A stretch of 39,777 bases of DNA from positions 1,600 to 41,376 of IMG/VR virus record IMGVR_UViG_3300000234_000010, one strand, 5' to 3'. Positions 1 through 39,777 of this stretch are shown here, piece by piece. A program made the translations under genes and the position numbers. The DNA comes from a virus. A model generated the notes under the pieces. That model was not told the DNA's origin. It saw nothing but the letters and a program-made list of their open reading frames with translations, and searched no databases. The number at the start of each line of letters is the position of its first letter. Within the stretch, counting starts at the first letter, position 1.

Positions 1-299
1 ACAACTCGTACTGATTTGGAATACTACGCACTTGCTGCGGTACAGAGTTGGCAGAAAAGAATGAAAGACAACAAGTTCAAACTCAACAACAAGTTAAAAC
101 TAGTGATCTTGCCCAAAAGGTTGCTGCAATTAGACAACAAGAAACAAAAAGAGTAACTACAAATAATGCTGCAACCAAACGTAAAGCAGCAGCCCCGACT
201 AAAACAGGTTCAAGTAAACCTGCTGGGGTTATTGATTACTTAGATGATTCAGATGAAGCTTTTGATGATTGGTTTAGTAACCTACAAAAGCAAATATAA
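1..299 (+). CDS. Scaffold-like protein, 3' end, apparently frameshifted
   Basis: This is the 3' end of a gene that begins outside the window, directly upstream of the capsid gene, where phages usually keep the scaffolding gene. From position 1 one frame reads TTRTDLEYYALAAVQSWQ. From about position 54 a different frame (-1) reads KNERQQVQTQQQ and continues with a Lys/Gln/Ala-rich low-complexity linker to an acidic tail, IDYLDDSDEAFDDWF, before the stop at 297-299. Joining the two frames at the AAAA run at 55-58 gives one natural-looking protein. Read alone, the second frame could start only at a TTG at 48 with no ribosome binding site, and it has a stop at 12-14. An acidic, helical tail after a charged linker is typical of scaffolding proteins, but the assignment rests mainly on position. 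The frameshift may be a one-base sequence error or programmed slippage. Confidence 0.5.
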
Positions 300-316
300 A
301 AATTAGGAGATAAAAA

Positions 317-1558
317 ATGGCTACTCAAATTTATGGTAATGGTACTACCACCGCGTCAGCGGGTCAGAATACTATTGTACACTACTACGACCGAGCTGGT
401 ATTAAAGCAGCTAACGCAGTAAACGTATATCAACAATTTGCTTCTCGTAAGGAAATGCCTACTAACATGGGTAAGACTTTCAAGATTAGTAAATTCCTCC
501 ACATGTATGACCGTAAGCAGTTTGACACCAATGGTGATATTACTGCTGACTTCGCTAAATATGGTTACATGACTGCTCGTACTCTTGCTAACGTGAACGC
601 TACTATTTTAGCTGCTGCGTTAGGTGAAGGTGCTGGTGCTGTTAACCAGCGCAGTATTGAAAAGATTACTGTAGAAGGTTCATTTGCTCGCTATGGTGAG
701 ATGATTGAATATTCTGATGAAGTTGATCTTTTCTCAGAAGATATGATTCAGACTCGTTATCGTATGGAACTTGGCGAAAATGCTAACCGTATTAATGAAG
801 ATTTGATTCAGCGTGATATGTTGGCAACTGGTACTGTAGTGAATGCTGGTGCTGCTACTTCTGTAGCTACCATTGGTACTGGCTCGCTTGCTAACGGCTC
901 TACTGACTCTGTTAACGTAGCTAACTATGATCTGATGCGTCGTGCAGTTGCTAAGCTTGTACGTAACCGTGCTAAGCGTAACACCACAGTTGTAACTGGT
1001 TCAACTAAGATTGATACTAAGCCAATTCCACGTGCGTTCTACGCAATTATTCCTGCGCAGGTTAAGTTCGATCTTGAGAACCAAACTCGTGGTAATACCT
1101 ACGAGCGTGAATTTGCTTATGTGCCTGTACAGAAGTATGCGGATGCAAGTAACTTAGCAGAAGGTGAAGTTGGCGCTATGTATGAAGTACGCTTCATTGA
1201 AGCAGAAAGTGCGCTAGTACAACGTGGTGCTGGTGCAGCAATTCCTGCATCATATGTAGGTACACTAGCGTATACTGTCTTTGCAACTGATGCTGATGCA
1301 ATTGCTGTACGTGGTGTTGGTGCGGTAGCTGGTTCATATTTCGATGTGTTCCCAATCCTGTTCCCAACTCAAGACGCATTCGCAACTGTTGGCTTAAAGG
1401 GTAACAACAAGATTGTGTTTAACTCTAAATCTCCTGCAGATGTAGATCTGACCAATCCATACGGAACTAAGGGATTTTTCAGCTACAATTTTTGGTACGC
1501 GTCCTTGCTACTGTCTGAGGAAACACTGCTCAGAGTGAACGTAGCAGCTTCTCAATAA
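317..1558 (+). CDS. Major capsid protein, N4-gp56 family
   Basis: A 413-residue protein that should form the icosahedral shell. The stretch FYAIIPAQVKFDLE followed by FAYVPVQKYAD and GEVGAMYEVRFIE (about residues 240-300) matches the pattern of N4-gp56-type capsid proteins: an 'AIIP/H..v..DL' strand, then 'GE.G...gvRF.E'. The length is normal for that family. The start is an ATG preceded by an AGGAG-type site (TTAGGAGATAAAAA). The base composition is visibly richer in GC and in frequently used codons than the neighbouring genes, as expected for the most abundant virion protein. It follows the scaffold-like gene by 17 nt and is followed by two hairpins, the second a clear terminator, so it probably ends a high-level late transcript. 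Confidence 0.85.
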   Translation: MATQIYGNGTTTASAGQNTIVHYYDRAGIKAANAVNVYQQFASRKEMPTNMGKTFKISKFLHMYDRKQFDTNGDITADFAKYGYMTARTLANVNATILAAALGEGAGAVNQRSIEKITVEGSFARYGEMIEYSDEVDLFSEDMIQTRYRMELGENANRINEDLIQRDMLATGTVVNAGAATSVATIGTGSLANGSTDSVNVANYDLMRRAVAKLVRNRAKRNTTVVTGSTKIDTKPIPRAFYAIIPAQVKFDLENQTRGNTYEREFAYVPVQKYADASNLAEGEVGAMYEVRFIEAESALVQRGAGAAIPASYVGTLAYTVFATDADAIAVRGVGAVAGSYFDVFPILFPTQDAFATVGLKGNNKIVFNSKSPADVDLTNPYGTKGFFSYNFWYASLLLSEETLLRVNVAASQ

Positions 1559-1568
1559 TCCAACTAGA

Positions 1569-1624
1569 TAGTACCAACTAAAAATTGGTACTAATTTTAA
1601 TGCCTCATTCGAGGCATTTTATTT
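1569..1624 (+). terminator. Two tandem hairpins after the capsid gene; the second is an intrinsic terminator
   Basis: The first hairpin has a perfect 9-bp stem (TAGTACCAA 1569-1577 with TTGGTACTA 1585-1593) and a 7-nt loop. The second has a perfect 8-bp stem (AATGCCTC 1599-1606 with GAGGCATT 1611-1618), an ATTC loop and a T-rich tail, the layout of a Rho-independent terminator. Together they separate capsid transcription from the homing endonuclease gene. Confidence 0.85.
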
Positions 1625-1651
1625 GCTTATTACAAAATCTTCCTGTATACT
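1623..1651 (+). promoter_or_regulatory. Sigma70-type promoter for the homing endonuclease gene
   Basis: TTGCTT (1623-1628) and TATACT (1646-1651) are separated by exactly 17 nt and lie 28 nt before the chosen ATG. The -35 box overlaps the tail of the preceding terminator, so the endonuclease gene looks like an independent transcription unit. The call rests on pattern only. Confidence 0.55.
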
Positions 1652-1679
1652 TACGCAAGTAAACCAAGAAGAGAACAAA

Positions 1680-2723
1680 ATGCAATACCATTACACATAT
1701 AGAATTACAAATAAAACAACCCAAATGTTTTACATAGGAAGTAGAACATGTAACATCGAACCAGTAGGGGATATTGGGATTAAATATTTTACTTCCTCTA
1801 GTAACAAAGAATTTAAAACAGATTTTAAAGCTAATCCGTATAGCTACACTATTGAAGTATTGGAAGTTTTTAATAACAGAGAAGATGCAACAGCATATGA
1901 GATTGAGTTACATAACAAATATGAAGTAACAACTAATGCCATGAGCTATAACTTATCTAAGCAGACTTCTACAGGGTGGTCTACATTAGGTTATGAAATG
2001 CCAAAAGAAGCAAGAGAAAAAATCTCAAAAGGATTAAAAGGTAAACCTAAAACAGAACAAGCTAAGGCCAATATGAGAAAAGCTAGGTTAGACAATCCAT
2101 TATCAGAAGAGGCTATTGAGTCGATTAGACAATCAAAAATAGGGGTAAAAAGGCCACAACATGTTATTGATAAATTGGTAGAAACACATACTGGAAAAAT
2201 TATGTCAAAAGAAACCTGTGAAAAAATATCTATAGCCCACACAGGTAAAGTGCTGTCAGAAGAAACTAAACAAAAAATTAGTGATGCTAAGAGTGGGGTT
2301 AACCATCCATACTACGGAAAAATTTTAAGTGAAGAGCACAAAGAAAAAATAAGTAAATCATTAAAGAATATAGGCGGGTCTTTTAATGGTAAGCACCACA
2401 CTGAAGAAACCAAAGAAAAAATACGCCAAGCAAAATTAGGTAAAAAAGCTAGTGAAGAGGCTAAAGAAAAAATGAGGCAGACCAAAGCAATTAATAAAAT
2501 TACTGGACTAGATCACTTCTTAACATTGCCGGTAGACATATACAACTACAAAACCAAAGAACTAATTGCAAAAAATGTAAGTGCAAAGGAATGGAGCTTA
2601 ATAAATAAGTATGATGTGTCTGCAATCAGAAAAACTGCTAAAGCAGATAGATCAAAAGTGCATCATTGGAAAGATAATCCACACCATACAAAAGGGGTTT
2701 ACGCAACATATGCTCTCGCATAG
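1680..2723 (+). CDS. Free-standing GIY-YIG homing endonuclease with NUMOD3-type repeats
   Basis: A 347-residue protein of the GIY-YIG group I intron endonuclease type (Seg/I-TevI-like), which cuts intron- or gene-lacking alleles so that its own DNA is copied in. The N-terminal catalytic domain starts with HYTYRITN (the GIY strand) followed by QMFYIGSRT (YIG plus the Arg region). Residues from about 105 to 260 hold several copies of a DNA-binding repeat of the form 'S.E.K.KIS...G..HP.YGK', the NUMOD3 pattern, and the C-terminus (about 290-325) resembles a small helix-turn-helix module. I chose ATG 1680, preceded by AAGAGAA, over the upstream TTG at 1623, which lies inside the promoter and terminator. 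It sits between the capsid gene and a virion gene, with its own promoter, and no intron core surrounds it. It is more A-rich than its neighbours, consistent with separate origin. Confidence 0.85.
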   Translation: MQYHYTYRITNKTTQMFYIGSRTCNIEPVGDIGIKYFTSSSNKEFKTDFKANPYSYTIEVLEVFNNREDATAYEIELHNKYEVTTNAMSYNLSKQTSTGWSTLGYEMPKEAREKISKGLKGKPKTEQAKANMRKARLDNPLSEEAIESIRQSKIGVKRPQHVIDKLVETHTGKIMSKETCEKISIAHTGKVLSEETKQKISDAKSGVNHPYYGKILSEEHKEKISKSLKNIGGSFNGKHHTEETKEKIRQAKLGKKASEEAKEKMRQTKAINKITGLDHFLTLPVDIYNYKTKELIAKNVSAKEWSLINKYDVSAIRKTAKADRSKVHHWKDNPHHTKGVYATYALA

Positions 2724-2725
2724 CC

Positions 2726-2754
2726 TTTACACACAAACCATTATTGTGTATAAT
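2726..2754 (+). promoter_or_regulatory. Near-consensus sigma70 promoter upstream of the 2808 gene
   Basis: TTTACA (2726-2731), a 17-nt spacer and a perfect TATAAT (2749-2754) lie 54 nt before the next ATG. It begins 3 nt after the endonuclease stop codon and would restart transcription into the connector and tail genes. Confidence 0.75.
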
Positions 2755-2807
2755 ACAGACTGAACTTAAACAATTTTTAACTAAATAACCAATAGGATTT
2801 AGACAAC

Positions 2808-3293
2808 ATGGCAAAATCACTTGTAAGCTTGAAAGAAGAAGCTACTGAATTGAACATTGTATTTGATGAAAATATCAAAGCAACAGAATTACAAAAACTA
2901 ATTGACGAGCATTATGCGTCAGTAGCTAGTGAAGAAATTAAAGAAGAAGAAAACTTTAAAGATTCATATGAGAAAGATAAAGCTAACTTACCTCAGACTA
3001 TGAGACGAATCTCGAAAGCTGCTGAAGCAGAAGTTCGTAAGACTAAAGTAGTTATTGTTACTGATAATGACAGTCGAGTTAATAATAAGACGACTGTGGC
3101 TAGAGCTACATGTGCCAATGCGTACTTCGATTTGGGTGATATTGATATTCCACTTAATGAGCCAGTAGAGATTATGGTAGGTCATTTTAACTCGTTGCGT
3201 GAAAGAATTATCCCAGCACATATTGCTGATGGTAAAGGTAATAGCGCAGCAATTAATCGTGCTCGATACAATATTCAAATTATAAAAGACTGA
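2808..3293 (+). CDS. Virion protein of unknown function (possible head completion protein)
   Basis: A 161-residue protein I do not recognise with confidence. Residues 1-65 are charged and helical; residues about 75-160 look folded, beginning KVVIVTDNDSR and ending in a basic stretch NRARYNIQIIKD. It is the first gene of the run that continues into the connector and fibre genes, with the next ATG starting 1 nt after its stop. By position after the capsid gene it may be a head-completion or head-tail joining protein; this is inference. The ATG is preceded by AATAGGATTTAGACAAC (AGGA site) and by a strong promoter at 2726-2754. Confidence 0.6.
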   Translation: MAKSLVSLKEEATELNIVFDENIKATELQKLIDEHYASVASEEIKEEENFKDSYEKDKANLPQTMRRISKAAEAEVRKTKVVIVTDNDSRVNNKTTVARATCANAYFDLGDIDIPLNEPVEIMVGHFNSLRERIIPAHIADGKGNSAAINRARYNIQIIKD

Positions 3294-3294
3294 T

Positions 3295-4422
3295 ATGAAT
3301 ACTTGTGGAGTTAATAGACTCAAATTAACACCGAATGTTGATAATGAGTTTATATTTACTATTAAAGAAAATGGTAAAGTAACTCCTATGCCTATTAGTG
3401 TAAGTGGATCACCTATTGAATTATTGAGTAAGGAATATATTCAAAGCTCAGTTAGAACAGCTTCTTCGCAACCTGTTGAAGAAGTAAACAAAATAGTTGA
3501 GATAGGTTTTCCATATGCGTTTGTACTAGGGCAGAGTAACGTAACAAAGTCCGATACTCCTCCCACTGCTGGTAGTAGTGGAGTATTGTGGCAGAATACA
3601 GCAAATAGCACATTGTATAAATACGGTGGTGCTCACCCTTATAACGCTAATGATTGGGCTGTTGTAGCTGAAAAAATTACATTAGGTAGCAATGAATTAA
3701 TAATTAATTTATCGTATGCAATTGATATTCAAGAATTACCTATACTGAATAAGATAAAAAATTGGGCTGTGGCACTAGGGTACACTTGCAAAATATCTAG
3801 TAATAAATTATTAATTGAAAAAAATAATGATTTTACTTATACTTTTACTAGTGGCTTGAGTGGCAGGGTATCACAAGAGTATGTAAAAGGTAACGTAGGA
3901 ACTAATACTCAATATACTATGGTAGATACCATAAATGAGATAAACTTAAACTTTATACCCGCTACATTAAATTCAAATATACTAGTTAGGTTTAGTTTTC
4001 CTGTCATAGTTAATGGGGCAAGTTCTGCTGTATCTTCATATACGATTGTGAAAGGAAGTAGTGGTTACCCAGGATACCTTACTATTAAAATGCTAGGAAG
4101 TACTACAGCACAAGAAACTATTAGTAAACTTAAAATAATATTTACTGCTAATTCGGCAGGTACAGACTCCTTCGTATTTAAGTTTATTAGATTAAGTAAT
4201 AATGAAACAGTTGACCTAATTAAAGTACCTCAGATATTTGATGCAGCTAATGGAAAAGTAAAATTAGTTATTGAAACTAATGAAGTTAATGCTATGATTA
4301 GTTTGTTAGGTGAGGAAGTTGATAGGTACTATTTGAAATATGTGTATAGGTTATTGCTTGAAGCAGAAACTGCTATCAACGGTAGCTTTATAGCAGAAAT
4401 TAGGAAGGTGGCAATTGGCTAG
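3295..4422 (+). CDS. Structural virion protein, function unknown
   Basis: A 375-residue, beta-rich, Ser/Thr/Asn-rich protein without recognised catalytic motifs. Its middle (about residues 90-125) has the arrangement 'TPPTAGSSGVLWQNTANSTLYKY', a pattern common in phage head-fibre and decoration proteins that display small beta modules (quoted here as the region beginning TPPTAG and ending TLYKY). It lies in the virion block, starts immediately after the previous stop (TGATATG) and ends overlapping the next gene by 8 nt. A decoration, neck or appendage role is plausible but not shown. Confidence 0.6.
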   Translation: MNTCGVNRLKLTPNVDNEFIFTIKENGKVTPMPISVSGSPIELLSKEYIQSSVRTASSQPVEEVNKIVEIGFPYAFVLGQSNVTKSDTPPTAGSSGVLWQNTANSTLYKYGGAHPYNANDWAVVAEKITLGSNELIINLSYAIDIQELPILNKIKNWAVALGYTCKISSNKLLIEKNNDFTYTFTSGLSGRVSQEYVKGNVGTNTQYTMVDTINEINLNFIPATLNSNILVRFSFPVIVNGASSAVSSYTIVKGSSGYPGYLTIKMLGSTTAQETISKLKIIFTANSAGTDSFVFKFIRLSNNETVDLIKVPQIFDAANGKVKLVIETNEVNAMISLLGEEVDRYYLKYVYRLLLEAETAINGSFIAEIRKVAIG

Positions 4423-5977
4423 TACTGAATGTGAATTAGATTATACTAAAAAAGAATATGCCATTGTAGGTGATGATGTATTCTTTAGTTTGGATAATTC
4501 TGGTGGAATGCCGCCTTGGTTAGAAGAGTATATTAAAAACCTGACTTATAGAAGTATATATGAATTATATAATGGGTATGAAGGTGGGTTATGGGATGCT
4601 CTCGGATTAGGTAATATACTTGCTCCGGGGTTCAATATATTTGATTTGAGCGCAAATTTATTAAATGCACTGAGAAACTTAGAAGTTGCTAAGAATGACT
4701 ATAAGTTTTATGTAGATAAGAAAATTACTGATGATATGGCTTATGTTGCTACATTAGAAACTCTGAATGCTAGTATCGGTAGTAATGACGCTACTATTAA
4801 AAATTTACAATTAACATATGCGGATAGTTTTTCGGCAGTGGCTTCTCAAATATCTCTGCTAACAGCTACTACAGCTACGTCTAATGCTGAAATAGCCAAC
4901 ATAAGGACTGCAGCAGCGACGCAGACTGGGGCACTAGCGCAGCGTATTGATTCGCTAATTACTAGCTATACTGATCAAGATAGTAAACTTACCGCAACAG
5001 CAACAGCGGTACAGAGTTTGGAAACGTTCACAGGGGTAATAGATGGCAAAGTAACATCACATTCCCAGTACATAACTACGTTAAATGCTACAGTAAATGA
5101 CCATAATAACAGACTTAATGCAACATCAACAGCAATACAGCAGCTAGAAACTACTTCTACTAAACAAGGTAATGATATACTTTCACAAGGTACATCTATA
5201 ACCGCATTAGATGCAGCAGTAACTGACGAAAATGGCATTAAACTGGCAGGAAGTGGTAACACTACGGGACAAGTAGTAAAGACTGCAGTAAATACTGCTA
5301 CAGGGCAGATACAGACGTACTCTCTGTACAGTAATACTAATCAAATTGATATTAATGGCGTCAGATATTTAGATGGGTTTGGTATGTATTCTGGTGTACA
5401 TGGGGATAATGGTTTTGTATATGATTCCGAATTTTGGGTTGCGGCAGACAAGTTTAAAATATACCCAAGGAGTGCTTTAGATAATGCAGTCACAGAATCT
5501 GTTACTGTATATAATCCAAAAACTAAACAGAATGAAATTAAAAAACTAATTAAGTCAATACCTAATGCCGTGTCTATATTTTCAGTTGATACTGTAAATA
5601 GGCGAGTAGAGATTAATGGTGATTTAGTTGTAAATGGTACTATCACCACTAATAAAATAGGAAGTGGGGCAGTATCTGCTACAGAGCAGGCAGAAGGACA
5701 AGACACTATATATATTTCAGTGTACTTACCAGAACCCGGAGATGTTACAGTGTTTTATACCGCTAACATGACCACTGCTGTACAAGGCGCTACTATGTAT
5801 ATGAATAAAGATAATAGTAATTGGTCGGGATTTTTTGTAATGGATTCTGGTAATGCAGTTTCAGTAACACGCCCTTTTGTATATAAAAATTTAAGCGCTG
5901 GTTGGCATAGTTGGGGGTTTCATGACCCTACAAACGCGATGATACTGCATTTATATGCGTTGAGGTTAGTGCGATGA
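4415..5977 (+). CDS. Tail fibre or host-specificity protein, J-like C-terminal region
   Basis: A 520-residue protein with three parts. Residues about 1-85 form a folded N-terminus. Residues about 90-290 are a long Ala/Thr/Ser-rich heptad region typical of trimeric fibre coiled coils. Residues about 330-420 contain FWVAADKFKIYP, then a later strand VNRRVEINGDLVVNGTITT. This 'aDkF.I ... v.i.gdlvvnGtI' arrangement is the pattern seen near the end of lambda J-type host-specificity and tail-tip proteins. The last about 100 residues look like a small beta-rich tip, possibly receptor-binding. The start is TTG, overlapping the upstream stop by 8 nt, with AGGAAGGTGG as ribosome binding site; no closer ATG fits. 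It is followed with a 4-nt overlap by a probable fibre-associated protein. Confidence 0.7.
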   Translation: MASTECELDYTKKEYAIVGDDVFFSLDNSGGMPPWLEEYIKNLTYRSIYELYNGYEGGLWDALGLGNILAPGFNIFDLSANLLNALRNLEVAKNDYKFYVDKKITDDMAYVATLETLNASIGSNDATIKNLQLTYADSFSAVASQISLLTATTATSNAEIANIRTAAATQTGALAQRIDSLITSYTDQDSKLTATATAVQSLETFTGVIDGKVTSHSQYITTLNATVNDHNNRLNATSTAIQQLETTSTKQGNDILSQGTSITALDAAVTDENGIKLAGSGNTTGQVVKTAVNTATGQIQTYSLYSNTNQIDINGVRYLDGFGMYSGVHGDNGFVYDSEFWVAADKFKIYPRSALDNAVTESVTVYNPKTKQNEIKKLIKSIPNAVSIFSVDTVNRRVEINGDLVVNGTITTNKIGSGAVSATEQAEGQDTIYISVYLPEPGDVTVFYTANMTTAVQGATMYMNKDNSNWSGFFVMDSGNAVSVTRPFVYKNLSAGWHSWGFHDPTNAMILHLYALRLVR

Positions 5978-6387
5978 TAAAATACTATGGATATGATAAT
6001 GAAGGTAGAATAGTAATAACTGGAGAAACCGCATCAAAAGAAGCATTCGACAAAAACATTAAGTTATATACTGGCGTAACTTTCAAAACAACATCTGCAG
6101 ATGTAACTATTAGTACCCATTACTACGATGTTATTAATAATGTACTTGATAAGTTACCAATTAAACCTAATGAGGTAGCTAAGTTTAATTACGCTACTAA
6201 AAATTGGGATACCAACAGTAACGAGCTAGCTATTAGTGGCAGAAAAAAAGAATACCCATCAGTAGCCCAGCAATTAGATATGCTATACCATGCAATGAAA
6301 AATGGAGATATTCCAATTGCTCAGGCATGGGTAGATAAAATAGATGAAGTAAAAAATAAATATCCAAAGGAAATAGATAATGGCTAA
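5974..6387 (+). CDS. Small fibre-associated protein with the phage 'YPS..QLDM.YHAM' motif
   Basis: A 137-residue protein overlapping the fibre gene by 4 nt (ATGA). The C-terminal third reads KEYPSVAQQLDMLYHAM, then WVDKIDEVKNKYP. I recognise this segment as recurring in many phage tail-fibre-adjacent and tail proteins ('EYPs..dQLD.iyha...d.I..vK.kyP'), though its molecular job is unclear. The N-terminal two thirds are beta-rich. Position directly after the fibre gene suggests a fibre chaperone or an attached virion component. It overlaps the next gene by 8 nt, indicating coupled translation. Confidence 0.6.
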   Translation: MIKYYGYDNEGRIVITGETASKEAFDKNIKLYTGVTFKTTSADVTISTHYYDVINNVLDKLPIKPNEVAKFNYATKNWDTNSNELAISGRKKEYPSVAQQLDMLYHAMKNGDIPIAQAWVDKIDEVKNKYPKEIDNG

Positions 6388-6844
6388 TAGTATACCAATT
6401 ACTGATTTAACTAATGGTTCAGTAATCGCTAAGGAATGGGTAGGTACTGGAGTATTTGATGTACTTTTAGGCACTATGAATAAAAATATTGAACTACAAT
6501 ATACACAAGGCAGGATAGTAGGTAAAGACTACGCAGATGTGTACTTGAGTGGGTTACAAGCTACGTTACAGCAGTCAATAGAGTTTTTGTTGAAAAAAGA
6601 TTTGGTTTATTGGCAAATTGAAGTTGCTCAAAAAGAATTAGAGATAAAACAATTAGAAGTTGGAATTCGAGAACAAGAATTAGAATTAGCTAAACAAGAA
6701 TTGGAACTGAAGTATGCTGAAAGAACATTCAGGGATAAAGAAACTGCTAAGTTAGGATTAGACAACGTAATGAAGCAATCAGAAGAAGCTAGATTAGCAG
6801 ATCCACTGTTTGTGTATAAACCTAGATATTTGAGGACAATATAA
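6380..6844 (+). CDS. Virion protein with long coiled coil, function unknown
   Basis: A 154-residue protein. Residues about 1-65 form a conserved-looking globular start (AKEWVGTGVFDVLLGTM, then GKDYADVYLSGLQ). Residues about 70-135 are an uninterrupted charged heptad helix with repeated ELE/LELA units. The layout resembles small structural proteins that precede internal virion proteins in podophages. The start ATG overlaps the preceding gene by 8 nt and its stop overlaps the next start (TAATG), so the run 5974-9734 is translationally coupled. I see no catalytic signature. Confidence 0.6.
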   Translation: MANSIPITDLTNGSVIAKEWVGTGVFDVLLGTMNKNIELQYTQGRIVGKDYADVYLSGLQATLQQSIEFLLKKDLVYWQIEVAQKELEIKQLEVGIREQELELAKQELELKYAERTFRDKETAKLGLDNVMKQSEEARLADPLFVYKPRYLRTI

Positions 6845-7620
6845 TGGCTGTAATAGCAATTAATGAAGATTTGGATGTAATTAATAAGTACGTAACTCTA
6901 CTAGATGAAACAATGGGTGTGGATAGTATCTACATCCGCACTAAAGAGACGCTAACGGACTTAATTAGTAAGGGGGATATGAGTAGTGCTGATAGTGCTA
7001 AAGTCATCTCAGAAGTCCTTGGAAGTTTAAATACCAGCTTAGTTAATGCGACAATGAGTACTGCGCTGGAATGGGCTAAATCTGAAAAGGGAATTGAATT
7101 GCAGCTCGAAGAGTTGAAATACCAAGTAGATATTTTGGAACAGAAAAAGTTAATGGATATAGCTACTACCAATAAAATAAACGCAGAAATTGGTTGTTGT
7201 ACTACTCAATCCACTAAGTTGTATGGTCCGGGGGGTAAGACTGATAAAGAAATTGAATTAATGAGTCAGCAAATACTTACTGCGCAAGAAGAAACTAAAA
7301 TGATAGCTAGTAAGGTTAAAGAATCTCAGGCTAGTGTGTACAAGTTAGTTGCTGATACAATGGCCAATTTTGGTACTGCTAGTTATTCGATTAGTGAAGG
7401 TGGTGTTGGTGGTAGTGTAGGGATTGGTGCTGGTGCATTAGGTACTAGTCAGATTACTATTGCTACTAAGCAGGCTGCTGGGTATGCGTACAATGCGTGG
7501 GCTAATGCTTCACAAGCGTTGTCCAGTGTCGTAGCTATGCAGATGACTGAAGGCGCTACTACGAGTAATATTGGCGATCTGCTTGCATTAACATCAAAGT
7601 TGTCAAGTGCAGCAGTGTAA
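6844..7620 (+). CDS. Structural virion protein with coiled coil and Gly-rich C-terminal part
   Basis: A 258-residue protein. Residues about 1-75 are helical. Residues about 75-180 form a long coiled coil (ELKYQVDILEQKKL and following). Residues about 185-205 are a Gly/Ser-rich hinge, and a conserved-looking C-terminus contains KQAAGYAYNAWANASQALS. The same architecture occurs in a virion protein of several large podophages, which I recall only as a family-level resemblance without a defined function. Translation is coupled to its neighbours through TAATG junctions at both ends. A tail or ejection-apparatus component is likely. Confidence 0.6.
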   Translation: MAVIAINEDLDVINKYVTLLDETMGVDSIYIRTKETLTDLISKGDMSSADSAKVISEVLGSLNTSLVNATMSTALEWAKSEKGIELQLEELKYQVDILEQKKLMDIATTNKINAEIGCCTTQSTKLYGPGGKTDKEIELMSQQILTAQEETKMIASKVKESQASVYKLVADTMANFGTASYSISEGGVGGSVGIGAGALGTSQITIATKQAAGYAYNAWANASQALSSVVAMQMTEGATTSNIGDLLALTSKLSSAAV

Positions 7621-9734
7621 TGAAAAAGAAACTATTCGACCCTATTAGTTGGTACATGAAAGGAGCGCTTGGTGAAAAAAGATTCATTGATCGCTTTGTA
7701 CGATACTGGGGAGAAGTTGACATTGGTGGAATAAAAGCACTAGAAGGCAGGTGCTACTATTTGAGCAATGGGTACAGAGCGTATCATTTAAAAGATAGTA
7801 CTACCGCATGTGATTTTAGCAGTGCTCCTGGAGATATGCCACTAAATTGTCATAGAGAAAGAAAGCTATTTGAACATTTAGGTGCTTGGGAAGGTGTCAG
7901 AGATGCTGATAAGAAAGGCATGGATGAAGGTTGGTTATTTATGAATCCTGCTAAAGCAATTGATTTGCAGGATGATAGAGTAGTAGCTAATATGAATGTG
8001 TTTGCTAATCTAATTAAGGATAAAAATAATCGAATTGAGCTGACTATGCTGATACCTAAAGGAGCTAACTTTGTCGATGGCACAGTCTATGAACCTACTG
8101 ACGCTTTAACCATACCGGGAACCAGTAATAAACAGATTGTGGAGGAAGAAGTATTTGCGCTTGATGCAGATGGAAATATTGTCCAAGAAGAATTATTCAT
8201 TACTAATCCGGATGGAAGTAAGAAAAGCTATGAGCCAAAAAGGTATCAAGATAAAAAGGTAATTGAGAAAGTACCATCGTATGTGGAAGCCAAGAACTAC
8301 CTAAGAGCTAACTTTGCTGATATTTGGGCTAACCGAATGGTAATGGGGGAAAGGCTTGATAGAGTATACAAAGATCAGGCAACCGAAAATAAGCTAAAAG
8401 CATTCGATAAAGATCCATTTGAAGAATTACTGGCTAGGCATTCTGTATTCTTATTAGATAATGCAAATGTAAGAATTACTGATATTGGTAATAGAGTATT
8501 GTCGTATGAGGCTCCAGCACCAGTAAATGAGAATGGGTTTGTACGCCCAATATATGAATTCATTGGAGGTGGTTCAGCAATACTTACAGATAATAGTAAT
8601 TTAAGGTATTCATTACCTGCGTATACTATACGAATGGTAATTAAGTTGCCAAATGAATTACCTGTTAGTAGTGGCATAGGTAAACAGATTGGTGATGACT
8701 GCAAAGTTGATTACATGGATTCTTATAGAGATACTGCAGGGGAAGGGCGTAGCTACGAATTGGCTGCATTTAACTTAGATGGAAGATTGAGTGGGTTCCA
8801 TACTAAAAGAAGTTTAAGTACTTACTATTGGACACCAGATTTAACAAATCAAAACGTATTGTCAGATGTGTACAGTAATTGGCAAATGGATATTGACCCT
8901 ACATGGTGGATTGCTGATAGTAATGGATATATGCACTTAAAAACTGAAGTATTAACTACTAATAAATATATTAAGAAAAGAAAGAAAAGAATAGAGCTAA
9001 TTCAATTACTGGTGGATTCTGATTACTCAAAGGAAAAAGGCAATGTATTTGTGCAAATAGCAGTTATATTAGCAGCAATTGCAATCGCAGTAGTATCTGG
9101 TGGTACATTGACAGCGGCAGCAGGACTCGCAATGATGGGTGCTGTGGCAGCATCAATAGGTATATTTAGTTTAGTATTATCATTAGCCGCATTTGCGTTA
9201 GACGCATTAGGTATGTATGGTGATGCTGCTTGGATTAATAAATTCAACAAAACTATTCAGCCATTAGTTATAGTAGCAAGCTTGTTTGTAGCTGTAAAAG
9301 GAATACTGGTAATGCTTGAAAAAGGATTAATGACTGTAGCTACAATGTCAGTAGAGCAATTAACAAATAACTTGATAGATTGGGTTAAAGATAAATTTAT
9401 TAACATTAGTTTTGGTGATGTAGTAAAAATATTGAATAAGGGTATGGATATGTACTCTAGTAATCAGTTAAAGTCGATGCAGGAGTCGGTTAATGCAAAG
9501 CAAGCTGAATATGAAAAAACTATGCAGACTAAAGAGAGTAGTAAGTATAATGATTTAAACAAAGAGATAGCTAATATGATGATGAATCCATTAGCTATGC
9601 TGGGAAGTGATTATGTGTATGATACTCCATATGAACCAATTTATAGCGAATATCATAGTGGGTGTTCATGTCGAACGACAGTATTGGCATTGATGAATGA
9701 TGGTGCTAGAACTTACGTTGAAAATATAGTATAA
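7620..9734 (+). CDS. Large tail/ejection protein with a hydrophobic segment
   Basis: A 704-residue virion protein. Residues 1-470 look like a folded, beta-containing region with many aromatic residues (for example DIDPTWWIADSNGYMHL at about 435). Residues about 475-565 form a very hydrophobic Ala/Ile/Val/Leu-rich stretch long enough for three or four membrane-spanning helices (starting FVQIAVILAAIAIAVVSGG). Residues about 600-650 are a coiled coil. Such a segment in a podophage virion protein fits a component that inserts into the host envelope during DNA ejection; that role is inferred. It starts in a TAATG junction. The C-terminus contains SGCSCRTT, three nearby polar or cysteine residues that could bind metal. 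Confidence 0.6.
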   Translation: MKKKLFDPISWYMKGALGEKRFIDRFVRYWGEVDIGGIKALEGRCYYLSNGYRAYHLKDSTTACDFSSAPGDMPLNCHRERKLFEHLGAWEGVRDADKKGMDEGWLFMNPAKAIDLQDDRVVANMNVFANLIKDKNNRIELTMLIPKGANFVDGTVYEPTDALTIPGTSNKQIVEEEVFALDADGNIVQEELFITNPDGSKKSYEPKRYQDKKVIEKVPSYVEAKNYLRANFADIWANRMVMGERLDRVYKDQATENKLKAFDKDPFEELLARHSVFLLDNANVRITDIGNRVLSYEAPAPVNENGFVRPIYEFIGGGSAILTDNSNLRYSLPAYTIRMVIKLPNELPVSSGIGKQIGDDCKVDYMDSYRDTAGEGRSYELAAFNLDGRLSGFHTKRSLSTYYWTPDLTNQNVLSDVYSNWQMDIDPTWWIADSNGYMHLKTEVLTTNKYIKKRKKRIELIQLLVDSDYSKEKGNVFVQIAVILAAIAIAVVSGGTLTAAAGLAMMGAVAASIGIFSLVLSLAAFALDALGMYGDAAWINKFNKTIQPLVIVASLFVAVKGILVMLEKGLMTVATMSVEQLTNNLIDWVKDKFINISFGDVVKILNKGMDMYSSNQLKSMQESVNAKQAEYEKTMQTKESSKYNDLNKEIANMMMNPLAMLGSDYVYDTPYEPIYSEYHSGCSCRTTVLALMNDGARTYVENIV

Positions 9735-9771
9735 TAGTTATTAATTGAAATAATAAATAGAGAATACAAAT

Positions 9772-10236
9772 ATGAGTTACGGTGATGATGATGGACTTTT
9801 AGATGTCAATAGCTTAATTAGATCAAAAAAAGGCGGTGCAGGACTAGGAAATTTCTTTGCCAATAGCGGACAAACTACAGGCAAACTAGCAGACATAGCT
9901 GCCGATGACGCAAACGTATTTGGCGGTAACTCAAGTGATTATTTAAGTGCTATGAGGCTAAGTGGGACAAAACCTACAGAAATGTCAGGGTTAGATAAAC
10001 TATTCGGTACTGATAACGGTAGAGCTATGGTGAATGCTGGATTAGGAGTTGGTCAATTAGGTCTGGGGTTAGCTAGTTACCTAAGTAATGCTAAGATGCT
10101 AAAGAAGCAAGGCGCATTGATGGATCAGCAATTAGCTAATAATACTAAAGAAATGGCTAGACGAGATGGCGCATTAAGTGCGTTTGACAAAGGCGTGAAT
10201 GACTACAGAAATAACAATGGTGCTGTAGTAGCATAA
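9772..10236 (+). CDS. Small internal virion-like protein
   Basis: A 154-residue protein with a Gly/Asp-rich, probably flexible N-terminus (about 1-75), then a short Gly/Ala/Leu-rich amphipathic segment (AMVNAGLGVGQLGLGLASYL, about 85-105), then a helical basic tail. A glycine-zipper-like helix followed by a helical tail is reminiscent of T7 gp14-type internal proteins, but I find no diagnostic motif. A 37-nt AT-rich gap separates it from the preceding gene; the ribosome binding site is weak (AGAGAA). It lies between the tail gene and the long coiled-coil gene. Confidence 0.55.
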   Translation: MSYGDDDGLLDVNSLIRSKKGGAGLGNFFANSGQTTGKLADIAADDANVFGGNSSDYLSAMRLSGTKPTEMSGLDKLFGTDNGRAMVNAGLGVGQLGLGLASYLSNAKMLKKQGALMDQQLANNTKEMARRDGALSAFDKGVNDYRNNNGAVVA

Positions 10237-10253
10237 CTAATAAGGTAGCGCAA

Positions 10254-12059
10254 ATGGCAGGTTCAAGATTAGATTTTAGTACTGGTGCGATAATTAATCC
10301 ATTCTCACAAACGCAGAGTGCGTTGGAGAGTATTAGTAATACTATTGGTAGTATATCAAAGCAATATTTAGATAAGCAGCAACACGAAGAGCGTATGGCT
10401 GAAAGTAAAGCTGCACGAGAAGAATCTAATAATAGATTTGCTCAAGAGATGGCTGCGAATAGAGACAAGTTTGAGTATAGTAAAAGTCAAGATGCTATTG
10501 CCGCTGGCAGACAAAAAGTATTAGATGATAGAGCTAACACGGCACGAGACGCATTAAGCGAAATTGGTACTCGGATGACTGAAGCAGCGGCTAAAGCTAC
10601 AATAGCTGCTGTACCAGAAAAAGCTAAAGAAGTAGCTGACATTCATAGTGGTATACTAAGAGATACGTTTGCTACCAAGCAAAAATTGTATGAGGATGGT
10701 GGGGATAAAGCTAATGCAGCTCGTATGCGAGATACCCTAAAGGCATTTGATACATTAGGGTTAGAGAAGCAACAAGAAACTAATTTAGCCAACAATCCAA
10801 CTGAGTTGGTTAATAGTTTAGCTAAAAGCTCAATTGATAGTGATAAATTGAAAGGGGAGCTATACCAATATTTAATTAGTAAAGGTGCTAAAGGTTCTGA
10901 TGCAATAGAAGCTATTAATTTATATGATCGTGCTTCAGGCGCAGTAACTCCTGAAGAAAGAATTGCTATTAGAAAAAATGAATTAGATACGAGTAAAGCA
11001 CTTCGAGAAGCTGGTATTGCATTAGGTGATATAGGACCTCAAAGATATGGTACTAGTAATCAAAAAAACGCTGGTAGTGGCGGAGTTGTAGAAAATTTGC
11101 ACTCTGGATGGACTGGAACTAATAGCGGTGATAAAGCGTTATATAATGATACTATGGAAAAAGTTAGACTCGATAACCCAAACGCAACACCGGAACAGAT
11201 TAAAGGAGCTGTCGATAGAGCTGTGCAGGCTAATTCGAGGCAGTATGGTGAAGGAGATTGGCGAATAACCGCTAGCCCTGAAAATTTGTTAGCAAGCAGT
11301 CAGCAGTACATAGTTACTGGTACTAGCAACAATGGATTAGCCCCAGAACAAAAAGAAAGACAAAAAAGAGCTGAGGAATTAATTGAGCAGTCAGTAAAAG
11401 GACTACGCGCTAGTACTGTAGGATTGACTAAAGATCAAAAAGCTGAAGTTGAAAAAGGGTTACTAGTTGAAAAATTATTAGAGCAATTTCCGTCAGGAAT
11501 AGATGTATTAAACGCTGATCTAAAAAGCAATACAGAATTACCTGCTATGATTAAAGAAGAAGAAGAAGAAAAAAATCAAAGCAAAGGAGATATAAACACT
11601 GTTACTGGTAGTAATTTAGTAAAAAAATTTATAGAAACTGATAAAGTACAGCCTGAACAAGTTAAAGCGTATACTGATGAGCTTATAAAAAAAGGAGCTG
11701 ATCCAAAAGTGGCAGCAGCCACAGCAGAAAACGCAATAAAAAATAATAATGTAAATTCTTTACTAGCACTAAATCCGGAGTATAAAAATACTAGTTGGTT
11801 AGATAGGTTAATCATGAAATCTAACATGGAGTCTAAGAGGGCTGAAACTTTAGTACAAGCTCGTAATAATGGTGCTGATAATGAAGTAGCGTGGGAATTA
11901 GCAGTTAAAGACCCTGCAGTAATAACTTTGACTAATAAACTAAACAAAGCTAAAGAGATGGCAGATGAAGCAAATTTCGTGAGAAGTTTACAAAACATGC
12001 CCTCTGATGTTACTAGAGAATTATTACTTGGAAGATCAAATACGGAAAATAAGAAATGA
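10254..12059 (+). CDS. Internal virion protein, helical and coiled-coil rich
   Basis: A 601-residue, strongly helical protein with high Lys/Glu/Ala/Asn content and no recognised enzymatic motif. Residues about 35-150 are a long charged coiled coil (EERMAESKAAREESNNRF and following). Residues about 415-530 hold another helical region with an EEEEEK stretch. It overlaps the transglycosylase gene by 4 nt (ATGA), so the pair is probably made together; in T7- and N4-like phages large helical internal proteins accompany a peptidoglycan-cutting enzyme in the ejected complex. The ATG follows AATAAGGTAGCGCAA (AAGG site). Confidence 0.6.
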   Translation: MAGSRLDFSTGAIINPFSQTQSALESISNTIGSISKQYLDKQQHEERMAESKAAREESNNRFAQEMAANRDKFEYSKSQDAIAAGRQKVLDDRANTARDALSEIGTRMTEAAAKATIAAVPEKAKEVADIHSGILRDTFATKQKLYEDGGDKANAARMRDTLKAFDTLGLEKQQETNLANNPTELVNSLAKSSIDSDKLKGELYQYLISKGAKGSDAIEAINLYDRASGAVTPEERIAIRKNELDTSKALREAGIALGDIGPQRYGTSNQKNAGSGGVVENLHSGWTGTNSGDKALYNDTMEKVRLDNPNATPEQIKGAVDRAVQANSRQYGEGDWRITASPENLLASSQQYIVTGTSNNGLAPEQKERQKRAEELIEQSVKGLRASTVGLTKDQKAEVEKGLLVEKLLEQFPSGIDVLNADLKSNTELPAMIKEEEEEKNQSKGDINTVTGSNLVKKFIETDKVQPEQVKAYTDELIKKGADPKVAAATAENAIKNNNVNSLLALNPEYKNTSWLDRLIMKSNMESKRAETLVQARNNGADNEVAWELAVKDPAVITLTNKLNKAKEMADEANFVRSLQNMPSDVTRELLLGRSNTENKK

Positions 12060-12961
12060 CAGGTTATAATGCACAGCATGAAGGTAGCGTAAGGAATTAT
12101 GCTAATTTGCTTGGGATAAGTCCGGCATTAGCATTGAATGTTATGCGGATGGAAAGTAGAGGCGATGCTACTGCTCAACCAATAGGAAAAAATGGCAAAC
12201 CATTATCCAGTGCTCATGGATTGTTTCAGATGCTTGACCCAACTTGGAAAGAGCAAGGTGGTACTGCAGCTAATAGAAATGACCCAGAGACTCAAGCAAG
12301 GCTAGGTGTGCAATACCTAACTAAGAGTAGAGACTACCTGAAGAAGAACTTAGGTAGAGATGTACAAGACTATGAAGTGTACATGGGGCATCTGTTAGGA
12401 CCTCATGGAGCTAAGACGTTACTAAGTGCTGACCCGAATGGTAAATTATCGGATACGGTTAGTAAGTTCAGTAAAAATCCGAATGCGGTGATATTAAATA
12501 ACGGCATGAATGCTGATATGACTAATGCCCAAGCTGCCCAGTTTTGGAGTCAGCGGTATGATAAAGTGGCAGGTGGTCGTCCGGCTAGAATACCCGAAAC
12601 TACTGCATTAGCTCCAAAACCAATACCACAAACTCCGGTAGTACAGCCTACACCACAAGCTCAAGCAGTGCCACAGAATGTGATTGAGGTTGCTCAAGCT
12701 AGTGCTGCTCCAGTATTGCCAAGTAGTAATGGGTTGGCTGCTTCATTAGTTAATGAAAGACAATCGATAGTAGATAAAAAAGCACTGCAAGATGCGTATC
12801 TGAGTGGTAAAGAAGCTGCTGAAGAAAAAGTACAGGATACTAGCCCGATTAATATGGATGGGTTAGCTAAGTCACTAAGTTACATGAAAGATTATAGTGA
12901 GTATGCTACTCCAACTAATATTGGTAAGGCTAAAGGCAATAGTCGATTAAAATTTAACTAG
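12056..12961 (+). CDS. Virion lytic transglycosylase (SLT domain)
   Basis: A 301-residue enzyme that should cleave the glycan strand of peptidoglycan, letting the ejection apparatus pass the cell wall. Residues about 10-130 form a goose-type/SLT lysozyme fold: LNVMRMESRGDATAQ contains the catalytic glutamate (E in MESRGD), and SSAHGLFQMLDPTW is the conserved 'GLfQ' segment. A tyrosine-containing helix VQDYEVYMGHLLGPHG follows. The remaining 130 residues are a Pro/Gln/Ala-rich linker and a helical tail, probably for anchoring in the virion. There is no signal peptide, fitting a particle-borne enzyme rather than a lysis endolysin. The start overlaps the coiled-coil gene by 4 nt. Confidence 0.85.
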   Translation: MTGYNAQHEGSVRNYANLLGISPALALNVMRMESRGDATAQPIGKNGKPLSSAHGLFQMLDPTWKEQGGTAANRNDPETQARLGVQYLTKSRDYLKKNLGRDVQDYEVYMGHLLGPHGAKTLLSADPNGKLSDTVSKFSKNPNAVILNNGMNADMTNAQAAQFWSQRYDKVAGGRPARIPETTALAPKPIPQTPVVQPTPQAQAVPQNVIEVAQASAAPVLPSSNGLAASLVNERQSIVDKKALQDAYLSGKEAAEEKVQDTSPINMDGLAKSLSYMKDYSEYATPTNIGKAKGNSRLKFN

Positions 12962-13016
12962 AGAAGTTAGTGGGATGTACCCTCAGCATAAAGAGAACTA
13001 TACAGAGTAAATAACC

Positions 13017-13045
13017 TTTCACTAAAATCAAAAATTTGGTATAAT
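13017..13045 (+). promoter_or_regulatory. Sigma70-type promoter upstream of the giant virion genes
   Basis: TTTCAC (13017-13022), 17-nt spacer and a perfect TATAAT (13040-13045), 34 nt before the ATG of the 2344-residue protein and within the only sizeable gap (118 nt) of this part of the virion block. It would give the three large genes 13080-26850 their own transcript. Confidence 0.65.
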
Positions 13046-13079
13046 TAGTTAATTATACTGATTAGAGATACCTACACCA

Positions 13080-16000
13080 ATGGCATTAGAATACGCAACA
13101 GCAGCAGAAGTATTTACCAGTTCTGGGCAAGCATCAATAGCAGAAGAAAAACATAAGCTATTAGAAGCAAACAAAGCTGAGAAAGAAAGTAGAATTGGTA
13201 GTAGAAATGTTAAGAATGGAGCTAATCTCGATGATTCAGTAACTGTGCTGGAAGACGGTACGGTTGAATCGAATAAAAATAAGATGTGGAATAAAATGTC
13301 AAGCGCTGAATATCAGTCAACGTTTGGTGTTGGTGTGCGTGATTATCATTTGATACCTGATGAGAAAGGTGGGTTGAAGTATGCCAATAGTGGTGAACAC
13401 TATGATGGTAAAACTGAATATGCTTATATGGGCTATGGTAAAGAAAGTCCAGACGTATTCAAGTTTGGTATCGCTAGAGGTGATAAGCCGGTAGAAGCTA
13501 GATATGATCCGGCTAGGGGTGGATGGGCTAGTGGACCAGAAGGAATAGATAATACTAATATGCAAGGGTTCTTGTTACCTGCGCAAGTAGCAATAACATT
13601 GGAAGCATTAGGTCATGGTAGACAAGAAGCGTTAGATAATAGAGCAGCTAAATCTGGAGACCCTACTGGTAAAAGTAGATTTGGTAGTGGTTACACAGAA
13701 TACTACAATAAGGATAGCGGGTTTTTTGGTGACAGTAGAGATGATGCACAAGTTGATCAAAATGCGATTGCTGCTACGCTGAAAGGATATATTGCACAAG
13801 CCCAAGAAATTAATCCGAGAATGGGTATCGTAGATAAGCAAGCTTACTATGATAAGCTGCAAGAAATACAAAAAGCAAAAGAAGCTCAGAATATGGGCTT
13901 GGTTGATAGAGTAGCTAATACGGCTAAAGGATTTGCTAAAGGGGTAGTACAGAACTTAGTAGTTGATACTGCAGATATGGCAGGAGAGATTCTCGATAGA
14001 ACTACTGACGGAGCTGTTGGTTGGGACTTGGGAGATCGTCAGAAAAAGTCTCGTGATGTAAGTAATTGGTTGGGTTATAACGAAAAAGTAGCTGAACAAG
14101 CTATGGAGATAGTGCATAAAGAAGTAGGTAGTGCTTTTGATGCAGCGTTCGATGATAAGAAAGATGTTGATTGGGCTGGCGTTAGAAAAGGCTTAAAGGC
14201 AGCATTTACGAGTCCGGAAAGCATTGCTGAATCGTTAGGTTATGTGGCTTCTATGCTGGTAGGATTTGGCAAGACTGCCGCATCAAAAGCTGCGGGCATG
14301 GCTATGGCTGCTGATAAGTTAACAGAAGCAGCTACGGTAGCTAATGCAGCAGGTAAGGCGGAAGAAGTAGCTAAGATTAGTGGGGACTTGGCTAAGGTTA
14401 CACAGCAGCAAAAAATATTTACTAAACAGGCTAACATTGGTACTGCGATTGGGGTGGTTGGTGTAACTAACATATCAGCAGGTGAGGTGAATGACCAGAT
14501 AGATGAATATAAGAAAAATAATAATGGTGAATCTCCGGCTACTGGTGAGATATTATTTAGGATGATGCCGATTGCTGTAGCTAGCTCATACTTGGATAGA
14601 ATGGCATTAGATGCAACATTATCAGGTGGTAAGCAAGCTATTAAGGCAGTGACAGAAGGGCTGCCAGTCGGTGATAAGAAAATGCTTTTGGCAAAAGGTA
14701 TTATGGGTGCTGCTTCATTAGCTAAGGCTGGTAGTATTGAGGCTGGTCAAGAATATGTGCAGACAATGGCAGAGATATTCAACGAACAGTATGATACTGC
14801 TAAATGGGGTACTAATATTGGTAACATAGTTACTAATAGGGATAACATCGTAGAATCATTGACAGGTGCTACAATGGGCTTTGCAATGGGTACTCAGTTG
14901 AGAGGGGCAGCGATGGTAGCTCATAATGCTGGTCCAGTGCTGGGTGCTGTTGGGAGTGGTTTAGGTGCAATGACAGACGCTATCGGCGATGCTATGCCTG
15001 TTTCAAATGAGGTAAGAGACGCAGTAGCGAGTGAAGCAGAAACAGAGAAGGTAGCTGAAGCTAGCAGTATTAAGGATAGTACATTAGTTACTGCATATAA
15101 TAGGTTTAGGGGTAGCGTCGATTCACAGATTGTGGCAATGAAAATAGCACATGCTGGCTTAGATCCTAGCAAGGCAACTGCAGAGGATATTGCAGGTATT
15201 CGTAATGATCCTCAACACGCTGAACATGTATCGACAGGGATCATTAATTCACTGCTACAAAGAGAAGGTAGATCCGATAATCCAGATATGGGAGTAACTA
15301 ATCTGTTGAAGGGTATGGAGGCTAGTGGTGATACTAAAACTGCTGCTGCGCTGAGAGATGGTATATCCAAGTTACGTGGGTTGAGTATCGAAGAAACCAA
15401 AAAAATATATGGTAGTGATAGGGATTTCTTAGACTTGATGTACAGTATGGGTAGTAATAACCAGACACTATCAGATGATGATATTAGTGGTATGGTTGCT
15501 AATGCTAAACAGGTTTACGGGGATACAATTACCGAAGAGAAAGTAAAAGAATTACTTGAAGCCAGTAAGGTCGAGAACATAATTTATGATCGTCTTGGGT
15601 ATACAGGTAAGTCTCAAGGGGAAGTTGGTCAGGACGTTATTGGTGGTAAGAGTTCAAAGTATAAAGGATTCCAAATACACTATAGAGAAGCTGTCACTGC
15701 TAGGGCATTAGGCGATACTAAAGCTGCTGAAAAAGCTACTACCGCACTACAAAATTTAATTAATAATCAAAATAATAAATATACAGCAATAAATACTCAA
15801 GTTGAGAAGTTGACTGAGAAATTTAATAATGAGGTAAATGCACTAATACCCGGCTTGACGCAAAAAGCTATAAATAATGGTAGTACATTAAGTGTTCAAG
15901 ATGCAGAAGCAGAAGCTCGCACAATTGTAGCTGGAAGGGGGGCTTGGGATAATACAGCTACCACTAAAGTAGCGTACCCCGGAGATCCAAAACATAGCTT

Positions 16001-19000
16001 TGCTATTAAGCATAGTGATATTGCTACTGGAAATGTGTTTGGCGTTAATGGCTTCCTCAAAACTGTGCTAAAAGAAGCAACAATAGGTAAGGAGTTATTA
16101 GAAGCGTATGCCACAGGGATTACTGCTGCCGATATGAGCAGTACTAGCGAGACAGTTAATCCAACTACAGTTAATCCAACTACAGTTAATCCAACTACAG
16201 TTAATCCAACTACAGTGGTAGAACCAGTAGCTCAAGAATATGATACTGAAGAAGAGCAAGAACAGAATGTATATCAGCAAGAGCTGGATGAAACTGGTTT
16301 TGATGAAGATACTCGTTTTGGTATGACTGATGAAGAATTGGCAAGCCTTGCAGGACAGGATAGGGGTGGTAGTACTGATTCTGATGAAGAAGCTTCTGCT
16401 ATTAATACAGCTATTGCAGATAGGAATAAAAAGTTTACAGAAAATCGTAATATAATCAAGCAAATGCAAAAAGATCATAGAGAGCTTGAGAAGAACTATA
16501 GAGGAGTAGTGACTGACGTTATAGCTTCTACGGGAGAGAGAGGAGCTACGTCATCTGATAAATTATTAGAACTGCTTACAGTTAAGATTAGTAAGTTTGT
16601 AGATGTGGTGCGAACAGAGCAGGCAAGTAATAAAGATAAATTACCAGGAGTAGAAAAGCTACTGAAGACTGCAGTAGCACTCAAAGGCACAACTACAGAA
16701 TCAATTGATGATTTTAACGATGCTCTTGCTGGTATTAAGGTTATAGGTGAAAAAGTTGAAGCACATAAGGTATTTGCTGATAAAATAGCGAGTATTAGGG
16801 AGGGCTATACTACGCTACTTAATGCAGAGTTAGCTAGAACTACAGGACAAAAAAACATTGAAAAAGATTATGAAGAACTAACTAAAAAAATACTATTAGG
16901 TAACAGTAGAATTGAGTATTATCTTTACGGAGAGGGTTCGGCAGATATAACTGGGGTGTTTAAGTTTAATCCTACTCCTTTGAACATAATTGATTATACG
17001 AAGGTAAAATTGACTGATAATGAAAGCAAAATAATTAATGAAACTGTTGATGCTTTGCATAGGATAAAGGGTTGGGCTAATGATAAAGCTAGTACTAATA
17101 TCTCTGATGAACGAGCACGCCATAATAATCCAGCATTAAATTTCTTGGGTAGTAATATGTCAGAAAATGTGGCTGTGGCGTTACGTACTGCCGTGGATAG
17201 TTACATATCTAATAATTATACGGAACTGACTACTGCCCCAGAAGATAATAATGAATTATTTACTATGGCTGGTGCTCAGTCAATGTCACATATGTCATCA
17301 AAAGTAATTGATCTATTTGCTAAGGGTGGTAAACAAGCTTCTATAGTAGCTCATGATATTGGAAAAGAGGTTATGCAGTTGCTGGGTATCACGGCACAAA
17401 AAAATAGTTCGACAATACAGGAAAATGCGTTGAGTACCTCATTCGGGTTACTGGGAGTAGCCTTGATGTCAGAGTTAGGTTACATAAAGAGCTTGAAAAC
17501 GGAAAAAGGTGCTACAGGTATATATAGGATAGCCCCTGATGGGCTAGAGGTCGGCAAGTTTAATACGGTTAAAAATGGAGTATTTATTAGAGATGATTTT
17601 GGTTTAGCTGAGTTAGGTGCTATTAGAGAAAATATTAAAACTATGAGTGCTTTAAGTCCAGAAGGTGAAAGTAATGCAATGCCATCTTTTGAACCTATTG
17701 AAGACAAGAGGATAAAGATACGCAGAGAAGACTTTATGGATGTGCCAGAGAGTCACCAAAAAGCTGTGAAGAAGTTAAATAATGTAGGATTTAATTTACA
17801 TCAAGGCGGTATGGAAATGCTGGCTAGGGTTTATGGAGATAATTGGTATGAGAATAAGGCACTACAAAGTATAGTAGGAATGCCTGAAAAAGAAGATGCG
17901 GATGCAGACATATTCAAAAGTGCCACTAGAAGAGCGTCAGACGCTGGTAAAGAGCGTCAAGTACTGGATACGTTAAATGGTCTTAAGTTGCTACAAGAAG
18001 CTGCTACAGAGGCTAAGAAGCCGTTCTACTACGAGTGGTTTATTGGTAGGAATTTGCGACTCCATATTAAGAATACTATTGGTAATATGCAAGCTGATAG
18101 TAAGTTGGTTAGGTGGTTAGTACAGCCAGCAGATGGTTCTTGGAGTACTACAGTATCTAAGGTAGATGTAGATGGGTTTGAAGGCAAGGGTGGAAATAAA
18201 GCAATTGAGAATATGCTATTTGGTATAGTGCAAGCTTTGGATGGGATTAGCGAAATACCGAGTACTGAAAAAGATAAATATGAAGTAGTTATTGCAAAAG
18301 CTAAGGAATTGTTGCAGATACCAGTAGATGAACTAATTGTGATGGTTCAAGAGAGTAAGAAGCTTAAACATCCGGGACATGCTGCAGTAGCACTACATCA
18401 GATAAAGGCTTACCAAGAGGCTGTGGATACGTTTGAGGCATCAATTCCTAGAGAAGTTGATGGTAAAACTAATGGGTTTGCCCACAAGATATTGCAGTTC
18501 CCTATAATAAAGCTAGAAGAATTATTAGGGTTTCTACGAGCAGTAGGGATTATTACAAGTGAAGAAGAACTGAATGGTGTTCCTGTTGATAGTATTACTG
18601 ACGTAATTTCTGAAAATAAGTACGGAGACGTTTACCAAAAATTAGGGTTTAATTTTTATAACAAGTATGTAGCTACTTTAAAAAGTATAGACATGACACC
18701 CAAGGATATTAAAAATTTGGTTGGAGGAGCATTTGATTTTAGTGACCCATTAGCTTTAGAAACAAGTGTAAAAGGTGCATTGCGTCAGTTGCCAAAAGAG
18801 GCGGCTACTGAAGTTAACTATTCATCCAATATAGGAACAGCGGCATCGAAAAGAGGTTCGCAGTTTGCTGATATGCTAATGGATAAGATAGCAAGTGCTA
18901 ATGACGATGAACTATCGGATACGATGACCTCAATAATAAGATTAGCTGCAAAGTTAGTTCTAAAAGGTATGGGAAGTACAGAATTGGCTACTAAAACTAC

Positions 19001-20114
19001 AGCAACCCAAATAGGTAACATTCTTAATGAATTAGCTATCTCTATAAATAATGATAAATTAGTTTTAGTCCGTACCAGAAGTAACATAAGAAAGAACTTG
19101 AATGTGGCAGAAGCGAATGCTGATGTATATAAAGTTATTAAATACGTAGGTGATCAGCTAGTTGGAGATGCTTTGTTTAGTGCGTTAAATTCACAGTTTG
19201 GGGAATGGGAAGCTTTTAATAGTGCTATTAACTATGGGATGAACTGGGTATTTCATGTGTTTGTGGATGCGTATGATACAAGAGCTAAAGCATTAGGTAA
19301 TAACATAACTAAGGAACAGCACTACAAAATAATGGAAGATTTATCATTTCTGATACCTGCAGTAGCTACTGTTGATACGGATAATGAGTTTAATAGAGTA
19401 AGTTTACTGAAGTTAGGTATTGCACCTGAAAATACTGAAGATAAAAATGCTGTTAAACTGAAAAGAATTAAGAATACCGGGAATGATTATTTAAATTTTT
19501 TACGGGAAGATATACTTGTAGGTAAATGGAAAGAGCCTGCAGCATCTACGCTACCCATACTTACACATGGACTGGATGCGTCAAATATGGTACATGCTGT
19601 GAATAATGTTGACGAAGTAATAGTCCCTATACATGATGCTAAAGTATCTGGAGTTACTGATGATACTTCTAGTGCTGCTTTGAATAAGGCATTCTTTACA
19701 GATAATATGAAATACTCAATGGGTACTGAAGCCATAAATGTGATATTAAATACATATAAATATGTTACAACTGAGCTTGATGCAGTAACTAGGGAAAGAT
19801 TAATAAACAAAGATTTAAAAACACCGCTTGCTACTGCGAGTGTATATATTGGAGAACATATTAATGGTCTTGGTAATTACTTGAGTAAAATAACAGATAA
19901 TAGAGCTATCATTGCAGGAATGGATTTAAAAGTAGGCCAGTTTGTTGATAACTATGGTACAATGTACGAATATAAAGGAAGCAGTGCAGTGGAAGCTTAT
20001 ACTCAGGCTCAGTCCGATGCTATAAAAGCAGCAAGGGCAATACTTGGAGATAGTGATAAGTTGAGTGATGAGGAAATATTAGAGATGCTAAATAGTATAG
20101 TAGAGTGTAAATAA
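13080..20114 (+). CDS. Giant virion protein with single-subunit RNA polymerase domain (N4 vRNAP-like)
   Basis: A 2344-residue protein whose C-terminal third carries, in order, the motifs of T7/N4-type RNA polymerases. YYEWFIGRNLRLHI (about 1650) corresponds to the T/DxxGR element. EVDGKTNGFAHKILQ corresponds to motif A, with D1794 as metal-binding Asp. IIRLAAKLVLKGMGST corresponds to motif B (R1954, K1958). THGLDASNM (H2163) followed by PIHDAKVSG corresponds to motif C (D2186), compare T7 'FVHSQDGS ... IHDS'. N4 carries such an enzyme (about 3500 residues) in its capsid and injects it to transcribe early genes. The first about 200 residues form a separate domain of uncertain kind, residues about 280-720 are helical, and VNPTT repeats lie near 1025. 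Spacing A-B (160 residues) is longer than in T7. Odd point: the motif B tyrosine seems replaced by Met. It precedes two further giant genes with a 1-nt overlap (TAATG). Domain searches could still overturn this, but four ordered motifs make it likely. Confidence 0.75.
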   Translation: MALEYATAAEVFTSSGQASIAEEKHKLLEANKAEKESRIGSRNVKNGANLDDSVTVLEDGTVESNKNKMWNKMSSAEYQSTFGVGVRDYHLIPDEKGGLKYANSGEHYDGKTEYAYMGYGKESPDVFKFGIARGDKPVEARYDPARGGWASGPEGIDNTNMQGFLLPAQVAITLEALGHGRQEALDNRAAKSGDPTGKSRFGSGYTEYYNKDSGFFGDSRDDAQVDQNAIAATLKGYIAQAQEINPRMGIVDKQAYYDKLQEIQKAKEAQNMGLVDRVANTAKGFAKGVVQNLVVDTADMAGEILDRTTDGAVGWDLGDRQKKSRDVSNWLGYNEKVAEQAMEIVHKEVGSAFDAAFDDKKDVDWAGVRKGLKAAFTSPESIAESLGYVASMLVGFGKTAASKAAGMAMAADKLTEAATVANAAGKAEEVAKISGDLAKVTQQQKIFTKQANIGTAIGVVGVTNISAGEVNDQIDEYKKNNNGESPATGEILFRMMPIAVASSYLDRMALDATLSGGKQAIKAVTEGLPVGDKKMLLAKGIMGAASLAKAGSIEAGQEYVQTMAEIFNEQYDTAKWGTNIGNIVTNRDNIVESLTGATMGFAMGTQLRGAAMVAHNAGPVLGAVGSGLGAMTDAIGDAMPVSNEVRDAVASEAETEKVAEASSIKDSTLVTAYNRFRGSVDSQIVAMKIAHAGLDPSKATAEDIAGIRNDPQHAEHVSTGIINSLLQREGRSDNPDMGVTNLLKGMEASGDTKTAAALRDGISKLRGLSIEETKKIYGSDRDFLDLMYSMGSNNQTLSDDDISGMVANAKQVYGDTITEEKVKELLEASKVENIIYDRLGYTGKSQGEVGQDVIGGKSSKYKGFQIHYREAVTARALGDTKAAEKATTALQNLINNQNNKYTAINTQVEKLTEKFNNEVNALIPGLTQKAINNGSTLSVQDAEAEARTIVAGRGAWDNTATTKVAYPGDPKHSFAIKHSDIATGNVFGVNGFLKTVLKEATIGKELLEAYATGITAADMSSTSETVNPTTVNPTTVNPTTVNPTTVVEPVAQEYDTEEEQEQNVYQQELDETGFDEDTRFGMTDEELASLAGQDRGGSTDSDEEASAINTAIADRNKKFTENRNIIKQMQKDHRELEKNYRGVVTDVIASTGERGATSSDKLLELLTVKISKFVDVVRTEQASNKDKLPGVEKLLKTAVALKGTTTESIDDFNDALAGIKVIGEKVEAHKVFADKIASIREGYTTLLNAELARTTGQKNIEKDYEELTKKILLGNSRIEYYLYGEGSADITGVFKFNPTPLNIIDYTKVKLTDNESKIINETVDALHRIKGWANDKASTNISDERARHNNPALNFLGSNMSENVAVALRTAVDSYISNNYTELTTAPEDNNELFTMAGAQSMSHMSSKVIDLFAKGGKQASIVAHDIGKEVMQLLGITAQKNSSTIQENALSTSFGLLGVALMSELGYIKSLKTEKGATGIYRIAPDGLEVGKFNTVKNGVFIRDDFGLAELGAIRENIKTMSALSPEGESNAMPSFEPIEDKRIKIRREDFMDVPESHQKAVKKLNNVGFNLHQGGMEMLARVYGDNWYENKALQSIVGMPEKEDADADIFKSATRRASDAGKERQVLDTLNGLKLLQEAATEAKKPFYYEWFIGRNLRLHIKNTIGNMQADSKLVRWLVQPADGSWSTTVSKVDVDGFEGKGGNKAIENMLFGIVQALDGISEIPSTEKDKYEVVIAKAKELLQIPVDELIVMVQESKKLKHPGHAAVALHQIKAYQEAVDTFEASIPREVDGKTNGFAHKILQFPIIKLEELLGFLRAVGIITSEEELNGVPVDSITDVISENKYGDVYQKLGFNFYNKYVATLKSIDMTPKDIKNLVGGAFDFSDPLALETSVKGALRQLPKEAATEVNYSSNIGTAASKRGSQFADMLMDKIASANDDELSDTMTSIIRLAAKLVLKGMGSTELATKTTATQIGNILNELAISINNDKLVLVRTRSNIRKNLNVAEANADVYKVIKYVGDQLVGDALFSALNSQFGEWEAFNSAINYGMNWVFHVFVDAYDTRAKALGNNITKEQHYKIMEDLSFLIPAVATVDTDNEFNRVSLLKLGIAPENTEDKNAVKLKRIKNTGNDYLNFLREDILVGKWKEPAASTLPILTHGLDASNMVHAVNNVDEVIVPIHDAKVSGVTDDTSSAALNKAFFTDNMKYSMGTEAINVILNTYKYVTTELDAVTRERLINKDLKTPLATASVYIGEHINGLGNYLSKITDNRAIIAGMDLKVGQFVDNYGTMYEYKGSSAVEAYTQAQSDAIKAARAILGDSDKLSDEEILEMLNSIVECK
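16152..16216 (+). repeat. In-frame 15-bp tandem repeat (4.3 copies) coding VNPTT
   Basis: The unit ACAGTTAATCCAACT is repeated four times without a mismatch and starts a fifth time, at about residue 1025 of the giant polymerase protein. It encodes a Pro/Thr linker. Perfect copies suggest recent slippage expansion. The opposite-strand open frame over it is a shadow. Confidence 0.9.
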
Positions 20115-23026
20115 TGAATTGTAACGTTAATGGTGGTGACTATACCGAAAAAATTAAAGCAAAATTAGGCTTAAGTGATGCACAAATTCAAAAGCTGAAA
20201 GCAATTGCTGATAAATTAGGTGCTATTGTAAAAGCAACTAAAAGTGAGATTGTTAGTGGTAAAGTAGTTAGTACCAGTAGTACTTCTGAGAGCGTGCAAT
20301 CACCTACTGCAGTTGCAGAAGTAGTGGTTGGTTCAGGTAAGCCAAAGAAACACCCTTATGTCGCAATGATGTTAGATGCTATTAATAAACAACATAGCAT
20401 TACAATAAAAAAAGATATTGCAATGGCTGTTAAAATATTACAGAGTAAAGGTCATTCTGAGGTTGGTAGGGCTAATAAAAATGAAATAACGTTGCCTGAT
20501 TTTGAAGGGGTTATAGCCAATGAGGGGGCAATTCGTGCTGTTAGTAAAGTTACAGGTCAGACCAAAGAAGAAGTAGTGGCTTTGGCGAATGAGTATGCGG
20601 CTGATATGTTTATGGAACGAGCTAAACTGCATGAAAGTATTCACGTAGCTAGTGTGGGTTATATGGAGAAAAATCCAAATAGTCTGTACACTAAAAGAGT
20701 AGAAACTATTTATAGACGTGTGCTAGAGATTACGGCTAAGGACTCAAATCATCCACTTAATTTTATTCAGAATAAGTATTGGGCTACGAATGTAAAAGAG
20801 TTTTTGGCTGTATCATTGTCACATTCAGAAATGATTAAAGAACTAAATAAGATTACTATTGGTAATACGTCCATTTTCCATGTGCTAATTGACACAGTAA
20901 GAAAGATGTTAAAGATACCTAATAATAGTGCTACTGGAGTATTGATGGATAGTTTTTTACATATGAATGATAATAATGTTGGTGGTAGTGAAAAACCAGC
21001 AGCTGCTATAGCGCCCACTACTCCAGTAGATGCTGTAGAAGGTTCATATGTCATACCGGGTGTAGGTACAACTAATGCAGGGCAGACAAAAGCAGTAAAT
21101 GAGATTGCTAATTGGTTGAAAGAAAGAACACAAAAAAATGTGGGAAGTTATTTGCTTACTGGTAGTGGTGGTACAGGAAAAACTGCGGTAGTAAATGTAG
21201 TGTTGTCTAAGATGGGAATATCTCCGAAGGACGTGGTTTTTGTAGCACCTACTAATAGAGCTAAGACTGTACTAAATCAAGCTAATAGTAAAACTGCATA
21301 TAACAATTCTGAGTATGCTACAGTTGCGCAATTGCAGGGGCTGTTGCCAGATGTAATGACCGGAAAGTTTAATATTAGTGTAGGAAAAGAAGACTTACGA
21401 GACATGTACGGCAATAAACTATTAGTAATTGATGAAAGTTCTATGATTGGTACTGAGGCTTACAGTGCAATTATTGATCTTTATGGTGCTGAAAATATAT
21501 TGTTTATGGGGGATATTAAACAACTACCGCCTATTGAAAAAATTCGTAGGTTTATTGCAAATTTGTCGAAGGGTGGTTATATTGATGCCTTTGAGTCTCC
21601 TGTATTTACATATCATAAAGAAGAAGGCAAGAATGTTAGTACGCTAACCCAAATTCAACGTCAATCAAGTGATAATCCTATTAACAATATAACGTCATTT
21701 ATTGGTGACTTAGTTTTAGAAGTTATTGGCATGAGAGAAAATGATAAGTACGTTAGCGGGGGGAGTATTGGTACATGGATTCGTAAAGTTAAAGATGGTT
21801 TAGCGGATATTAGTAAAGAAAATAAAGATAGTAGACTCTCTTTTGTTAAAACTAAAGCAGAAGCAATAAAGCCATTGATTGAGGCGTTTAAAGAAGATAA
21901 ATTTAATACTGCATATATTCATTTTAATAATGCTGTACACGATAATACAATTGGTCCGAGTAATATTATTAGAAATAGCTTGTTCGGAGAAAAGGCAGCT
22001 AAAGATGAAAGGAACTATATTGAAGGGGATTTAATTGTATTTAAGAATGCAACAATATTGTATAAAAAAGATAACATAGATACTGCCGTATCAGTTAGTC
22101 ACTCGGCATTAGGGACTGAGGTTAATATAACAGCAGCAAATGTAATAGATGTAGATGATAAAACTGCTGTTGACGTTACTGCAAATAGTCGTGGTATTAT
22201 TAGGAAAATTATGCCTATTGAAGAGTATATAGAGACTAAAGGGCTTAATGCAAAAGATTTTGGTGTGTATGGTACAGAGCAAACGCCTAATGGAAAGGCA
22301 ACTACTTTGGTGATGGATGAGAGCGCTGTACCGGAAAATAAAAAGAAGTTCTTAGGTGCGTTGAGAAAGTCATTGGCTGTAATGGTAGTTGAGATTGATG
22401 ATGGGTTTAAGGAAGGTCAAGGTAACAGAGAAGTAATTATGGTAACTTCTCGAACACTGCCTAGAGGAGAAGTTATTGATTATGGTAAAAGGGTAGATAA
22501 TGCCTATGTACATAAGAATAGCCACTACGCAGGAACTTCGTTAGCATCTATAAGAAGAGAGCATATTGAAAACAGTAACTATGAGGCTTTTCAGCGCAGG
22601 AAACAGGTAACAGAAGCCTATAAGAGTACAGCGTTTATTACTGATATTAAGCACGGTTACGTTGTTAATTCGCACCAAGTACAAGGAAGCTCATATGGTA
22701 CTACGGTAGTTGATGTGAATAATATCATTGCTTCAGCAAAGTTTGGTCATTTTGAAACGATGTTAAAGGCTTTGTATGTAGCTGTATCCAGACCAAAAAG
22801 TAATCTGATACTGATTACAGATAGCGCTGTAACTAGTAGCAATTATGCAGATGAAAAAATTGCAATGGATGAAACTAGAAACACTATTGAAGAAAGTACT
22901 GTTGATGATGAAGAATTAGGTATACCAAATAAAGGCCCTAGCCAAGAGGGTTTAGATGGTTATTATTCACTTGTGGAAAGAAATCCAGATGTGTATAATC
23001 AAATTATAAATGATAATAATTGTTAA
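20114..23026 (+). CDS. Metallopeptidase-like and SF1 helicase fusion, probable injected polyvalent protein
   Basis: A 970-residue protein with two recognisable domains. Residues about 130-250 contain KLHESIHVASVG (H173ExxH177) and a downstream NVKEFLAVSLSH glutamate, the layout of a zincin-type peptidase. Residues about 330-910 form a superfamily 1B (RecD/Dda/Pif1-like) helicase: LLTGSGGTGKT (Walker A, 350-357), LLVIDESSMIG (D440, E441), LFMGDIKQLPPI (motif III), VNSHQVQGSSYGTT (about 854) and LYVAVSRPKSNLILIT (about 887). Combining such domains is characteristic of phage 'polyvalent' proteins that enter the host with the DNA. The gene lies between the virion polymerase and another metallopeptidase-like gene, far from the replication operon, so a packaged, injected helicase is more likely than a replication helicase. 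Its start overlaps the polymerase stop by 1 nt. Confidence 0.75.
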   Translation: MNCNVNGGDYTEKIKAKLGLSDAQIQKLKAIADKLGAIVKATKSEIVSGKVVSTSSTSESVQSPTAVAEVVVGSGKPKKHPYVAMMLDAINKQHSITIKKDIAMAVKILQSKGHSEVGRANKNEITLPDFEGVIANEGAIRAVSKVTGQTKEEVVALANEYAADMFMERAKLHESIHVASVGYMEKNPNSLYTKRVETIYRRVLEITAKDSNHPLNFIQNKYWATNVKEFLAVSLSHSEMIKELNKITIGNTSIFHVLIDTVRKMLKIPNNSATGVLMDSFLHMNDNNVGGSEKPAAAIAPTTPVDAVEGSYVIPGVGTTNAGQTKAVNEIANWLKERTQKNVGSYLLTGSGGTGKTAVVNVVLSKMGISPKDVVFVAPTNRAKTVLNQANSKTAYNNSEYATVAQLQGLLPDVMTGKFNISVGKEDLRDMYGNKLLVIDESSMIGTEAYSAIIDLYGAENILFMGDIKQLPPIEKIRRFIANLSKGGYIDAFESPVFTYHKEEGKNVSTLTQIQRQSSDNPINNITSFIGDLVLEVIGMRENDKYVSGGSIGTWIRKVKDGLADISKENKDSRLSFVKTKAEAIKPLIEAFKEDKFNTAYIHFNNAVHDNTIGPSNIIRNSLFGEKAAKDERNYIEGDLIVFKNATILYKKDNIDTAVSVSHSALGTEVNITAANVIDVDDKTAVDVTANSRGIIRKIMPIEEYIETKGLNAKDFGVYGTEQTPNGKATTLVMDESAVPENKKKFLGALRKSLAVMVVEIDDGFKEGQGNREVIMVTSRTLPRGEVIDYGKRVDNAYVHKNSHYAGTSLASIRREHIENSNYEAFQRRKQVTEAYKSTAFITDIKHGYVVNSHQVQGSSYGTTVVDVNNIIASAKFGHFETMLKALYVAVSRPKSNLILITDSAVTSSNYADEKIAMDETRNTIEESTVDDEELGIPNKGPSQEGLDGYYSLVERNPDVYNQIINDNNC

Positions 23027-23034
23027 GGTGAATA

Positions 23035-26000
23035 ATGAGCTGTACAGTTGATGTAAATGAATTAAAAAATATTGCTGAGGAAGGCGGAGTTAGTTTTGAG
23101 GAACTCAAAAAAGTAAAGGATTTTCATGATTCTTTAAGCCCTTATATGAAAGAGGAATTAGATATTACTCAAGGTAGAGTATCGGCTAAATGGGCTAATA
23201 GAGTTCCATTGAAGATTAATGATGAAATAGTTAAGTTAGTTAATGTTTCGGATGATAAGGTTTGGTATGTCGATAGCCAAAGTAAAGTACGTGAGGCTGA
23301 TATTGATGATGTACGAACTGCAGATGGGAGCTATGCAGGGCAGTTTGTTAAGGTACTGAAAGAAGCAGCAGATTTCTATATTGATGCTAAAACTGGGTTT
23401 GAGACTAGGGGTAAGGACTTACTGAATGACCCAGATAAGTTTAAAGAATTAGCTGTAGAAATTGATGAAGCAGATAGTAGAGATATTAGTCCAGAGCATA
23501 GAGCTAGACTAATGAATGTTGTCCATACTTTAACAGATGTATTTAAAGGTGCATTGCCGACTATTAGTGTACATATCAATAAAGCATATGATAAGACTGG
23601 TGGAGTAATTGAGATTAGTCCAGAAAGTAATACTGCTGATTTGTATGTAGGTATAGGGCCTAACAGCGGTAATAAGTCTGCACTAGAGACGTATGCTCAC
23701 GAATTAACGCATGGTGCGATAGACTTTATACTGAGTGCAAAAGATCATGCGATAACAACGCTCGTACATAGAATGACGAGGGTGTTGGAAGAGTTCGTTA
23801 GTACTACGTCTGCTGCTGACTTAGCTAAATTTATGCCTGATCAGAGCACTGCAGTACATGACGCAGAGCAATTACTGAAGTACATAACAGAACATGGGCT
23901 AAAAGAATTTATTCCACACGCACTGACTAATGAGTATGTGGTTGCTAGATTAGCTGAGATGTCCACTCCTAGGATTAAAGAAAATCCGAATAGTAAGGGG
24001 TATGCTTATCAAATTATTATGTTCATTCGTAAAGCATTTGGTATGATTATTGGTAGACTGCAAAGAGAGCCTGCAGGTAATGACCTAGTTAAAATGGGGT
24101 GGTTAATTGGGAGGCTGATTGCTGCAAATAACCGTCAGATGTACTTTAAGGAAAAAGGATTACTTGGAAGAGTAGATAGATATATAGATAGTGTTGATGC
24201 TAAGATTGGTGAGTTAGTTGAGAAGGGTAAAGAAAAAGTACTTGGTAATGGGTTTATAGTACCTAACCAGAGTGATAGTACACTAGTAAAGCTTGGTAAA
24301 TTAGGTAAGGTGGTAGCAGGTTCATTCTTTGATGATAGGTTGAAGATACAAGCAGAATTGCAAGCTACTGCATTGGGACAAAGCCCAGAAGGGATACTAC
24401 AGACATTGATTAGAAATTCTACTGCTCCTGATAAGTTTTTGAAGGATGTGGAAAGTAGTATATTGCAAGTTACTAATATTGATAGAAATAAGGCAGTAGC
24501 AAAAAATGAAGTTGTCAGCACGGTTATGGAAGCATTTGGTAGGAAGTTAACACGTAAGGACTTGGCTGGTTTAGATAAGATACTGAGAGCGGACTTGATT
24601 GTTTTGGAAGACTTGGAAACATTCATTGACCCGAATACTGGAGAATCTACTATACATAATGAAATAAATGCTATAGAAGCAGGTTTAGAGAGTGCGTTTG
24701 GGTTGGAAATAAAGAATTACTATAAGGGACAATCATTAGCATTGGCTAGGTATTTACTTACTAATAATGGTGGTATAGCGCTGTTAAAAAATGCAAGAAA
24801 TATTGCTATGAGGGTTAATGATGTCACTAAAGTTACTGTAGAGGACGAGAATGTTACCAGTACTATTGATAGATTAGTTAGTTTGTATGCTTTGCAGCAG
24901 ACTGATGCGTATTCAAAAGAAGCTATGTATAGTTTGTTTAGTAATGATAAAGAAGGTGTTGATGCTTTCAAAGTACAGATGCTTGCTATGAAAGAAGAAT
25001 CGAAGGAATTGTTTAGCACTGTAGGTGAGCAGTATTTTGAAGTAAAAGGATACCACAAGGATTTATATCCTAATAATATGGATATTAAAATTGGTGCTTT
25101 GAAAGATGAAGCAGAGTATAAGAAAATAGGGTATAAGTTGATTAGTGAATCCAATAATCATAGTTTACATAAAAGAAGTGAGCGGATGGGTTTGTATATA
25201 AATACTATGCCAACTAATCCTAGTTATCAGAAAACTGGTGTACGAATTACAGATAAGAAGCACAGAGGATTTACGATTACTGACTCGTATAATGTTGAAG
25301 TGGATAGTGATTATATCGAGAAGACTGTAGCGTATGAAGCAGCTAAAAGGGATATAGCTAGGTTACATACTAGGATGGTTACGGTTCTTGAAAAGCAAAA
25401 GAAAGGTGATTTCACGTTAGATAAGGAGGATGAAAATATTCATCCGATGATGGACACTAATGGAGAAATAACTAATTTTACTTATGAGATGAAGTGGCAG
25501 GATAAGTTAGATTTGCTGGGGTTGGATAGTCATCCAGTAGAGTCATTAGCGCATACAGTTGCATCAATTTACGATAGGGTAGCGACAGTAAAACATAACA
25601 TTAAAGTAATGGATAAGGTGTTAACAGATGCCAAGAGCCAGAATATCAATACGAATACAGAACGAAATTTAGGAGCTAATTTAAAGGAATATATTTTTAT
25701 TAGTCCTACTTCCGAAGATGCTAGTGCTAAAGAGTACTGGGCATTACTGCCTAGAGAATTGCGTAGTCATATTAATAAGCAGAATAGAAATACTCCATTT
25801 AGACCACGTAAAGTTAGGCATGGTGCAGAGCCAGCTCCAATAGGATTCTATATACGAAGAGATGCACTGCATTCTGTATTAGGTTATAGAGCGTTGTCCG
25901 TAGCTAAGAGTAATGCAATGAAAAATACAGCACCGGAAGTAAAACATGCACTTGCAGTAGCAGGAGCAATATGGACTGCAGTAGTACAATTAGCTAAAAG

Positions 26001-26850
26001 AAACATCGTAATAAAGATACCTACTGTGTTTGTTAATAATGTGCTAAGCAATACTATACTGTTGTCAGTAATGGGTAATAGTCCTTTATCAGTGATGAAG
26101 TATCAACTGGATGGTGTAAAAGAACTGCATTTGTACTTAGAGACTGCTAGAAAGATAGTTAGATTAGAAACTAAGCGCAGAGCTGGAGTGATTACAGCAC
26201 TGGAAGTTAAGCAGTTAGCTCTGTTCAAATCTAAACTAGAGCAGTCTAGTATTAAAGAAATGATTGACGCAGGTTTCTATACTAACATTGTTGAGGAGAT
26301 TGATACTACAAATCACGGTACGGGTAATATAGTTGAAGATTACTTAGATAGTAAGTTAAAGAAGTTACCTTTTATAGTACAGAATGGGTTAAGTTTTGTT
26401 ATGTTTGACAGAAAGTCAACATATTTTAAGGCGATGTCACAAGCTACGCAGTACTCAGACTTTGTTGGTAGATACACACTGTACAAGATTAATAGAAAGA
26501 AAGGATTGTCACATGAGAGTGCTATTGAAAGATCAAGAGATGCTTTTGTAAACTATGGCATACCTAATAGTAAGAAACTGGATTGGTTTGAAAGAATGGG
26601 AGCTGTACTATTTACAAAATACTTTGTTAATATTCAGAGATTTGTCACAGCATCATTTAAAGAATCTCCATTACGAGTTATTGGAGGTTTACTAGCTTTG
26701 AATTTTCTTTGGGCGGATGCTCCTAATCCGTGGGAGTCAACGCTATTGACAGATGGTCCTTTGGACAGACTAGGCAATCCGTTTGATATACTTGGCACTG
26801 CAAGTACTCCCGGATTGGTTAGCGTATATGATAGTATGTCACATTATTAA
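23035..26850 (+). CDS. Giant virion-associated protein with HExxH metallopeptidase motif
   Basis: A 1271-residue protein ending the virion block. Residues about 160-310 contain LETYAHELTHGAIDFIL (H222ExxH226) preceded by GGVIEISPESNTADLYVG. This resembles a zincin-type peptidase domain of phage polyvalent proteins; a downstream acidic third ligand is plausible (EYVVARLAEM) but not certain. The rest is mainly helical. Around residues 980-1010 the segment KRNIVIKIPTVFVNNVLSN resembles a recurrent 'large polyvalent protein' helical region. I recognise no polymerase or helicase motif in it. It is separated from the helicase fusion by 8 nt with an AAGGTG site, so the three giant genes look co-expressed. 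A role inside the newly infected cell, or in the ejection complex, is inferred. Confidence 0.6.
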   Translation: MSCTVDVNELKNIAEEGGVSFEELKKVKDFHDSLSPYMKEELDITQGRVSAKWANRVPLKINDEIVKLVNVSDDKVWYVDSQSKVREADIDDVRTADGSYAGQFVKVLKEAADFYIDAKTGFETRGKDLLNDPDKFKELAVEIDEADSRDISPEHRARLMNVVHTLTDVFKGALPTISVHINKAYDKTGGVIEISPESNTADLYVGIGPNSGNKSALETYAHELTHGAIDFILSAKDHAITTLVHRMTRVLEEFVSTTSAADLAKFMPDQSTAVHDAEQLLKYITEHGLKEFIPHALTNEYVVARLAEMSTPRIKENPNSKGYAYQIIMFIRKAFGMIIGRLQREPAGNDLVKMGWLIGRLIAANNRQMYFKEKGLLGRVDRYIDSVDAKIGELVEKGKEKVLGNGFIVPNQSDSTLVKLGKLGKVVAGSFFDDRLKIQAELQATALGQSPEGILQTLIRNSTAPDKFLKDVESSILQVTNIDRNKAVAKNEVVSTVMEAFGRKLTRKDLAGLDKILRADLIVLEDLETFIDPNTGESTIHNEINAIEAGLESAFGLEIKNYYKGQSLALARYLLTNNGGIALLKNARNIAMRVNDVTKVTVEDENVTSTIDRLVSLYALQQTDAYSKEAMYSLFSNDKEGVDAFKVQMLAMKEESKELFSTVGEQYFEVKGYHKDLYPNNMDIKIGALKDEAEYKKIGYKLISESNNHSLHKRSERMGLYINTMPTNPSYQKTGVRITDKKHRGFTITDSYNVEVDSDYIEKTVAYEAAKRDIARLHTRMVTVLEKQKKGDFTLDKEDENIHPMMDTNGEITNFTYEMKWQDKLDLLGLDSHPVESLAHTVASIYDRVATVKHNIKVMDKVLTDAKSQNINTNTERNLGANLKEYIFISPTSEDASAKEYWALLPRELRSHINKQNRNTPFRPRKVRHGAEPAPIGFYIRRDALHSVLGYRALSVAKSNAMKNTAPEVKHALAVAGAIWTAVVQLAKRNIVIKIPTVFVNNVLSNTILLSVMGNSPLSVMKYQLDGVKELHLYLETARKIVRLETKRRAGVITALEVKQLALFKSKLEQSSIKEMIDAGFYTNIVEEIDTTNHGTGNIVEDYLDSKLKKLPFIVQNGLSFVMFDRKSTYFKAMSQATQYSDFVGRYTLYKINRKKGLSHESAIERSRDAFVNYGIPNSKKLDWFERMGAVLFTKYFVNIQRFVTASFKESPLRVIGGLLALNFLWADAPNPWESTLLTDGPLDRLGNPFDILGTASTPGLVSVYDSMSHY

Positions 26851-27098
26851 AAGACTCCTTTTAGGGAGGTTTTAATTTTATTGGTAAAGGTTGGTGGACT
26901 GAAAATGAAATACAGGCTGATTAGGGCGCTACTGATAGTGGCAACAACTAATCCTCCAAAGGAGCCTGAAAATAAAATACCTAATGCTGCTAGTAGTATT
27001 AGGTCTAATATCCCATCCTCCCATCTACTTCTTTCAAATTTCCACTTAATAATTAATAAGTTAAAGGCTGTTGCCACTCCCACTAATAAAAGTTCCAT
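26847..27098 (-). CDS. Small inner-membrane protein
   Basis: An 83-residue protein with a hydrophobic N-terminal helix (ELLLVGVATAFNLLII, about 2-17), a basic loop (KWKFERSRWEDG), then one or two further hydrophobic segments (ILDLILLAALGILFSG and GGLVVATISSALISLYFIF), ending PPTF. I recognise this pattern from small conserved membrane proteins of T7- and N4-like phages; its function is not established and a holin-like role would be a guess. The ATG is preceded by GAGGACAATAT. It is the last gene of the - strand operon, 127 nt after the MazG-like gene; that gap contains repeats and a possible promoter, so it may be separately controlled. Confidence 0.7.
   Translation of the reverse strand: MELLLVGVATAFNLLIIKWKFERSRWEDGILDLILLAALGILFSGSFGGLVVATISSALISLYFIFSPPTFTNKIKTSLKGVF
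26849..26880. terminator. Probable bidirectional terminator between convergent operons
   Basis: CTCC (26855-26858) pairs with GGAG (26865-26868) around a 6-nt loop; flanking AAA and TTT extend the stem through one mismatch. T-rich runs lie on both sides. It sits exactly where the + strand virion block meets the - strand operon. The stem is modest, so confidence is moderate. Confidence 0.5.
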
Positions 27099-27147
27099 AT
27101 ATTGTCCTCGACAGGTAGAGTAATTCGCTACATAATGATTTCGTAAG

Positions 27148-27220
27148 TCTTGATTAGGGTCTTTTGATCTATAATTCTTGATTAGTTTACTATTTTGTTA
27201 TTTATCAAGAATAATGTCAA
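27148..27220 (-). promoter_or_regulatory. Intergenic repeats with possible - strand promoter
   Basis: TCTTGATTAG occurs at 27148-27157 and again at 27176-27185 (28-nt spacing). ATTCTTGAT (27174-27182) is mirrored by ATCAAGAAT (27204-27212), a perfect 9-bp inverted repeat with a 21-nt spacer. On the - strand a TTGACA box (27220-27215) is followed after 17 nt by CAAAAT, a weak -10. Together they could be an operator-promoter for the small membrane protein gene. There is no gene in 27099-27225. Confidence 0.4.
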
Positions 27221-27225
27221 TACTA

Positions 27226-27567
27226 TTATGCCTTGCACTTAAAATAGTTTGCTTTATAGATCTCTTCTAAAGGCTGGTCTTTAAATTTTTCCCATTTACC
27301 GGTAGCTGGGTTAATAGCTCCGGTACGAGAAGAAATCTCTTTGTGTACTTCGAGTAATACTTTTTCAGGGTCATACCCAAGTTTGAAAAGAGTACCAATA
27401 GCTACAACTAAAATATCTGCAAGATCATCCACAGGATTGGTCTCGTTAATTAGTGAAGTAACGTATTCGTTATACTCGCCTGTCATTACATGATATTCGG
27501 TTACTGGATCAAATGTTAGCAAATTGCGAGATTTGTTCCAGTCTATGATATTTTGAATTGCATTCAT
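27226..27567 (-). CDS. MazG-like nucleotide pyrophosphohydrolase
   Basis: A 113-residue protein of the all-alpha NTP pyrophosphohydrolase (MazG/dUTPase-2/HisE-like) type, which would hydrolyse a nucleoside triphosphate to the monophosphate and pyrophosphate. Key features are EYHVMTGEYNEYV (first acidic helix, ExxE) and NPVDDLADILVVAIGTL (second acidic helix, DDxxD), followed by DPEKVLLEVHKEISSRTG and NPATGKWEK, the tail typical of phage members. The two acidic helices supply the magnesium ligands. It starts in an ATGA overlap with the upstream gene. In an operon with ribonucleotide reductase it fits a role in shaping the nucleotide pool or altering host alarmones. Confidence 0.75.
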   Translation of the reverse strand: MNAIQNIIDWNKSRNLLTFDPVTEYHVMTGEYNEYVTSLINETNPVDDLADILVVAIGTLFKLGYDPEKVLLEVHKEISSRTGAINPATGKWEKFKDQPLEEIYKANYFKCKA

Positions 27568-27806
27568 TTGTAGCCCCTAGATAGTTCACTTAAAACAGAT
27601 AATGTACGAAGATTCTCTTCACGAACAATTGTATTAAGAGGGTTAAGTAAGATAGAATTAATTGCGAATTGAATTTTTACACTATTAGCTGCTCTAAGAG
27701 AATTATATTCTGAAATTTGTTCTTCGGTCATGTAGTCTATTACAGATGGTTGAGCTGGAGGTTTTGGTAATTGTGAAATAAAATCATCAATGAGCTGTTT
27801 GTGCAT
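27564..27806 (-). CDS. Small protein of unknown function
   Basis: An 80-residue, mostly helical protein with a Pro-rich patch (PKPPAQPSV, about 14-22). No known motif is visible. Translation is likely real: AAAGGA precedes the ATG, the 5' end overlaps the ClpP-like gene by 20 nt and the 3' end overlaps the MazG-like start by 4 nt, matching the close packing of this operon. Confidence 0.55.
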   Translation of the reverse strand: MHKQLIDDFISQLPKPPAQPSVIDYMTEEQISEYNSLRAANSVKIQFAINSILLNPLNTIVREENLRTLSVLSELSRGYK

Positions 27807-28371
27807 TTTGTAATTCCTTTAGATTAGTAAAACGGGTTTGTGTTTCCTCTGGAGTAAACCAGTAATCCTTGCCTTCAATTACACTGGCAATTTCTTCGTC
27901 GGTAAGAAAACCGCTATATACAGTATACATCATGTTTTCAAGCATTTTTTCAATGAAGGCTTGTTGTTGTTTGATTTCATTTCCTTTACCATTTACCTTG
28001 GCGGAGTAATAATGAACCATAAAACTGGTGAATGGCGCTATTTCAATAGTGTTACAGCCAGTAGTAATGATAGTTCCTGCAGAAGCAACTTCACCAGAAA
28101 GAATGCCGTGGATGTGAGCTTTTGAGTTTTTCATAGCATATAAAAGGCTGGTTGCCGAATCTAATGAGCCACCCGGAGTAGTAATCCAGAATTTAAATTT
28201 GTCATCGGCAGTAGCTGTTGCAAGACGATAGCGAATTTCATTATAGGTAAAAATTTCTTGGATTTCATCCGTAAAAAATACATTGTAGTATTCGCCATCA
28301 AATACTATAGGGACTGATAAATCCCATACGGTTTCTGGTTTAGCATCAGGTAGAAGAATTGGTAAGTTCAT
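27787..28371 (-). CDS. ClpP-like serine protease
   Basis: A 194-residue member of the ClpP/crotonase-fold protease family found in phages. FWITTPGGSLDSATSLLYAM is the conserved oxyanion-side segment, GEVASAGTII carries the nucleophile serine, and APFTSFMVHYYS the histidine; the aspartate is probably in EGKDYWFT. GKGNEIK and YSGFLTDEEI also match phage ClpP-like proteins. I chose ATG 28371 over the adjacent TTG 28374 because GGAG is 9 nt before the ATG. No Clp ATPase is in the window, so it would either work with the host ClpX/ClpA or act alone, for example in protein maturation. Its place among nucleotide-metabolism genes rather than head genes argues against a prohead protease role. Confidence 0.8.
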   Translation of the reverse strand: MNLPILLPDAKPETVWDLSVPIVFDGEYYNVFFTDEIQEIFTYNEIRYRLATATADDKFKFWITTPGGSLDSATSLLYAMKNSKAHIHGILSGEVASAGTIITTGCNTIEIAPFTSFMVHYYSAKVNGKGNEIKQQQAFIEKMLENMMYTVYSGFLTDEEIASVIEGKDYWFTPEETQTRFTNLKELQNAQTAH

Positions 28372-28660
28372 CAAATAGTTCTCCTTGAATTGGTTGTTCT
28401 GTTGGTACAGGTGCAGATAAAACTTCCACCATTGAAGTAGCAGTTAAACCGATAGTCTTCCAAACCAGAATTGTGTCTTCAACTAAAGCGTCAGAATTAG
28501 CTAATGATGCAAGTTCTCTGTTGATTATAGATACTGATTCCGTAATTAAAGGTGATGCTGCTGTACCAAGTACCTGATGGCGATGTTGTTGCCATACGCC
28601 GGTTAGGTGTTGTGATAGTACTGCTTGTGATAGAAATGGGTGAAGGTTATTCTGAGGCAT
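28346..28660 (-). CDS. Small protein of unknown function
   Basis: A 104-residue protein with a Gln/His-rich N-terminus (LSQHLTGVWQQHRHQV) and a Thr/Val-rich second half ending in an acidic PIQGELFDELTN tail. I do not recognise a family. The ATG follows TAGGAACAACCC; the gene begins 35 nt after the ribonucleotide reductase alpha stop and overlaps the ClpP-like gene by 26 nt, so coupled translation is likely. Confidence 0.5.
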   Translation of the reverse strand: MPQNNLHPFLSQAVLSQHLTGVWQQHRHQVLGTAASPLITESVSIINRELASLANSDALVEDTILVWKTIGLTATSMVEVLSAPVPTEQPIQGELFDELTNSST

Positions 28661-28695
28661 GGGTTGTTCCTACTAGTTTAAAGTTATTCAAATTA

Positions 28696-31383
28696 TTATC
28701 CTTCACAAGCACTGCAACTACGAGAGTTGATTACTTTTACATTGTGGGCTTGAGCTGCGCTCATAGGGATTTGGTAATACCAACCCTTAATGCCCATTTT
28801 CCAAGAATAGTAAAATAAGTAGTTTATTTGTGCCGCAGAAGTCGATGGATGAAATAATAGGTTAAGAGATTGGCCTTGGTCGATATAAGGTTGACGAGCA
28901 GCAGCTTGGTCAATTATCGCCATTTGGTCAATTTCTGCCATAGTTAAAAATACTTGTCGTACGTTCTCTGGGATAAAATCAAATTCAGGGGTGGTTGGTA
29001 AACTACCACTGTTAGCTTTGATAGCATCCCAGATTTCGTCAGTGTCTTTATTAATAGAACTGAGCCATTCCTTGAGGTAAGGGTTGCGTACAACTAACGT
29101 GTCTTTTGACAGGTCGGATATATAGCAATTGGCCATTTCTGGTTGAATACCTTCGGATACATTACCTAAGATAAAACTACTGGACTTGGTTGGTGCGATA
29201 GCCATAGTAGTGGTATTGCGCATACCATAACCTTTTAGTACTTCTGGTTCACCAAAAGTGTTTGCCATCCAACGAGATGCTGCATAAGTTTCTTGCCGTA
29301 GGTATTTAAAAATTTCTACATTTAGTTTTGCTGCTTCACGAGATGCAAAAGGCAACATCTTAGATTGTAGTAAATGATGCCATCCAAGTACTCCAAGACC
29401 TAATGCGCGATGTCGCACGAGGAATCGTTCAATACGATCAAGAAAATGGTACTTCTGCTTGAGTCTAAGTTTGCGGAGTTTATTGATAGATTCTTCAACG
29501 ACGGTATCTAGGAATAGGGTTAGTAAGAATACCGCGTCTGTGTCTTTCCAGTTGTCATAGTTAACTAAGTTCATGCTGGAAAGAACGCATACGTATGATT
29601 CATCTTCAGTTGATGGGAGCATGATTTCATTACAGTTACCAGTCAGTACTCCGTTAAACATAAGTTTATTATATTTAGGTTCAGTACCACAATAAGTAGG
29701 AATTACTTCATCATTATCAACAATACTTAATACTTTAATGAATTGCCTTGCTTCTCGTTGATATGCTCTTTTAGTAGGAATTATTCGCGAAGCACAATAG
29801 CCTAGGTCTAGTAGTTTATGGAGTTCGGAACCCGCAATTAGTAGCTTATAGGCAGGTTTAGTCCAATACTCTTTTAGTTGCTCAGAACCATCATTAGCGG
29901 GCAGCTTGCTGTAGCCAGCATCTTTAATTTTAGAAATGGCGCTGTGAATACCAAGCTCTTGTAAAAGTAATAGTACATGTTGAATAAACTCAAGTTCGAT
30001 ACTCGCCACTTGAATACTTTCAGTACCATCATTATTAGTTAGTGTTCCATCTGCATCAAAATATCCGGCAAGCCATAAAAGTCGAGATTCGACCGAGTAT
30101 TCAGAAGAAGGTACAAAAAACTTATCTTTAAGTACATTTGCTTTGTACTGTAGATTTAAAATTCTTCCGTCTTTGGTATAAGAAGATGAATAATATTCAG
30201 TAAACCTTGGAAGTAAAGTTTGCTTTTCATCATGTAAAGATATTCGTGGTTTATTAGATTCTTTGTAAACAGTACCATCACCAGAATGAAAACCATTAAC
30301 GTAGGCTAGATCTAAAATTTTTGATCCATGGGTTACAGGCTCAAGATCAAATTTAATTAGTTTGTCTCCGATAGTTAATTCATTAGTTCGTTTCTCAACT
30401 ACTTTTGAATAGCCATCCATAACATACCATTTATGGTAAGGGGTAGCTTTAATTTTAGTTAAGTTACTGAGAGTAACTTCTAAAACCTTTTGCCCTTCGC
30501 TGGTTTGAAAAATAGGAGTAGGTGACCAATCAGTACCGTTCCAGCAATCTACTGTAGTGCCCACTAAAGCATGAATGGGTTTATATCCTTCACTAGTAAG
30601 GATTTGCGTCTCCCCTGATACACATAAGTTGGAGGACTTAATTTTGTAGCCTTGGTCTTTGTACCATTGAGGTAAAGCGTTGTTAGCATTATCTACGAAT
30701 AGGGCGTAAGGGTAGCCTTTGTCGTCACGACCTTTGTGAAATTTGGCTAATAGGGAAGCTTTAGCATCATCTTCAATAGCCTCATACAGAAATTTATCAG
30801 TAAAGGTCATGCCTGTATTGATATTCTGAATGTCAGAGCCGTCTGAGCCGATTTGAATGAACTCCTCTGCATCAGGGTGTTCGATAGGTAGATAAGCTGC
30901 CAAATAGCCTCTGCGTGAGCCTTGACGAGTTACCTGCATCATGGTGTTAAATACTCGTGCAAAATGAGCTGGTCCATCTGCTGTGCCATTATCGGTGATA
31001 GGAGTACCACGAGGTCGAATATCACCAAGGTAAGCTGAAGTACCGCCTCCAAGCTTAGTCAGCATACCTACCTCTGATGCTGCATATAAGATAGCATCCA
31101 TAGAGTCTTCTACATGAGAATTATAGCAACTAACAGGTAGTCCTCGGTCATTGCCGTAAGCAACCCATACGGGGGTTGATAGGGAGTAATTGCCTTGGGC
31201 TAGATGCGAAAAAAAGTTATTAGAATATTTGGTAGCTAAATCAGTATCTAGTCCCATAGATGTTAAATTATGAAAAAAGGAATTAGATACTTCTAAGCAA
31301 CGTTCTTCAACAGATTGGCCAGTTAAATAGCCTTTAGACATGAATTTGCGGGTATCATCCGTTACCCAATTAAAATTATTCAT
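28696..31383 (-). CDS. nrdA: Ribonucleotide reductase, alpha subunit (class I), intein-containing
   Basis: An 895-residue precursor; removal of the 330-residue intein (29635-30624) leaves 565 residues. It reduces ribonucleotides to deoxyribonucleotides. Key residues by comparison with E. coli NrdA: PVSCYNSHVED (C86, like C225) and VCVLSSMNL (C599, like C462) form the redox pair. N252-L-[intein]-C584-N-E586 is the N-x-C-x-E radical site (C439 equivalent). PTKSSSFILGNVSEGIQP is the phosphate-binding segment, WYYQIP the radical-transfer tyrosines, and SCSACEG the C-terminal Cys pair (C890, C893). The glycine-rich specificity region KLGGGTSAYLGDIRPRGTPI is present. There is no N-terminal ATP-cone; that domain is on the beta subunit. 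Start ATG overlaps the beta gene stop (ATGA). Confidence 0.9.
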   Translation of the reverse strand: MNNFNWVTDDTRKFMSKGYLTGQSVEERCLEVSNSFFHNLTSMGLDTDLATKYSNNFFSHLAQGNYSLSTPVWVAYGNDRGLPVSCYNSHVEDSMDAILYAASEVGMLTKLGGGTSAYLGDIRPRGTPITDNGTADGPAHFARVFNTMMQVTRQGSRRGYLAAYLPIEHPDAEEFIQIGSDGSDIQNINTGMTFTDKFLYEAIEDDAKASLLAKFHKGRDDKGYPYALFVDNANNALPQWYKDQGYKIKSSNLCVSGETQILTSEGYKPIHALVGTTVDCWNGTDWSPTPIFQTSEGQKVLEVTLSNLTKIKATPYHKWYVMDGYSKVVEKRTNELTIGDKLIKFDLEPVTHGSKILDLAYVNGFHSGDGTVYKESNKPRISLHDEKQTLLPRFTEYYSSSYTKDGRILNLQYKANVLKDKFFVPSSEYSVESRLLWLAGYFDADGTLTNNDGTESIQVASIELEFIQHVLLLLQELGIHSAISKIKDAGYSKLPANDGSEQLKEYWTKPAYKLLIAGSELHKLLDLGYCASRIIPTKRAYQREARQFIKVLSIVDNDEVIPTYCGTEPKYNKLMFNGVLTGNCNEIMLPSTEDESYVCVLSSMNLVNYDNWKDTDAVFLLTLFLDTVVEESINKLRKLRLKQKYHFLDRIERFLVRHRALGLGVLGWHHLLQSKMLPFASREAAKLNVEIFKYLRQETYAASRWMANTFGEPEVLKGYGMRNTTTMAIAPTKSSSFILGNVSEGIQPEMANCYISDLSKDTLVVRNPYLKEWLSSINKDTDEIWDAIKANSGSLPTTPEFDFIPENVRQVFLTMAEIDQMAIIDQAAARQPYIDQGQSLNLLFHPSTSAAQINYLFYYSWKMGIKGWYYQIPMSAAQAHNVKVINSRSCSACEG
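29635..30624 (-). mobile_element. Intein with LAGLIDADG endonuclease inside the reductase alpha subunit
   Basis: A 330-residue, in-frame intein (residues 254-583 of the precursor). It begins CVSGETQILTSEGYKPI (block A), has ATPYHKW (block B, TxxH), two endonuclease motifs VNGFHSGDGTVY and LAGYFDADGTLT, and ends EPKYNKLMFNGVLTGN followed by Cys. The penultimate residue is Gly instead of the usual His, a known variant in reductase inteins. The exteins rejoin as SNL|CNEI. Both endonuclease motifs keep their acidic residue, so it may still be an active homing element. Confidence 0.93.
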
Positions 31384-32651
31384 AGACCGAGTGTCTCCAT
31401 AGTAAATTCGTTTGGTGAGAAGATGGAAGCTGAGGAGTAAGCTCGTGAACCTTTATTGTAGCTGTAACCCTTTTTAGCAAAGAAATCTAAGTTTGTTAAA
31501 AGGGTAGTTCTACCATCAAACCAATCAAAATATACAGGTACTAAAGTTGGATAGATTTCGATACCGAGAGTTGCTAGAGAGTCGCGCATACGAGTACGTA
31601 CGAAATCCTTTACTTGAATTCGAGTAAGAAAAGGAAGATCTTTGTTATCGAATATCCAGTCAACTAATTCAAGTTCAGTTTGAATAGCCGCTTGTGCTCT
31701 TGATACAATTTCAGATTTGAGTGCTGGAGTCCATAAATCAGGATTCTCTTCAATAATCTTTTCGGCAATCCAGATACCAGCTAAGTGATGGCATGTTTCA
31801 TCAAGATTAGTTGCTGATACACCGTTGGTGGATGCCGGGAATAGGCTTTCAAATTTATTGAAAGAGGCAATTATTAAGAATTGACTAAATAGTGAGACAT
31901 TTTCAATAAATGTGCTGAATAAGATAGTCTTGAGCAAGAAGTCTGATTTTGAATCTGAAGGTACTGCAACTGCCAATTTGAGAGATTTTGATCTTTCTTG
32001 TAAGACAGGATACTTGTTTAGTTCATTAAACAGATCGTTTTTACCAACTAATTCCAGAACAAAGCGGTAAGTGTCAAAATGACGAGCTTCGGACTCGTCA
32101 AAGGTTGAACCCAGCATTGAAAATTCGTGTTTAGGGAAAGTTTGGTCAATAGTACCCCAGAATTTCTTGACGGTTACTTCAATCTGAGCAATAGCTAATG
32201 CACAACGGGTATACACGTCTTTGTAGTGCTGAGGTACTAATGGGTTATTGAAGTCTGTGATGTCGGTATCCCATGTGTAATGGGTATGTACCCAAAAGGA
32301 ATCACGGATAGCTTTTACAAAGTCTAATACTTCTGGATATTCATAAGGCAGAATTGCGTCTCTTTTGCGGAAAATATCCGGTCTATGGGAGCTTCGGTAT
32401 TGGATATATTCACGAGCAGTATCGTAGTAACCAAATCGCATTAGGTTGTTTTCTACAAGCTTATGTATTTGAGCTACGGTTACTGGGTTGCTAGGAAGGT
32501 CATTAGCTACGGAATCGGTTAGAGCAGTAATCATCGTTGGTGACATAAGCTCTTTGGTGCGATCACTGGCTAGGCTGATGGCTCGTGATATTTTGGCAGG
32601 TTCCCAATCTTGGAACTCTCCATTCTTTTTTTGTACTTTGGTCTTAATCAA
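31380..32651 (-). CDS. nrdB: Ribonucleotide reductase, beta subunit with N-terminal ATP-cone
   Basis: A 423-residue radical-generating subunit. Residues about 1-95 form an ATP-cone (KKNGEFQDWEPAKISRAI, later TVAQIHKLVENNLMR and YDTAREYIQYR), the allosteric domain that normally sits on the alpha subunit. The ferritin-like beta domain follows: ESEARHFDTYRFV supplies metal ligands E188 and H191 and a tyrosine at the radical position (Y195), FIENVSLFSQF another glutamate, and NLDETCHHLAG the last Glu/His pair. So overall activity is probably switched through this subunit by ATP/dATP. The start is TTG, overlapping the previous gene by 8 nt, with AAAGGA upstream. It is followed directly by the alpha gene (ATGA overlap), the order beta-alpha. 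Confidence 0.88.
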   Translation of the reverse strand: MIKTKVQKKNGEFQDWEPAKISRAISLASDRTKELMSPTMITALTDSVANDLPSNPVTVAQIHKLVENNLMRFGYYDTAREYIQYRSSHRPDIFRKRDAILPYEYPEVLDFVKAIRDSFWVHTHYTWDTDITDFNNPLVPQHYKDVYTRCALAIAQIEVTVKKFWGTIDQTFPKHEFSMLGSTFDESEARHFDTYRFVLELVGKNDLFNELNKYPVLQERSKSLKLAVAVPSDSKSDFLLKTILFSTFIENVSLFSQFLIIASFNKFESLFPASTNGVSATNLDETCHHLAGIWIAEKIIEENPDLWTPALKSEIVSRAQAAIQTELELVDWIFDNKDLPFLTRIQVKDFVRTRMRDSLATLGIEIYPTLVPVYFDWFDGRTTLLTNLDFFAKKGYSYNKGSRAYSSASIFSPNEFTMETLGL

Positions 32652-33024
32652 TTTTTAATTCCTTTAAAATTATCTCACAACGAGGATTAATTTTATCTTG
32701 TCCTGCTACACGATAACAGCTACCCACATGAAACTTAACATTGTCATTAGTTATGATGTTGAATTCTTGTAAAGCATCAAGAGTAAATTTCTCAATCATG
32801 CTGCACACATTAGATGTGTCACAGTTAGGATTTTTATAAAATAAAGATAAATCAACAGTAAACATATTACCTATAGAGGAGAGGTTAGCTACCTGCTCTG
32901 CTATTAGCTGATGGAAATGTTGCTTAGCTTTATTTTGTTCATAAAAATGTGCATTTCTATACCAATTCATGGATAAGAGAATGGTCTTATTTCCTTTATC
33001 CCAATAAATTGGTAGGATTAACAT
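32644..33024 (-). CDS. RusA-like Holliday junction resolvase (probable)
   Basis: A 126-residue protein. LLSMNWYRNAHFYEQNKAK (start of the fold), a beta strand FTVDLSLFYKN, then CDTSNVCSMIEKFTLDALQEFNIITNDNV match the RusA pattern 'D..N..k...DaL...giI.dD..v', with acidic residues that would hold the metal (quoted here in two overlapping parts: CDTSNVCSMIEKF and TLDALQEFNIITNDNV). The end, KINPRCEIILKEL, is like phage RusA-type proteins. It would resolve branched DNA during replication or before packaging. It starts in a TAATG junction with the HU-like gene and runs 8 nt into the TTG start of the reductase beta gene. Confidence 0.55.
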   Translation of the reverse strand: MLILPIYWDKGNKTILLSMNWYRNAHFYEQNKAKQHFHQLIAEQVANLSSIGNMFTVDLSLFYKNPNCDTSNVCSMIEKFTLDALQEFNIITNDNVKFHVGSCYRVAGQDKINPRCEIILKELKID

Positions 33025-33278
33025 TATTGATTAACTGCTAATTTGAAAGATTCAAATGCTGAGAATTTGACTTTGTATTTACCGTTTTGGAGTTGGGATT
33101 TTTCAAACTTGCCAAAATCGGGAATTGCGATAGTGTTGCCTACTAGAATTTCTTCTTTGAGTACATCGAAGAAGCTATCAAGCAATACAGTGCCTGCAAT
33201 TTTGGTATCAACGATACCTTTTGCAACGAGTTTGCGGGCGAGTTCTTCACGATTAATTCTTAAATTTTTGTTTTCCAT
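33024..33278 (-). CDS. HU/IHF-like DNA-binding protein
   Basis: An 84-residue member of the bacterial histone-like family: an N-terminal helical pair (REELARKLVAKG, then TVLLDSFFDVLKEEI), IAIPDFGKFEKSQ (the conserved 'i..FG.F' strand turn), a short arm and FSAFESFKLAVNQ, the conserved C-terminal helix. The DNA-gripping arm is shorter than in HU (about 90 residues), so DNA bending may differ. It has the best ribosome binding site in the operon (AAGGAGATTTAC), suggesting high expression. It overlaps the next start by 1 nt. Confidence 0.85.
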   Translation of the reverse strand: MENKNLRINREELARKLVAKGIVDTKIAGTVLLDSFFDVLKEEILVGNTIAIPDFGKFEKSQLQNGKYKVKFSAFESFKLAVNQ

Positions 33279-33321
33279 GTAAATCTCCTTGTACTAAATA
33301 ATTAAAATAAAAAAGCTTATA

Positions 33322-33894
33322 CTAGTGCTGTACAAACCAAACTCCATTAACATCTGCGTTGCCTTTTACTTGGCAGTATGTGCAAGATTCTCCGCATATG
33401 ATGTCTGTATTTTTTTGGTGTGGGCAAATATAAGCGTTTGGGGGTGCTTTGTCAAGAGGACCGTAGTTCAATCCTTTAAAGTGAAATGAGTCGATAACAA
33501 TAACGTTAGGTTCATTTTCAAATAAAGAAAAATCAAAATCTTTTTTTCGTTTTGTGTAGCAATAAAAAATTATGTCAGGGAAATGTTTGGCTATTCGATG
33601 CCAATTATTTAGGTATTGCTGAGAATAAAATTCTGAACTTGCGTGAATACGGAAGTACTTGAAAGGTTTTTTGATTGAAGAAAGTTCTGCTTTTACGCGT
33701 GATACAAAATCTAATTGAAGAGAAGCTTCATATCGTTTTTGCCTTGCTTTAGCTACAATAGGCCATCGTTTCTCTTCTCGTGCGGCATAGCATCCGGGAC
33801 AGACTCTTCCGCATTGTACAATAGAAGTAGTCATGTTGAACATATACATATTAGGGAGTTTTGTATTTCCTTTTTGGATTAGCTCAAGTTTCAT
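33322..33894 (-). CDS. GP88-like cysteine-rich phage protein
   Basis: A 190-residue protein resembling the 'gene product 88' family of phages. It begins KGNTKLPNMYMFNMTTS, followed by CGRVCPGCYAAREEKRW, then FRIHASSEFYSQQYLNNW, and later AYICPHQ and CGESCTYCQ. The two cysteine clusters (CxxxCxxC and CxxxCxxC) could bind a metal or iron-sulfur cluster. The biochemical function of the family is not known to me. The first ATG has no close Shine-Dalgarno; an 8-codon open frame starting at 33910 with AAGGA upstream runs through this start and may provide coupling. It lies between the ligase and HU-like genes. Confidence 0.65.
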   Translation of the reverse strand: MKLELIQKGNTKLPNMYMFNMTTSIVQCGRVCPGCYAAREEKRWPIVAKARQKRYEASLQLDFVSRVKAELSSIKKPFKYFRIHASSEFYSQQYLNNWHRIAKHFPDIIFYCYTKRKKDFDFSLFENEPNVIVIDSFHFKGLNYGPLDKAPPNAYICPHQKNTDIICGESCTYCQVKGNADVNGVWFVQH

Positions 33895-33931
33895 TATTAT
33901 TTTTCGTCATAAAGTAAATCCTTATATTTTG

Positions 33932-34843
33932 TTATTCGTTTATTAAATCTTCTTCTGAACGTATATATTCGAATGTAGGAAACCTAGGTAAGTCTTTTTT
34001 GCCATAAGGCATTGATTTATATGATATGGTTTTATTCACTATTTCTATTGAGTTATTCCAATAATATTCACGTTCAATATGTGTCATTTTACCGGATCCG
34101 ACTGTAATAATTTGGCCGGTTTTGGTGTCTTTACAGATTAGTGACCCAATCATACCTTTAGGTACTAGATTACTTTTATGGGTTGATCGTTCAGTTTGCC
34201 CGAGTTCGTTAGTTGTTGCTTCATTTTGATTAGAATTAGCTTCAACTAAACTAACTACAATAGCATCTTCTTGAATAAATCGTTTTAGGCGTAGAAAAGT
34301 ATTTTCTTTAATAGTTGATCTACCGCTTTTATATAACCCTTTAGGGTTGCGCAATATAATACCTTCATAACCTTCTGCTAAACATTCATTCTCATAGTTT
34401 AATAAGTCTTGTAAATTAGTAACTAGTTTATAAGGAACTACGTTTAACTTTATGCAATCATTTGATATAGAATTTCTAATTATTTCGTAACGATCTGCGT
34501 AATGTAAATGTTCTGTTTCAGGAACAATATAGTCAAATATATTTAATACTAAATTAGCAGCCCTAGTGTCGTTATGGGTATTTAACACAGAGGTAGTATT
34601 ACGGCATAAATCTGAAGAAGTAATAGGCCCATAAGAAAATTCTCCATCAAAACCATTTAAACCAGGAAAATAAAAGGGTATTAGTTTATTACCAAAAGGT
34701 TTTAATGATCTGGCAGTAATACTAGAATTACCATATAAATGAATACCTCTAACACCATCAATTTTAGGTTGAACATAGTAACCATTGCTAAAATCAAGCT
34801 TAGATAAATCTGCATCAGTAGTTAAATTTGGTTTAGTAATCAT
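33932..34843 (-). CDS. ATP-dependent DNA ligase
   Basis: A 303-residue ligase of the small T7-like type that seals nicks with ATP. Motif I is VQPKIDGVRG, with K27 as the adenylated lysine. NGFDGEFSYG is motif III-like, EGIILRNPKGLYKSGRST is motif IV, and NTFLRLKRF is motif V. MIGSLICKDTKTGQIITVGSG marks the start of the C-terminal OB domain. Length is slightly below T7 ligase (359 residues). The ATG lies 1 nt after the stop of the preceding small gene. In this operon it should join Okazaki fragments for the phage polymerase. Confidence 0.9.
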   Translation of the reverse strand: MITKPNLTTDADLSKLDFSNGYYVQPKIDGVRGIHLYGNSSITARSLKPFGNKLIPFYFPGLNGFDGEFSYGPITSSDLCRNTTSVLNTHNDTRAANLVLNIFDYIVPETEHLHYADRYEIIRNSISNDCIKLNVVPYKLVTNLQDLLNYENECLAEGYEGIILRNPKGLYKSGRSTIKENTFLRLKRFIQEDAIVVSLVEANSNQNEATTNELGQTERSTHKSNLVPKGMIGSLICKDTKTGQIITVGSGKMTHIEREYYWNNSIEIVNKTISYKSMPYGKKDLPRFPTFEYIRSEEDLINE

Positions 34844-34844
34844 G

Positions 34845-35060
34845 TCAGTTTACTGAATTAAATCCACTAGTTATATGAATAATGGCAGATATTTCGCCAT
34901 GTGTTAGATTAATATTTTGTTGCCCTAGTACGGAGTTAATTACGATATCGTAGCCTTCTGCATTACGCCATTCTGTAACTTCGATAAAGTCATTTGGTTT
35001 TGCGAGATGGCAGAAATTACTTAGTGAAGATTCTATTGATTTACGGTCATATGATTGCAT
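34845..35060 (-). CDS. Small conserved phage protein, function unknown
   Basis: A 71-residue protein with the segment KPNDFIEVTEWRNAEGYDI followed by INLTHGEISAI. I recognise the 'FIEVTEW.N.EG.Di ... L..gE..ai' pattern from small hypothetical proteins in replication regions of T7- and N4-like phages, but no function is established. It overlaps the previous gene by 28 nt and is followed 1 nt later by the ligase. Confidence 0.6.
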   Translation of the reverse strand: MQSYDRKSIESSLSNFCHLAKPNDFIEVTEWRNAEGYDIVINSVLGQQNINLTHGEISAIIHITSGFNSVN

Positions 35061-35368
35061 GTAAAAAATTCCGGGTAGTTTTGTTTAAGATAGTTAAATT
35101 GCTGTTGTGATTCATTTGTTAATATAAGATAGCTATTACATATATGATCTGGGTAATTATATATGCAGTTAACAGCATTAGCATAAGACAGATAGTGAAT
35201 TTTTCTGCTAATATTTTGCGTCACTCCAAAATATACACCAGATTGTAAATCTCTTATAGCTAATAGTATAATATTTTTATGAGGGTTTAAACCATATTCC
35301 TCAGCGTAAGTGTCGATGAATACTTGCCAACTAGTAAATTGGTCTAGGTAATATTGAAGTTCTTTCAT
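35033..35368 (-). CDS. Small protein of unknown function
   Basis: A 111-residue protein between polymerase and ligase genes, starting 4 nt after the polymerase stop. The core NIILLAIRDLQSGVYFGVTQ followed by NISRKIHYLSY vaguely recalls the second half of a GIY-YIG nuclease ('vYiG.T.n...r...h'), but the catalytic arginine and glutamate cannot be placed, so I do not assign it. The upstream site AAGTATATGAAAG is weak; coupling to the polymerase stop is likely. Confidence 0.5.
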   Translation of the reverse strand: MKELQYYLDQFTSWQVFIDTYAEEYGLNPHKNIILLAIRDLQSGVYFGVTQNISRKIHYLSYANAVNCIYNYPDHICNSYLILTNESQQQFNYLKQNYPEFFTCNHMTVNQ

Positions 35369-35372
35369 ATAC

Positions 35373-36275
35373 TTATCCTATTGAATTTATTATACTGGTT
35401 ACTTCTTCTAAAGAAGCGTTGTGAGGTAGGGGATAATTATCATAGTCTGCCCAAGATGTACCAATACAGAGATCACAATTATTCTTAACTATTTGATTAG
35501 GTATAAAATCAGTAATCATAATAGGGATAATATTGTCATTTAACCATTTAACTATTATGGGGTCATTATCAATTTCAAAAAATAAAGAATCATAAATCGT
35601 AGAAGTTATTTTAATACTATCATTTAAGTTATTATCGTCAATTAATTGATGTATTTTATTTGCTGCTAATAAAGTTAAAATAGACCAGTATTGAATTGTG
35701 CTATTTGATAAAGTTCTGATATCGCGCTTAGCTGAATCAGTTACTAGTTTACAGCCTAAGCCTAAATGAATTTCGCCATTTGCAATTGCTGTAAGTAAAA
35801 CGTAATCTTCTCTATAAGCAGTAATTTGTGGATACATATCGTTATGATAAGCATTAAAAATTTGCTCTGCTTGCTCAATAGGACATTTAATAGTTGCGGC
35901 AACCTTTGGCGGATAAGCACCATAAGAAATTCCAAATGTAATATTTTTAGAAATTTGCCGTAATTTTTTAATTTGTTCGTTACCAGCATCCATAGCTTTT
36001 TTTGCCGCAATTGTTAATTCTATATGAGATAACTCAGTACCAAGTATTTCTTCAAATTGCGTTTTAAAATATATAGTAGCATGAAACAAATGGCCATCTA
36101 ATTCAGGATTAGACAAGAGAATAATCTTATTAGCATCATTAGATAAGTTAGCTATAACTCGATCTTCAAGGGCACTATAGTCTATACTCGCTATTAGTTT
36201 ACCTGCAGGAGCTGTAAAACAAGCTTTAATAGGTTTGGCAAATATTGACTTAGTTGAAGGCATATTTAACATGTT
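35373..36275 (-). CDS. DNA polymerase (family A), third exon: palm and fingers
   Basis: This exon encodes the last 300 residues of a 619-residue spliced polymerase. It begins AACATGTTA (N-M-L), completing [16 protein letters not shown] across the splice. It contains motif [14 protein letters not shown] (D351 of the spliced protein binds metal), motif [20 protein letters not shown], and motif [11 protein letters not shown], where the usual HDE is YDS, a variant that keeps the catalytic Asp. The open frame could also be read from an ATG at 36272, but that would give only a truncated polymerase core. Exon lengths 934 + 23 + 903 nt total 1860, an exact multiple of three. It follows intron 2. Confidence 0.9.
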
Positions 36276-36604
36276 CCTGATGTTCAGTATAAATCGTTAG
36301 TTTATACCCGGATAATTAATCCAGCTACATATTACTATGCAGAGCAGACTATATCAAAATCCAGTAATTTACTGGATTGATCTCGTTTCGATTCACTTGA
36401 ATCTACGTCATAATGACTAGTCGTTGGGCGCGTCAATAATATTTTAAAAACTTTATTATAGGTACTAACTTTATTAAAGACATTATAAATATTATTGTTT
36501 AGCACAGGATTGTCCTTTGTTATAAGAATTAATGTATAACAAGTGGGAGTTTCCCTGTTTAGAGATCTTTCGACAATATATTGCTATATTGAAGCCCTAA
36601 GTTA
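36276..36604 (-). ncRNA. Group I intron 2 in the DNA polymerase gene (329 nt)
   Basis: Read on the - strand. The upstream exon ends AATCCT and the intron starts TAACTTAG. It ends CATCAGG before AACATG. The internal guide GGGCTT (36592-36597) pairs with AATCCT, placing the splice-site U opposite G. Core elements in order: P2 hairpin CAATATA/TATATTG, P element CAGGGAAACTC (36547-36557), Q element AATCCTGTGC (36502-36511), R element CAACGACTAG (36417-36426), P8 hairpin GATTCAAGTGAATC, S element GATATAGTCTG (36345-36355). No open frame is inside. Ribozyme activity is inferred from this complete core. Confidence 0.92.
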
Positions 36605-36627
36605 AGGATTATTGCTTGTTGGTCTGA
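36605..36627 (-). CDS. DNA polymerase, second exon (23-nt micro-exon)
   Basis: Only 23 nt separate the two introns. Joined to the last T of exon 1 it encodes F-R-P-T-S-N-N-P, giving [20 protein letters not shown]. This is the expected family A polymerase segment just before motif A (compare E. coli TGRLSSTDPNLQNIP). Both flanking introns use guide sequences that pair with the six exon bases before their 5' splice sites (AATCGT and AATCCT). The fit of frame, motif and guide pairing makes the boundaries firm. Confidence 0.9.
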
Positions 36628-36940
36628 CATTGTGTTCGTTAGAGGTCGTTAGGCTATAACCGGCAAAAAGCCTGCTGCATATTTCTATACAGATCGGACT
36701 ATATCAACTCCCATTAGGAAGGGAACCATTTCCACTCACTTGAGTGTACGAGCATTTCAGCTCTAGTCTCTGCACGTTTCTTGAGGTATATCAAGACTTC
36801 GCTCAGGATTGTCTTCAACATTACTTGGTAAGAGTTTCCCTGAATTAGATTCCTTTCGACATAGAATTTCTTCTATGAAGCGCTCATCAGGTTTATTTAT
36901 ATTTACGACATAAGGTAAATTATATATCTCTGATTAGTTA
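36628..36940 (-). ncRNA. Group I intron 1 in the DNA polymerase gene (313 nt)
   Basis: Read on the - strand. Exon 1 ends AAATCGT, the intron starts TAACTAATC and ends CACAATG. The internal guide GCGCTT (36878-36883) pairs with AATCGT with the splice-site U opposite G and the same single mismatch as intron 2. Core: P2 hairpin CATAGAA/TTCTATG, P element CAGGGAAACTC (36832-36842), Q element AATCCTGAGC (36801-36810), R element GTGCAGAGACTAGAG (36761-36775), P8 ACTCAAGTGAGT, S element GATATAGTCC (36696-36705). It carries no endonuclease. Confidence 0.92.
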
Positions 36941-37874
36941 ACGATTTCGCACCGTAAATCGAATAATTGCCATATAATCGTCCATCAATTGTGTATTTGT
37001 AAAAAGCTTCAATGAAGTTATTACGTACAATAGCTGCAAACGAATGGTCAATAAATGACTGAGTAAAATTTCGAATATCATCATCTCCGGTAGTTTTATT
37101 TACTGCAGTGATTTGGTCACGATCCCAGCTTGGTAAACCTGTTTCTTTGGATGTTTTTTCAGATTTGATACCTAACCATTCAAATAGTTCTTGTTTCTGT
37201 ACTGATGATGCAGGATTAAATGCGGGTATATCAATAGCGGGAGTAGCTACATTGTTATGGTATTTGCGATTGTGCAAATCAGCTTTGTGCGAAGCTAGTA
37301 ATGTCATAGCTTCAATAACTAATGGATGGGAGTCTGTTAATTCTTCTGCTAAAAGTCGTTGGAGTAATGGTTTACTTGAAGCTAAACGCTTTACGAGCTT
37401 GCTTTCCCACTTAGGTATAGTAGTACCGTCAATTAATGTTTCAGGGTGGCTAATGCCTTGTGAAGAAGCGTAGAGATACATGAAGTATGAACGATGAATC
37501 AAATCTTTGGGCTTGAAAGGTTTGATAAAATGTTCGATAGGCTTTATTTTAGATGTTTGATCTTCAATATAGTTACGTATTAACTTCGCATGTTGAATAG
37601 TTTGAAATTTTGAAATAAGAGGATTATTTTGTAATTGACTATCAACAAGGGCTAATTGGGTATCAAGTACCTGCTCCAGTTCTTCAACTTTTGTTAAATC
37701 TATATGAAGCCCGTTGTTCATTATTTTGACAAAACAAGGTATTAAGTGCTTAGCTGTATTCTCATAGAAATGTCTGGTTAGGTACTTAGATTCTGCTGGT
37801 AATGCTGCTGGAAGTTGGTCATGAGGAGAATAGTGTTCATACGTTGGGTGATGAACCATTGGAATTAAATTCAT
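36941..37874 (-). CDS. DNA polymerase (family A), first exon
   Basis: This exon encodes the thumb and first part of the palm. It contains FNPASSVQKQELFEWLGI (the conserved 'fNp.S..Q..e.L' segment of family A polymerases), GLPSWDRDQI, SFAAIVRNNFIEAFYKY and DGRLYGNYSIYGAKS, ending in the first base of the next codon. The remaining in-frame codons to 36903 (after GAKS) are intron sequence. The start ATG 37874 has AAGGAA 8 nt upstream, and the gene overlaps the separate exonuclease gene by 38 nt in another frame. So exonuclease and polymerase domains, normally one chain in T7- or PolA-type enzymes, are made as two proteins here. Confidence 0.88.
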
Positions 37875-38544
37875 TTAAGGTTTCCTTATCTAATGTGTCA
37901 CATTCAGTATTCATGTAATTCCAGAGCCAATAGGTTGCACAAGCGTCAGTTGCTGCATATTTGAGAACTTTCTCGTCATACATGTGTTCGACTGAGAAAT
38001 TGTCTTTAGATATGCCCCAGTCACCATACATGTAGCCTGCTAGTTCTTTAAGTCCGACTTTAGCTTTATAAGTTTCTACATGGTTTAATAAACACTTAGC
38101 TAATACGGCAGTATCTTCGTAATTTTTAGGGAATTTCCCAGTAAGATATTGGGATACTCGAAAATCGTAGGAAGCTCTATGCCATAATTGCTGCTGGTCA
38201 GTTGAATTTAAGAAATTCAGGATTACATTTTGCATAGGAACAGAATCAATAATGAATACGTAACCAACTGATTCACTAGTTGCAATACTGCAATGAGTGA
38301 GTCTAATATGCGAAGGATGGTCTAATGCCGTAGCAGTTAGTTTTGATTCAATGGCTACTCGTTCTAGTTTGGTTAGGTCTGGTGAGAGTAGTTCTTCTTT
38401 CCATGCAGCTAATTGTTCTGGAGTGTACTTGATAGCAGTTTCAAAATCGCATGCTATGGTTGGGTACATAGTGATTTGGTTAAGGAACTGCTTAGCTCTA
38501 TAAGCTGTAGCAGCTACTGTATAGGATACATTGATTAGTGACAT
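37837..38544 (-). CDS. 3'-5' exonuclease (DEDDy), proofreading partner of the DNA polymerase
   Basis: A 235-residue exonuclease domain matching the N-terminal part of family A phage polymerases. Exo I is TIACDFETAI (D and E), Exo II is LWHRASYDFRVSQY (Asp), and Exo III is LKYAATDACATYWLW (Y-x-x-x-D, the DEDDy form). It would remove misincorporated bases or degrade host DNA. It overlaps the end of the helicase gene by 10 nt and the polymerase start by 38 nt. The start has no clear Shine-Dalgarno, so its translation probably depends on ribosomes finishing the helicase, which in turn requires the helicase intron to be spliced. Confidence 0.85.
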   Translation of the reverse strand: MSLINVSYTVAATAYRAKQFLNQITMYPTIACDFETAIKYTPEQLAAWKEELLSPDLTKLERVAIESKLTATALDHPSHIRLTHCSIATSESVGYVFIIDSVPMQNVILNFLNSTDQQQLWHRASYDFRVSQYLTGKFPKNYEDTAVLAKCLLNHVETYKAKVGLKELAGYMYGDWGISKDNFSVEHMYDEKVLKYAATDACATYWLWNYMNTECDTLDKETLNEFNSNGSSPNV

Positions 38545-38720
38545 AAGAATTTAGCGTTGTTAAGTTTTTTCTTAGCACGAGATGCAGCTACATAAGCAAG
38601 GTTTAATTCACTTCTGTCATACTCTGATAAAATTACTTGATTCATGCTGTTTAATCCCGCAGTTATTGATTCAATAAGTTCATTAATATCGTCACCAATA
38701 GTGACTTCATCGAACTCAGA
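38535..38720 (-). CDS. UvrD-like helicase, last exon
   Basis: Sixty-one residues plus stop, readable only after splicing because no start codon fits. It begins TCTGAG (S-E) and encodes SEFDEVTIGDD, completing motif V as TAHSVKG|SEFDEV, and later ELNLAYVAASRAKKKL, which is motif VI with its arginine. It ends KFLCH-stop, overlapping the exonuclease start by 10 nt. The exon supplies the second half of the ATPase site, so an unspliced message would give an inactive helicase. Confidence 0.88.
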   Translation of the reverse strand, partial: SEFDEVTIGDDINELIESITAGLNSMNQVILSEYDRSELNLAYVAASRAKKKLNNAKFLCH

Positions 38721-39068
38721 CGTTATATTCCATATAAGTCGTTAATTTATATGCGTGAGTTAACACAGCTTACAATCTCTTGTAAGACTAGACTATATCA
38801 TTACCTTATACAAGGTATTTCTTGTTTCGACTCACTTGAGTCTACTCCCATGCGGGATAGTCGTTGAACCCGTAACCTGAAGAAGGTTACTCGGCTGCTG
38901 ATTGTCCATAGCTTACAGATTTTTAGGGGTCGTTACATCATTACTGTGTAATATCCTACGGTAAGATTAACTGGAGTTTCCAGCAATTAAAGAAATTTGC
39001 TAGTATAGATTACTCTATACAGGGGCTTACATTTTATATTTCCAAATAATTTATAAAATGGGTAGTTA
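38721..39068 (-). ncRNA. Group I intron in the helicase gene (348 nt)
   Basis: Read on the - strand. The exon ends AAGGGT, the intron starts TAACTACCC and ends ATATAACG. The internal guide GCCCCT (39021-39026) pairs with AAGGGT, the splice-site U facing G. Core: P2 hairpin GTATAGA/TCTATAC, P element AATTGCTGGAAACTCC (38973-38988), Q element AATCAGCAGC (38894-38903), R element TTCAACGACTATCCC (38853-38867), P8 GACTCAAGTGAGTC, S element GATATAGTCTAG (38788-38799). It has the same start, P8 and S patterns as the polymerase introns and no internal gene. Confidence 0.92.
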
Positions 39069-39777
39069 ACCCTTAACAGAGTGAGCTGTTGCTAGTACTA
39101 AACTATTACTAGTAGTTTTAGTTTCATGAGATTTGGCATAGTCATAGGCAGAGTAGATAGCTTTTGGTCCATGTTGTAATACTAACTTGATAGCTCGTTG
39201 GAGAGTAAAATCATGTTCGTGAAGTTGAAGTAAATATGGAAGTAGCTTAGCATTTTTGTTTAAAGGCAAAAGTTCTTCATAAAAATTATCAATGTCTTCT
39301 TGAACATGTTTATAAGTTGAATCTAAAATAGTTCCCTGATATTTAAATGAGGATACCATTAAGGCATGTTTAAAAATATCATCTACCCTACGCAGTAAAG
39401 TATATGGAGTATCAGATTTTTGTAGCTCAATCATTTTTGCAATTAGTGTTGAGTTAGTTCTCGATATAAAAGCTCTTGAACTGATTGATTTATCACTAAT
39501 TGGTGTGCCTTCAAATTGCATACTAGGGTCTATATATTTTTGAACAAATTGCTCGATTTCTACTGCAATTAGTGAGGATACACGGAAAGATTTAGTCATG
39601 CTAAAGATAGTGGCTGAATCTTTTAGTACATCAAATGCGTTGATTGTGTGATTGAATTGATAAATATTTTGGCAATTATGAACTATCACCCCAGAAGCGC
39701 TAGTTTTTTGTGCTGTACTAGAAACTATAAAATTGTGGTTATCTTTTACGGTAATATCAAATACTTCGCAAGACTTA
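39069..39777 (-). CDS. UvrD-like SF1 helicase, internal exon, 5' partial, interrupted by an intein
   Basis: The extein part (39069-39674) encodes CQNIYQFNHTINAF (motif III, GDxxQ region), FSMTKSFRVSSLIA (motif IV), SSRAFISRTNSTLI, and LVLATAHSVKG, the first half of motif V, at which the group I intron begins. Residues before the Cys are the C-terminal end of an intein (39675-39777), so the frame does not start at the GTG near 39689. The N-terminal helicase half and most of the intein lie beyond the window. The best match in pattern is the UvrD/FBH1-type helicases. It starts the visible part of the replication operon and probably unwinds DNA for the phage polymerase. Confidence 0.85.
39675..39777 (-). 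mobile_element. Intein, C-terminal end, in the helicase gene (partial)
   Basis: The frame reads CEVFDITVKDNHNFIVS (block F pattern 'D.tV.dnHnF'), then ASGVIVHN|C (block G with the canonical His-Asn and Cys+1). This is the classical end of a protein-splicing element. The insertion point is directly before the QNIYQF of helicase motif III. The N-terminal splicing block and any endonuclease domain lie outside the window. Confidence 0.88.

Follow-up and report, generated by a model that had tools for sequence, protein, structure and literature searches.

A split N4-type virion RNA polymerase with cysteines at the facing ends of its pieces, and a possible disulfide-joined ejection string

The phage from which the window derives (the whole 39,777-nucleotide stretch of DNA analysed here) almost certainly carries a split variant of the N4-type virion RNA polymerase (vRNAP), spread over three ORFs of 2344, 970 and 1271 aa. 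Of particular note is the distribution of cysteine: the three pieces hold four cysteines in 4,585 residues, against about 57 predicted from the cysteine frequency of the window's minus-strand genes, and all four lie at ends that face a neighbouring piece. The ban on cysteine in vRNAPs was already known; the new part is the pair of downstream ORFs and the cysteine pattern. The terminal-cysteine rule is solid as a statement about sequence; the disulfides that it suggests are inferred.

Identity of the polymerase domain

The first ORF (vRNAP-N, 2344 aa; 13080..20114, + strand) comprises an N-terminal domain (NTD) and, at about residues 1237-2344, an N4-type RNA polymerase domain. A sequence-only reading of the window had proposed a T7/N4-type virion RNA polymerase here, and PHROG profile, PDB profile and predicted fold all agree on N4 vRNAP. 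The ORF matches phrog_2206 ('virion RNA polymerase') with E = 3.5e-66 over profile positions 1027-1888, a score well outside chance, and also matches profile positions 24-1021. The single protein returned no PDB match at E<10 by phmmer and a profile was needed to reach N4: with a 16-relative profile, the sole PDB match was N4 vRNAP (E = 8e-37). The AF2 model of residues 1237-2344 (pLDDT 73, pTM 0.75) has the N4 mini-vRNAP 3C3L as its top Foldseek match (E = 7e-23, TM 0.61), ahead of mitochondrial and T7 RNAPs. The reading had named a right-hand palm fold and an alignment to N4 vRNAP as its test; when the test was run, both were found.

Motif residues were placed in an alignment of vRNAP-N with ten unsplit vRNAPs, N4 gp50 among them. 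The catalytic aspartate of motif A is D1794 (in VDGKTNG, from residue 1793; 18459..18461, +), which aligns with N4 D1556 (mini-vRNAP D559), and motif C is H2185-D2186 (19632..19637, +), with D2186 aligned to N4 D1948 (D951); both aspartates are invariant in alignment A6. Motif B is R1902-x3-K1906-x7-Y1914 (18783..18821, +), aligned to N4 R1663/K1667/Y1675, with all three residues invariant in A6 and the diagnostic tyrosine eight residues past the lysine. The stretch GRNLRLH (residues 1656-1662; 18045..18065, +) holds the TxxGR-motif arginine, R1660 (18057-18059, +), which aligns with N4 R1421/R424; the glycine position of that motif is L1659. Order is kept throughout, and R1660, D1794, R1902/K1906/Y1914 and D2186 are invariant across 23 relatives.

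The strings and residues on which the sequence-only reading was built (GRNLRLH at 1656-1662, D1794, R1954-x3-K1958, H2163, and PIHDAK at 2183 with D2186) are all where it placed them, and its motif A, motif C and GR stretch survive alignment. Its motif B does not: motifs A and C enclose just two RxxxK, and the one that aligns is R1902/K1906/Y1914, not R1954/K1958. GRNLRLH encloses the right arginine, which is not that of its own 'GR' (1656-1657).

The surroundings resemble those of the N4 gene, which likewise follows gp52/gp51-like ORFs and lies near the capsid gene. The N4-type capsid protein cited in the original reading is indeed encoded nearby (major head protein, 317..1558, +; phrog_1357, E = 1.1e-78), directly followed by a NUMOD3-repeat protein, probably a homing endonuclease (1623-2723, +). 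Two cysteine-free ORFs of 154 and 601 aa (9772..12059, +) occupy the positions of N4 gp52 and gp51, an assignment made by position and cysteine census; the 601-aa ORF matched no Pfam family. Just upstream of vRNAP-N lies a cysteine-free lytic transglycosylase (SLT) of 301 aa (12056..12961, +; PF01464, E = 1e-6), which is probably part of the ejection operon and may belong to the ejected set; the N4 paper notes that peptidoglycan hydrolysis must come from elsewhere. On the minus strand, a ribonucleotide reductase large subunit (28696-31383; Ribonuc_red_lgC, E = 5e-85) is interrupted by a LAGLIDADG-endonuclease intein (LAGLIDADG_3, E = 2e-15; Intein_splicing, E = 4e-8), and DNA polymerase A, assigned by eye, occupies at least three ORFs (35373-36272, 36903-37874 and 37837-38544, within 35373-38544). 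A gap of about 630 bases in the latter could reflect an intron or a split polymerase. The early region is mostly outside the record.

Division of the gene and its cargo

In N4, gp50 (Schitoviridae; PDB 2PO4, 3C3L, 9PNQ) is a single cysteine-free chain of 3500 aa: an NTD, the RNAP domain (1007-2101), a 22-residue linker (2102-2123) and a C-terminal domain (CTD, 2124-3500) with an HExxH C1 module (PMC12633501). The window shares its polymerase motifs and fold, its NTD-RNAP-CTD order and its HExxH C1, but distributes them over separate ORFs, with terminal cysteines and a helicase/zincin cargo. The split maps to N4 about 2136-2169, just beyond the flexible RNAP/CTD linker, with the end of vRNAP-N at about 2136. 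The polymerase had been described as lying near the C-terminus, unlike in N4; this is true of the ORF, but it appears so because the gene is divided at the linker, and the N4 CTD sits on a separate ORF 2.9 kb downstream. That ORF (vRNAP-C, 1271 aa; 23035..26850, +) carries the C1 zincin (HELTH, 222-226) and C2, and matches phrog_2206 over profile positions 2281-3385 with E = 1.9e-122. The polymerase domain thus belongs to the N4-type family, and is found outside the single NTD-RNAP-CTD chain of ∼3500 residues. To describe a shorter protein with a C-terminal polymerase was therefore incomplete: the two downstream ORFs and their cysteines had been overlooked.

Between the two halves is the cargo ORF (970 aa; 20114..23026, +), whose start codon overlaps the vRNAP-N stop codon by its last base. 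It joins a zincin-like HExxH module (HESIH, 173-177), a paralogue of the vRNAP C1 domain (hhalign probability 95%, E = 3.6e-8), to a Dda/RecD-like SF1 helicase at about 320-907 (phrog_325, E = 8e-42; AAA_30/AAA_19, E = 1e-15; UvrD_C_2, E = 2.6e-5) in which Walker A (GSGGTGKT), Walker B (DES) and the UvrD_C_2 end are present. Its AF2 model (mean pLDDT 43.7) was too poor for a fold search and was set aside.

Direct IMG/VR protein searches with the second or third ORF alone returned no close relatives; alignments were needed, and 28 split N4-type systems were gathered from IMG/VR and GTDB contigs. A described phage also shows the split. Alteromonas phage vB_AmaP_AD45-P1 (NC_021532) has its vRNAP divided at the same linker into pieces of 2495 and 1409 aa, with cysteines at both facing ends (positions 2493 and 4), and an adjoining ClpP-RNR-DNA polymerase block as in the window; unlike the window it has two pieces and no cargo, and its record describes neither the split nor the cysteines. 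GenBank marks the region (90623-102305) as a 'potential frameshift'; we read it as a genuine two-gene split vRNAP, which has no protein entries and is consequently absent from protein databases.

That annotation is the one point in favour of regarding the split as a frameshift or sequencing error in an ordinary single-chain gene. The window, where an entire 970-aa ORF intervenes, speaks against such an error, as do the 28 loci, which are broken at a common point, have start codons and short gaps or overlaps where the pieces meet, and carry terminal cysteines. Independent loci thus already refute an artefact, to which we give practically no credence.

In a tree of CTDs a single branch sets the split systems apart; its support is 41, which leaves the exact border of the clade uncertain. 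The presence of cargo requires five changes. Zincin plus helicase is found in the window and in four other loci (L016, L017, L019 and L030); elsewhere the cargo is a zincin alone (L026), a 776-aa protein with a zincin and other modules (L168, 7283-9613), or a 2112-aa protein that combines a DprA-like domain with a helicase and a zincin (L031, 3230-9562). The DprA-like domain of the last (phrog_768, E = 2.5e-48) is accompanied by a weak NADAR match, and the L168 cargo has a 2H-phosphoesterase-like HLTV...HISL pattern recognised by eye; both are possible counter-defence or repair enzymes.

Could the middle helicase be an ordinary replication gene that happens to sit in the operon and is never packaged? 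Dda-like helicases are common in phage replication, and those of phrog_325 share the helicase core of the cargo ORF. The cargo differs from them in its added zincin module, paralogous to vRNAP C1 and placed at the N-terminus, in its cysteine-capped ends and in its interior: the cargo helicases (816-1010 aa) have no internal cysteine, whereas three ordinary Dda-like helicases (408-485 aa) have 6-10. A helicase that accompanies the chain on ejection would be expected to have such a cysteine-free interior. Given also that five relatives have it between the halves of a virion protein, an unpackaged helicase is very improbable. From homology and cysteine depletion we infer that all three proteins are packaged and injected.

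Cysteines at the junction-facing ends

Each of the four cysteines in the window faces a junction. The only cysteine of vRNAP-N is its penultimate residue, Cys2343 (20106..20108, +); the cargo has Cys3 (20120..20122, +; invariant in alignment A8) and its final residue, Cys970 (23021..23023, +); and the only cysteine of vRNAP-C is Cys3 (23041..23043, +), an invariant column in 19 C-parts. The C-terminal cysteine of N-parts is likewise an invariant column in alignments A5 and A6.

The rule holds across the 28 split systems, where every readable junction-facing end (69/69) has a cysteine within 10 residues: 25/25 C-termini of N-parts, 28/28 N-termini of C-parts, and 8/8 of each end of the cargo, all eight middle pieces being capped at both ends. 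These systems form one clade in the tree and the counts are therefore not independent; the log10 P of -144 under uniform placement ignores relatedness and is not to be taken as a probability. In total, 73 cysteines occur in 100,954 residues and just four lie away from junction ends; three of these are N-terminal, in proteins whose start codon is uncertain, and are thus possible start-codon errors. The last piece never has a cysteine at its C-terminus, and the first has one at its N-terminus only in cases of a doubtful start codon. The baseline comes from the remaining ORFs of these loci: a cysteine in the first 10 residues of 8/143 and the last 10 of 29/143, with an overall rate of 1.2%. Of the complete unsplit vRNAP relatives, 47/55 are cysteine-free.

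Several observations stand beside these counts. Two unsplit vRNAP-like proteins of 4038 aa (L128, 1745-13861) and at least 4367 aa (L127) contain 20-25 cysteines and break the ban; L128 adjoins the split clade in the tree and has a NADAR-like domain. In L091 the polymerase ORF has an in-frame TGA (1105-1107) where relatives have a sense codon, and the frame runs on to a cysteine-bearing end, NEANCKK; recoding and error are both possible. In the structural region of the window, one ORF (3295-4422, +) has cysteines at positions 4 and 165 and another (4415-5977, +) has one only at position 6.

The terminal cysteines are, we are confident, functionally significant. Retention merely by descent is unlikely: at an identity of about 20-40% the cysteine columns never vary, in tails that are otherwise neither conserved nor alignable; moreover, each cargo insertion, on several branches, brings two cysteines, and crassviruses show the rule with no detectable homology. 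Joining by native ligation or an intein-type reaction was also considered and looks unlikely, the cysteines lying at positions 3-6 rather than position 2 and no intein domain having been detected in these ORFs.

Crassviruses also make giant co-packaged proteins from two or three ORFs, with cysteines mainly or only at the junction-facing ends. Mass spectrometry found gp47, gp49 and gp50 in the crAss001 virion, and the tail of this phage has inter-chain disulfides (PMC10172136). In our census, gp47 has its sole cysteine at 2339 of 2341, gp49 its sole one at 5 of 1349, and gp50 has them at 5, 1334 and 2404 of 2412. The polymerase of these phages, described in the literature as of the two-barrel, cellular-like type, is in the middle piece. 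The exact pattern is seen in Cellulophaga phage phi14:2 (a cysteine only as the final residue of g067, only at 3 and -2 in g066, which is the RNAP, and only at 3 in g065) and in Cellulophaga phage phi17:2 (Lightbulbvirus), whose three virion structural ORFs gp039, gp038 and gp036 have cysteines only at -1, at 4 and -2, and at 3, respectively; gp036 is distantly related to crAss gp49. Terminal cysteines are kept in cr111_1, DAC15, cr55_1, cr118_1 and cr50_1, with 0-4 further internal cysteines per piece; the pieces of cr4_1, with recoded stops, are only partly readable. In crAss002 (MN917146) the annotated start of gp33, a large protein with several internal cysteines, precedes an MSC start, likely the true one, by 32 residues.

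Between crAss gp49 and gp47 and the N4-type pieces hhalign gave probabilities of 0.1-0.3%, on which homology was rejected. With the rule present on both sides of this divide, it seems either to have had two or more origins or to predate by far anything that the sequences show. We found no description of terminal cysteines in vRNAPs or crassvirus polymerases in the literature searched, a search whose scope did not extend to Drobysheva et al. 2021 or the AD45 paper.

A proposed ejection string

The virion holds about four copies of an N4-type vRNAP, which passes through a ∼35 Å channel like beads on a string and has an autoinhibitory CTD (PMC12633501). Our preferred reading, which we regard as probable, is that disulfides join the three chains end to end, that they are injected as a single string and that they come apart in the cytoplasm. 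Each facing pair of cysteines would form a disulfide inside the virion, giving about 4,600 residues in one linear chain (vRNAP-N-S-S-helicase-S-S-vRNAP-C) to be threaded through the tail. Such a chain would fix the order of the pieces and a 1:1:1 ratio, as does the single chain of N4. The reducing cytoplasm of the host would then break the bonds, freeing the polymerase from its CTD and releasing the helicase, which would have come in with the polymerase and could open the DNA as it enters. The cysteine-capped ends would serve as a connector by which different phages add different cargo modules (helicase, zincin, DprA-like).

Three considerations weigh against a disulfide string. Bond formation would need to take place in a reducing cytoplasm or after departure from it, and the host of crAss001 is an anaerobe, which we count against disulfide formation. 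The arrangement of cysteines may also permit mis-pairing, for example of N-part directly to C-part. Finally, some crassvirus RNAP pieces hold 1-4 internal cysteines.

The cysteines might instead do some other job at the ends of the pieces (binding a metal or the portal, making a thiol contact with a protein of the host or tail, or carrying an acyl group), with the pieces associating non-covalently. An exposed thiol on a terminal tail could bind anything, and the N4 RNAP-CTD interface is large but weak (PMC12633501). Yet the cysteines occur only at partner-facing ends, an inserted cargo has one per end, and a lone cysteine is a poor metal site; anchoring, moreover, predicts neither the pairing rule nor its recurrence in crassviruses. 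We consider a separate end function unlikely, if still credible. A cysteine-mediated bridge of another kind, through a shared metal ion or a different covalent thiol linkage, would have the same geometry and fit the rule equally, and sequence cannot tell it from a disulfide. Each junction, however, offers two cysteines, with no third or fourth ligand conserved in the tails, and the simplest chemistry between thiols that face each other is a disulfide; a bridge of this other kind seems distinctly improbable.

Taken beyond the window, stapling by disulfides would describe a general phage device, evolved at least twice, in which giant tail-threaded proteins are made in pieces and rejoined through unique terminal cysteines. 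On balance we lean towards such a device, in N4-like phages and crassviruses alike, with ejection as one string, disassembly in the cytoplasm and a modular enzyme cargo that perhaps includes counter-defence functions.

Earlier work explained the absence of cysteine from vRNAPs as a means of avoiding disulfides that would block ejection through tail and periplasm (PMC3715699, PMC2784036, PMC3915230); chains that are cut regain cysteine exactly where they are cut. Linkage of the ends, if real, would account for the ordered, equal-number delivery of multi-chain polymerases, and would supply an assembly principle for gp47, gp50 and gp49 of crassviruses. Crassviruses are among the most abundant viruses of the human gut. 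Linkage also predicts three exact disulfide peptides per virion, searchable in existing mass-spectrometry data. The signature itself, a cysteine-free body with cysteine-capped ends, offers a way to find injected phage proteins in unannotated genomes, and suggests a natural design for the delivery of cargo through phage tails.
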